Source of the DNA: Erodium maritimum
Taxonomy: Eukaryota; Streptophyta; Magnoliopsida; Geraniales; Geraniaceae
Assembly (NCBI GenBank): GCA_963921825.1
Contig: OY997590.1
Coordinates: forward strand, 38,829,039 to 38,893,038
Direction of reading: 5' to 3'
DNA length: 64,000 nt
Below are positions 1 through 64,000 of this stretch, piece by piece (positions within the stretch are counted from its first letter, which is position 1; the number at the start of each line of letters is the position of its first letter). The notes beneath the pieces are model-generated. The model was not told the origin of the DNA and searched no databases. It worked only from the letters and a program-made list of their open reading frames with translations. Made by a program: the position numbers and the translations under genes.

Positions 1-106
1 GGATGCCAGAAACAATATGCATTATCAATTTTAGTGCCATGTACAAATCCTGTGTTAAGTTAAGATCTTTCAAAACTAAAACATATACAAGGTGTTACTA
101 AAAAAC

Positions 107-1255
107 CTCATTCCGGAGTCCAGATCAATCCCACTAAGCATCTGAGCAGCTTTTGACCATTGTTGTTCTGATTCATATAAATCTGCGAGCTTCTCTCTAA
201 TGACTAACACCTGCAACTCATAATAGGACAGCAATTTAATAGATGAGGGAAACAAACCTTAATTGCAAACTGATGCATTGGACAGATTTTCCATTGATAA
301 ATTATAACAGATGATAGTAAATGACTACCATAAATAAAGAGATAAAATGATAGGGTAAGCAAATAAAATGCTATAGTACATTTACTAAATACTTCATCCA
401 CACTAGGGAAACTTGTGAAGCAATGCAATGCATAGCTAAGACACTTCACAGCTTACATAATTCACTATACACTTTTGGTTGCAACTACTCTGCACAAGCA
501 CATAAAAAGCAGTAATGCAGTATATCTGCACTGAAATGATTAAGCACTGGATAAAGTTATGGTGTAATATTCTTCCTAGACGACAATTTTGATAATTACT
601 TAACCACAGTCTACCTAAGAGTGTGAATTAGGCGTTTCTCTTCTAAGTTATGGAAAGTGATTAGTAAGCAGCGACTACACATGAGAACTGGATTTTTCCA
701 GCTTACTCCTGAGAATTAGTAGATTTTCTTATTCAGCTTTCTTTACCTACAAAATTACTGGTTGATATCATAAGCACCTAATGTTCAGCGGCATTGAGTC
801 CCAATGTAACAGTAAAAACACCATTTTCCTTGGAGAACAGCAATCGCAATTCACAGACCTGTTCCTCGAACGACACAACTCGGGGCTGAATCTGAGCAAG
901 TGTAAAATGCGCAATGTCTTTCTGCAAGTCCGGCTCCAACCGGGACAACTCTTGCGCAAACGATTGCAAGAGCTGCCTCGAAACGACCAACGGAACATCA
1001 TCCGACAGCACTGCAATTCGCATTGACGAGGTCATTAATGCATCAACCCAACTTTAAATTGTTTGAGGAAAAAAAAACAGCTATTCAAACCAAAACCCTA
1101 GGTGAAGAAGGCGCCAGAAAATTACTGTGATCGATGAACTTTTTGGCCTGAGAGATATCGTTTGAGGAGATTACAGAAGAGAGAATGAGCTTGTACTGTT
1201 CGATTTTCTGCCTCTGGTCCGCAATCGCAGCGGCGCTGGCGCAAGCAGACTCCAT
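107..1255 (-). CDS. CSN4: COP9 signalosome subunit 4, 5' three exons (partial)
   Basis: Subunit 4 of the COP9 signalosome, the complex that removes NEDD8/RUB1 from cullin E3 ligases and in plants represses photomorphogenesis. Three coding exons can be placed on the minus strand: 1255-1126, 1010-859 and 210-107, separated by GT-AG introns (1125-1011 and 858-211). Their phases join cleanly to about 128 codons. The reading starts MESACASAAAIADQRQKIEQ, continues through HMLSDDVPLVVSRQLLQSF (the H-M join spans intron 1) and FTLAQIQPRVVSFEEQ, and ends LADLYESEQQWSKAAQMLSG. This is the helical-repeat N-terminus of plant CSN4. No break is seen. A donor GT follows at 106, so bases 1-106 are intron and the remaining exons, including the PCI domain, lie beyond the left edge. 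The ATG at 1255 is the first in frame and fits the family start. The exons are supported by protein similarity recalled from memory and by splice sites. Confidence 0.9.
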
Positions 1256-1311
1256 TGCTGCTAATCTTCTTAGATCTCTGCTGAGAATTTTGTGCTTGAA
1301 ATCGAAGGTCT

Positions 1312-1320
1312 AAACCCTAG
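1312..1320. promoter_or_regulatory. Telo-box-like motif upstream of CSN4
   Basis: AAACCCTAG lies about 60 bases 5' of the CSN4 start codon. The telo-box AAACCCTA is a known plant promoter or 5'-leader element of growth-related genes. The motif is short, and a similar one occurs in CSN4 intron 1 near 1095, so a role here is only suggested. The CSN4 leader and promoter occupy about 1256-1435, before the repeat begins. Confidence 0.3.
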
Positions 1321-1862
1321 CAAGAAATATCTGAAAGAGAACTAGATTGGCTCCACCGTTAAGAGGGAAGCTTTGCAACTTTTGTTTTAGTCCTCTCGGC
1401 TTCTGAAGCTCACTATTCAACAAGGAAAAAGAAGAATAACGTGATGTCCATACTCTTGTATTTCTGTTAGGGGAAACGACACGTCCGAACTATGTTTTAC
1501 CTTTGTGTTCACCATTCAAACTGCGACTTACTTTTCGTTTCAATTTCACACGGCGAACTATTCGCGATTCCTCTAAAGTATCAAAATGTGTTTATTTTGA
1601 CAGCCCTCAAAATTGAGCTTAACTTGTTTCCACTATCCAAACTGCGACTTACCTTTCGTCTCAATTCCAGACGACGAACTATTCGCGATTCCCCTATTTA
1701 TTTTGATACTTTAGCGTTGTTAGTCGTTGGGAAAAGACGTATGTTCTCTCAAAATTGAGCTTAACCTTCAGACACATTAATTTTCCTTTTAATTTTTATT
1801 TATTTTTAGAAACAAAAATCCTTTGAATTTTTATTTTGAGATAGAACGATGATATTATAAAT

Positions 1863-4275
1863 TTAGAATATCCTGGTGCCTGCGAACGCAGGAATCCCCA
1901 TACATAATAGCCAAACTATCAGAATCTGAAAGACAAATGCAGAAAAGTAAATTGTGCTCTTAGGCATAATGGCGGTCGTAGGGGTGGGACTGCGGTAGCA
2001 TCCGGGGATACCGATACAGTATACTCCAACCATAAGAAACTGATTGAGCAAATCAGATGATAAACATGCAGTGGTGGACCGATTACTCCCCTGGTAAGTC
2101 AGTATGCGTCGTCCTCCCTTGAGTGATAATGGTAGGGCTCCTAAACGCGGGATTGCTGACCCCGAAGTGGCAGAGAAGTAACTCATCAACTGTTGGTGGT
2201 ACCAATGCCACCTATACACCAGGGAGAAGGTACAGTCGACCAAACCCTCCTTGGCCCCCCTTCGTACTCATTCCTGGAGGCGAGGGTGCTTGGAGCCCCC
2301 CGCCGCTGTAGATGACGCCCCATTCGACGCCGCTGATTCTTCTTCCTCCGCCGGATCCACTTCCCTCACCGTCCTCTTATTCCCAGACAGTGACGGCGTC
2401 GGGTCACGTGGTAACCATCCCACTGGCACCTCCTCAACCCTGCTTCCTGATGTCCCCACCACTATTGTCCTTCCTGCCTTTGGGGTGTCCTTGGAGCCCC
2501 CTTCTGACGCCCCCCTTACCCAATCCACCTATGTAAGTCCAATTCGTCCCTGGAACGACCTTCCCATGTTTCGCTTTCTCTAACGCCGATCTCGGATCCC
2601 CTGGAGCCTTCAGTGAGGACCCACTAACTCCCCCAACAACCGGACAGACCGGAAACAGGTGACCCGCACAACAACACCCAAAACAATGCTCAGGTAAATG
2701 TTCATACGAGATACTTAGACGCGTTCGTACCTAAGAGACAGAAAGCCGGAACCAGAGTTGACTCTGCAACGGTACTCGGATATCCGCCCTGATTCGGATC
2801 TTCATAAAGTCCCCCCAGCAGAGATCATCCTTGTCCACATCCACTCCTTGGCAGACTCCCAAAGTGTTGCCTACCATGAAACCCACATCTCTCGTCCAAC
2901 CCCCCACCGGCAAGTTCGACACTCGCGCCCAGACCGAGAAATGATGGAACTGTAGATCCTTGATCTGCATGTGGGCCCTCAGGTCCGTAAACAGGACCAG
3001 AGAGTCCCAAAAGGACCATGGTTCCCCCAACAGAACTTGTTCCCTCTCCTTAGCTGAGCGGAAGAAGAAAGCGACCAGACCTCCCTTCATTCCCCATACA
3101 TCCTCCATCCTCGTCACCACTGACTTCCAGAAGATCTTCCTGGTAGTCGGGACCTTAGCTGCCAGCGCAAATCTATACAGATTCCCTCGGCCAGTAACCT
3201 CTTGGACCGGCACAACTACCTCCTTGATCCTCATCGCGCCCATCTAGGAATCCAAAACTCCAACCTGATCCCCCGAGGGACGCCCTATTCCAAGAACTGG
3301 GTCAACCAGGTCGACCCTAGACTCCGGGTTCCCCCAACCCGCTTGGTTCATACGCCCATATGGATTCGGGCTCAACCCGCCACCCTGTTCTAGTCTTGGC
3401 CTAGTACCACCCCGCTCACCCGGTCCAGTCCTCAGCCCACCCGGTCCATCCACAGCGACCCGGCCCGCTCCAAACCTCGCTGCCAAACGGGCTATATAAC
3501 CACCTCCGCCTTGGGCCCAAACCGATTTCTGACCCAAACTAGCAGCCCACCGAGCATCGCCCATAAACCTCCGGCCCAAGCCCAATGCCTCTGCGGCCCG
3601 ACCCTGCGCAACCCTAATCTCGTCCGGCGCCGCTACCCCTTTCCCATTCCTTCGCCGCCAAGCAATCGCCTCCAGCGTCTCCTCCGGTGTGACTGCCGAA
3701 TCCTATGAGACCAGAATCGGGGTGTTCTCCTCCCCCACGGTCGACGGTAGCACTGGGGCATAAGCCTCAGCACCTCCGACCCGAAAAGCCCCCGCCTCCA
3801 TCGGTCTCCTCCCAGCCCCACTACCCAGCCTCCTCGGCTGGGGGCCTTTCGCTGGTGTACGACGGAGACAACTCGGTCCCGTCCGAACCCGAGCACCCGC
3901 CACCCAACCATCCATCTCACCTGATCGGGCCGAGAACTGCATCGCCATATGCCCCTCCTCCCGGTCCGGCACCTCCCCCACATGGAGCACCTCCTCCGTC
4001 ACCGGCTCCTCCTCCGGCATCTCCTCTTCCTCCTCCGACAGCGGTTCGTCATCTCCCGCCCCGGCCTCCGCCATGTCCTCCTCCAACGCCTCCGTACCAG
4101 ACCCGTAAGTCGAGTTCTGCACGTCCAACTCCGGTAGGCGAGGTCCCCAGTGTACCCCCTCATCGCCGCCCATCTCTCCGCCCTCCATATCGCTCGAAAC
4201 CGCCATGAGAGCACGAAGAATCGCAAAGCCCTAACCCTAGAAGATGAATAGAGAGCGCTGCGTGATTTCTGTGTC
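1863..4275 (-). mobile_element. LINE-derived ORF1-only element (copy A)
   Basis: A minus-strand non-LTR retroelement sequence related to the element at 58366-60780. The shared stretch includes the 3' region (GTCAGCAATCCCGCGTT, GGATGCTACCGCAG) and the ORF1 core. The 5' side, near 4275, begins with a leader before an ATG at 4206. The 3' side is placed near 1863 because similarity to the other copy fades there; no clear A-tail or target-site duplication was found. No endonuclease or reverse transcriptase reading is present between ORF1 and the 3' end. It lies wholly within the Mutator-like element. Confidence 0.65.
2268..4206 (-). pseudogene. LINE ORF1 (DUF4283-like + CCHC), degraded
   Basis: ORF1-type nucleic-acid-binding protein of plant L1 LINEs. 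The first open part (4206-3703) starts MAVSSDMEGGEMGG, is acidic in the middle (a Glu-rich tract) and ends at a stop. The best preserved part (3243-2731, 170 codons) carries the DUF4283-like core, with RKIFWKSVVTRMEDVWGMKG, EPWSFWDSLVLFTDLRAH, HFSVWARVSNLPVGGWTRD and GDFMKIRIRADIRVPLQSQ. Beyond its stop the frame still resembles a zinc knuckle (EHCFGC..AGHLFPVC). A last open piece (2528-2268) carries EVPVGWLPRDPTPSLSGNK. Several frame changes and stops separate the pieces, so it is a dead copy. The proline-rich plus-strand reading at 3705-4208 is its antisense shadow. Confidence 0.65.
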
Positions 4276-4584
4276 ATAACCCTAGTTTTATTTTTGTAGA
4301 GTGAGAAAAGGAGAGAGGAAGAGGCAGAGAGCGCGCGTATCTGAACAAGCTGAATTTTATTAATAAATACTTATTAATTTTCATGAACATTTTCTTCATT
4401 TTTCCTTATTAATTTTCTGTAAACCTTTTCCTTAATAAATCAAAATTGAAATATGAAAGAGAAGTAAAACGAAAATGAAACAAATCGCAATCAAAATCCT
4501 TTATGGTTCATCTTCATGTCATATGAAAAATGAATTACAAATGGAACAAAAATAAAAATAAAAATGAAATTTTGATATCTAGGC

Positions 4585-4690
4585 ACAAACATATGCTTCA
4601 GAGAGTTATGGATACGAACTTGAAGCTTCACATCCGGACAAAAAACATATGCTTCAGAGAACTATGGACACGAACTTGAAGCTTCAGAGA
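4585..4690. repeat. Short tandem duplication inside the Mutator-like element
   Basis: CATATGCTTCAGAGA followed by TATGGA(T/C)ACGAACTTGAAGCTTCA occurs twice about 60 bases apart. It lies between the LINE-derived part and the gene-like stretch at 4680-4892. No function is apparent. Confidence 0.6.
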
Positions 4691-4892
4691 ACTCTCTGGC
4701 GAGAACGGGCTGAAGGAAGGTAGGGACGATTTCAGATCCAGCCACTCCATGTCCGTCCCCTCCAAGCTGCACTCCTCCTATTTCAACCTCAACTTCTCTT
4801 CCGTCAACCATCACCGCTACGACGGGCTACAACGGCGAAACTCGAGTAGCGAGGAAGGGATCTCCAGATCGAGAAGGGTGCTGTCAAAATAA
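4680..4892 (+). other. Gene-like open stretch next to the right TIR (possible captured exon)
   Basis: One frame is open for about 70 codons, with exon-like composition (SFRELSGENGLKEGRDDF, then SHSMSVPSKLHSSYFNLNF, then HHRYDGLQRRNSSSEEG). It closes with TAA inside the right terminal repeat. I do not recognise the protein. Mutator-like elements of the Pack-MULE type often carry host exon fragments beside their TIRs, so capture is a reasonable guess. A chance open frame in TE sequence is the alternative. Confidence 0.35.
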
Positions 4893-5291
4893 ACAGATTT
4901 TGATACTTTAGGGGAATCGTGAATAGTTCGTCGTGTGGAATTGAGACGAAAGGTAAGTCACAGTTTGGATGATGGAAACAAAGGTGAAACATATGAGGGC
5001 ATTCTGGCCATTTATGAAAATATTGACACGCACGTGCGGAAAAAACGAACGGTGTTGTCAAAATAAACAGATTTTGATACTTTAGGAGAATCGCGAATAG
5101 TTCGCCGTGTGGAACTTAGACGAATGGTAAGTCGCAGTTTGGATGGTGGAAACAAAGGTGAAACATAGTTCGGATGTGGTGTTTCCCCTTTCTGTTATTA
5201 CTAAATCTTAACCTAAGTAAACATTTGTTTGGATGTAATATGTTGACCGTAATATTTAGTATTTTTCGTTTAAAAGTTTAACGATAGTTAA

Positions 5292-5576
5292 GGATATCCA
5301 CAACTATATAGCTGATTGCTGGCGGGCAGGTGCTGGCGGAGAGAATAAAAAATTATTTCTGTTGGCTTATAGCCAGCTCTCCTAGCCAGTTACCTACCAT
5401 ACTAAGCCTTTTTGTTGGCTTATGGTAACCTCTTTTGTTCACATTTTTGCTCCCAGCCGGCGATGAGTGCCATCCTTGAGCTCCCAGCCAGCACTCCCAA
5501 CCAGCGACCTCCCAGCCAACTCCTCGCCGGAGATTGCTCCCAGCTAGCACCTCCCCATCCACGATTGTGGGTGGCC
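5292..5576. mobile_element. Tourist-like MITE (PIF/Harbinger), TAA TSD
   Basis: A 285-bp element bounded by TAA on both sides (5289-5291 and 5577-5579). Its ends are inverted: GGATATCCACAAC at the left, and GGCCACCCACAATC read inward from the right. It carries no coding capacity; the interior is a run of CCAGCC/CCAGCAC-rich repeats. The uninterrupted related copy at 8757-9165 reads GTTTAATGAGTAAC at this point, which is the empty site. Confidence 0.75.
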
Positions 5577-6311
5577 TAAGTGAGTAACTGAAAAAATTGG
5601 TAAGTCATAGTTATGATTTGAGAAGAAACGAAAAGACTATGTTATGACATCAAGTTTTCTCATGTCCATTCACGAATGTTTTGGAGCCACGTGACAAGCA
5701 TGTGACTGGTATTTCACAGTCAGTCACACTTAACATATTTTGATAGATTTTGAGAATTGATTTGTCATATTTGTTACTATGTAATACATTCCATATGTAT
5801 GGGCATGATTGTAAATGGTGGGCGCCTAGGCGCCAAAAACAAGTCTAATGCCACGATTTTCTTGGGTCGGGCGGGTCTAGGCGCGGAGCCAATTTTCTGG
5901 CACCTAGGCCGGGACGGGCGTTTGGCAGGGGCTGGAGACTAGGTCGGGGCGGGCGCCTAGGCTGGTAGGGACAAGAGACTGGGCGGGTTGGGACATATAT
6001 TTTAAAAAAATTACGCATCCTTTATACGTTTCTTCTTCGAGACGCTTGGTTTCACACGCAGAGCATAGGGTCCTTTACACGTAGAAGCATCAGGAACTCT
6101 GGTCGTCCGACGATCGTTGTTGTTTGATCTCACCGGTGACTACGAAACTCCAGCAAACCAAGCTTGTCATGTCGTACGTTGGAGGCCAGAAAGCAACACC
6201 ACCATTACACGTCCATGGTCTGTATTTTCAGTTTCTACAACCCACCGGTAAAGTCATGTAAATGTTCATGTGTTGAACTGTTGATTACATGATTATGATG
6301 AGTTGATTACT

Positions 6312-6641
6312 TTTTTTATCGGAAAAGATATATTTAAAGGCTCCGGTTCTTTGAAATAAAGAATACGGAGATGAATCAAGAATCGCCTACGAGAATTCCT
6401 CCTGGGAACCTCAAGACACCAAAGCCCCACACACCGGGGATGAAGAAAACATCAACTAATACAATAAAACAACCTTACGACTTAACAACAAACCACCAAC
6501 AGAACTATAAGATCAGAAAAACCAAAGAGGAGCTCACCAACAGAACTACAACACAAAAAAATCTCCTAAAAAAATTACTAGGCATGCAACCTAAATTTGA
6601 CTACTTTTAAGTCCAATTACAAAAAGAATGTCTAAATACCC
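6312..6641 (-). mobile_element. 5'-truncated LINE fragment with 17-bp TSD
   Basis: A 330-bp insertion whose A-tail shows as a T-run at 6311-6317. It is flanked by ATGATGAGTTGATTACT (6295-6311) and ATGATGAGTTGCTTACT (6642-6658), 16 of 17 bases equal. Long duplications plus a tail are typical of target-primed reverse transcription. No protein is encoded. Confidence 0.7.
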
Positions 6642-6713
6642 ATGATGAGTTGCTTACTTGATTAATTGATTCAATATTGTAGTTTCAACCCCTAATCATA
6701 AGATGGTTGTATT

Positions 6714-7371
6714 TTTTTTTTATCAACGATGTTTTATAAAGCTCTCAGTTACCCAAGATGAGTCATGGAGGAAGGAAACCCGTCAAACCACAAGAAATAC
6801 AACAAAACCCAATCCAAAATAATCAAAACAACTGTGAAAAATCAGCAAAGCTCAAACAACGAGCAAGAAAACAAAACACTTTCCCTAAAAAAAATATGCA
6901 TCGATCACTAACCCCCCACCCGCCTCTTACATAAGCAGCATGACAAAGGATGCTAGAACCACACCGCTAAATTGAAGTGAAGAGGCCTTCCTTTGAAGGC
7001 TTTTATCACTCCAAAAGAATGTGGTCGCACCTAATCCAGTACCACATCCACCTCCGAGCTAGACTTTTGGAAAACAACATTATTGCATGCTAACAATATT
7101 TCCCACGCCACTAGTGCTCCCACCACACTCCACCATGATCTCGCCTTACGCGGTACAAGCGATCTCCAAATTTGTAGAAACAAACGAAAGTCCCCCGGGA
7201 CCATCCAAATAATACCCCACCACTTCATCACCCAGTTCAAACCTTCCAAGAAAAGCACAACCCAACATCAAATGACTGTAATCTTCAAAGATTACCCCAC
7301 AGAACACACAAAATGATTGTATAAGGGGAATAGGAACCCTCGTCCTTCTAGAAACATGTTCGTTGGAATAG
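6714..7371 (-). mobile_element. 5'-truncated LINE 3' end with zf-RVT remnant
   Basis: The T-run at 6712-6720 marks the tail. The flanks ATAAGATGGTTGTATT (6698-6713) and ATAACATGGGGGTATT (7372-7387) agree at 13 of 16 bases, so the insertion looks old. Around 7031-7320 the minus strand still reads like the zinc-finger-like C-terminal domain of plant LINE reverse transcriptases (WWSVVGALVAWEILLACNNV, preceded by a CVFCGVIFEDYSHLML-like stretch across a stop). Confidence 0.65.
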
Positions 7372-7389
7372 ATAACATGGGGGTATTGT

Positions 7390-8675
7390 GAGTTGGGAGT
7401 GTTCTGTTGGGTTTAGTTCTTATGGACTTTTGAGTTTTTTTGCTTTTTGTCCTTGTGTGTGGGTCTCTCTTCTCTCCTTCTGGTGTGTGGGTAGTTAATC
7501 TTTAGGTTGAGTGTTTTTTTGGTCTTTCTTTCCAGGCTTCTCCTTCATCAGCTCTGATCTCTCAGTTCTTGTAGACCTATACTTGCCTCAATTCATGCTC
7601 ACTATTTTAGGGTCGGCTCCTTCAATTCTCATCTTCAAAAAGGCAGCTTCATCTCTCAGCTCAACTCTCAAGATCATCCAGTAAAGGCTTCAGTTTTGTG
7701 CATCAACAATGTGCATCATCATTTCTTAATCAGCTCCTATTTTCTCTATGGCAAATTACTCAGTCCAAATTGGAAATTAATCAAGTCCAACCCTTCAAAG
7801 CTTCTTGGTGCATCATCAAGGTTTAGTCAACTCATTTTGGCTAAAGTTCATTTTGGAAAATATCGCACTCGGTTGCAGTTCTAGTCCTCTGGTAGTTTAA
7901 ATCAGCCTTTCAACCTCCTCATTCAGTAGGCTTCTTAATTACGCAGAACTGTGAAGCTTCAGATATCTTGTTTATGTTGTTGGTCTAAGTGATTTCAAGG
8001 TCTTCAATTTCCATCTCTTGCTAGTCTTTATGGCAGTTCTTCTGCGGATTTTATTCATGACCAACCACTCTCTTTCATCTAAGTTTAGAGTTTATTGTTC
8101 TTTGTTGTTGCTAGTCTCAATTGTCATGTTGTATTCTTCATTTTCTTGGTTCATCCTCTATAGCTTGAGGATTGATGTACTGATTTCCTTTTCAAACTTT
8201 AAAAAGGTATTTATATAATTTCTTAGCCGATTAAAAAAAAACTATCTTAAGATTAACACATAATAGACACAAACTGATTTAACACAATAATTTACATATC
8301 ATGCACTAAACACTAACAGAGATTAATTTTGCTTTCTCTTAATTTATTGTATATATCATTGAGAACTGAAAAAAAATGTACATTATTTCTGGGTTATTAC
8401 AAATTACAGACATTCATGAAACTTGACATTGGTTTTTTGTGATAAATGGTATAAAATTAAGGTACAAAATAATTTATTTTCAATATTTTATTATATTTTT
8501 CTAATAAATATTAAAATAATAATTTATTTTCAATATTTTATTATATATGGCTAATATATTATTTATTAATATTTTAAATTAATAAAATAATCAAATCCGC
8601 CTAGGTCCCGACTAGTCCTTGCCTAGCGCCTAGGGGTCTTCGCCGCCCGACTAGCGCCTAGCTCCATTTACAACC
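7390..8675. other. hAT interior without recognisable gene; AT-rich direct repeat near 8468-8550
   Basis: The T- and CT-rich stretch 7390-8220 has only short open frames and no recognised motif. Near 8468 and 8517 the sequence AATAATTTATTTTCAATATT is repeated about 49 bases apart, in very AT-rich DNA before the right end of the hAT-like element. Confidence 0.4.
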
Positions 8676-8756
8676 ATGGGTATGGGTTATGATTTGGTAA
8701 TTGACCATAGTATAATGAGGTGACAAAGCATTTTCCTAAAAAAAGAAAAAAAAGGG

Positions 8757-9165
8757 TAACTCGATGTCATAAACTTGATTTTTCGTTTATTATCAAATCA
8801 TAACTCAAGTAAAGGTTGATTCTCATATCATAACGTTGACCGCAACGTTTTTCATTTTCCGTCCTCAAGTTTAACAGCCGTTTAATGAGTAACAGAAAAA
8901 GTTGGTAGGTTAGAGTTATGATTTAAGAATAAACGAAAGGTATACGTTATGATATCAATTTTTTTCATGCCATTTTCATAAATGTTTTAGAGGCACATGA
9001 CAAACACGTGACTGGTATTTCATGAAGTCAATTGCACTTAACAGATTTTGATACATTTTGAGAATTAATTTGTTAAACTTGTTACTATGTAAGAAAGTTG
9101 ATAGATATGTGTTATGATTTGAGAATTGACCAAAATACAACAAGACTGCATAAGATTTCCCCAAA
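8757..9165. repeat. ~410-bp repeat, copy 2 (uninterrupted)
   Basis: A continuous counterpart of the broken copy 1, lying directly after it and in the same orientation, so the two form a tandem pair. It starts near TAACTCGATGTCATAAAC and ends near TTGACCAAAATACAAC. An inverted repeat (about 8760-8810 against 8915-8965) lies inside it. Its value is that it shows the state before all three DNA-transposon insertions in copy 1. Confidence 0.7.
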
Positions 9166-9564
9166 AAAACCCCCTCATTTTACCGTAATCAGGTTGGCAA
9201 AATACATTGGAAAATTTTATTTTCATATGAGTACTTCAAACATTTTTTTTCTTTTTTCCACTACCATAACAAACTTTTATTTTGGGAAAATTTATTAGAA
9301 AATTTTTATTTTCAAATTAATACCCTATTTTTTTCTTTTCCGCCACCCTGAAAAAGTTTTATTTTTAATTTAGTATTCGTCGTTATTTTACTACTCATTT
9401 TTTTGACGAAAAATAGTTATGTGCTTCGCACATTACCTTATTTTTTCGAAAAATGATCAAAATACCTTATATAAAAACACTTATAACCTAACTCTATTGA
9501 AACTCTCTAACACATACACTATAACACTCAGCCAACCTTCTATCTCAAACCCTAACCACAAACC
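9166..9564. other. AT-rich spacer with a loose ~110-bp direct repeat
   Basis: GGAAAATTTTATTTTCA near 9209 and GAAAATTTTTATTTTCAAAT near 9298 head two similar stretches that end in TTTTTTCTTTTTTCC-like and CACTACCATAAC/CGCCACCCTGAA-like sequences. No gene is seen. Confidence 0.4.
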
Positions 9565-10011
9565 CTACACCCTCTTCAAAGAGAGCCTGTATGTTTTGAG
9601 GTGACTCGCGATGTTCTCTCTGGTCAGCCCCTCCATATTCACCAACCCCATAATCTTCTTTGGGACATCATTCTCGATAACAAATGCGCCGCCACATTGA
9701 CAAACCGATTGTGCATCTATGGAGTCCAGACTAGTCGACGAATCGTCGGTCGAGTTTTCTATCGTCAAACCCGAATCTACTTCATATGCACGATCTACCT
9801 TCTTTGGTTTACTTGAATCAGATCTTGAACCGTTAGGGTCCTGATTGTTGATTTCATTCGATGACTTGAAGTTTCCAACACGGAGATTGGAGAAAGTGTC
9901 CTTAGAGGCGCGGTTCACGTTAACGAGATGCTTAAGGAGGCGAGCTTCTTCAAGACCAAAGTCAGATATAAGGGAGTGAGATCGGCTGAGCTCGGTAGGC
10001 TTTCCTCCCAC
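9565..10011 (-). pseudogene. LUX/PCL1-like GARP transcription factor remnant
   Basis: The minus strand keeps an open frame that ends with the C-terminal half of a GARP (MYB-like) DNA-binding domain: VPKKIMGLVNMEGLTRENIA, then SHLKTYRLSLKRV and a stop. Further upstream it contains VNRASKDTFSNLR and a Ser/Asp-rich linker. This order fits LUX ARRHYTHMO/PCL1, the evening-complex clock repressor, whose N-terminal half has a similar VNRAS..T.SSLRG block. The first helix of the GARP domain (RPRLVWTPQLHKRF in the family) is missing: the linker runs straight into a stretch with VCQCGGAFVIEND before the VPK block. No sure start ATG is seen; the frame stays open past 10011. I call it a degraded copy. 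A diverged expressed relative is the weaker alternative. Confidence 0.6.
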
Positions 10012-10030
10012 TCGTATACACGAGTGGGAG
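10005..10030. repeat. Perfect 11-bp hairpin
   Basis: CTCCCACTCGT, four bases, then ACGAGTGGGAG form a perfect inverted repeat at the junction between the LUX-like remnant and the copia remnant. It could be a leftover of a duplication or a short palindrome created at a junction. Confidence 0.6.
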
Positions 10031-10059
10031 ACAATTCTACCGAGACACTCTCATTCCGA

Positions 10060-11716
10060 ACCCCCTTGAAATTTTATTTAACATTTTTCTTACCTACGAT
10101 CATCTCCATGTTTTTGGTTGTTTGTGTTACTCGAATCTTTCTTCCACTGCTCATCATAAACTCAGTCCTCGATCTGTTGCTTGTGTATTCCTTGGTTATC
10201 CATCGAATCATCGTGGTTTTCGCTGCCTCGGCTTCATATTTGGACTCGTTATCATTTCTCGTCATGTCACCTTTGATGAGACAGTCTTTCCTTATTCATC
10301 TTATCACTCCTCTCCCCATTCCGACTCTATTGATTTTCTCTCTAGCTCCTCTAATGATATCTTTCCTCTTATCCATTATTATTCCTCATCTGATCCACCT
10401 ACTCATTAGTTAACCGAACTGAATCTTGCGATCTCTCCTTCTTCTTCCTCTCTAGTATCTTTCCGATCCTTTCGTACTCCTGATTCTCCTTCCACTCCCT
10501 CACCTACTTCGGCTCTTGCTCCGCCTCCCTTACACGCCCCCCTTCAGTCGTCTCGTCCCATGACCACTCGTACTCAGAATGAGAATCTTCGCCCCATACG
10601 TATTCTTGATCTTCACGTTTCCGCATCCACCATCTCCTCAATTCCCCACTCTTCTTCCTAGGCTCTATGTGATCCCCGTTAAAAACAAACCATGGAAGTT
10701 GAACTTTCTGCACTTCATGCTACTGGAACTTGGTATTTCGTTCCTTTCCACCCCCATGTCAATCTGGTTGGTTCCAAATGGATATTTTGTCATAAGTATT
10801 GCTCTGATGGACCGCTTGAGCGCTACAAACCTCGCTTAATTGCTCAAGGGTATACTCAACAGCCAAGTATCGACTATGATGACACTTTTAGTCTAATGGT
10901 CAAATCGGCAACCATTCACACTATTCTTAATCTCTCTTTATCTCAGTCATGATCGATTCATCAACTCGATGTTAAGAACGCTTTTCTTCATAGCGATCTT
11001 CAAGAAATCATATACATGAAACAACCTCCTATCTTTCCCGACGCTTCCTTTCCTACCCATGATTTATCGGCTTAAGAGGGCCCTTTATGGTCTTAAACAG
11101 ACACGTTGGGCCTGATATCAGCGTTTCGCCTTTTATCTTTTCACTATTGGTTTCGTCGCTAGTCGGGCCAACACTTCTCTATTTATTTATTGTTGTGATT
11201 CTTACACAACGTATCTCCTTCTCTATGTTGAACATATTATTCTTACTGCCTCCTCTCCCACTCTTATGTCCTCTATCACCTCTTGTCTCAACTCTGAGTT
11301 TGTTATGACTAACCTTTGACCCTTACACTATTCCCCAGGAATATATGTCACCCGCACTCTCTCTGGTCTTCTCCTCTCTCAATATAAGTTTCCTCATGAA
11401 ATTCTGACTCGGGAAAACATGTCTTCTTGTAATCCTTATCTCACTTCGGTTGATACCAAATCTAAGCTCTCATCCTCCTCCGGTTCACTAGTCTCTGATC
11501 TCACTCTTTATCGTAGTCTTGCGGGTCCACTTCAATATCTTACTTTTACTCGTCCTGATATCTCCAATGCCGTTCAGCAAATTTATCTTGTTATGCATGA
11601 TCCTCGCGGGCCTCACTTTACCACCCTAAAACGAATTCTTCGTTACATTCAAGTAACTATTTCTCATGGTCTTCATCCTCACCCTTCTTCATCTTTCACT
11701 ATGACTGTCCAGACTT
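10060..11716 (+). mobile_element. Ty1/copia remnant (integrase end, RT, RNase H start)
   Basis: A fossil copia coding region on the plus strand. The parts in order are the integrase C-terminal region (about 10120-10300, SVACVFLGYPSNHRGFRC), the reverse transcriptase (about 10690-11300; SKWIFCHKYCSDGPLERYK, LIAQGYTQQPSIDYDDTF), and the region before RNase H (11419-11716, YRSLAGPLQYLTFTRPDIS). No LTRs were found beside it. It is clearly broken, with roughly half a dozen or more breaks, and looks old. Confidence 0.85.
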
Positions 11717-13364
11717 AAGTCTAAATTGATTTAATTTACATTGGGTTGCTTTAGGTCCTGTCTCGACTCAACATCTTTTACCGAAATTATATAAGTTTAT
11801 AGCCTAAGCCCATTTTACTTTTAGTCCATTTAATTTTCAACCACCAACTAACCCATTTGTATTTAAATTCATTTATTTTCAACCACCAACTAATCTTAAC
11901 TCTAATAATGGAGTAGGTAAAAAATCGACCGTCATCGAAAACCTTGTTAACTAAATTGACAAATATTCAAAAATGATGTCAACATATAGAAATGAAGTAT
12001 AAATTTCGCTAAAATTTTTAAATCATGTCTCAAATTTGAAGCTTAAATTGAAGGACCAAAAAGGCTTAATAAACTTAGTGGACCAGATAAAAACCATAAC
12101 CTACCAAATTCTTAGATAACCACCGGCTATAAAGACAATAACGATTATAAATCTCAATAAATCGATAATTGCGATCTGATTATCAATATAGGGTTAAAAG
12201 TTTTGGGTTATGCCTTAGGCCCAATCGGGTTTAAGCCCAATTGAGTCTTGGACCCAATATACTTAATAGTATATTAAGAGAAAATTAGGTTTAGAAAAAA
12301 TGAATCATCTTATTCTCTTGTAGCCTCCTTTTTCTCTTCTCTCCCAAAATCAAAATTGAGAAAATCGTTCTTCATCTCCATTGTCGTCTCAAGTGGTTGA
12401 AAGCATCAAATCGTTGCTCGGTGTGGATACACTAGAGGCTTCGTATTTCCGGAGCTATATCAGTTTTGTTCTACATATCAAGTAAGTAGCCTATTAATTT
12501 TATCATTGATTCAAATAAAATAGATCGTTTTAGGATCGAATCCTTTTATTCCGATGCGAACATGTGATGTTTATCTATCCTTCAAAAAGGATGGTCGTCA
12601 AAGCCAGACACCCACCCTTAAATAACAAGCATTTCCAAAACAAATGACTTTCATAGAGGCCCAGCTTTATACCGGATCCAAATGAGTCGCCCTCTCTTTT
12701 GATTAATTTTTCAGGGCAATTTTTATAGAACAGAAATGACCTTTTGTGGGCAACGTTAAAATAGAGTGTATTTACCTTTTCAGGTTAAAAAAGATAGAAG
12801 TTGTAAAGTGTAGTCGAACCTAGACTTTTAGAATTGCATCGTCTTATTTGGACAACGATGGGTAGCGAGAGGTGTGGTTTTATTGGACCTGATGCCTCTG
12901 CGGCGTAGCCAGGATGTACCTCAAGGATGACTAGTCGGAAAGATTTCTGGAACGCTGCCACGTGGGAGTGTTGCCGATAGAGACAAAGGGGGCCGGCATG
13001 GAAAAAAGGTTCAAGTAGACCGTTTATTACGGTATCAACCTTGTGCTTGACACGTTTTTTCTGATGGAGGAAGCTGGCACGTGGAGGTATAATTGCCATT
13101 TTGACCAAAAACATGCCTCATTTAGTAATTAGATTTGTCCCTTTCGGATAAGTTTAGCTCAATGCCAAAATGGTGTATCAATTATTCAACTCCATATTAC
13201 ATTAATTTATATGCTATCTCCTCTAATAATTATTTTCCCAACATAATTTTGTTTCTAATTTTAAGATTTTAATGTATCCGACTTATTTATCGTTAGTAGC
13301 ATGAGGATTAAACCCTAGTCGCACCCTTCCGTTGTCTCTTCTCCGGTCATCGTTATTAGCGACT
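11717..13364. other. Intergenic; possible copia LTR scrap near 12185-12565
   Basis: Mostly AT-rich DNA without a credible gene. Around 12185-12565 there is LTR-flavoured sequence: repeated AAGCCCAATTG/CCCAATCGGG-type text, then GATACACTAGAGGCTTCG and TTCCGGAGCT, as in plant copia leaders. No ends or target duplications could be fixed, so this is only a hint. The rest (12570-13364) shows nothing I recognise. Confidence 0.3.
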
Positions 13365-14284
13365 AGATCTGTCACGCCCCAAATCCGGTATTGACCGGAC
13401 CCGAGACGTGACTTAGTGAAGTTAAATAAAACGGTAAAACGAAATAAATAATATCTAAATAAAACGAAATAATATAAAACAACGGGAGTTCAAAACCCTG
13501 AGTCACAGCTCAGTTAAATACAATAGTTCAAGAATCAAAGTACGTCTCTACTAGACACAAATAGACCCCGGGCCTCCGCTAGCTCCCAGCACTGCGTAAC
13601 CCTCTAGTCCAAAGTATAACTATCACTTGTAGAAAACACGGTAAGGGGTGAGCTTGACGCTCAGTAGGGAAAGCCCAGAAAACCACCTCAAACAGATTTA
13701 CCATAAAGCTATTCCACAAGTTTAAGTCACAGTAAAAGTTTGGTATAACGATGCGACACTTAAGACAAATTAAAAGCCAAAACCCCTTTAAACCTGACGC
13801 TCAACGGTCCAACCATACCGACTTCAACTCAATCACCCAACATTAAGCTAGGCACGCAACGGAAAGAACAATCCCAGTAAGACACCCAAGTACGTTTCCG
13901 AACTAACTTTTAACAATTAAAAAGGGAAGAAGACAACGAGAACAAGTAACCCAAATTAAACAACATTCACTTTACCCGACCACAAACTGTCCCGAAATTC
14001 CACATCCAAAGCCCCTTCACAACCGACTTACGGACAACCACAAATACGACACTTTAACTTACACGGAAGCTACACACATGAATTCACCATCAACAATCAA
14101 AATCAAGTCATTCGCGGTCACTCACAACTCATAACAAGGAAAACACCATAGCCACAACACAACAATACTCATTCAAAACCAAGGCATTCTCAAACACACA
14201 ACTCGTAACCAATGCACGGTCTCGGGAGCAACCCGCTCGGCCTGACGCAGCCGTACGCAACTTCCCCCTAACACACAGTCAGGA

Positions 14285-14460
14285 GAGGCGGTCGACCTCA
14301 TCGCGGAACCCATCTCTTCGTGTAACACATCGCGTAACACATCGTTTTACCGACACACAGTCTCTTCGCGCAACACATCGCGGACACAGCGTTTTACCGA
14401 CACACAGTCTCTTCGCGCAACACATCGCGAACACAGCGTTTTACCGACACACAGAAGGTA
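14285..14460. repeat. Minisatellite in the solo LTR at 13370
   Basis: About three units of a ~60-base motif built on ACACAGTCTCTTCGCGCAAC and ACATCGCG...CGTTTTACCGAC. It occupies the same relative place as the GGTCGACCT arrays of the other solo LTRs. Confidence 0.7.
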
Positions 14461-15399
14461 GGGAAAATCGTCTTTCTCGGGTAACCACAGTAACACAGTC
14501 ACAACCACAATCACACTCATAGGTAACCACAGTACTACGACCACAATCACGATCACACTCACACATGGCACACTTTCCCAAAACATAGCAACACATGCTT
14601 CACCGAATATCACATATCATACTTCTCAATTTACCAAACATAGCAACACATGCTTCACAGAATATCACAGTCACGTCGGTCTATCACTCACCCGACCATA
14701 TCACAACCAATGATTCCCATCATAAAAATCACGCACTTACCATCACTTACCGTCACCACACTCAACGTGGTAAACCCCACCGGCTTAACCGTTATCAAAT
14801 CCCCAACCTTCCCACAGTTCAACAAATCATATAACCGGAAAATAACCACTCAAGTCATCAACATGTATCACTAGTTCAATTCTACTAGTTTTCATGTTCG
14901 TTATTTATTAACCGTTCAAGCATCAAAGAGCACACAAGTAGATACATTCAGCACACAATTCCTACGGGCGCGACATGGCCCGATTCTACCAGCACGACAA
15001 TTTCCCAAGACAGAATCGTAAATGTTCACAGTTGAATACGTCTACGCTAGTTATTCACATCCTATATGCATACTAGTTCTTTAGCCGGTTATTAGGTTTC
15101 CCTATATGCATTCTAGTACGTCCGTAATAAAGTGGGTTCGAGGAAATCCCTACCTCTTGAAGAACCAGCAGCTGCGTCTCCTAGCTGTTGACGTCCTGGC
15201 CAACTCCGGTCTTCTCCGTGCTCGGGGTAAAGGCCTAGTTTAACACAAACGAGACGATATCAGTCCCGGTCCAACCCGTAACGATCCTCAAATTTGATAA
15301 TTAAGTCCAACAGTTTGTTTTGTCCAAAAGTCCTTTAAAAGTCCGATAGTCCTTTAGAGTCTGTTTTTAACCCAAAATATTAATTAATTAAATAATTAA

Positions 15400-15660
15400 T
15401 TGGTTTGACCGGTCCAACCTGAATCCGACCCGAATCCGAGTCCGAACCCGGTCTAAACCCGGTCCAGAACCCTGACCAGGAACTGACCCGAGCCCGACCC
15501 AGACCCGGTCCAAACCCGAGTCTGGACCCGAACTCAGACCCGGTCCAGGCCCGAGGTCCGGCTCGAGTCCAGACCCGAGTCTTGGGTCTGGCCCAAGCCT
15601 TGCCCAGGCCCAGGCTCTTCCAAGGTCCAAGGCCCGTCCTCGACCATCCCAAACCCAAAG
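15400..15660. repeat. Imperfect CCCGGTCC/CCCGAGTC-type repeat
   Basis: A run of short, irregular copies of words such as ACCCGGTCC and GACCCGAGTC in the right half of the solo LTR. It is GC-rich against an AT-rich background. The long minus-strand readings here (Gly/Leu-rich) are repeat shadows. Confidence 0.6.
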
Positions 15661-16515
15661 CCTGTCAGAGACGTGCTTCGAGTTAGGGTTCCGTCTTGTT
15701 CAACTCCGGCGGCGACGACGGCGGTGGCAGGACTCGAGGGAGGTTCTTCGACGGAGGTGGGTGGCGTCAGGAGCTCGGAAGAGGCGGGGGAAGGTCGTCA
15801 GGGTCGAGCTCGAGCTCTTCCACTCACCACTGACGCCGTGGGAAGCTCGCCGGCGTCCAAATCTCAGATCTGACTCCCGAGATCTCTGACAAACTCCTCC
15901 ACTCCAGATCTAGCCCAAAAGAGCTCGCACAAGCTCGATTCGTAGAGAAAGGAAGATGGGGAGGGCGGATTGAGGTCGGGGGAGGCTCACCAGCGATGAT
16001 TTATCTCCGTTGATGGCGCGACGAAGTTCTGGGTTGAGACGACGGCGTTCGATTTGACGAAGGAGAAGAACGAGAAGGCTTCTGGGTTTCTGGGCATGAG
16101 GGACTAGAGTTTGAGGAAGCAGAAGGAAGAAGAAGGGTGAGGGCGAGCTTTGGCGTGGTTTTGGACGGCGGGAGAGGGTGGCGGAGCTCTGAGAACTCGA
16201 GGGAGAAAGGAGACGAGGAGGAAGAAGCTCTGACTCGGGATGCGTGCACAAAAATGAGGGGAGAGAGAGAGTCGCGTAGGGTTAGAGAGCGCGAGCCGTG
16301 GGTTTGGGCCGGTTGGGCCTACGCGCTGAAGCTTGGGCTTCGATTGCTCCGGCCCAAGGTGTGGTCTAGCCTGGCCCAGCCTAATCCCTCTTCTCTTTCC
16401 TTTTTTTTATTTTCCTTTTTTTTTCGCCCTCGTTCCAAAAATCCGATCCGTTTTCCAACCCCGACGTTTTAACGCCGTAAATTAAACCATTAATTTATCA
16501 GGTCTTTACAAGATC

Positions 16516-17192
16516 TTCCACAGCCAGGATGGTTATCGATGGGCTTGTCTTGGTAAAGCCTCCTGTTTGCTCGTGTCGAAACTTCACGATGAGAGAGCCT
16601 CCGAACCCAGCCGCCTCTACAGCCGTGCCTCGTGTCCCCCCTACTTCCCGGCCTTCGACGACCTGTGACGAGGTTCTCGTCGGCCTCTTCTCCCATGTGT
16701 GTGGCTCTGCTCGTTACCAGTGCTTGTGACCACTCCGACCTGGACACTACCGACTGAGAGAAAACCCTAGCCACCAAAGAGAAAAACCCTATTATGTCTC
16801 TCTTCTTCTCACATCGCTGTCGTCCACCATTCGTCGTCATGATTGTCATCGTCGTCGGCATGTGGATTTGGGATCCGGGGGGAGGTACGGTTAGGGGGTG
16901 CAGTTCTCCACGACATCCTAGCACAGAGAGGAAGAACGGAGGGCATCACCGTAGGTTTCTCCTCTTTGACGCTTTCTATTTCAATAAGGACCTGTATGGT
17001 TCGTTAGGTTGATTAGTTTGGTTTTGATTCATGCACTGTTTTAATATTTGGTTTTTAGATCGTTTAAATTTCTCGTTTCGTACTGTTGAAATGTCGGTAA
17101 AGGGATGTACTAAGTTAGTATCTATGAGCATAAGTAGTATTTTTCTACGAGTCCATGAGCGTTGGGTTGACTACCGTCAATTAAGACGCATA
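16516..17192. other. Spacer between two solo LTRs; no gene recognised
   Basis: GC-richer than the surroundings up to about 16950, with AAACCCTAG-like words and short open frames on both strands. None carries a motif I know. It resembles a retroelement leader, but this is not proved. Confidence 0.3.
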
Positions 17193-17805
17193 TCTGGTGT
17201 CACGCTCCAATTTCAGTAAACCGAACTCGGGACGCGAACATTTAAAAACATAAACCATTTGAAACCTGTTTTGAATAAACACTTTAAAATCTCCAATTAG
17301 TTTAACGAACTAAGTTTACAACTCAAAATAAGTCCCAACAGGTGGACAAAACCAGGTATCCGTCACTAGACTCAAAAGTAAAACCCAGAATCCCGCTCCT
17401 AGTTCTTCAAGCTTCAGAAGCTCACCTAGTCCAACCTGCGACCGGTACCTGTAGGAAAAGCAGCTAGGGGTGAGCGTTCGCTCACCACCACGGATAACAG
17501 ACTAACTACGTCATAATTAGCAGAGAATGCCGGTAACACCAACAACCAACTCAACACCGGGAAAACCAACCCAAACTCAAGTACTCAACTGACACACAAC
17601 CTATTACTTTCCTCAACAGACTCAACACTCAGACTTGTGATGTAAACCCGACACAACGATCGACGACCTCCTCCAAAGACCCGACAGAAACTACTCAACA
17701 CCAAGCAAGATCACAAGGGATCGCACACCAAACAAGATCACAAAGGATCGCATACCAGCTGCTCAGTAACCTCCCTCACGCCCTTTACCAATCTCAATCA
17801 GGTCA

Positions 17806-17993
17806 AGCGGTCGACCTATCGCAATTCCTCGACACAAAGTCGGATCAAGCTGTCGACCTATCGCAATTCATCGACACAAAGTCGGATCAGGATGTCGACC
17901 TATCGCAATTCATCGACACAAAGTCGGATCAGGCTGTCGACCTATCGCAATTCATCGACACAAAGTCGGATCAGGCTGTCGACCTATCACACT
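17806..17993. repeat. 42-bp tandem array in solo LTR
   Basis: Four to five copies of a 42-base unit centred on GTCGACCTATCGCAATTCAT. A shorter array of the related unit GGCGGTCGACCTGTCGCAC lies in the outer LTR near 28190-28290. Confidence 0.85.
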
Positions 17994-18189
17994 GACAACC
18001 CCAAACCACACACGCACGGCCAGGACCCCTTTGTTGTCGGGTGGGCCCCCTACCCCGTCTGAACATGCAGACGCGTGTGCTCGTGGAGCCCCGTTTCATG
18101 AAGCGGGCCCCAACCTCAGGTAACCATAATCACAATCACCAGCAAGTTCAACAAACAGCAACAACACAAGTTCAGCACTCCACAAGCAC

Positions 18190-18860
18190 TCATGGCCACC
18201 CAAGACACCAACCGTAAAACACGGACTCAACAACCCCACAGGCACTCACGACCTCCCAAGATACACCAACAGCAACTCACGGGATCAACAACCCCACGGG
18301 CACTCACGACCACTCAAAACCACTAACGGTAACTCACGGGCTCAACAACCCCACAGGCACTCACGGCCTCTCAAAACCACCAACAACTCACGGGCACAAC
18401 AACCCCACGGGCACTTACGGCCTCCCAAGACACACCAACAGTAACTCACAGGCTCAACAACCCCACAGGCACTCACGGCCTCCCAAGACACACCAACAGT
18501 AAAGACACATGTTCAAAAACCCCACGGGCACTCATGGCCACCCAAGACACACCAACAGTAAAGACACCGGTTCAATAACCCCACGGGCACTCATGGCCAC
18601 CCAAGACACCAACAGTAAAGACACGGGTTCAACAACCCCACGGGCACTCATGGCCACCCAAGACACACCAACAATAAACACACGGGTTCAACAACCCCAC
18701 GGGCACTCATGGCCACCCAAGACACACCAACAGTAAAGACACGGGTTCAACAACCCCACGGGCACTCATGGCCTCCCAAGACACCAACAGTAAAACACGG
18801 GCTCTCATGGCCACCCAAGACACAACAGTAAAACACGGGCTCTCATGGCCACCCAGGACA
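18190..18860. repeat. 57-bp tandem array in solo LTR
   Basis: About a dozen variable units of roughly 57 bases (some shorter) carrying CCCCACGGGCACTCATGGCC and CACCAACAGTAAA. The same array recurs at about 29215-29440 and 31265-31690 in the other family members with different copy numbers. All open frames here are repeat shadows. Confidence 0.9.
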
Positions 18861-21172
18861 CAAAATACACAATCAACCTCCGGCATAACCAATGCATCCA
18901 ACAGTCCTAATATCAACAGTTTCACAATCAACCTCCGGGCATGGTCATATGCCTCCAGTACTCCTAATATCGGTAAGTTCACAATCAACCTCCGGGCATG
19001 GTCATATGCCTCTAGTAATTCTAATAACACTAAGTTCTATGCTCCTACGACACTACTAAGTGTCACATGCAATTCTAATGTTCGCTACGTTCCCGTATCT
19101 TGCCTTTCTAATATTCGATAAACCTACTTAACCCACGACACCCTAGTGTCACATGCATTTCTACTGTTAACTTTCCCTAGTCAGGGCCGAGATCCAGCTA
19201 CTTTTCCCTACCTCGTGCGTGTTCTCCAAAAGCCAACCAACAAGCTCCGGCGTGATCTCAGTCACTCGCCTAGCTTTCCTTTCCCTCGGTCTGCAGCACG
19301 ATCTAATAAGAACACGATTTTAAATACTTATAAGCTCGCAGATATAAACTGGAATTCAGTAAACTCGACGCCCAAAAGTAACCCCGGCAATGTCGATCAC
19401 TCCCAAACTTTCCAATTACTCGACATTGTCGATATTGGACCCGTAAAGGCCCGATTCGCCCGACATGGCGAATCTGCCCGGGTTTTGGAAATGCCTTTCC
19501 GGGGCTCCAAAAATTCCCGTTTTCGTTTCTACGGTCTTAGAATAATTCAAGGGCCCCAAAGCACTTGACGGAATCGAATTCCGACTTCCGAGTCAAATAA
19601 TTAACGTTTAAAGTTTCTAAACCCGATGATTACAACTTTCGCAATTTAAATCCAATTTTCGATTCGGTTGTGGATAAATGGTCCGGGGAACGTTCTAAAC
19701 CACCCGAACACTAAACCCGATCACCCGAGCACGTGGGCCCCACCCGGACCAACTTGGCCGTGGGCCCTAGGGTTTAAATTGGGGCCCGGCCACCATGGTG
19801 GTGGCTGGTCCCAGCTTCGACCAGCCACCCCATGGCCGGCCGGCCACCACCCACGGTGGCCGGAGCTCCTCCCGAGCTTCCGGTCACCGGAAAACGTTCT
19901 CCTTCACCACCAAACGTCTCCAACACTCCCCCAACATCAAAAAAACCTTAAACTAATAGTTTTACACAAACCCTAACTTCCAAAATTAATCAAAACGAGA
20001 ACCGGTTCGGTGTATACCGTAGAGGAAGACGAGGTGAGCTTGAATCTTCGAACTTTGAGACGATCCAAGGGTTAGATGAACGGGAATCACTAGAACACCA
20101 CAAGCCTCCCTCTCTTTTTTCTCTTCGCAAGGTGGGTCCCACACCTTTTTGAATAAATATCTAGAAGATATTTTCCAATCAGATTCGCGAAAAACGGACG
20201 TTTCGAGCTCCGAACGGGCACTTTTCCCAAGAAATTGCGAAACTTGGCGGGCTACAAAGAAACGGCTCAACTAAGACCACTGCGACGACGACTAAGATTT
20301 TTGGATCCCAAACGGTCCTCGAATGGACCAAAACGTCGCTCGGTTGACTTTTCCAGCGAAAAGTCAACATTTTCCAAACTGACCAGAAAGTTGCCCTGAG
20401 TCCCCCGGAACTCACTTTGGTTGATAGCGAGGTCAACTTACGTCCGGTATGACCCTCGGGGTCAACTTTAGGTTCATTTAAGTGTGTGTTGAATTTTTTT
20501 TAAATTTTTTCCGTTTTTCACAGATTTGACTGGCGTTGACCGGGAGTGGTTATTACTTCTGGAATCCAGGGCTTTAACACCCTACCTTCTATGGTTTATT
20601 TCTTACATTATTACACTTTTTCTGATTACTCGTTTCAAAAAAATAATTTAATGTGAATATTTTTATAAACTAAATGTTCCATGAAATTTTGAAAATTCAA
20701 TCTAATCTCAACAAAACGACAAACACCGCTTAGCCCGACTCCTCCCGAGAAACATCATAAACTCGATGGTGAGTCCACGTGTACGGTAGCCAGGCAAGCG
20801 AGACCCATAGCGAACCATGGTTAAGCAGCGCCAGTTGATGTCAATCATTTTGTAGATTCACCCATTAGTCCCTCTTTCTCTCTGTCGTTAAGCCGCCGCC
20901 GTGCCGGAGCTCAGAGTTCCGATCAGTAATAGAGAAGTGAAGCCAAAGTAGGAGAGATTTTGAATTTTGTTTTTCTCGGAAATTAATTATCCGGCAAGAC
21001 AGGAAACAGGGGTACTTGTCTGCATAAAACACTGGACCATTGACTGCTACTTTGTATTCTTCCCATAAATTTTGACTTTCGAACAAACTCCTTTTGAAGC
21101 CAGACGGTGCACAAGTCTCCGAGCGTTACTAGAAGAAGGAGTAGGTCTGGTGCCGTTGGGTTTCAGATTGTT

Positions 21173-22860
21173 ATGGCAGAAGTGGAGAATTCTTCGGTTT
21201 CCGGGGAGGCCAGCGTGTCTTCCGATAACCTGCCGCCGCCGGGGAAGAAGCGGCGCAGCCTCCCTGGAATGCCAGGTGAGATTCTCAACTTTCCGAAAAG
21301 GGGAAAGGTTTTTGTTCGTCTTGTCACTTTTTTATTTTGTGGCAGATCCGGAATCGGAGGTGATAGCTCTGTCGCCGAAAAGCCTGATGGCGACGAACAG
21401 GTTCGCGTGCGAGATCTGCGGGAAGGGGTTTCAGCGGGACCAGAACCTGCAGCTCCACCGGCGAGGGCACAATCTGCCGTGGAAGCTACGGCAGAGGGCG
21501 AGCAACGAGCCGGTCCGGAAGCGGGTGTACGTGTGCCCGGAGGCCTCCTGCATCCACCACAGCCCGGCGCGTGCCCTCGGCGACCTCACCGGCATCAAGA
21601 AGCATTTCTGCCGGAAACACGGTGACAAGAAATGGAGTTGCGAGCGCTGCTCAAAGAAGTACGCGGTCCAGTCGGACTGGAAGGCTCACATGAAGATCTG
21701 TGGCTCCAGAGACTACAAATGCGATTGCGGCACCTTATTCTCTAGGTCCCTTAATTAATTTCCCCATTTTCATTTTTGCCATTAAAATCAACCTATTTAT
21801 ATATATGTTTTAATCTTAATCAGGAAGGATAGCTTTATCAAGCATCGGGCTTTCTGTGATGCCTTGGCGGAGAGGGCTCTAACGGCATCCACTACCCAGG
21901 TCCCGTCGCCACCGCAACCGCATTCTCCGTCGCCTGGCGTAGTTTCTCCGGCATTGTCCATCCAAAGCTCAGGTAATTTCAATCAATCACTGGACTCATC
22001 ATTGTATATCAGTCAAATCTGCGAAGCCTCAAACAATGATTCTTTCTTCGGGATCGTATCTCTTTTTTTTTTTACATTAATATTTGTTTTTCTCTGGTTT
22101 GACTCAAAAGACTTGTACGAATCATGTGAGCTCAATTATTTTTGTCCTTGTCTGACCGTCAGGCTCTTGAGTGGGTGTTAGTTTTAGTAGAGTAGTAGCC
22201 AGTGTAACCTGCTGCGTGGGTGTCTCTGAAAAGCTAAAAAGAGAGATCGCTACGGTCTTAAAAAAAACTATTATTAATATAAAAAGCTACCTTTTGTGAT
22301 CTGGGATGTGTTGATTATTAACTAATTATATTTCGTATGTTGTATCAGAAATGCCTGAAAATAAGAGCGACTTAATGGCGCCAGTCACGGCGGCCAGCAA
22401 TGCCAGCGTTTTTGCGAGTCTATTTGCTTCCAGTGCGGCTGGCATCACGCAACCGTTGCCTTTGGAGCCAACGTCTCTGTCGCTTTACTTGTCTGATGGC
22501 GGCATATTCCGGTCACCTGCCAACCACTACGCACCCGCATTATCCGCGGCAGCATTGCTGCAGAAGGCAGCACAGATGGGTGCGGCTGCTTCGAGCGAGT
22601 CGATGCTCCGGGGGTTCGGGCTGTCAATGTCGGGTGCTGACCGGCAAGAGCAGTGGAGCGGGGCAGTGAAGGGGGAGGGATCCGGTTCTGAGCTGATGAT
22701 GTCGACCAGGCCGGCAACGGTTGATTTTCTAGGGCTGGGGATGGGAATGGGAGGTGGTGGAGGGTCCACGAGCGGGCTCTCTGCTCTGCTCAACTCCGGG
22801 TGTTTCAATGAGGAAGGGGGAAGAAGAAGAGGAGGGAGCCCTTCTCCGGGCATTGAATGA
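21173..22860 (+). CDS. IDD: INDETERMINATE DOMAIN (IDD) C2H2 zinc-finger transcription factor
   Basis: A nuclear DNA-binding regulator of the plant IDD (BIRD) family. Four exons join in phase: 21173-21275, 21346-21745, 21824-21972 and 22349-22860, all GT-AG, giving 387 residues; family members are usually 350-550. A KKRR nuclear signal lies at 25-28. The ID domain follows: ZnF1 C56-C59-H72-H76, ZnF2 C98-C103-H121-H126, ZnF3 C133-C136-H149-C153 and ZnF4 C160-C162-H175-C179 (the last two C2HC). The C-terminal family motifs are present: [12 protein letters not shown] near 284-295, and a TR..DFLG-type motif ([12 protein letters not shown]) near 337-348. The ATG at 21173 is chosen because the open frame upstream of it has no ATG. 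No break is seen. IDD proteins partner GRAS factors such as SCR, SHR and DELLAs. I cannot say which IDD clade this is. A solo LTR ends about 600 bases upstream. Confidence 0.92.
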
Positions 22861-24494
22861 TGGGGGTGAAGAGTATACATGGTTCTAAAAGTCACTAAAT
22901 ATTAGTCGGGCGGTAAAGGATGTTAGGGACTAAATGAGAAATAATCGAGAATTAATCGGATCAGTCAACAAAGAAATGGTGCCTAGACAAACATGATCAG
23001 GATTTTTAGAACACTGCAAATAAGTGCCGACTTTGAAGGCCAGCCCTCTCCTACTATACTCTACTAGTTGCATCTAATTCTGTAATCAAACGTCATTTTA
23101 AGATCGTATACCCAAAACCTGCAGTCTGTGTCTTGTGTCCACATGCAATCAATGTCTGTCTTGTGTTGTGTGGGATGCTCAATGTTTGTCCCCATCCATA
23201 TTAAATTTTATCACCAACAATATATAATGCCCTACTTAATAGCCAATTTATATATGCCACCAATCAAATTTCCTAAAACATGCACAATTCAATTTTACAG
23301 ATAGTTAAAATTAAACGACATGATTCATTGAACATGCCACTACTAATTTTTTTGCGTCCAAACGTTTATGTATTTATTTAGAAAATGGGGTTCGATGACG
23401 TCAAGGCTGCACTTGAATTAAATAGTAACATTATTTCAATACGCATGGACATCGTCGTCGGGACCATCCTAACTGTAAGGATGACTGTGACGACCGAAGC
23501 ACAGTCGAGTCAATGTGATTCCGTTGTCTGGTAGAGGGCTTCATGATTTCATTGGAACAAATTGCAGCCCATTGTGGGTTGGCCCAACAACTACTTGCTT
23601 AACCCAAAATTTTGATATTTGGCCATGGATTGGTTTGGACATTCGATTATTTGATCGAATATTAATGATTTTTGTAACCTAATTTTCATATTGATTATTA
23701 ATTATACTAACTTAATCGGTTTTTTTAACTTGAAAGAATTAACTAAAAAAATTCTATTTGATTCGATTATTAATCAAATTAATCGATTTTAATTCATGAC
23801 TAAACGTGATAAGTATTTACGCTTGAACACTTTACATAATATTATACTTCTTATACAAAGACATCTTATACAAGTATTAGGTAGTATTTGTTTTTCTTAT
23901 AAAATGGATTTCGTTAGCCTGGTTCTTTACATACAATGTTCAGTATATCTGATTCGCGAACCTCTTGATGTTACACAATCAACATATTGGCGAGAAAGAG
24001 GAACCTACTAGTATGAGAGAGAAGAAGGTGTCAAAATCGCGTTCTCAATCCTTCCAATCTGTGTGGTTGTCGTGAAATGGGAAGATAAAGCATATGAAAT
24101 GGGTAGCTGTCGAAATATGAGGGGCTAATTAGCGAAATGGCCTCACAAAATAGGTTTCTTTGTAACGTGACCTTTACACTTCTGACTTTTATGAAAACCC
24201 AAAATTTCCTTTAACTCAACCCCCCCGCCCCCCAAATCCTTCCTCCTTCTCTACCCCTTTGCCCCTGCCTTACCCTCTTCATCTCGTTTGTAATTGTCGG
24301 CACCGGTCGAGGTAGACGTCATAGACTTCCTCTTTGGGAGGACGACTCTTTTTCCACATCTTGGCTACACGCCGCCCTTCCTCTCTATCTTTAACTTGGA
24401 ATCTAGGGCCTCAGCTGGAACCAGGTCTGAGATGGGGTAGAGCCGTCGAGGTAGAAATGGATTTATGGCTCAACCAAAATAATAACAACCAAAG
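22861..24494. other. IDD 3' region and intergenic DNA; no gene recognised
   Basis: The first few hundred bases are probably IDD 3' UTR. The rest is AT-rich, with only short frames (such as 23796-24011, too short and compositionally unconvincing). A CT-rich tract lies near 24200-24290. Confidence 0.4.
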
Positions 24495-26660
24495 TGTTAA
24501 TCCATAAACTCGAACCATGCCTTAAGAGTATTTGTTGAACTAATAAGAACACAAAATCAGAGCAGCGAAATTAATTAAATGTTACTTACTTGAAGCCATG
24601 TGAGATCACTTGATGAAGAAGAACAAAGGTTATGGATCTTCCAATGGATTATACTTGCTCCATAAATTCTAACTCTCAGATAGGGGTGAGATGAAAGAGG
24701 AATGCCAAGTACTCTATTGGGGACCATAACCATATATTTATAGATGGTCAATGGTTAGTTGGCCAACTATTTGTAATTTCAATTAGGCCCCTCAACCAAA
24801 GAAAATTACAACTTGGCATCTACACTTTTAAGTTCCATGACCACTTAATGATACCTATTAGATACACACTTTAATTGATCAATTTAAAATGTATCTATAA
24901 CCTTAGTGATAACATGTACATTAAACACATATTTGCCCACCCAATGGATTTTAATCCAACAATCTCCCACTTGGGCAATATATGTTTTACCTAAGAAATG
25001 TACAACCTTATGAGCTCAAAATTGTTATCACATAATAGGCATCCCTTCAATCTCGTCCATTCGACTATACTTGTATAGAATCAAAGCAGCATTCGTCAAT
25101 TAACTTTAGACTAAACCAACAATGATCACATATACAAGCATAGTCGAACGACACAGATCAATCATGGATGTGTAGCATGGAAATTACATGTAATGTGATC
25201 CGACATGCCTATTTTCAACTGGTCCACCTTAAACTTAGTGAGGTCAATTACCGAAACAGAATGCAAGGACTGAATATTTTATTTCTGATCAGAACTAAGC
25301 ACAAAACCTTAACCTTAACCTTAAACTTTAAACCTTAACCTTATGCATAATCGCAAGCCTGAAGCGAGCAAAGTAAAAAACTCCCACTAAACCAGAATAT
25401 CCTCGAGTGCTGTAATGCCCATACGGGCAGCATGCTCATGAAAGACCTTGGGCGTTAAGCCCTTAGTGAACAGATCCGCTATCATGGAGTTTGTCCCAAT
25501 ATGCTCTATGGATAATTTTCCATTTTGCACTCTTTCTTTTACAACTAGGAACTTTATGTCTATGTGTTTAGACTTTGACGAGCTCCTGTTGTTGTTGGAA
25601 TATGCAACTGCAGAGTTATTGTCACAATATAACTTTAGTGGCTTTCAACATTTTCCAAAATGCGCAGCCTAGTGACAAAGTTTCACAACCATATTCCCTG
25701 GTTCGATGCCTCATAGCATGCTACAAATTCTGCTGCCATAGTGGAGGAAGCTACAAGTGTTTGGTTAACGCTTTTTCACGATATAGCTCCTCCGGCTAAT
25801 AAGAAAATATAGCCTGATGTAGACTTCCTGCTATCCTAGCACCCAGCGAAATCAGAATCTGAATACCCAACGACCTCCGAACGATCTGATTTCCTGTAAG
25901 TGAGCATGTAATGCTTTGTCCTCTTTAGGTACCTCATAACCTTTTTGGCTGCTATCCAATGATCCATACCGGGGTTACTTAAAAATCTGCCTAGCATCCC
26001 AACAACATACGCTATATCCGGACGTGTACATACTTGAGCATACATTAAACTCCCAACTGCCGATGCATAGGGAATCTTTTTCATTTCTTGCATCTCAACA
26101 TTACCTTTAGGACATTGAGGAAGAGTTAATTTGTCTCCTTTAGCCACTGAGGTGTCAGCTGTTTTACAACCTTCCATGCCAAACCTTTGGAGTACTTTAT
26201 CGATGTAGCTCTCTTGTGACAATCCAAGAACACCTCGAGGCCGGTCGCGGTGTATCTGGATCCCTAAAACAAAAGAGGCCCCCCCAAGATCTTTCATCTC
26301 AAAATGAGCTGACAGAAATCTCTTGGTTTCCTTGTATATTTCTACATTGTTGGTGGTAAGTAATATGTCATCGACATATAAAACCGGGAATATTACCTTA
26401 CTCCCACTGAACTTGTGATACACACAATCATCAACCTTATTTGCCTCAAAACCGAACGAGACAATCACCTTATGAAATTTGTGGTACAATTGACGGGAAG
26501 CTTGCTTGAGGCCATAGATGGACTTCTTTAATTTACAAACCAATTTCTTCGGGCTCCGGACTCAAAGTTCTCTGGTTGTACCATATAAATTGTTTCTACA
26601 ATATCACCTTTGAAAAACGATGTCTTAACATCCATCTGATGCAACTTAAGATCAAAAAAA
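24495..26660 (-). mobile_element. Incomplete Ty1/copia element: 3' LTR plus RT/RNase H
   Basis: The minus-strand LTR at 24495-24961 (467 bp) runs in element sense from TGTTGGATTAAAATCC to ATGGATTAACA. Next to it lies the polypurine tract (GCCCAAGTGGGAGATT in element sense, near 24962-24980). RNase H and reverse transcriptase follow up to about 26660. The best part is 25836-26543, with KSIYGLKQASRQLYHKFH, VLYVDDILLT, IPYASAVGSLMYAQVCTRPD and SDSDFAG. The 5' half is absent. It is broken, with a few breaks in the remaining coding part, and of moderate age. It lies between the IDD gene and the RRA pseudogene. Confidence 0.85.
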
Positions 26661-28369
26661 TTGTTAACAAAATTGGGTATGAAATATTAAAGGGCTGATA
26701 TATCAAATATTAATGGGTTGATGTTGATATAGTTTGTGGGTTGGATGGTTTCGATCGGTCATCGACATGGCATTTCGAGACAAGACTCCGACCACTTTAT
26801 CATCGGTTTGATGTTTTTTGATGGCGAAATCCACCGATTCCGGTTTTTAGCGGTTTGGATTTTTTTTTGACCACCCAGACTACAGGTCACGATCTTTCAT
26901 GTCAGAATCATTTTGCTCCGGGGTTGGAGGTAGAGCCATGGCGGGTCGAAGGGACGGATCTCTGATGAGGGATAAAGGACGTTCACTTCTCGGATCTCGA
27001 ATTGCCATCGCTATTGTCATTGGGATTCTCCTTGGCTGCGTCTTCGCAGTCTTTTTTCCTCATGGTTTCTTCACCCCTTACCACCCAACCCCACTCTGTC
27101 GAATCGCAAACTCGGATCTCCTAATATGAATCAGCTCTTTTATTTACTCTGCTTTGTTTCTTCTCCATCAACTAGGTTTAGAACATTGAATTGACATTTG
27201 TGCTATTGATGAAAAGTCCCAAGTATCTTTTGATTTCTGGGATGAGCTTAATTAAATTTTATTAGCTTGTGTAGCACTGCTTGCTTCATTTTAGAGTTAA
27301 GACTTTAGCTATGCTCTATGGCTATTGATCACTCAAATCACTTGAATAATCAATTCTTATGCAGTTTGTTAAATTCACTATCAGAGTCTATAAGCCGAAT
27401 GTAGATTGAGAAAATCCCCTATTTCTAAATTGTGATACTTACGTTACAATATCTACCTCTCAAGGGCTTTACACCTTTAACTGGAAACATAAAGGAACAA
27501 TGTAGATATTGAAAATTTCTCTTTACCAATGTTATAGCATGGCTGTATGTGGTTAGGGGTAGGAGAGTTATGCAGAATCTTATTGTACCTTCTTTTGTTT
27601 GTAAGACTGGATCTTCCTTGTCACGCCCCAAATTCAGTAGAACCGAACTCGGAACGCGAACGTTTAGAACAATAAAACATTTTTAAACCTCTTAAATAAA
27701 TTGCTTTAAAACCACCACTTACTCAAACAAAATAATTATTTACAACTCAAAAGTACGTCCCAACAAGCGGACAAAATACAAGGCGTACGCCGCTAGACTC
27801 AAAAGTAAACCCGAACTCCCGCTCCTAACTCTTCAAGCTTCGGAAGCTCGCCTAGTCCGTCCCGCGACCAGTACCTGTAGGAAAAGCAGCTAGGGGTGAG
27901 CGTTCGCTCACCACCACGGATAAAATACTGACTACGGCATACTAGCAGACAATGCCGGTAACACCAACATCAACCCGACTAACACACGAACTGGTACTTT
28001 CCTCAACCGACTCAACACTCGGACACGTAATGTAGACCCGACACAAGGATTACGACTTCCTACAAAGACACGAAAGATAACCACGCAACACCCAAGACCA
28101 CAAAGGATCGCACACCAAACAAGATCGCAAAGGATCGCACTCCAGCTGCTCAGTCCCCACGCAACTTTTCCCAACACGACGGTTGGATCAGGCGGTCGAC
28201 CTGTCACACTTTTCCCAACACGACGATTGGATCAGGCGGTCGACCTGTCGCACTTTTCCCGACACGTAGTCGGATCAGGCGGTCGACCTGTCACCACCAC
28301 GCGCGCGTTGCCAGAACCCCTTTACCCTTAGGCGGGCCCCCTACCTCGTCTGAACATGCATACGTGCGC

Positions 28370-31165
28370 TGTCACGCCCCAATTTCAGCAAACAAAACTC
28401 GGGACACGAACGTTTTGAAACAATAAACCATTTTGAAACCCTTTTTGTAATCCACTTTAAAATAACCATTTGTTCAACAAAATAATATTTACATCTCAAA
28501 ATAAGTCCCAACAATTGGAAAAAAACGTGGTACACGTCACTAGACTCAGAATAACCCAGAAACCCGCTTCAAGCTCTTCAAGCTTTAGAAGCTCACCTAG
28601 TCCAGCCTGCGAACGATACCTGTAGGAAAGGCAGCTAGGGGTGAGCGTTCGCTCACCACCAAAGATAACAGACTGACCATGGCATACTTAGCAGACAAAG
28701 CTGGTGACACCAACAACGACTCAATGACACACACACACGACCAATACTTTCCTCAACCGACTCAACACTCGGACACGTGATGTAGACCCCACACAACAAT
28801 TGACGACCTCTTCCAAAGACACGACAGACAACCACGCAACACCCAAGATCACAAAGGATCGCACACCAAACAAGATCACAAAGGATCGCATACCAGCTGC
28901 TCAGTAACCATATCTGTCTCTCGCCCTTTACCGATCCCAGTCAGGTCAGGCGGTCGACCTGTCGCGCAATTCTCCCGATCCCAGTCGGGAGGCTAACCCA
29001 CAACCTCTCCGCTTCACCCGATCCCAGTCGGGTTGTTAGCCACACCCGCGCGTCCTTCCCCCGATCCCAGTCGGGGAGCTAGCCCACAACCTCTCCGCTT
29101 CTCCCGATCCCAGTCGGGAGGCTAGCTACACCACACAACCTCCACCATCATCAAGTAACCAATCGCAATCACAAACAAAGTTCAACAAACAGTAACGACA
29201 CCAGCCCCAAACTCCACAGGGACTCAAGGCCACCAAGACACCAACAACAAAACACGGGTTCAACAACCCTACGGGCCCTCATGGCCCAAGACACCAACGG
29301 TAAAGTACGGGTTCACAACCCCACGGCACTCGCGGCCACCCAAAATACCAATAATAATAACACGGGCTTTCATGGCCACCCAACTCAACAATAATAACAC
29401 GGGTTCTCATGGCCACCCAAACTCAACAATAATAACAAACAACCTCCGGGCATGGTCATATGCCTCCAGTAATTCTAATCTCACTAAGTTCACTGCTCCT
29501 ACGACACTACTAAGTGTCACATGCTTTTCTAATCATTGCTACGCTCCCGTATCATGCCTTTCTAATATTTGATAACCTAAAAACCCCACGACACCCCGGT
29601 GTCACATGCAATTCTACAGTTAACTTTCCCTAGTTAGGGTCGAGATCCGGCTACTTTTCCCTACCTCGTATAAGTCCTCCAAAAGTGCCCAACTAAGCCT
29701 CGGCGCGATCGCAGTCACTCGCCTAGTTTCCCTTTGCCTCGGTCCGCAGCACGAAGAGAACACAAATTTAAGGCACTTTTAAACTAGTATGAATAAACCG
29801 AAATTCAATAAACTTAACGCCCAAACGTAACCTCGACAATGTCAATCACTCCCAAACTTCCAAATTACTCGACATTGTCGATAAAGGACCCGTAAAGGCC
29901 CGATTCGCACGTCATGGCGAATCTGCCCGGGTTTTGTAAATGCCCTTCCGGGGCTCCAAAAATTCCCGTTTTCGTTTCTACGGTCTTAGAATATTTCAAG
30001 GGTTCCTAGGCACTTGACGGAATCGACTTCCGACTTCCGAGTCAATTAATTAACGTTTTAAAGTTTCTAAAACCCGTTAATTACAACTTTTCCAATCTAA
30101 TTCCAAATTTCGATTCGGTTAAGGATAAATGGTCCGGGGAACGTTTTAAACCACCCGAACACTAAACCCGATCACCCGAGCACGTGGGCCCCACCCGGCC
30201 CACTTGGCCGTGGGCCCCACCCGGCCCACTTGGCCGTGGGCCCTAGGGTTTCAATGGGGGCTCGGCCCCCATGGTTGTGGCTGGTCCCAGCTCCGGCCAG
30301 CCACCCCATGGCCGGCCGGCCACCACCCACGGTGGCCGGAGCTCCTCCCGAGCTTCTGGTCACCGGAAAACGTGCCCCTTCGCCTCCAACACCTCCAAAA
30401 CGTCTCCAAAAATTCCCCCAACCTCAATACACCCTAAACTAATCATTTTTAACCAAACGCTAACATTTGGAAATTATCAAATCGACGATCGGTTTAGTAC
30501 TAACCGTAGAGGAAGACGAGGGGAGTTCGATTCTTGCAACGATGAGACGATCCAATGGTTGAAACTTCGTGAATAGTGGCCAAACCCTAACTTCTTCTAT
30601 CTTTTTCTCTCTTCTCTTCTCTCTCTAAAACTATCTTCCTTTTCTTATTTTTTTCTCTTTCTACATGTGTGGCCGAACACACCCATCCCCCCCTCTCTTG
30701 TCTTGCTTCAAAAATACCTAACCCCACCCCTTTAGTGACAAGTGGCAAGTGGGTCCCCTTTTAAACAAAATATCTTGTAGGTATTTCTGTCAGATTCGCG
30801 AAAATCGGACGTTTCGGGCCCCGAACGAGCACTTTTTCCCAAAAATTACGAAACTTGACGGGCTACAAGGAAACGGCTCAACTAAGACCGCTGCGAAGAC
30901 GGCTAAGCTTTTTGGATCCTAAACGGTCCTCGAATGGACCAAAACGTCGCTCGGTTGACTGTTCCAGCGAAAAGTCAACTTTTCCCAAATTGATCAGAAA
31001 GTTGCCCTGAGTCCCCCGGAACTCACTTTGGTCGATAACGGGGTCAATTTAGGTTAAATATGACCCTCGGGTCAATTTAGGTTAAATTAAGTGTCTGTCT
31101 TAAAATTTTTAAATTTTCCTGTTTTTCGCAGGTTTGACTGGCGTTGACCGGAAGTGGTTATTACA
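28370..31165. mobile_element. Nested solo-LTR-like element inside the outer one
   Basis: Starts TGTCACGCCCCAATTTCAG and ends GGAAGTGGTTATTACA, flanked by TGCGC (28365-28369) and CGCGC (31166-31170), 4 of 5 bases equal. It is 2.80 kb long, of the same family and orientation as its host, whose sequence resumes at 31166 (CGATCACGGGACCCC). It carries a CCCGATCCCAGTCGGG-type array near 28930-29120 instead of the 42-bp array. Confidence 0.85.
29215..29440. repeat. 57-bp-type minisatellite in the nested LTR
   Basis: A shorter, more degraded version of the CACTCATGGCCACCCAA array, with AATAATAACACGGG variants. Confidence 0.7.
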
Positions 31166-31264
31166 CGCGCGATCACGGGACCCCCCTTATTATGAGGCGG
31201 GCCCCCAACCTCAGGTAACCACAATTACAACCACAAGCAAAGTTCAACCGACAACAATAACACA

Positions 31265-31690
31265 GGTTTAACACTTCACAGGCACTCATGGCCACCCAAG
31301 ACACCAACGGTAAAACACGGGTTCAACAACCCCACGGGCACTCATGGCCACCCAAGACACCAACGGTAAAACACGGGTTCAACAACCCCACGGGCACTCA
31401 TGGCCACCCAAGACACCAACAGTAAAATACGGGTTCAACAACCCCACGGGCACTCATGGCCACCCGAGACACACCAACGGTAAAAATACGGGTTTAACAA
31501 CCCCACGGGCACTCATGGCCACCCAAGACACAAACAGTAGAGTACGGGCTCTCATGGCCACCCAAGACACCAACAGTAAAATACGGCTCTCATGGCCACC
31601 CAAGACACAACAGTAAAGTACGGGCTCTCATGGCCACCCAAGACACAAACAGTAAAGTACGGGCTCTCATGGCCACCCAAGACACAAACT
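31265..31690. repeat. 57-bp minisatellite in the outer LTR
   Basis: About eight to nine units with CCCCACGGGCACTCATGGCC and CACCAACGGTAAAACACGGG; the last units are shortened. Open frames here are repeat shadows. Confidence 0.85.
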
Positions 31691-34422
31691 AAACAATCAA
31701 TCTCCGGGCATAACCAAATGCCTCCAGTAATACTAATATCGAAAGTTCACTGCTCCTACGACACTACTAAGTGTCACATGCCTTTCTATTGTTCGATACG
31801 TTCCCGTATCATACGACACCACCCGGTGTCGCCTGCCTTTCTATTGTTCGATAAACTTACTTAACCCACGACACCCAAGTGTCACATGCATTTCTACTGT
31901 TAACTTTCCCTAGTCAGGGCTGAGATCCGGCTACTTTTCCCTACCTTGTATGCTTTCTCCAAAAGCACACAAACAAGCTCCGGCGTGATCTCGATCACTC
32001 GCCTAGCTTTCCCTTCCCTCTGTCGGTGGCACGATCTAATAAGAACACAATTTTAAACACTTTTAAGCTTGCAGGCATAAACCGAATTTTAATAAACCTG
32101 ACGCCCAAAAGTAACCCCGACAATGTCGATCACTCCCAAGCTTCCCAATTACTCGACATTGTCGATAATGGACCCGGAAAGGCCCGTTTCGCCCGACATG
32201 GCGAATCTGCTCGGGTTTTGAAAACGTCCTTCCGGGGCTCCGAAAATTCCCGTCTTCGTTTCTACGGTCTTAGAATAATTCAAGGGTTCCTATGCACTCG
32301 ACGGAATCGAATTCCGACTTCCGAGTAATTTAATTCGCGTTTAAAGTTTGTAAACCCGTCAATTACAACTTTCACAATTTAATTCCAAATTTCGATCCGG
32401 GTGTGGATTAATTACTTGGGGAACGTTCTAAACCACCCGAACACGAAACCCGAATACCCGACCATGTGGGCCCCACCCGACCCCCTTTGGCCGTGGGTGG
32501 CTAGGGCCGGTCCACCATGGTGGTGGCCGGTCCTAGCTCCGGCTAGCCACCTTACAAGGCCGGCCAGCCACCCTACACGGTGGCCGGAGCTCCCCCGAGC
32601 CTCCGTTCACCGGAAAACGTCCCAAACTCGCTCCAAAAGGTCTCCAACGAGCCCCACACCTCAACACCACCATAAACTACTAGTTTCAAACCAAACCCTA
32701 ACTTTCAAACTTAACAAATCGAAAAACGGTTAGATGCTCACCGTAGAGAATGACGGTGTGAGATTTATTCTTCTATCCTTGAGACGATCCAACGGTTTGA
32801 TGATCGAGAAACGTCACAAATCCCCCAAGCCTCTCCTCTTTTTCTCTCCTTCTTCTCTCTTCTTTTCTCTCTCTAAAAACCCTATTTTCTCCTTTTTTTT
32901 AACTACATGGCCGAACCCCCCTCACATGTAGTCTTCTTGTTTTGCCCAATAAACCTAACACCACCACATTGGTGACATGTGACCAAGTGCGTCCCACACC
33001 AATCAGATTCACGAAATTCGGACGTTTCGGGCCCCGAACGGGCACTTTTTCCAAGAAATTACGAAACTTCACGGGCTACAAGGAAACGCTCAACTAAGAT
33101 CGCTATGATGACAGCTAAGCTTTTTGGATCCAAAACGGACCTCGAATGGACCAAAACGTCGCTCAGTTGACTTTTCCTGCGAAAAGTCAACATTTTCCAA
33201 ATTGGTCAGAAAGTTGCCCTGAATCCCCCGGAACTCACTTTGGTCGATATTGGGGTCAACTTAAGTCCGGTGTGACCCTCGAGGTCAAATTTAGGTTCAT
33301 TTAAGTGTCTGTCTACATTTTTTAAATTTTCCTGTTTTTCGCAGATTTGACTGGCGTTGACCGGAAGTGGTTATTACATTCCTCATGTGAGTCACCAGAA
33401 CGGATTAACTTGCTTAAATCAAATATCGTATCACTATCAGACAAGAACTTTGCACTGAGGAAGCAAGTGAGGGAGCTAATTGAGAAGTTAAGGCTAGCCG
33501 AACAAGGATCAGATAATGCACAGAAGCAGTTCATGGCATTGGGTACGCAGCACAAAGCGGGGCATTTGGCACCGTCACGGGTATAAGAACTGACCCAACT
33601 GTGATTCCTGATGCATCTGTCAACCCAAGGCTGGCAAATCTCTTGGAGGAAGTTGCTATTAGGAAAGAGCTAATAGTTGCACTTGTGAATTCTAATGTAC
33701 GAAGCATGTTGGAGGTTTGGTTTATAAGCATAAAAAAAGTTGGTATAACCAATTATTTGGTTGTAGCATTAGATAATCATATTGCATAGTTCTGCAAATC
33801 GAATGATGTACCTGTATATGAAAGAGATCCAGATGTCAACATTGGTAATGTCTCTGGATTGAAGTTCCGCGTGTTGAGAGAGTTTTTGCAGCTGGGCTAT
33901 AGAGTTCTTCTATCTGATGTTGATATAGTGTACTTGCAAGACCCATTTGACCATCTTTATCGGGATTCAGATGTGGAGTCCATGACAGATGGCCATGATA
34001 ACATCACTGCTTATGGTTATGATGATGTCTTTGATGAACCTTCCATGGGCTGGGCTCGATATGCTCATACAATGAGAATATGGGTGTTCAACTCTGGTTT
34101 CTTCTACATTAGGCCAACACTTGCTTCAATCGATCTCCAGGATCGAGATCTTTCTCGGCAGCTAAAGTCATGGGACCAAGCAGTTTTTAATGGGTATGAT
34201 GCTTCCAAGAGAACCATGGACTTGTATCTCTTGATGAACAACAAGGTCCTGTTCAAGAAGGTGAGGAAAGATGATAAACTCAAAAGGTTGAAGCCGGTAA
34301 TCATTCACATAAATTACCATCCAGATAAACTTCCAAGAATGCAGGCAGTCGTAGAATTCTACATTGATGGCAAGCAGGATGCGTTGGATCATTTTCCTGA
34401 TGGTTCTGAATGGTACAAGTAG

Positions 34423-35138
34423 AGAATTACGATAACAAACAGTGTACCTCTTGCTGAAAGTTACTCTTTTTAGCTATACAGGTAGGATACTACGATTTCA
34501 CTCAAACATGTGCAATACCAAATGTATCTCCTCCTTTTTTGTTTTCCTTACACATTTTGTAATGACAACTGGTTCATCTTTGTTTGGTAAATAATTTTTT
34601 GTAAAACTTGATATAATGTCTATTATTAGTATTGGTGTACAATATGTAATATTGTGATGTTGGAAGCATTCTGAATAAAGAAGGGTACAAGGAGCAGAAA
34701 CAATGGGGTCCTCATAGTAAAGAAGAGCTGTTAGGTATGATTCAGACAGATTCAAGGAGACAATCAAAGGTGGTTAAGGTTGTTCCAGGTTCAACTATTC
34801 TTCCAATGACCTACCACATCCCTATCAAGTTCTTGTCCTTGGCCTTCCAGTGGGGTCTGTACAGATCAGAAAACGACCACGACTTCAGAAAATTCCTATC
34901 AACCCACTACCACCCAGTGACAGTTCATAAACACCAATTAACTTCCATATTTGGTCACTGGTTTTTATCCACACAAACCCACCATTTTGTGGCCAGAGAG
35001 TAACCTCACTCTCCAGGCTTCTTCTTCAGAAGAATGACTACAATAATTTGTATTTAAGTGATGAGGTTTGCATGAGCTGAAAATGGGTTTATATCTGTTG
35101 TTTAGCAGAGCAGAAAGAGAGGTAGAGTGAGCTTGTGA
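34423..35138 (+). other. RRA-JAC1 spacer with an unrecognised open stretch (34690-35003)
   Basis: After the RRA stop come about 250 bases of AT-rich, 3'-UTR-like DNA. From about 34669 to 35003 one plus frame is open for about 110 codons and looks protein-like (GYKEQKQWGPHSKEELLGMI, VVKVVPGSTILPMTYHIPIK, FLSLAFQWGLYRSENDHDF). An ATG lies inside it at 34737. I do not recognise it. It may be a scrap of an exon or chance. Confidence 0.3.
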
Positions 35139-38100
35139 ATGGAGAGCATTTATGACACTCCTGGGCAGATTGATTCCGATGTCACGTGTTTGGAGGCGGT
35201 CGTCCATCTACGAAATGAGGCAGCGTTACAGCTACGTTGAGGAGGAGGAAGCAGTTCCACATAGGGGGTCACTGAGTGTGTTCGGCGGGGACAGCGCGAG
35301 TAGGCGGCGGGGTAATGACATTTTCAATGGCTACTAGTCTTCAGGCTCCAAGCAGCACCACCCTTTTTCTTCAGCTCCGGGGTTGCCGGACCCTTCTCAG
35401 TTCAGGTTTTGACTAATGCCAAATTCAGATTGCTTATATGCCATTTTGTGTTTTGTTAATATTTTTACCTACTTACTTACTTGTGTGTTATTTATGATAG
35501 GATAGAGCAAATACATTTGTTTACTGATCTGATTGGTTATGATCATGCAGCCTTCCTACATTTGGTCCCCCTCCCCATAGCTCAACTCGAAGCAATGATC
35601 CAAATCATGGTTTAGAGGTTGCTACTGATGCTTCTCACTTTCACTTTTCAATATACAAATGGGCTAGCAAAGGAGTACCTTTCGTGGGATCCAACAGTTT
35701 GAGATCAAAGGAAATAGGTAAAACCAATGTTCCATCAAGATCAAGTAAGTCATGGTAGAGCAGAATCGTCCCAGATGGTTGTGGAAAAAGTTATTTCCTC
35801 ATCTGAATCTACACCGCTAGGCACTGGCAGAGTTGATAATGTTTCTGCTCATACTGTCGTGAAGCTGAAATCTGATTCTCTCAACTCCCATCATCTCACT
35901 GTGAAGGCTGGAGAGAGCAAAGGCATCAATCAAAGCATCTGTAGAAAAAACTGAGATGGTAAAGAAACCCAATGCTCTCACTGCCACTGTGGTGGACAAA
36001 GCTGCTCAACCCAAAACTGCTGTTGACTCTCAAAGTCTGAGCTCTAGTCGGAAGGGCATTTTCAGACCAGAGAAAGAAGCAAATCCAAACTTGCAGTTCA
36101 ATCTCCACATGGAAAAATCATTACAACATGAATCCATAACCGAACTGAACAAGGTTACTCTTCCAGATGTTGTTAACAACTTCATCTCTTCTGAGTGCAA
36201 ACTGACCTAAATTTTTTCTAACTCTTACTTTCTTCGAAGCAGTCAGACAAAAGCTACTCTATCTCAAAGACCGAGAACAATAGTAATTCTACCAAACCGA
36301 AGAACGCTTCAGTTTCAACTACTGGTTAGTTCTACTTCTTCCATCGTTTACATGCTTACTAGTTTACCTAGTGATGCAAAATTCTCTAGAGGTTTGCAAT
36401 ATATGAGGTAATACAGAATAAGCTGATGTTACATAGTTTGCGATGATTTCATGTAACATGTTTGTTGGTTTTTGTGAAGTTGATATCATTCTTACTTATT
36501 CAGAGCTACACTATATGTGACACAGACACACGTATTTTTGCTTGTTACTTTGTTCAGTTACTGATGTTGTAAAGAAAGCAGTTGGAGATGCAGATGCATC
36601 CTCTCAACGAAATGTCGTGGTATGTCATTTCTGATGTCTCAACTTGATCACCCACTAGCACATGTGCATCGTTTTCTTATTATTTAAGAATTTAATTGCA
36701 TTTGCTCATCATGTAGTTTACTTGGACTTAATTACTGACAGATGAGAGAGAAGAATGGTAAAGACCACGAAGATATGCAGGTGTGTAAAATGTGTACCAA
36801 CACAGTGCTTATTTGTAATTTTCTGCAAAGGTATAACTGAGGGTGGAACTTATTCCAGGCTGCTGATGCTAAAATTCGCAAGTGGTCGAATGGAAAACAA
36901 GGCAACATACGCTCACTATTATCAACTTTACAATACGTGAGTATGAAGGGGTTCCTCTTCTCCCCTTGCTTTTAATTTCACAATCTACTATTTTCTGTAG
37001 GAACTTCTCTAAACTTAACACCCTATAGTTTCATGGTGACTGTCATGGATGAATTAAGTATTGTATAAGACCACTAAAATACACCACTCATGGCTATGTC
37101 GATTAGGCCTATAATCATAACCAATAGGGCTAAATCATCTGGATTGACACCCCCTCAAATCGACCAACAACAACCCGTCTGCCCAAAAATGATGACGTTG
37201 GTGAGGAAGCGCTTTGGTAAGAACATCAACTAACTGGGGATTCAAAGGAACATGAGGTAGAGAGAGCACTTGAGAATCATATGCATCACAAATGAAGTAA
37301 CATTCCACCTCATGATAGCCCCGTTTAGTTGTATTATGCATTACACTAGTACTGTCTAGATGAAACACATAGTAGCCCCTGGAAACAAGAATCCCAATTC
37401 GGACGCAACCAGATAATCTCAGAGCACGTTTGAGACATAGCTCGACACTCGGCTTCAGTTGAAAATTTGAAGACCCTATCTTTCTTTTTACACTTCCAAG
37501 AACTACAGACATGGCCAAGAACACATCAACCTATTGTAGAACGTCTGTTATCTACACACAACCTACCCAATCATCATCACTATATGCCAAAAGGTGAAAT
37601 GAAGCGGTTGAAGGAAAATAAATTCCTTTGGTTCCTGTGCCTAAAAGAAAATGTAGAATGCAGCGTACACACCCAAAAGGACGAGGAAGAGTTTGAGGGA
37701 TGCTTATGATGAAGACGAAAATACGGAGACTCAAGATCCAAGACCTAGGAGGGAAGACGATTGATCAAATAAACAATCAATGATCAGGGGATTCAATGAG
37801 GAGCTCGAACAATATCTAAAAGATGGCGTTCTGCCACCCCATTGCTGAGTAGTTTCAGAGCATGAATGTTGAGCAATAATGCCCTTGCAAGTCAAGAAAG
37901 ACATATATTCCCCATCCAAATCAGTACGAAAAGCCTTAATGCATGTAGAGAATTGATTTTCCACATAGGAAAGATTATCTTGCCCCCGACCTTAAAGTTT
38001 TTTCATAATTACTGGTTACTAGTGATAATACAATTGTAGAACAAAGAATGCAATTGATATGTTGTAAGGCATAACTTGAAATTGATCATAATTCCATCCT

Positions 38101-38316
38101 GGTTACGAAACTTGTATCTCAGAAAGAATAATTGCATGCAGGTCCTTTGGGTTGAGAGTGGGTGGAAGCCGGTACCTCTTGTTGATATAATTGAGGGAAA
38201 TGCAGTGAAGAGAGCATATCAAAGGGCTCTACTCCGCCTGCATCCGCACAAGCTACAGCAGAAGGGTGCTGCATCACATCAAAAATATATAGCAGAAAAA
38301 GTTTTTGATATTCTGC
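35139..38316 (+). pseudogene. JAC1: JAC1-like J-domain (auxilin-like) gene, degraded
   Basis: Relative of J-DOMAIN PROTEIN REQUIRED FOR CHLOROPLAST ACCUMULATION RESPONSE 1, a cytosolic auxilin-like co-chaperone needed for phototropin-driven chloroplast movement. Pieces occur in family order. A probable start is at 35139 (MESIYDTPGQIDSDV); RRSSIYEMRQRYSYVEEEE follows at 35190-35260 after a frame change. HFHFSIYKWASKGVPFVGSN is at about 35636-35700. A Ser-rich middle spans 35727-36210 in shifting frames. An exon at 36858-36937 reads AADAKIRKWSNGKQGNIRSL. The J-domain exon at 38142-38316 reads GWKPVPLVDIIEGNAVKRAY, then LHPHKLQQKGAASHQKYIAE. The HPD triad that activates Hsp70 is HPH here. Frame changes and stops in the long exons and no visible last exon make it a pseudogene. 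Its last intron is filled by a copia scrap, and a LINE follows 187 bases after the J-domain exon. Confidence 0.82.
37080..37985 (-). mobile_element. Ty1/copia scrap in the last JAC1 intron
   Basis: Minus-strand remnants of integrase (37731-37964, with FRTDLDGEYMSFLTCKGIIA), the region before RNase H (37552-37734, GTGTKGIYFPSTASFHLLAY) and RNase H (37135-37460, LADVLTKALPRQRHHF-like). A GGGGGTGTCAAT polypurine/LTR start lies near 37150. Large parts are absent. It is broken at several points and old. Confidence 0.75.
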
Positions 38317-38861
38317 AGGTAATATATTAATACTTTCAAATATTTGTTTGTCTTCTTTGATTGGATCAAATATTCAGTTTTGATAAAATAAGGTGATAAA
38401 ACTAGTGTTTCGTGTTGATAAAAATCACTCATATATAAAAAAAATTAAAAAATCAAACCGAAAAAAAGTTTTGTGCTTCAAAACATATTCATCACTTATC
38501 TTTTTTTTATAAGCGAGTTGAAGATTTCATTATACTGGAGAGCGGTACAATGAAAAGCAGAAACGTGGCCAAAGTGACCTGTCTGAGAAAACAAACACTG
38601 TAAAAGAAAACATAAACCAAACTATGAAGTTTGAAAATACGAACTAACAACAGACTATAAGCCTGTAAAAAACACTGAAGCCAATGATTAAACCAAGCAA
38701 GAACTCGGGCTTCTTTGCCAAACCACAAAGGTTGCCTCTGAAAGTAATAAACCTGCTGATCGAAGAAGACTGAAGGATAGGTACTGCAACTTCAAAAACG
38801 ATGCTTCAACAGTGTCAATAATATTAGAGTACACCACATCATTTCTCCTCAACCATAAAAC

Positions 38862-39507
38862 TCATAAGGAAGTATAAGCAACCCGAAGCCATTTAAGCCA
38901 AAGTCTCCTAGGCCATAAGCCCTCCCAACTGTATAAGACCAAAGTAGTATTTGCAGGTTGAACATACACAACTCCCCACCACATGTAAACCTTTGTCCAG
39001 AACGTCCATGTAAAACTACAATGAAGAAAGATGTGATCCGAATCTTCAAACACAATTTTGCAGGACTTACAAAGCATTCAGAAAGGGATATACGGCAACC
39101 ACGACCTTAAAAAAACCATACACGGGATCGCCTGATTAACAATCAGCCAAACTAGCATAGCATATTTAGGAGGCCAGCCCTTAATCCACAGAAAACCGGA
39201 CCAAGGTGGTGCAGGGTGACTTGGAGCTTCCAAGAGAGAATAAACAGTGCCAGTGGTAAAATAAGAGGCCTTTCACCAGACCAAAGAATCAGCCGTCCCT
39301 TCACGAATGGGAACACCACTTAGGAGATGTAATAGAAACCGAGCCTCTATATCCTCCAAAACAAAGCAATCTCGATGAAAAAAAAGTCCACATGCCTTGA
39401 GCACAAATCTCACTAATCAATTTTTTCTTGGAAGTTGATATGGAATAGAGTCTCAGGAATTGATCTTTTAGAGATTGATCATCGAGCCATACATCTTCCC
39501 AAAACAA
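38862..39507 (-). pseudogene. LINE ORF2 C-terminus (zf-RVT)
   Basis: Degraded C-terminal region of a plant LINE reverse transcriptase. FWEDVWLDDQSLKDQFLRLY at 39507-39430 precedes the zinc-knuckle-like stretch MLCKSCKIVFEDSDHIFLHC near 39077-39018, with WTFWTKVYMWW after it. Stops and frame changes occur in between. Confidence 0.75.
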
Positions 39508-39833
39508 GCTCTATTTCCATTGCCAACCTTCCAATGCAAGCTCTGATTATCAAATAAGCAGGAAAAAGACGGGTTAGATGCCAAGTTCACAATATGGGAG
39601 AAAACAGAGGACAAATTGGGTTTGTCCACAACTGTTGAAATAATTTGTAACTGGGGAAGCCAGTACAGGAATAAGAGCTCCAAAACTCGCGGATTAACTC
39701 AGCAAAATTCTTTAAATCCAACCACACGTTGATGAACTTCAAAGGTTTAGGGCCCTAGTTCACAACCTTGGATTCGAGTAAAATAGGACGATGATCAGAT
39801 AAGCCCTTTTCCAAACCTCTTTGACTGATATTT

Positions 39834-40463
39834 TCAAAGGCTAATAAGAAGTCCGGAGAAACCAAAAAACCAGTCCAAACGAGTGGCTTTAGAACTCGGT
39901 CTGTACCACGTGAATTTTCCACCTTCCTGTCTCAAATCAGTAAGACCAAGAGCTAAGATAAAGTTCAAGAAACAAGTGTTGTCTTGCTCTGAAAAGACAC
40001 TGTTCCTACGTTCCTCTACCACCAGAACAGAGTTAAAATCACCACATACACACAAAACATCAGTAAAACGCAAGCTGTATGTACTGATCTCATCCCACAG
40101 AGCAGCCCTATCAGCTTCATTGGTTGGTGCATAGACATTGATCAATACAAAAGGGGTCTGAGCTTCTCCCCACGACCCTATCCATATTAAGGAATGCTTA
40201 TAAGGAATGCTTTCCACACAATGAAAAACAGAAGGTCTCCACACTGACAATAAACCCCCCGAAGCCCCTTCAGCAGGAGAAAAAGCATGTTCCCAATTTC
40301 CAACAAAACCACAGCTACGCAGATAAGCAGGAGAAAATAATGCAACCTTTGTTTCTTGCAGCAACACAAAATCAGGGTGCTCAATCCTAATTGTGTTGCT
40401 AATACTCCGCCTGTTCTGGACGGAGTTAGTTCCTCTCACATTCCATGAGAGGAACTTCATCAC
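39834..40463 (-). pseudogene. LINE ORF2 endonuclease (APE-type) domain
   Basis: The open frame of 209 codons starts MMKFLSWNVRGTNSVQNRRS, with the APE-type motifs LSWNVRG, FVLLQETK, FVLINVYAPT, VLCVCGDFNSVL and TRLDWFF. This endonuclease nicks the target to prime reverse transcription. The usual SDH motif that closes the domain and everything up to the reverse transcriptase palm are missing, so it ends in unrelated codons. Confidence 0.85.
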
Positions 40464-41103
40464 TTCAATTCAGGGTTAGAGCAAGAGGATTGGAGTTCAA
40501 GGCCTCCAAATCCTCATCGTCACATTCATCTTCATATAAATCATCTTCGTCTGCTTCCAGATCAAGTCGTTCCGGTATCTCTAGATCAAGGTTATTGTAT
40601 TGTTCTAAAACAGAGACATCAACTTTTAAAGCCTTAAAACTAACTTGTTTAACATAATCTCAATCTCCTTGTCGGGCTTGACGTTCTGTGCTTCGAGGAC
40701 TGAGATGTGACAAAACCGGAGCCTGATAAGAAACATCAGGTTTCACTCGTTGCACACATTTTGATGAGGGTCAGGAAATTGAAGAGGATACGTGCGCTGC
40801 ACGAGAGATTTTATCTGCAACAAAATTTGCCAAAACTATCTAGGCTTCGGGCTCACGCGGATCAATTGGAGGCGAAGAAGAAACATGCCCTTTATCCTCA
40901 TTATTCATAATTGAATTAGAAGAGTTTGAGATGGAATTGGAAACCTTGGTTGGAGAAAAATCAGCAGGATCAGCATGTTTGCATTCCCATTCCTTATCTG
41001 AGGAGGGGTCCGGTAATGTGATGCTCGGAACGATCGACTCCGGCACTTCCCTCAGATCAATTCCAGTAATACAAACAAGGAAAATAGACTTCCCTAACTG
41101 AAA

Positions 41104-42143
41104 TTACAAGACTAGGGAGGAGATTTTTGAGTTTCTATGTATCAATAAAAAGGATTTATCAAACGCAGTAGACTCAAGAGATGTATCAACAAGATGATGC
41201 AAAACTGATCCCAATTTCTTGCCAACCGAAATAACAGAAGCTTCTGTTCTTCCTTGAAATGGTATTCCTTCCACCATTACCCACTGTATAAAACCTCCCA
41301 GCGTAACTAAAGCCCCTGATTTACTTAAAACTTCAAACCATGGTTTCAATTTCTTCCAGTTATCCTTCTCAAGTTCATCTCTCAGAGTAGGATTGATGAC
41401 TGTGAGTAGAAAAACTCTGTTGCTAAAGGAGCGTAGAACGATGTCCTCTAAACCCATGGAGATCAGAAGAGAGGTATAATGAGAAGTAAACCAGTTACTA
41501 TGTTCCAGAACGAGAATACCTGAGAGAGCCATCTCCCGAGACCCTTCGATCGTAGTTCCTTGAGCTAAAATTTCTACATTCTTTTGAACTTTTGGAATCC
41601 AATGTTGACGAGGAATTGGTTTATTCCGATTAACTTTGTGTGGAGCAGGACGATCGTAAGCCAAAGCTACCAATAATTTGTATCCATCATGAACTGAACC
41701 ATTTAAAGCTGCAATGGCTTCAGCCACGCACCGTCACTCCCCGGAGGCAAGTTACAGACTAAGAGTTTAACGGTGATCGGGGGAGTAGCAACAGGAGTCT
41801 GAAACTCCTCCGGGTTCTGAATTTTTGGTGGAAGAACAGAACCCTCCAGACGTTGAACAAAAGACGAAACTCGTCCCCTATGAAATGGTCGTAGTTGTGA
41901 ATCCAAAGGCTTTCCAGTTGATGATTCGCCCTCCTTAGATGATGAGACCTGACTAAGATCATGAGAGCTTCCGCTGGGAACGACGACCACAGATTTCGGT
42001 CTCGAGCTATGCTTCACCAAATCGGATCGCGTCGGTGCCCTCCTTTTTCTCGCATCCCTCAACATGTTGATCTTCCGCCTCGAAATATGAATCCACAGAA
42101 GAGAATGATTCAAGATCATAAGATGTTTCGCTGTGGAAATCAA
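41104..42143 (-). pseudogene. LINE ORF1 with RRM remnant and DUF4283-like domain
   Basis: The first open part (42143-41703) is basic and Ser-rich, and ends in the first strand of an RRM (VKLLVCNLPPGSDGAWL). The second (41727-41104) begins with the last helix and strand of an RRM (AEAIAALNGSVHDGYKLLVA), then reads NWFTSHYTSLLISMGLEDIV, NRVFLLTVINPTLRDELEKD and a DUF4283-like core. The middle of the RRM, about 40 residues in intact relatives, is absent and the frame changes there. RRM-bearing ORF1 proteins are known from some plant L1 clades; they bind the element RNA. Confidence 0.75.
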
Positions 42144-42453
42144 ATAGCTTGGCCGGAGAATCGATCGATCAAATGAGGAATACGGCCAACCCTAAAATCG
42201 GATGAAGGGGAATGTTTCTTTGTGTTAAGATTCAAACTTTTTAGCTTGAAGATTATCATACATGTTTACAATAGAGACAAGATGGCTCGATCCCTAGACG
42301 GTCCGATTCGGCAGTACAAGATGGTGTTTGTGGGCCACTCCCTCGGATCCGGCGCTGCTCACGGTGGTCGTGGTCAATCACATGGACCGATTGGAGGCAT
42401 TCCGCGAGACATGGTGGTCGGATCAGTGCTAACAGCTATTCATCACTTATCTT

Positions 42454-43809
42454 AATTGAAAGCCCTTGAAAAAAATAAAAATATTGGTGCAAGTTTGGAG
42501 CCAATCGGAGTTCAAACGAAACAGGAATGCTTAAATTAGTGAATGTGTAAAAATATATGATAGTTTTACTAAAAAACCTCTACAACTTATCAAAAAGTAT
42601 TTTATTTTTACACCGAACAAGTCAATAACTCAATTGCATCTCATCCATCCATTTATGAAATGGATTACTTGGATGGATTCTCATAGTTATTAGATTAAGG
42701 GTGAATTTATATTCGATTTTTCCTCTATACATATAACATCTATTTATTAATAATTAAATCTTCATCTGGTTACAAAAGCTTTATAGTCACCACAACCATA
42801 ACTACACTCCTCCATAACCATCTCTTCCTTTGATCGTAGGCACGACCTCATGTACTCTATAGAGAAGAGGAAGGGGATCTGAGCGACAGAAGGGACAGAG
42901 GAATACTAGACTTAGGGATCAGATACAATAAGGATTGGTTCTTAAGGGGACGATGTGTGTTGTGGCTCTCGTTGAAAATGGAATTTCCTAGGGTTTTCTG
43001 GATTTCAATTTGGGTTCATATTACCAATCTCTTTAATGGCGAGTGGAATTGTCAGACGAGTTTACCAAACCCAAGAATGTGCCGACACTACTAGGTATCA
43101 ATTCGTCTCTTGTTATACGAACGATTACCAACATACTCTATATGCATGAAGCCCTCACATCTATCCGAGGGAGGACACCAGAGGTTAATAACCTTGAAGG
43201 GAGAGAGTCTATCTACGCCAAACCAGCTCATCAAGGACGGACAAGTCAGGCCTCTTATTCGGTTTTTCGTCAAATACTCCCAGAATGGCCGTCACTCGCT
43301 CAACACCGTTCGCCAAATGGAAGATTAATTGTTTTTTTTTTCTTATTAGCACTTGACTTGATAGGGGTTTTCATTTCAGTTCATTATACTAACTTTTTTG
43401 TTTTATTTTTGGATTTTCCATGCAGTTTTTGATTCCTGTTTCTTATAGCATGTGAGCAACTTTATTTTTATTAATACTACATTTACCTTCAAAAATAATA
43501 ATTAATAACTTAAAAATATATGTAAATCAGATTTTTGGATAAATCTCAGGATCCTTTACACCTGACTTTTATTTTTACAATCTCGATTAAAACTAGTTTA
43601 ATTGATCAAGACAATCATCTTGTCTTATAAGAGTTTGAGTTCGAATCCACCTGAGCCTCTTGTGAATGGTTGTGTGGAAAATAATTATATTATAAATTAG
43701 ATTGAAAAATATAGGTAAAAATTCCCATAATAATGGTAAAAAAATATATTGGGGTATATTTTTCTTTTGTAATTTGTGCATTACTTGGAAATTACATAAA
43801 ATATCATAA
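42454..43809. other. Intergenic; no gene recognised
   Basis: AT-rich DNA with short frames only. The longest (43043-43432) has no known motif and ends in low-complexity sequence. Confidence 0.4.
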
Positions 43810-43821
43810 ACTTGTGTTGTT

Positions 43822-45915
43822 TTTTTTAGTAAAAAAAAACTTTTATTATTTTTAAACAGAGCTAATACACGTTTGAGGGTCCTGACAGGACAAACAACAA
43901 ATTCTGAGACTAAGTAAACGTATATGACGTTCTAAAGAGACGCCAGTAAGGCTAACTAAGACATAAACTAGAACCCAAATAAAAACTAAGAAAGACTGAC
44001 GAAAACTACTCAAGGTAGGGCCTGTAAACCGTTGGGTCCCCCGATGGTGACACTTTTCTTCTGATGTAAAACCGAACATGTGGTCGTTAGTGGTGAGGGA
44101 AGGGCAAGCTTGTCTCAGGGATCCCTTCCCAGCGTCCCTGAAGCATCCAGGTGTAGCCATTGGGCCTGGCGAGGCTGTTTACCAGCCCTCGAATGGTCTT
44201 CCCGAGGTTCTCCTGCTGAACCCCTCTTCATTCTCAGCATTCCTATGGATGCCTCTACCCGACTGGCCCAGCATGGACCCCTTACCTTTGGCTCATAAAC
44301 ACACCCGTCAGGTGCAGTGTTATGGGACAAGATAGGGTCCCGTCCCCAAAGTGGGGTAGTCTTATGTGCAGTGTCATGGGTCAGTGGAACAAAGCCTGGT
44401 GGAACGCGCTCTAGTTTCTTCCAGTCCGTGGCATAGACCCTGTCCTTCCTCTCCTTCTGATAGTGCAGTAGGAACTTATCGAAGCTATGAATTCCTGGCA
44501 TCTCACGATCGCAACCCGAAGGATTATGACCAATACACCCATAATTCCCACACAAGGTTGGGAGTTTGGTATAGGTAAGGGTACAGGCAAGCGTGTCTTT
44601 GAACTCCGGGAAACGGAGACGCACATTTCGATAGAGAGGACGATCCGGGGAGTGCCAATAGCGCACCCGAACCGTCCCATGCCAACATTGCCCATACTCG
44701 TCACATGGGACATCCACTATGGTCCCTAAAGCAGCTCCAATGTTCTCCCCTGTAGTCTTGGTACTGACACAAGGAGGGAGGCCATGTGCATTAACCCATA
44801 GCTGAAGTCGATCCAAGGCCGGGAGGTCCTGCACGAATGGGTAAGTCTCTGCCAGCATCAACGGGTGACCCTCAAAGCACCATGGTTCGTGCAGGCGCAC
44901 CCAGACTCAGTCCTCATTCCGAGCGAAATAGAAACAGAAAACCCCCAGAGCAATGTCCTTGATCACCAGGCCTATTGCCGAAGCACCTCATGCCTCGGTG
45001 AGGATAAAAAACGATGTGTCCTTGCGGGGAAAGTGTTCAGCTAGGAGGCGGTCAATCATTCCGAATTGTTGACGGGACAACGCAGCCGGGTCGAGGATTG
45101 CATCGCTGGCGATATCCTCCAACGGTTCCTCATATCCCAAAAAGAAACCCGAGGGACTCTCTTGGAGTGCCCTAACCTGGAAGTCAGGCTCCGTCGACCC
45201 GAGCAACCGAGGCGGTGTCCGAGGAGGCGGAGGTGGTGGCAAGATCCCTTCTCGTGCTGCAGATTTTGGAAGGACGGTCTCAGACCGGTGGAGAAGAAAG
45301 CGGGGTGCTGGGATGGTAGGGATGAAGGGGATGCAGTCCTTATTCGGAAGGATGTCAAGCCCAATTACGACTGTCCATGTTGCATCCTTAGTCAATACCT
45401 GATGCCTCACCGAAACCCTAGCTGGAGATATATTAGTTGGAGGGGAGGTTTCGGCCACCCGTTTGGGAAGGAGACCGCGACACGACTTTGGTTGAGGTTG
45501 GGGCGGAGTGTGTGCTCCCGGATCGAAGGTGACCAGTGCCATAGACAGCGTGGTGGATGGGATCAACGGGTTGCTCAACAATTGCGGTTACATGAAAGGA
45601 GCCACTGGTATGGTTTGTTTCTTCGTCCTCCGCCGCGGCCTGAAAGGCCTCACGAGGTCGTGAGAGGGACATGGAGGAAGGACACCCGTCACCACCGTGA
45701 AGGACCGCTCAGACGGTGAGGTGACCCGAGCGGCAGGTGGGACAAATGCAAGAGGTAGGTCTGCGGTAGGCATCAAGAACGTCGAAGGCACCAATGGGTG
45801 ATCTTCCTTGGGACTTGAGAGGGTGCATCAATCGAGGATGACAAAGATCCGGTAACACATTGAGCTAGGGTTTAGGGGTGCTCTCGACACGAAGAGAGAT
45901 GATTAATCTGTTTTT
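43822..45915 (-). mobile_element. ORF1-only LINE (copy C), 12-bp TSD
   Basis: A 2.1-kb minus-strand element between ACTTGTGTTGTT (43810-43821) and ACTTGTGTTGTT (45916-45927). A tail-like T/A tract lies at 43822-43840. It contains one ORF1 frame (45794-44115), and then 290 bases of 3' UTR with GACGAAAACTAC and GGTCCTGACAGGACAAAC. There is no endonuclease or reverse transcriptase. The 3' UTR is shared with the plus-strand fragment at 46240-47322. Confidence 0.7.
44115..45794 (-). pseudogene. LINE ORF1 of copy C, one frame with three stops
   Basis: A single frame of about 560 codons is interrupted by a TAA near 45586, a TGA near 44987 and a TGA near 44907, but shows no frame change. Pro-rich N-terminal region; DUF4283-like region around 45080-44700 (LLAEHFPRKDTSFFILTEA, then LHEPWCFEGHPLMLAETY); then LWVNAHGLPPCVSTKTTGEN and a knuckle LPTLCGNYGCIGHNPSGCDR. 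In that knuckle the second metal ligand is Tyr instead of Cys (C-x2-Y-x4-H-x4-C). The preserved frame despite stops suggests a fairly recent loss, or mobility supplied in trans. Confidence 0.7.
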
Positions 45916-45927
45916 ACTTGTGTTGTT

Positions 45928-46239
45928 GTTGTAATTTATATAAAAATGGCTTTATCCTTATAATTTATAATGTAAAATATTAAATAAAGCACAAAAAAAG
46001 TTTAAATATTTATATTCCTTAATTTTATTTTTTAATACTGTGTAAAAAGTAATTGAAATATATAAATTTGTCTAGTAAAAAAAATATAGATACTTGGATA
46101 TTTTATTATTATCATTATTATTTCTAAATTTTAAAATATTAAGAAAAAATAATCACTTTAATACAAATCCATACAAAATATAACAAATAAAACAAGCTCA
46201 CACAAGATTATGGATAAAAATATATCGCAAATTACGACT
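45928..46239. other. AT-rich spacer
   Basis: Very AT-rich, with no open frames worth naming. Confidence 0.5.
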
Positions 46240-47322
46240 CTCTCTGCTATGGTTTGAGACCTCTCAACCCTAGCCTTCCTCTATGATGCCGCCGCCTTCC
46301 TCCATGAAGCCGCCGCCATGTTCTAGGGCGCCACCGGGAGTTCGAGCATCCATTGCTCTTGTCCTGGAAGCTCTAGCTGGATCTCGAGCACCGACGACTG
46401 CACAACAACCCGTTGTTATAGCAGTCATCGTGCACCCTGCAAGCGAAGGAAAAGTTCTCCCTCGTGCCACTGGTCTCGGTTCCGGCCCCTCTCTGCGATC
46501 CCGTTCTAGGGTTCCAGCCTCTCTCCGCCGCGTCTCACCCCGATGTAGGTTCGGTCCCCTCTCTCGGCGTTTGTCCGGTCTCCTCTCCCGACATAGGCTC
46601 GGTATCCCTCCTCCGTCACCTCTACAACCACCACCGTCGTCACTGTATCCGCCTCATTGGCTTCCACCGAGGCCTTTCTCTTGATCTCTACCCCAGTTCT
46701 GGGGTAAGATGATCACCTGGTTGCCTGCTTGTCCAATTTGGATCCTCGCCCATGACCTTACTCTGGGTTTCCTGCTGGGCGGAGCGGGGGTTGCAGGACA
46801 TCAGTGTCCGTATCGGGTCTCTCCTCCGTCTCTACAAGCGCCGGTGAAGCCGTCATCAGTATCCCCTCCTCCTTGGCCTCCTCCTCGATCTCTGATCGAT
46901 TGAGTCTGATTTACTTTATTGTTTATGTTATGTTTTGCAGGGTTACTATTCAAAGAGCGACGATTCAGGACTTTTCCCCACATGGTCAAGGAATTTCACC
47001 AAGAGGAATCCCTGATTCACATCTACCATCGTCACACTGACGAACACAGGTTCGGTATTACATCAGCAAAAGTGTTTCGCCTTTGGGGGACCCAATGGTA
47101 TACATGCCCTACTTTGAGCGGTGTTCGTCAGTCTCGCCTAACTACCAATGCTATTCAGTACCCTGTAATTTCATTAACTTTTGTCTTAGTTAGCCTTAAT
47201 GGCGGTCCGTTCAAAAACGTCCTACACGTTTACGCTGTTACAGGGTTATTATGTTTGTCCCGTCAGGGACTTCAAACATGTACTAGCTCTTTTTAAATGA
47301 ATAAAAGTTGCCCTTACTCAAA
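46240..47322 (+). mobile_element. LINE fragment sharing the copy C 3' UTR
   Basis: From about 47040 to 47322 the plus strand matches the 3' UTR of copy C in inverted orientation (TTCGTCAGTCT, GTCTTAGTTAGCCTTA.TGGCG, CCCGTCAGGGACTTCAAAC). It ends near a short A-rich tract (ACTCAAAAAATAA). The 5' part (46283-46900) is CT-rich and Pro-coding, like a LINE leader or ORF1 start. No DUF4283 core is left. No target duplication was found. Confidence 0.55.
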
Positions 47323-47439
47323 AAATAACTCATACACTTTTTATATGATTAAAATAAATACCTCAATAATGTTGTTTACTATCATTCCACTAATCGAAAT
47401 ACCTAACTGATAATTATAAAAAAAAATTTCCCTTAGGGT

Positions 47440-49795
47440 TTTGCTCTGATCTATGTTGTCGTTGTCCGATGCTTGGGTCGTCTCCAAAGTTTCCTCAACC
47501 TCTGCCACCACCGGCCTCGCCACTATCACATCTATCTCATGGACTCCAAACCAATGCAACCATCTGCTTCCCTAGTGTTGAATGTCGGGCAGGTATGTCT
47601 TTATAAGCCCAAATGTCATGCTCCCTAAGTATTGATCGTGATCGACGAACCTGGCTACATGCCACCGGTACCGAGTCTTAAGCATATCAAACCCATATGG
47701 TATCAAAAGAAGGACAATCGACCGGCACCGCAACCCCTCCAACCTTTGCCTATCCTAGTTTCGAACCCACTGCCCCTCTTGGTATCGAATCGAACGTGTG
47801 ATCACCGATCAGGGACGGGCCCCGATGCTATACTGACGGTGATCAAAGCCCGAGCACCACAACCATCGTCCTCGACCTCCTCGGTCCCCATGTCCACTAC
47901 CCAACTAGGACCTTTTTCGCAAGCAATACTCCCCTAAACTCATTCTCATCCACAAGACGAGATGTTGTCCTCGGACGCATCCATGCTCCCCGCCCCGATA
48001 GACCTCTTGCAGGGGGCATCCTTGGATCCAACCAGGGTCTGCCCTCGACTTCACCCAAGAGGTTTAGGGTCATGGAATAAGGGACTCACTCCGTCTGTCT
48101 AGCTTAACAGTATAGACCCACCCGACAAGCATACACCAGGAATTACCCTGAACTATCAAGATCTGGGTCGGTCCCTTATGGAGACTATTATGGCGCTCCA
48201 GGATAGTTTTGACAGTCTCTAGATGGGGGAGGAGGATGCGAATATCTTTATCCCTGAAAACCCTGAGAATGCTCGTATCCAGACACAAACCAAGTTTGGG
48301 ATGATCAGACGACTGTTTACACCATGATCGAAAGATTGTATAAGGAGTAATGAATATAGCCTTGAAACATGCAGGCTTGGTTATTAGAGATCTAGGATGG
48401 AGAATCTCAAGATTCTACTTCACATACCAAACGGAGAAGGGTCGTATCTGACGGTCAGAACCTTCAAGAATATACCAATCATTCTTGAGGACCTTTCCTT
48501 TCTCCGAGATTCAACTATGGGCTGTGATTTTTGACCTCTCATGGGATAGCTTAACAAGGAAAACATGATGGAGGATCGGAGACTCGCTAAGGGGCTTCCT
48601 GGACATCAGTACAAACACTTTAGGCATGAAAGTGTAGGCGTACTCCGGATCCGCTTCGGGAAGGATCTGGCCACACCTCTTATGCATAGGACTAGGGCCA
48701 CTATATATGAGCAAGAGACACCAATCCTAACCCGCATCCAATATGTTTGACTGTCAGATTTCTTCTTTCACTATGGATGCATCGAACAACAAGAAAGAGA
48801 ATACAGACGGAGGGACACACATCATCCGATAGGACCACCTAACTATTACCTCTCTTTTATGGCTCTAGAGATCCCTCACATTAAGGTAGGTATTCGAACA
48901 TGAATTGGTCGGAACCTACCCCAATCAAACATAAACCCCTTAAGGGCTGGAGCATGCAGACCATACACATCCCGAAGACCCTCAATCCATCACGACCTAC
49001 TGCCCCCCAGGTTTCGCCCCTCTGGCCCTACCGATCCCAACACCGATGGAGGAATTCCCACCTAAACCAGTGGTACACATGGAGTAGAATGATTGGACCT
49101 TGCTCCCCTAATCCAACAATGACAACCTCTCTAAACATGGACCGGACTATGGTGGGAAGAGAAACCCTTCTCGTCCAAAAGACGAAGAAGATCTAGGTGG
49201 ACAAGAGAGAGACGACCACCCATTTCATCCCATATGAGGTCCCAATTACCCGTCAAACAAGGAAATGGACCACCAAGTTCAGTATCAAGGATGAAAGGAT
49301 GCTTGCCGTGATACTGGCCCTGAAGAAGAGAAACCTAGATGACCCAACACCGGACAAGATGCGATCTGCTCTAGAGAAGGATGATGTGAGGTCTGCAAAG
49401 TCGCCTCGCCAAGGACAATGAACGGCCCCCACTGCATCGGAGTATGCATGGGGATGCATACTCCCCCCTACTCTGCCATGTGTAAGCCCGAGGCACTGAC
49501 CTCCATCTTTCTTGGTGTTCTCCTCGAAATCATGGGCAAACTACAAATTCTCTAAATCGAAGCCTATGGATGTCAGGTCGAGTCAAGAAAGATGATAAAT
49601 GTCCACTCCCTCATTCCTTATATAGGAAGATGCCCCACTTTTTGCTTCCCCGGTGTTATGGAGTCTGTTGCTATAGGGTCGAGAGTTCCATGCGCATGGG
49701 TTAAAACACTTTATCTCCATTCTTTTACTTTATATCATTGTTTTGCGGTAGTCATTGTAAGACTCTACTTATAATTCAGTTTTCTATGATAAAAA
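47440..49795 (+). mobile_element. Degraded ORF1-only LINE (copy D)
   Basis: The plus strand from about 48070 to 48900 shows a DUF4283/knuckle-type ORF1 broken by many stops: PLMG.LNKENMMEDRRLAKG, RHESVGVLRIRFGKDLATPL, RTRATIYEQETPILTRIQYV, then LSDFFFHYGCIEQQERE where intact relatives have a CCHC knuckle. A Pro-rich stretch precedes it (47632-47937). After it come a charged tail (49197-49421) and an AT-rich 3' region ending near 49795. No endonuclease or reverse transcriptase was seen. The ends are approximate and no target duplication was fixed. Confidence 0.5.
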
Positions 49796-50203
49796 AGTTC
49801 TCTCGATGTGCTAAAAAGCCCAACTGATACGGGGTGAACTTATGTAAAGAAATTCGGAGCTCCTTAGATGTTTTTTAAGACCGGTCCTAGCTTTTCTGGC
49901 AAAATCGTCGTTCTTCTTCACGGGCATCGTTTCGACCATCTACCACTACTCCCCCACCACTACCATCTCCTTCTTTGCCTGCTCCAACGTCTCTGCCCCA
50001 GACCCTCTCATGGATTAGTAGGGAGAAGGAAATGAAGGTGTTTCGGTCTCCTACTACTGCTCGTTATCAATCACCACCACTCCCCCTTCTCCCCGACGAT
50101 CAACCGGCCACCACCAGCGCCATAGCCTCCGTTGGCACCAGCGCAGCCGCGTCTCCCACCACCACTACCACATCCTCTGCCACCAGAGCCACCACCTCTT
50201 GCG
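49796..50203. other. Left flank of the copia element; no gene recognised
   Basis: Pro/Thr-coding CACCACCAC-rich sequence (49975-50203) without known motifs. It may be part of a LINE leader. The copia target duplication CCCCT follows at 50204-50208. Confidence 0.35.
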
Positions 50204-50208
50204 CCCCT

Positions 50209-51085
50209 TGTTAGTCTTAGTGCCCGTAGTTCAATCATAAATGTCCAAATGTATATATCATCATTAGCAATAAGATTAAAGCGGCTTTCTATTACTTATG
50301 TGTTGGAGTAATATATCGATGTGATTTCTGATCTATGCCCACCATGCGAATAGAACCATAGATCGAGATGGATCACACTCGATGGGTCCCTAGTCAATAA
50401 AGCTTCACTAGAAGCGACTAGTATGAAAGATGGCTCTTCATGGCTTACGTTCTGTTAGTCATTGGAATGGGATTCCGGAGTCTGATCATAGATATCATGT
50501 GGGACATGATATTGGACGACCCGCCCTGAATATGTGCCATAGATTGAGTCATTAACATATTCAGTGTCGTAGCTTGTCATGTATCCTTAGACCAAGGAGT
50601 CTTTGTGATCACTATGCAGTCAACAACTAAGTTTGACCTGAGCCTAACGTTGTCCGTAACAGGGCTTCCATAACGGCCAGGATTGGCTTGGGGACGGGTT
50701 GCATGAGTGACACGAAAGACGGCTAAGGGATTTATCCCTCATACTGAGGTATGGGAAAGATATCGGTTCTCGGCCGCTTGATCGAGAGTGACTGAAAGAA
50801 TAGCATGGCCATGCACATGATACTAGGTATCATATATTCAGTCATCTCACATATCAAGGAACAGTGATTGAGAATAATAAGGATGACGGCTCTATGCCTT
50901 ATCTCAATCAGGATATCGGAGATAAAAGGATAATGACAGGGACGACGGAAAGGTTAGAATCGATTGGTTCGATTCGCTATGTAGTGTCAGGCAATACTAA
51001 AGTCTCGTTAGTTGCCACTTATATAGGATCAAGTAAAATGGGATTTTACGTTGATCTATCGACATGCATAGACCTAAGGGTCACA
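50209..51085 (+). repeat. Left terminal repeat of the copia element
   Basis: Matches the first 877 bases of the right LTR (55673-56549) with no difference noticed. The small open frames at 50864 and 56328 are the same LTR sequence read twice. Confidence 0.85.
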
Positions 51086-51649
51086 TTGGATGTAATTGGA
51101 GGCATCATTACATTTGGAATGTAGTTGATGTGCTCATCGCATCTAGGATGTGCCAAAAGTTTAAAACACAACCGGACAAGTAAAAACGGGTCATGTCCGA
51201 TACCTCCCAATTATCAACACCTTACTACCTCCCCGTCCTATGGGTGTCGTGCGCATTAGCGGAGCATCCATGGGAAAGCGGGGTAGTAGGTTTGGACGAC
51301 ATGTGTAGGTGTCGTGCGCATTAGCGGAGCACCCACATAGTGACGGGCCATAGTTGAAAATTGGTGGACCCGACTACGATTCTCAGCCTGAGGTTGAGCT
51401 AGGGTATTAGATAGGGTAAGCCGTGTACATGAGTACATACCCTAGCCAAGAGTCACATTGGATGTGATTGGATGGAGTCCTACCTACATAGCTCGATTAA
51501 GTAGTGAGCATTAGTTCAGCTTAATCGGGTGAATCAAGGATCTTGGTTTTAGGTTCTAAAGGTTTAGAATCAATTGGTTGGTGTTTGAACTTGATCTTCA
51601 TAAAATTTATTCAGTTTACTGATTATATTTTGTTTGTCGTGTAGATCAA

Positions 51650-54600
51650 ATGGCAAGTACTTCAGCGAACAATAGTAGTTTGTCACTAAAAACCATTCTT
51701 GATAGGATCAAGCTAAGTGGGACAAACTACTTGGACTGGGACAGAAACTTGAGGATAGTCCTCAAATTCGAGCGCAAAGAATATGTCCTAGACCAGGCTA
51801 TCCCTGAGGAGCCAGCTAATAATGCCATTAGGGCCGTTAAGGATGCATACCAAAAGCACCTTAGCGATTCTATAGATGTGGCATGTATTATGCTGGGCTG
51901 CATGGAGTCTGATCTCCAAGACCAGTTCATGGAGTACTCTGATGACCCCTATACTATGATGGGGATCATAAAGGGTATGTTCAAGGAAAGGGCACGTATC
52001 GTGAGATACAATGTCCTTAATGAACTTCTCTCCTGCAAAATGTCAGCAGGAGTCTCCGTGGGTCCTCATGTCCTAAAGATGAAGGGGCATCTCGAACATC
52101 TTAATCGACTGGGTCTTAAGATAGAGAACGAGATGGCAGCGGATGTGGTTCTGCGTTCCCTTCCTCGTTCATATGCTACGTTCGTCATGAACTATCATAT
52201 GCACGATATGGACAAGACCATTTCAGAGTTGCATGGAATGTTGGTAACTGCTGAAAAGAACGTCAAGGATCAGGGATCCAAGGATGTTCTGATGGTCAGA
52301 CAGGGAAACAGTTTCAAGAATAAGGGAACTGTTAGTGGTAAGGGCAAGGCCCCTATGCACTTGGCAGGAAAGATGAGGCATCCGAAGCGTCCTAACCCTC
52401 CTAGGACTGGGGAGTCCTCAAGGAAGGGGAAGGATGTCGAGAATGTCTGCTTCTACTGTCAACAGCCTGGTCACTGGAAGAAAGATTGCAGGAAGTTTCT
52501 GGATGATCTGAAGAAGGGCGGTGGGACTGTGCCTTCATCAGGTATTTTCTTTATAGAGCTAAATCTCACTACTTCCAAAGATTCATGGGTATTGGATACC
52601 GGGGCTGAATCTCACATTTGTACTAATGTGCAGTGGCTGGAAGGTAGGAGAAGCTTGAAGAAGGACGAGGTGGACCTCAGAGTGGGCAACAAGACTAGAG
52701 TTGTGGCGACTGCTGTAGGATCCATAAGTCTTCTTTTGCCAAGTGGGCTAGTTTTTGTTTTGAACAATGTATATTGTGTACCTACTTTCAGTAGGAATAT
52801 TGTATCTATTTCTTTGTTGGACAAGGAAGGATACAATTTTGATGTTGGAAATGGGATTTTCAATATTTTATGCTAGCGCCAAAATGGTTGGAGGATTGTA
52901 CATATTGGATATGGATAACAATGCCTCAAGCTCTATATATAATGTAAATACCAAGAGGTCTAAGTCCAATGATTTAGACCAAACTCTTTTATGGCATTGT
53001 CGTTTAGGCCACATAAACGAGAAACGCATATCAACACTTCACAAGTGTGGACTTCTTAGTCCATTCGAATTTCATTCGATTGATAGATGCGAATCTTGTT
53101 TGATGGGAAAACTGACTAAAGCGCCCTTCATCGGTCGCGGTGAAAGGGCGGGTGACTTATTGGGGCTAATACACTCGGATGTGTGTGGACCAATGAGCAC
53201 ACTTGCCAGGAGGGGTTTTAGCTACTTTATCACATTTACTGACGACTTCAGTAGATATGGTTATGTCTATTTGATGAGACATAAGTCTGAAGCTTTTGAT
53301 AAATTCAAAGAGTTTAAGACGGAAGTAGAAAACCAGCTCGGGAAAAGTATTAAAGCACTTCGATCAGATCGAGGTGGAGAATACTTGACCACAGAGTTTT
53401 TAGATCATCTAGCAGAAAGTGGGATCCTTTCGGAATGGACTCCTCCCGGAACACCACAATTGAATGGTGTGTCCGAACGGAGAAATCGGACTTTATTGGA
53501 TATGGTCCGGTCCATGATTAGTGGGACTGATCTCCCAATCTCTTTCTGGGGTTATGCTCTGGAGACGGCCGCATTCATTTTGAATCGGGCTCCGACGAAG
53601 GCTGTGGAAGGGACACCATTTGAGAAATGGCGCGGGAGAAAGCCCGTTTTGTCCTTCCTAAAGATTTGGGGTTGCGAGACTTATGTGAAACGTTTAGTTC
53701 CGACTAAGCTCGAACCAAGATCTGATAAATGCACCTTCGTTGGGTATCCCAAAGAAACAATGGGGTACTACTTCTACAAACCCAGCGAGAACACGGTGTT
53801 CGTCGCTCGGGGTGGGGTCTTTATGGAAAGGGAGTTTATTTCCAAAGACGTCAGTGGGAGGGTTGTACATCTAGAAGAAATTCAGGGTGGTACAGATCCA
53901 ACTGATCCACTGGACAACCCTGTAGAAGAGCCTGAGATGGTCGTAGAGCAAGGACCAGTTCCTGCAACAATTCCAGAAGGTCCAAGGCGATCTGAAAGGG
54001 TTAGTCGTCCACCTCCGAGATATGGTTACTTTGTGTCTGGAGGTGACGGTGAGCTTGTGGTGGATCACGATGATCCAGCTACATTTCAGGAAGCTGTGGA
54101 CGGACCCGACTCTGAGTTATGGCTGGGAGCCATGAGGGAGGAAATGCAATCCATGTCGGACAACCAAGTCTGGGAACTGGTTGATCCCATCGGTGGTGTA
54201 AGAACCATCGGATGCAAATGGATCTTCAAGGTGAAGATGGACATGGAAGGCAACCCTCAGACCTACAAAGCCCGACTGGTGGCGAAAGGTTATAGGCAGA
54301 TCCAAGGGATTGACTATGAGGAAACCTTTTCCCCAGTGGCTATGGTCAAATCTATCCGAATTCTTCTTGCCATAGCTGCATATCACGATTACGAGATATG
54401 GCAAATGGATGTCAAAACCGCTTTCCTAAACGGAAATTTGTCGGAGGACGTTTATATGTCTCAACCCGAAGGTTTTGTCGATCCGAAGAATAAGGGAAAG
54501 ATTTGTAAGTTGTTGAAATCCATTTATGGATTGAAACAAGCTTCTCGGAGTTGGAACCTTCGTTTTGATGAAGCTGTAATTGGATTTGGCTTTATCAAGA

Positions 54601-55658
54601 ATGAAGATGAACCTTGCGTTTACAAGAAGGCAAATGGGGGTATGATTACCTTTCTGGTGTTGTATGTCGATGACATACTACTCATTGGAAACGACATCCC
54701 AACCTTGCACGAGACTAAAGCTTGGTTAGGGAAGTGTTTCTCAATGAAGGACTTAGGCGATGCTGCTTATATCTTAGGGATTAAGATATAGAGAGATCGC
54801 ACCAAGAGGGTCTTGGGTTTAAGTCAAAGCACCTATGTGAACAAGGTATTGAGTAGGTTCTCAATGCTTGATTCCAAGAAAGGACTCTTACCCGCACGTC
54901 ATGGCGTTCATCTCAGCAAGACTCAGTGTCCTAAGACACCTGATGAGCTGAAAAGAATGATGCGAATCCCATACGCTTCGGCGGTAGGATCGATCATGTA
55001 TTCCATGATATGCACGAGACCGGATGTCTCATATGCCTTGAGTTGTACCAGCAGACATCAGTCTAACCCTGGTGAGGAACACTGGATAGCGGTCAAAGCG
55101 ATTCTCAAATATTTGAGAAGAACTAAGGACGCGTTTCTAGTGTACGGGGGAAAAGATGATTCTGAACTAGTTGTTAATGGATATGTAGACGCTAGTTTCC
55201 AGACAGATCCAGATGACTTTAGAAGTCAGTCAGGATATGTGTTCACGCTGAATGGCGGAGCTTTCAGCTGGAAGAGCGTGAAGCAAGACACCGTCGCTGA
55301 CTCCACGACAGAGGCCGAGTACATAGCGGCTGCAGAGGCGGCCAAGGAGGCTGTGTGGATTAGGAAGTTCACGGCAGGGTTGGGTGTAATCAAAAACCCA
55401 TCCAGCCCGGTGAACCTATTTTGCGACAACACAGGGGCTATTGCGCAAGCTAAAGAGCCCAGATCGCATAACAAATCCAAACATGTACTGCGGCGATATC
55501 ACCTCATCAGAGAGATACTGAACCGAGGCGATGTGAAGATCACCTATATTGCAACTGATGATAACATAGCCGACCCGTTGACTAAGGCACTATCGTTGCC
55601 TAAACATGAGAGGCATGTAAGGTCAATGGGAATAGATTGGAGTTTAGATTGGAACTAG
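51650..55658 (+). pseudogene. Copia gag-pol region
   Basis: Domain order is that of Ty1/copia. Gag starts MASTSANNSSLSLKTILDRI at 51650. A CCHC knuckle follows (CFYCQQPGHWKKDC, about 52448-52490), then protease (WVLDTGAESHIC near 52590) and the GAG-pre-integrase region (LLWHCRLGHINEKRI, near 52990). Integrase spans about 53150-53700 (HSDVCGPM, ALRSDRGGEYLTTEF, GVSERRNRTLLDMVR). Reverse transcriptase spans about 54150-54780 (GCKWIFKVKMDMEGNPQTYK, MDVKTAFLNG, VLYVDDILLIGND). RNase H is at about 55180-55600 (NGYVDASFQTD, DSTTEAEYIAA, LFCDNTGAIAQAKEP). The frame is not fully open; about two breaks. The protein would otherwise be close to full copia length. Confidence 0.9.
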
Positions 55659-55672
55659 GGCAAGTGGGAGAT

Positions 55673-57348
55673 TGTTAGTCTTAGTGCCCGTAGTTCAATC
55701 ATAAATGTCCAAATGTATATATCATCATTAGCAATAAGATTAAAGCGGCTTTCTATTACTTATGTGTTGGAGTAATATATCGATGTGATTTCTGATCTAT
55801 GCCCACCATGCGAATAGAACCATAGATCGAGATGGATCACACTCGATGGGTCCCTAGTCAATAAAGCTTCACTAGAAGCGACTAGTATGAAAGATGGCTC
55901 TTCATGGCTTACGTTCTGTTAGTCATTGGAATGGGATTCCGGAGTCTGATCATAGATATCATGTGGGACATGATATTGGACGACCCGCCCTGAATATGTG
56001 CCATAGATTGAGTCATTAACATATTCAGTGTCGTAGCTTGTCATGTATCCTTAGACCAAGGAGTCTTTGTGATCACTATGCAGTCAACAACTAAGTTTGA
56101 CCTGAGCCTAACGTTGTCCGTAACAGGGCTTCCATAACGGCCAGGATTGGCTTGGGGACGGGTTGCATGAGTGACACGAAAGACGGCTAAGGGATTTATC
56201 CCTCATACTGAGGTATGGGAAAGATATCGGTTCTCGGCCGCTTGATCGAGAGTGACTGAAAGAATAGCATGGCCATGCACATGATACTAGGTATCATATA
56301 TTCAGTCATCTCACATATCAAGGAACAGTGATTGAGAATAATAAGGATGACGGCTCTATGCCTTATCTCAATCAGGATATCGGAGATAAAAGGATAATGA
56401 CAGGGACGACGGAAAGGTTAGAATCGATTGGTTCGATTCGCTATGTAGTGTCAGGCAATACTAAAGTCTCGTTAGTTGCCACTTATATAGGATCAAGTAA
56501 AATGGGATTTTACGTTGATCTATCGACATGCATAGACCTAAGGGTCACACCGAAGGATGAAACTCATTGACACATTTATGGAGAATGGCCAAAAGAGAGT
56601 TGTCTCGGGACATGACCAAAACTGGGTTTTGGGTCATGTGCCCGTAAGTGAATAGGACATTACGGATCAAGACAAGGCTTGGAGTCTTGGGATTGATCGC
56701 GTCGGATAATGTTGGACATTTCCGGTATGGAAGGCTTGGAGGCGATGAGCACGTCACGGGACCTCGTTGGGAATGGCCATGGGCCATGTTCCAAGAGGCC
56801 CATGAAAGGCCCATGCAACCAAGGCCCATGGAACTAATTAATCAAGTCTTGATTAATTAGTACTAAGTAAGCAAGACAAGGATTAAGGTGTTGGTGATTC
56901 ACCACCTAACCCATCTTGTCTTGCCATACTTAGCACCATGCTTGTCTTACTTCACACCATGCTTCACACCTTACTTGTCCTTGATGGTTGTTGATGGTTT
57001 AAGTCATCTTTTTCCTACAACAAATCACAAGACAAGAATAGAAACACAACTTCTCTCCCTCTCACACTACAATTTCGAGTTTGGCACTTTTCCCCCCTCT
57101 TGTTGTGTTCTTGAGTCATCTAAAGAAGAACTACGTGGCTTTGATTCCATTTGGATACGTAGGCGTCTTGGAGACTCAAGCCGATCATCGTTTCTTTGGT
57201 GTTCTCTTCCTTTTCTTGAACTAGTTGGTAAGGAAACATCCATATTGTTTATTCTCTTGTGTATCTAATATTTGGTAGTGTTCTATGACATGGTCTCGAG
57301 TTATTTCCGCTGCAAGTATGTGTTCATACCCTCCATCGAGACCCAACA
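55673..57348 (+). repeat. Right LTR of the copia element
   Basis: Begins TGTTAGTC directly after the polypurine tract and ends CCAACA before the CCCCT duplication. The last third contains GGCCCATG-rich repeats near 56770-56830 and a leader-like end with TTATTTCCGCTGCAAG. Confidence 0.75.
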
Positions 57349-57353
57349 CCCCT

Positions 57354-58349
57354 CTGTCGCGTGTCTTCTTACTACCTCTCTTTTATGGATCTACTCGATC
57401 TTATATCTTATCAACCGTCCGCCGATCATCTAAGTTCATCAGAGGCCCAACCCTGGTTCAGTCGTTATGACTATGGCGCGCTTGATCATTTGGGGACTCC
57501 GTATAGGGACACCTTATCCCCATTCGTTGGATTGGGACCGTGACACCCCCGATCGGAGTTAGGGAGATTGAAATCAGTGGTTGATCCCGTCGACAACGAG
57601 TCAGAGTCATCCCGACCCACTATAACCCTTTTTCCCGGTGTTCTTCTTTGATGCCCATTTATCCCCTCAAGTGAACCGAAACGGTCTTCGTCGAGAGATC
57701 AATGTATGTGTCAGACACCACATACATTTTCAGGTCGAATCAAGAACAATACAATATGAGTACGACCGAACACCCAATGTCAAGAAGATCTCCAGCCTCG
57801 AATTTTATCTGAATTAACCAGATATTTTAATCATATGCCTAGCAATACTATGATTTCTCTCTTCGATTCCCATCATATTTGTTTATATATTAATCAACGA
57901 TATTATTAATAAAATTACATTTATATGCTAAAAAAATACCCGAGTGATGATTTATTTTTCGAGGTAATATGATCGATGAAAGGTAACAAACTGGTATGTG
58001 GAGTAGCTTTACAGGGTATGGTGATAGTGATCGGTTGTCTCTCTGGAACCGTGATTAGTCAATCAATCCATGGTTGTGGTTGGGGTCCCATGTGATAAAG
58101 TGGTTCTGGATGCATGTGATCAGAGCCCCTAAAAGCTGAGTGAAAGAGGAAAAAGGATTGTCGTTTTCTGCACATCGTCTGGAGATATGGTGTCGTTTGG
58201 TGACCGGGTTCAGTCCGGAGTTGGCTTTAATACTCGCACGTGCACGTGGTCACTGTGCTCCTGATAATTTTCCATTTGGCGTGGACCCTATTGCATTAAT
58301 TACCATACATTATATTTTTTTTACTACCTTACATAATAATTTAATAAAT
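57354..58349. other. Spacer; no gene recognised
   Basis: The sequence to about 57800 is mixed in composition with short frames lacking known motifs. 57800-58349 is AT-rich. Confidence 0.4.
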
Positions 58350-58365
58350 GTATCATATGTTTGAT

Positions 58366-60780
58366 GATTATGTAGCCAAGCGCAGAGCCATAGTCTAGGG
58401 TTTTTTCGCGATTCTCTTCATCTGCAGCAGTCGTCTCCGGTTTTTGGATGTGAATATGTCGTCGGAACTATGCAGCGCTGGCTGGGAGGCAGGTAAGGGA
58501 AGGGGAGGTACTAGGATGACGGGGAGTCCCGGTGGGGATCCGGTGTCCGTGGAGGAGGACACGAGGACGTTCATTCCGACGGAGAACCTGTCGTCGAGGG
58601 GAGAGGATTTTCAACATATGGTGTTCTCAGCGCAGGTCGAGGGGGAGAGGAGTACACACCAAGGGGACCGAGATTGCAGGGGACGACGAGGACCAACGCC
58701 AGACGAGTCCAGGAGGTGGGACCGTGACCGAGGAAGGGGAGAGGAGGTCCGGCAAGGGTGGTCGGTGTGGGGTCTGGGAACGAAGCGACAAATTCGGTGG
58801 AGGATTCGATGGGGTCGTTGAGGGAGGGGATAGAGCTGATCCCGATTGTCGTCTCGTCGGATACGGGAACTCAGGCATCCGAACCGAGACACGGGGCGCC
58901 GGAGACGCCGGAGGACGTGGCGTGGCGGCGAAATAAGGGGAAGGAGTCGATGGTTGATGATGCTAGGGTTTTGTTTGGGAGGCCGGGAGCGAAAACGGGG
59001 GCTCGAGAGGTGGGCCTGCTCGCTAATGCACATAGGGGGTGGAGAACCGGGCCGGGTGGGCCTCAGGATCTGGGCTGGCAACCTCGAGCGGGGACGGGCC
59101 CAGGAGACCGAGAACGGAGGCCCAAAGTGGGCTGGACTCGGGGAGACTCGAACGACATAGCCCGTTGGGCGGCTAGGTACGGGGTTGGGTCAAGACAGGA
59201 TCTGCGACTAGCAGCCGGGCAGGGGTCTGGACCGGTTTGTGACCCGGCTCAAGCGGGCCAGCAGGATCCTGGGCATGGTTTCAACCTGTTTGGGAGCCGG
59301 GGGTGCGATTGGCGTACCTAGGGGGAACAGGTAGGAGATTTGGGTTCCCAGATGGGTTCAATGAGGATCAAGGAGGTCGTGGTGCCGGTTCAGGAGGTTA
59401 CAGGCTGGGGGAATCAATACCGTTTCACGATAGCAGCTAAGGTCTTGACAACCAGAAAGATTTTCTGGAAGTCAGTGGTAGCTAAGATGGAGGATGTCTG
59501 GGCATGAAGGTAGATGCTAAGCCGTTGGAGGGGGGGGTCTAGTCGCTCTCTTCTTTCGGAAAGCGAAGGAGAGGGAGCGAGTCCTGATGGGGGAACCTTG
59601 GTCTTTCTGGGACTCCTTTGTCTTGTTCACAGACCTGCGGGCACACATGCAGGTACGAGACTTAGAGTTTCATCACTTCTCGGTTTGGGCGAGGGTGTCG
59701 AACTTGCCAGTGGGTACATGGACGAGAGACGTGGGGTTTCGAGTGGGAAACACGTTGGGGGTCTGTCAGGGGGTGGATGTGGATAAGGAGGGGCTATGCT
59801 GGGGAGATTTCATGAAGGTCCAGATCAGGGCGGATATCAGAGTTCATCTGCAAAGTCAAATGTGGTTCCCTCTATCGGTATCTCAGGTACGGAATCAGTT
59901 ATTTATTTCTTATGAGCACCTCCCCGAGCACTGTTTTGGGTGCTATTGTGCGGGACATCTATTTCCGGTCTGTCCGGTAGTGGGTAAGGTACGGGGACCG
60001 TCCCTGAAAGCGCCGACAGACCCGAGATTGGCTCTGGAGAAGGCGAAACATGGGAAAGGAACCCCGAGAACAAATTGGACATATATGGGAGGTATGTGAA
60101 AAGGGGTGGCCAATCCGGCTGGACCAGGGACGCCAGTCCGACATCAGGAAAATGAGATGTATGGGGGGCAGGCAGAGATGGGTACCGAGGTTCCCGTAGG
60201 TTGGCTGCCAAGGGATCCCTCGCCGTCGTTATCAGGGAAGAAAAGGGCGGAGAGGGAAGAGGACCCTGAGGAAGAGAAAGGATCATCGACGTCTGATGGG
60301 GCGTCACAGGTAGCGGCGGGGGCTCCAAGCACCCCCGCCTCCAGGAATGAGTGCCTGGGGGTCCAGGGAGGGATTGGTCGACTGTATTACCTCCCTGGCA
60401 GATTGGTGGCATTGGTACTGCCCACAGTCGACAATATGCTCCCCTACCAGTCGGGGGTCAGCAATCCCGCGTTCAGGAGCCCTACAAGTATCAGTCAAGG
60501 GAGGACGACGCACGCTGACTTACCGGGGGAGTTGTCAGTCCACCAGTATTAACCCTTCACTTGGTTGGCTCGACTAGTGCCATTTGGTTGGAGCATGCTT
60601 GTCTTCGGATGCTACCGCAGATTTCCCCTTCAACCGCCCCTAGTCCTAGAGCAATATTTACTTTCATGCTTTTGCATTAAGATAGTTACTTGGTTTAACG
60701 TTTGTAAGATGAGCATAGAAATGTGTTCATTATTTTATTTTAAATTCCAGTAATAATATTACCGGTTCTTCTAAAAAAAA
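58366..60780 (+). mobile_element. ORF1-only LINE (copy B), perfect 16-bp TSD and A-tail
   Basis: A 2.4-kb element flanked by GTATCATATGTTTGAT at 58350-58365 and 60781-60796, ending in an A8 tail (60773-60780). It begins with a short leader (TAGTCTAGGGTTTTTTCGCG), carries a degraded ORF1 (58456-60552) and then 228 bases of 3' UTR. No endonuclease or reverse transcriptase sequence lies in it. Since both ends are defined, the lack of ORF2 is a property of the inserted copy, not of later truncation at the ends. Related to copy A at 1863-4275. Confidence 0.88.
58456..60552 (+). pseudogene. LINE ORF1 of copy B (DUF4283-like + CCHC knuckle)
   Basis: RNA-binding ORF1 protein. It starts at the ATG at 58456 (MSSELCSAGWEAGKGRG). 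The N-terminal part is Arg/Gly-rich and passes through at least two frame changes (open pieces 58456-58821 and 58758-59321). The DUF4283-like core begins MGSMRIKEVVVPVQEVTG-like near 59351, changes frame near 59510, and is well kept at 59587-60099 (EPWSFWDSFVLFTDLRAHMQ, WARVSNLPVGTWTRDVGF, GDFMKVQIRADIRVHLQ). The knuckle CFGCYCAGHLFPVC fits C-x2-C-x4-H-x4-C with all four ligands. The C-terminal piece (60106-60552) has EVPVGWLPRDPSPSLSGKK, shared with copy A. Roughly three to four frame changes; dead now. Confidence 0.75.
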
Positions 60781-60796
60781 GTATCATATGTTTGAT

Positions 60797-61420
60797 TAGG
60801 GTAATATTTTATTATTCAAAATCATTAAAGTTATAATTTTTTAAATAGAAAGCATTTATAGTTATTAACACTTGTAAAATCATGGAAGTAGATTAATAAC
60901 AACAAAATAAACTGTATACAAGAATTAAAAAAAACAAACCAAAAAATGAGAATTAGATCATATAAAATATACAAACAAAAGGAGTCAGCGAAGCATTTAT
61001 GAGGTTTATGGGAGGAACACAAGATGCTCATGAAACGCATCCGTAAGCAAACAGCTAGCATTCTTATAATATGTATATATTATTTATTATTTTCTTTTGT
61101 GGAAGCGTGTACGACGAGAGGATCGTATATACGTATCCTGGTACTCATGTAGTGATTAGACTGAATTGTGATGCGACTTATACAAAATTAGCTAAGTTCT
61201 ACGATGATAGAATCACGTATGAGGAACATGATTTGCATGGGTATTGAGTAAATACTGATTGAATAATTAATTATTATTTTTATTTAATTTATTAAATTCA
61301 GATTTAAAACAGTAAATACTAAATAAAATTGATAAAATTAATTAACTAAAATACAAAAATAATTAACTAAAATGGATAAATAAACTTGAAATTTTATTAC
61401 TCCCCGAATAGTACATCAAA
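60797..61420. other. AT-rich spacer
   Basis: No convincing gene. The minus-strand frame at 60831-61061 is low-complexity Phe/Leu/Tyr-rich text. Confidence 0.45.
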
Positions 61421-62063
61421 CTACAATGCGATTGAGAAAATTTTCCATTCCCAATGCATGTAGTCAAGAGTGCCAATCATGTCGGGGAACCTTCGGTTGT
61501 ACCCCGATTCGAGTAACCACAACAAGTCCTACGCATTTGGTTTACACTCGTAATACGCCATGAAGACCTCAATAACGGCCTTACAAAAACGATTTACACA
61601 TTGGAGTATAGGTACTTACTCCATATGTAAGGGTTCGTCCAATGAATCGACTGAGCACCCATACGCTAGCATTCTTATCGCGGCGGTGCAAATCTAGCGC
61701 GTTGATAACCCCATGCGTCTTACATCGTTCGGATTCTGAACGAAGTAATCGTCATGCTCCATTAGCGCTTCCATAACCCATTGAAAGAGTGGTCGGGACA
61801 TACAAAATCGACGCCTAAACATCTCGGGTCCATATGTTGGGTACTCGAAAAAATAATCATGCATCAGTCGGGTTGTGGGCTTCGACACGACCTCTGTCAA
61901 TCTTCCGTCGGGAAGGTTCACCACGTTTGATCCATTGCCTCCATGTGTTGATCTTTGGCATTGCTCTCTCTATCATTCTGTCGATCCTTCGCCGGATTCG
62001 TTACTCCATTGCACTAAGTCCGACTTCCAACTCCTCCCTCGTTTAACCCTCGTTGTCGGACAT
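61421..62063 (-). pseudogene. PIF/Harbinger-type transposase (HARBI1/ALP1-like), degraded
   Basis: Starts at an ATG at 62063 (MSDNEG). After a frame change caused by one extra C near 61875, it reads LMHDYFFEYPTYGPEMFRRR, FCMSRPLFQWVMEALMEHDD and YFVQNPNDVRRMGLSTR, the conserved helical N-terminal part of plant Harbinger-type nucleases. Further on come remnants of a YYECKPNAEDLLWLLE-like stretch and MIGTLDYMHWEWKIF, which holds the first catalytic Asp region (GTLDCMHW in the family), each in shifted or stopped frames. The sequence ends at a stop at 61421-61423, before the second Asp and the Glu of the DDE nuclease. No terminal inverted repeats were found around it. Confidence 0.75.
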
Positions 62064-62069
62064 TTTTGA

Positions 62070-62818
62070 TCGAAATAAGTATGAGAAATTTGGGAATTTG
62101 AGAGGAAAATTACAGATAATTTGGAGATAAATATTGGTGATTTGATGAATGGGTGAGGGGTATATATAGGTGGGAAAAATAGTTTTTTTTGGGTATTTAA
62201 TTTGCAGGGAAATTTTCAATATAATACCCTACCAAACATTTATTTTCAAAATGATACCCTGTCATAATTTTTTTTACAGCTTAATACTCAAACAAAACAT
62301 TTACCAATACCTTGCTACCCATCCGTCAGATTTCAGTTAACTTTCATCTAAAATAGGTAAAAAAAATCCATAGTACTCCTAACTATCAATCAAAATTTCA
62401 AAGGGATGCCATTGGATTTTCAATTAAGGTACCTAAACTAAAATTATTTATTTAATATTTATTCAAAAATCAGTTTTATTTTTGTAAAATCATTTTTACT
62501 TTTTAAAATTCAGTTTTTTATGTAAAATTCAATTTTTATTATTTAAAAATCAGTTTTTTTTTGTTTTTTTATTTTAAAAAATCAGTTTTATTTTTCTATT
62601 CTTTTTATTAATTTATTAATTCTATATTTTATTTAAACTATCCTCATAAATCAAGTTTTCATTCTAAAAAATCAGTTCTTCATTTATTATTTTTCTAAAA
62701 ATTTATTAGTTTTTCTCTTTAATTTTAATTCATTATCATTAAAAAATTCAAACCCAATCCTTTCCTTTTTCAATTTCTTCAAACAACAGTTCTTCTCAAT
62801 CCAATTTTGTAGTAACAC
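62070..62818. repeat. AT-rich stretch with degenerate AAAAATCAGTTTT repeats
   Basis: Between about 62460 and 62700 the word AAAAATCAGTTTT and variants recur six to seven times at about 30-50 base spacing. No coding capacity. Probably expanded low-complexity DNA upstream of the Harbinger remnant. Confidence 0.5.
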
Positions 62819-64000
62819 CTTTTCTTTTTTTTTTGATCAGCAATTGCAAATTTAAATTGAAACCCCTCTTAAGGCGAAAAGAAGAGTTTTAACGGGTTAC
62901 ACTAAGAACCCCAAAAGCCCAAAGATAGACACAAATATATGATAAGGGCAGAGACAACAATAAAAACCCAACCGTCAAATACCCAAATTTTCCAACCATG
63001 AAGCTCATAACGAAAAAATAGGTCTTAGTACCTAGATTTTCCAACCATGAAGAGCTAAAAAGACAACCCAGACGACTACAGAGCTAAAGAGAAACCAGGT
63101 CGTCGACAACATCCAAAATCAGGTCGATTGCGGACGGTGGAGCTCAAACTCTGTCCTTTGAAACCTTTTTCCTGCCTACACCAAGAAAAGGCCCAGAAGG
63201 GGGAGGACCAGTATTTCTATCGAGAACGGGCACAAACTTCCAATTAGACAGCAGCAAGACATCACTTCCGGAGATTCGAGGATGGGTTCAAACTGAGCAT
63301 TCCGAAATCGAGATCGGTTACCCCTCGCCGGCCAGCACCAAGCGAGGACCCAAAGGAGAAGGCATGTAATTATACCGATCACGAGCCAACCCGATCCCGG
63401 ACAGAACTGACACTAAAGCCAATATAGAAGCACAACGCCACAACTGACACTCCAACAAGCAGGCAATAGAAAGTCCAGATATCCGGGGAACCTAGGCTGG
63501 GCTCGAGCTAAGCGTTTCGATACCGATTCCGATATCCCCTCACTGGCCAACACCAAGCGAGGATCCGAAGAGGAAGGCCTGTAGTTATACCGAGCACGAG
63601 CCAGCCTTCACCCGGACAAATCTGACACTGAAGGCTTCATAGAAGCGAACTGATCTTCCAGAACTGGAACCACCAACACACCACTGGCCGAGGACTGACC
63701 CCTCCACTAATTGGGAATTCAAGGAAGGAACTCGAGCTGAGCGTTCCGATACCTAAATTGGTATCCCCTCGTCGGCCAACACCAAACGAGACCCCGAAGG
63801 AAAAGCCTGTAATAATACCGAGCACGAGTAGAGCCAAACCCGAAAAAAGTCCCAGGAAGCAAAGATGACAGAACAACGAACCGAACAAGGTGTAAGGAGG
63901 AGAAATTGTCCCGACCCGTTCCTAGCAGTTCCAACCCGACCCGAACCCAGCTGGGACAATATGGATCTGCCCAACCCGGATCCGAACCCAACCAAACCGG
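62819..64000 (-). mobile_element. LINE 3' end with tandemly repeated 3' region (runs off the right edge)
   Basis: The T-run at 62819-62834 followed by GATCAGCAATTGC is the mirror of a LINE tail (...TTGCTGATCAAAAAA). From about 63290 to 63870 three units of about 215-230 bases repeat; each holds (in plus-strand sense) CGATAC..ATTCCGATATCCCC, TCGGCCAACACCAAGCGAG and CTGTAATTATACCGAGCACG. The minus-strand readings over them (LVWCWPTRG, YYRLFL) recur with the units, so the array may be part of an ORF end or a 3' UTR. The body of the element lies beyond the window. Confidence 0.6.
63290..63870. repeat. ~220-bp tandem array, three units
   Basis: Units start near 63297, 63513 and 63742 at GAGC(G/A)TT(C/T)CGA. 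Identity between units is moderate, so the duplication is not recent. Confidence 0.7.

Follow-up and report, generated by a model that had tools for sequence, protein, structure and literature searches.

Can a LINE lineage in plants live on with ORF1 as its only open reading frame, borrowing its enzymes from other elements? The question is raised by a 2.4-kb insertion at positions 58366-60780 of the window, the whole 64-kb stretch of plant DNA analyzed here. ORF1-only LINEs offer a test of whether the ORF1 protein of a LINE serves chiefly the RNA that encodes it, since only in that case would selection be expected to retain ORF1 in an element that borrows everything else. In mammals, HAL1 (half-L1) elements are described as non-autonomous L1 derivatives of several origins that encode only ORF1p (PMC5753468). 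In the guinea pig, HAL1 is reported to have kept its ORF1 coding capacity for ~29-44 Myr, which was read as ORF1p acting in cis and ORF2p in trans (PMC3627910). A plant case with another type of ORF1 would be an independent replicate of HAL1.

Boundaries and content of the insertion and its relative

The insertion at 58366-60780 (+ strand), here element B, was made with a target-site duplication (TSD) and an A-tail. The 5' copy of the 16-bp duplication (58350-58365) is identical to the 3' copy (60781-60796), neither being assigned a strand, and the tail is a run of eight A (60773-60780, + strand). Sixteen bases is the longest word common to the two flanks, a length reached in 0/5000 first-order shuffles. 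In a scan of the whole 64-kb window for duplications of at least 12 bases on either side of an A-run (six or more A), three places were found, in B and in elements C and D described below, all of LINE type; 60 shuffles gave a mean of 0.58 and at most 3. At 16 bases or more, two places were observed (B and D), compared with a mean of 0.02 and a maximum of 1 in the 60 shuffles.

The coding content of B, of its relative A and of element C was searched with Pfam models in read-through translations of the three sense frames of each, with matches considered at E up to 1. B has a DUF4283 domain at 59530-59826 (+ strand; PF14111, 47.5 bits in a read-through frame, cut-off 27.2 bits; coordinates converted from protein positions), followed at 59881-59976 (+ strand) by a CCHC zinc knuckle that scores 15.5 bits with PF14392, below the cut-off of 27, and has a readable CX2CX4HX4C pattern. 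One other Pfam match in B is sub-threshold and belongs to an unrelated model. In none of the three elements did the sense frames, read through stops, give an Exo_endo_phos or RVT match with E up to 1; for endonuclease (EN) and reverse transcriptase (RT), 10 of the 27 ORFs in the window were scanned, together with the five elements A-E. The preliminary description of B, as an insertion with a 16-bp TSD and an A8 tail that holds a DUF4283/CCHC ORF1 and neither enzyme, is thus upheld on each of these points. The ORF1 of B is not intact. By frame reading it has 22 nt inserted compared with A, two or more additional in-frame stops, and frameshifts; past the insert, the frame is open over 59521-60552 except for one TGA at 60097-60099.

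Element A (about 4290-1832, - strand; 5' end approximate) has the same layout. BLASTN aligns 59311-60683 of B with 3284-1924 of A at 73% identity, and a global alignment runs on past 60683 to the A-tail. The same layout and matching 3' region that had been noted for this copy are borne out, as A and B remain colinear from around DUF4283 as far as the 3' end; its own 3' end, previously placed at 1863, has to be moved to near 1832, where it aligns with the end of B up to the A-tail. The DUF4283 domain of A lies at 2791-3090 (- strand; PF14111, 43.2 bits; coordinates converted), and its CCHC knuckle matches the model at 21.7 bits, below the cut-off of 27, with CX2CX4HX4C again readable. The longest word common to the flanks of A is 10 bases, which was reached in 770/5000 shuffles and is not significant as a duplication. 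Frame reading finds three in-frame stops and small indels in the ORF1 of A, which, like that of B, is not intact.

Other LINE-type elements in the window

Element C (43822-45915, - strand) is a further ORF1-only insertion, with a 12-bp TSD (AACAACACAAGT) and an A-tail. The duplication is weak, in that 33/5000 shuffled flanks reach 12 bases and a shuffled window holds up to 3 such places. The DUF4283 domain of C (44709-45002, - strand; PF14111, 36.7 bits in a read-through frame; coordinates converted) is 25% identical to that of B over 131 residues, and C is therefore assigned to a separate lineage; its CCHC knuckle is sub-threshold, with the second Cys apparently replaced by Tyr. A second DUF4283 lineage with the same anatomy as A and B is thus present in the window; the preliminary description names neither C nor element E, described next, as an ORF1-only or related element. 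All DUF4283 elements found there (A, B and C; 3/3, in two lineages) are without ORF2, one window being a small sample.

The last 0.3 kb of C recurs at 71% identity on another body, at 47035-47309 (+ strand) in element E (46190-47328, + strand; ends approximate). Outside this 3' region, E shows only a weak translated match to the 5' part of C (27% over 59 residues). No Pfam match and no TSD were found in E, which is possibly a SINE-like or deleted derivative. Near the 3' end of C and E there is a small GTCC/GGAC hairpin, which is suggestive only, the consensus folds being drawn from two sequences each. A profile of the A/B 3' region gave no match to that of C/E, and the reverse search was likewise negative.

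The one LINE found in the window with pieces of ORF2 is element D (38503-42436, - strand), which has a perfect 17-bp TSD and another type of ORF1. Pfam identifies an endonuclease (43.5 bits) and a zf-RVT domain (43.8 bits) in D, with no RVT match and no match for its ORF1, and D has apparently undergone an internal deletion of the reverse transcriptase.

Selection on ORF1 and the absence of ORF2

The N-terminal parts of A and B can hardly be aligned beyond short matches, that in the AWRRxxGKG region among them, and their 5' ends have TCTAGGGTT...GCGATTCT in common, a score equalled in 27/2000 shuffles. The N-terminal portion of mammalian ORF1p is likewise described as rapidly evolving (PMC5940361). 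Selection was assessed on the ORF1 core, 249 aligned codons of A versus B, with Jukes-Cantor correction and bootstrap 95% intervals. A and B differ at 40, 26 and 116 first, second and third codon positions, respectively, and 202 of the 249 amino acids are identical. This gives a pN of 0.105 (0.077-0.135), a pS of 0.694 (0.605-0.784) and a pN/pS of 0.15 (0.109-0.200); the corrected values are dN 0.113, dS 1.95 and dN/dS 0.058, a rough figure given that dS is near saturation. The two wrong phases of the core give 1.6 and 2.7. Fourfold sites are identical at 42/94 (random expectation 0.28), which indicates that the A and B lineages are old.

The dN/dS check that had been proposed for ORF1, run here on A versus B, thus yields about 0.06, and the substitution pattern shows that ORF1 was under strong purifying selection while the two copies diverged. 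Since low dN/dS is combined with near-saturated synonymous sites, the bulk of the A/B divergence accrued during selection on the protein. Purifying selection of this kind is what a HAL1-type ORF1 would have. Given the ORF2-less layout of both A and B, the simplest reading is that the selected ancestors were ORF1-only too.

On balance, we consider it probable that A and B, both dead copies, belong to a single non-autonomous, trans-mobilized lineage that has ORF1 alone and arose from a LINE of the plant L1 clade. The preliminary description had preferred a mobilized family to a single deletion; the common layout, the selection on ORF1 and the presence of C speak for this, and the word family would here refer to two dead copies in one window, not to a family in the genome-wide sense. 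It also counts against the favored explanation that divergence within a host gene, or within complete LINEs, would leave the same signature of purifying selection on ORF1.

The host-gene version, in which A and B are retropseudogenes, each a single LINE-made processed copy of a domesticated DUF4283 gene or of one of two paralogues, seems to us rather unlikely. An mRNA copy would have the same anatomy (5' UTR, ORF, 3' UTR, A-tail and TSD), and low dN/dS with near-saturated dS fits old paralogues. DUF4283 is listed as enriched among pseudogenes in 3/5 plant genomes and among parental loci in 1/5 (PMC7935947, Table 1), and the L1-derived gene L1TD1 provides a mammalian precedent for domestication (PMC4161310). 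However, a barely alignable N-terminal part beside a well-conserved remainder is more in keeping with an ORF1 than with a host gene under constraint, and C repeats the same anatomy in a second DUF4283 lineage within the same 64 kb, with its 3' region also found on the body of E. Neither observation is decisive.

Whether A and B lost ORF2 together or separately can be judged from the alignment across the end of ORF1. Identity per 100-column window is 66-80% in most of the ORF1 core and 74-83% over 60281-60580, with a dip to 53-57% before the latter, near 60081-60230 in the ORF1 tail. The probable ORF1 stop is a TGA that overlaps an ATG (GGAATGAGT in both elements; frame 2 in A, frame 3 in B). 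Across the end of ORF1 the alignment needs just two gaps of one base, and a block of 245 gap-free columns (60355-60599) starts just 3' of the probable stop, which argues that the absence of ORF2 is common to A and B. As read from the two sequences, the lineage has one ORF1-to-3'-end arrangement without ORF2, and ORF2 was probably already missing from the common source. The same ORF1-to-3' junction, the mark looked for in a HAL1-type lineage, thus occurs in more than one copy, A and B being the only two examined.

We regard as unlikely that A and B instead come from full LINEs by independent losses, each through its own deletion or through RNA splicing at the same sites before insertion. Recurrent splicing could yield the same junction twice, and D, which has endonuclease and zf-RVT matches and no RT match, indicates that internal loss occurs in LINEs of this window; separate deletions, however, would rarely agree as closely as two one-base gaps followed by 245 gap-free columns.

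The segment after the probable stop (60347-60545 in B, + strand) is identical to A in 160/199 aligned columns (80%) and has weak codon periodicity, with 7, 13 and 19 differences at first, second and third positions in the ORF1 frame; in 60355-60599, one of four blocks tested, the corresponding counts are 12, 19 and 30 (p 0.017). It may equally well be a C-terminal extension of ORF1 or a 3' UTR element. A claim that it is a 3' RNA element, based on 160/199 compared with 42/94 at fourfold sites, was dropped because the codon periodicity fits an ORF1 extension equally, and a remnant of the start of ORF2, suspected from a motif, is not claimed. The A/B alignments place the 3' UTR of B at 60546-60772 (+ strand). 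Identity is 90/138 (65%) over 60546-60683 and 47/90 columns (52%) over 60684-60780, the last 97 bases of B; the terminal motif that resembles that of A is weak, with an equal score in 56/2000 shuffles. It is very improbable that the two elements stem from LINE RNAs polyadenylated too early, just past the start of ORF2: a stop/ATG overlap such as GGAATGAGT might be expected at an ORF1/ORF2 junction, but the 430 bases past the ATG have no endonuclease match in sense frames and hold stops or frameshifts in both A and B, and the two elements end at matching places.

Proposed mobilization in trans and relation to known systems

If A and B are copies of a trans-mobilized ORF1-only lineage, such an element would be transcribed from its own 5' end, and its RNA would be translated into a DUF4283/CCHC protein that binds the RNA encoding it. 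With endonuclease and reverse transcriptase apparently missing from the common source, insertion would have needed an enzyme in trans. This could be supplied by an autonomous LINE; drawn to the element RNA by its poly(A) and perhaps also by its 3' region, the enzyme would use target-primed reverse transcription to copy that RNA at a nicked target. Within the window, no autonomous LINE sharing the A/B 3' end was found. L1s of flowering plants are described as mostly poly(A)-ended and regarded as largely relaxed, also copying mRNAs, though some lineages are stringent (PMC3747384); A and B may therefore have moved without a special 3' signal. Selection would maintain ORF1 because the elements copied most efficiently would be those making an ORF1 protein of their own. 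That ORF1 was retained in this way suggests a protein acting on the RNA that encodes it, which is also the argument made for HAL1 (PMC3627910). That plants hold long-lived ORF1-only LINE lineages, with selection on their own DUF4283/CCHC protein and the enzyme ORF provided by separate elements as a split LINE system, is an idea we offer tentatively, as possible if doubtful.

A, B and C resemble HAL1 in having ORF1 and no EN or RT (Pfam, E up to 1, sense frames). The insertion hallmarks of HAL1, TSD and A-tail, are clear in B and weaker in C, and the duplication of A is not significant. The three elements also differ from an autonomous plant L1-clade LINE, as they have no ORF2 with EN and RT. 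The ORF1 of A and B is of the plant DUF4283/CCHC type, whereas mammalian ORF1p is of the coiled-coil type, and no homology between the two was seen at the sequence level: the Pfam match is to DUF4283, and the A3 profile had no match among PDB chains at E up to 1. A structure model of the ORF1 core of A was discarded (mean pLDDT 35). The origin of the A/B lineage would be independent of HAL1.

Among described plant elements, the poplar LINE Celine resembles B in its DUF4283 ORF1, poly(A) tail and TSDs, the latter given as 10-30 bp (PMC11288735). Its representative differs in having both ORFs; the non-autonomous copies described there are either disrupted or truncated at the 5' end, and a family limited to ORF1 does not appear in that description (PMC11288735). 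In plant LINE/SINE pairs, such as those of maize ZmSINE2/3 and tobacco TS, the SINE is reported to be trans-mobilized by L1-clade LINEs via a common 3' end or poly(A) (PMC3747384). The 3' region common to E and C recalls these pairs, whereas A, B and C carry ORF1. SINEs, by contrast, are short and non-coding. No ORF1-only LINE family in plants was seen among the matches listed from the open-access PMC literature. The A/B lineage most likely works like HAL1 with another type of ORF1, and we provisionally conclude that a plant counterpart of HAL1 has not been described. Solitary DUF4283 genes are common in plant annotations, and ORF1-only LINEs might account for some of them.

Outside the five elements A-E, no further fragments of them were found in the window at E up to 0.001, and Rfam gave 0 matches on the window at the gathering threshold. 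Searches of non-plant collections, which have no bearing on copy number, found no relatives of the ORF1 protein of A in viral contigs or plasmids, of that of C in viral contigs, or of that of B in bacterial and archaeal genomes. The window also contains two direct repeats (50208-51085 and 55672-56549; 878 bp each, 100% identical) that flank long ORFs at 51623-55658, which we take to resemble a Copia-type polyprotein. The region 50208-56549 is probably an LTR retrotransposon, and its identical LTRs indicate that it probably inserted recently. Self-comparison further reveals large diverged repeats at 17198-20556 and 27619-33377, with arrays near the 18-kb and 31-kb positions.
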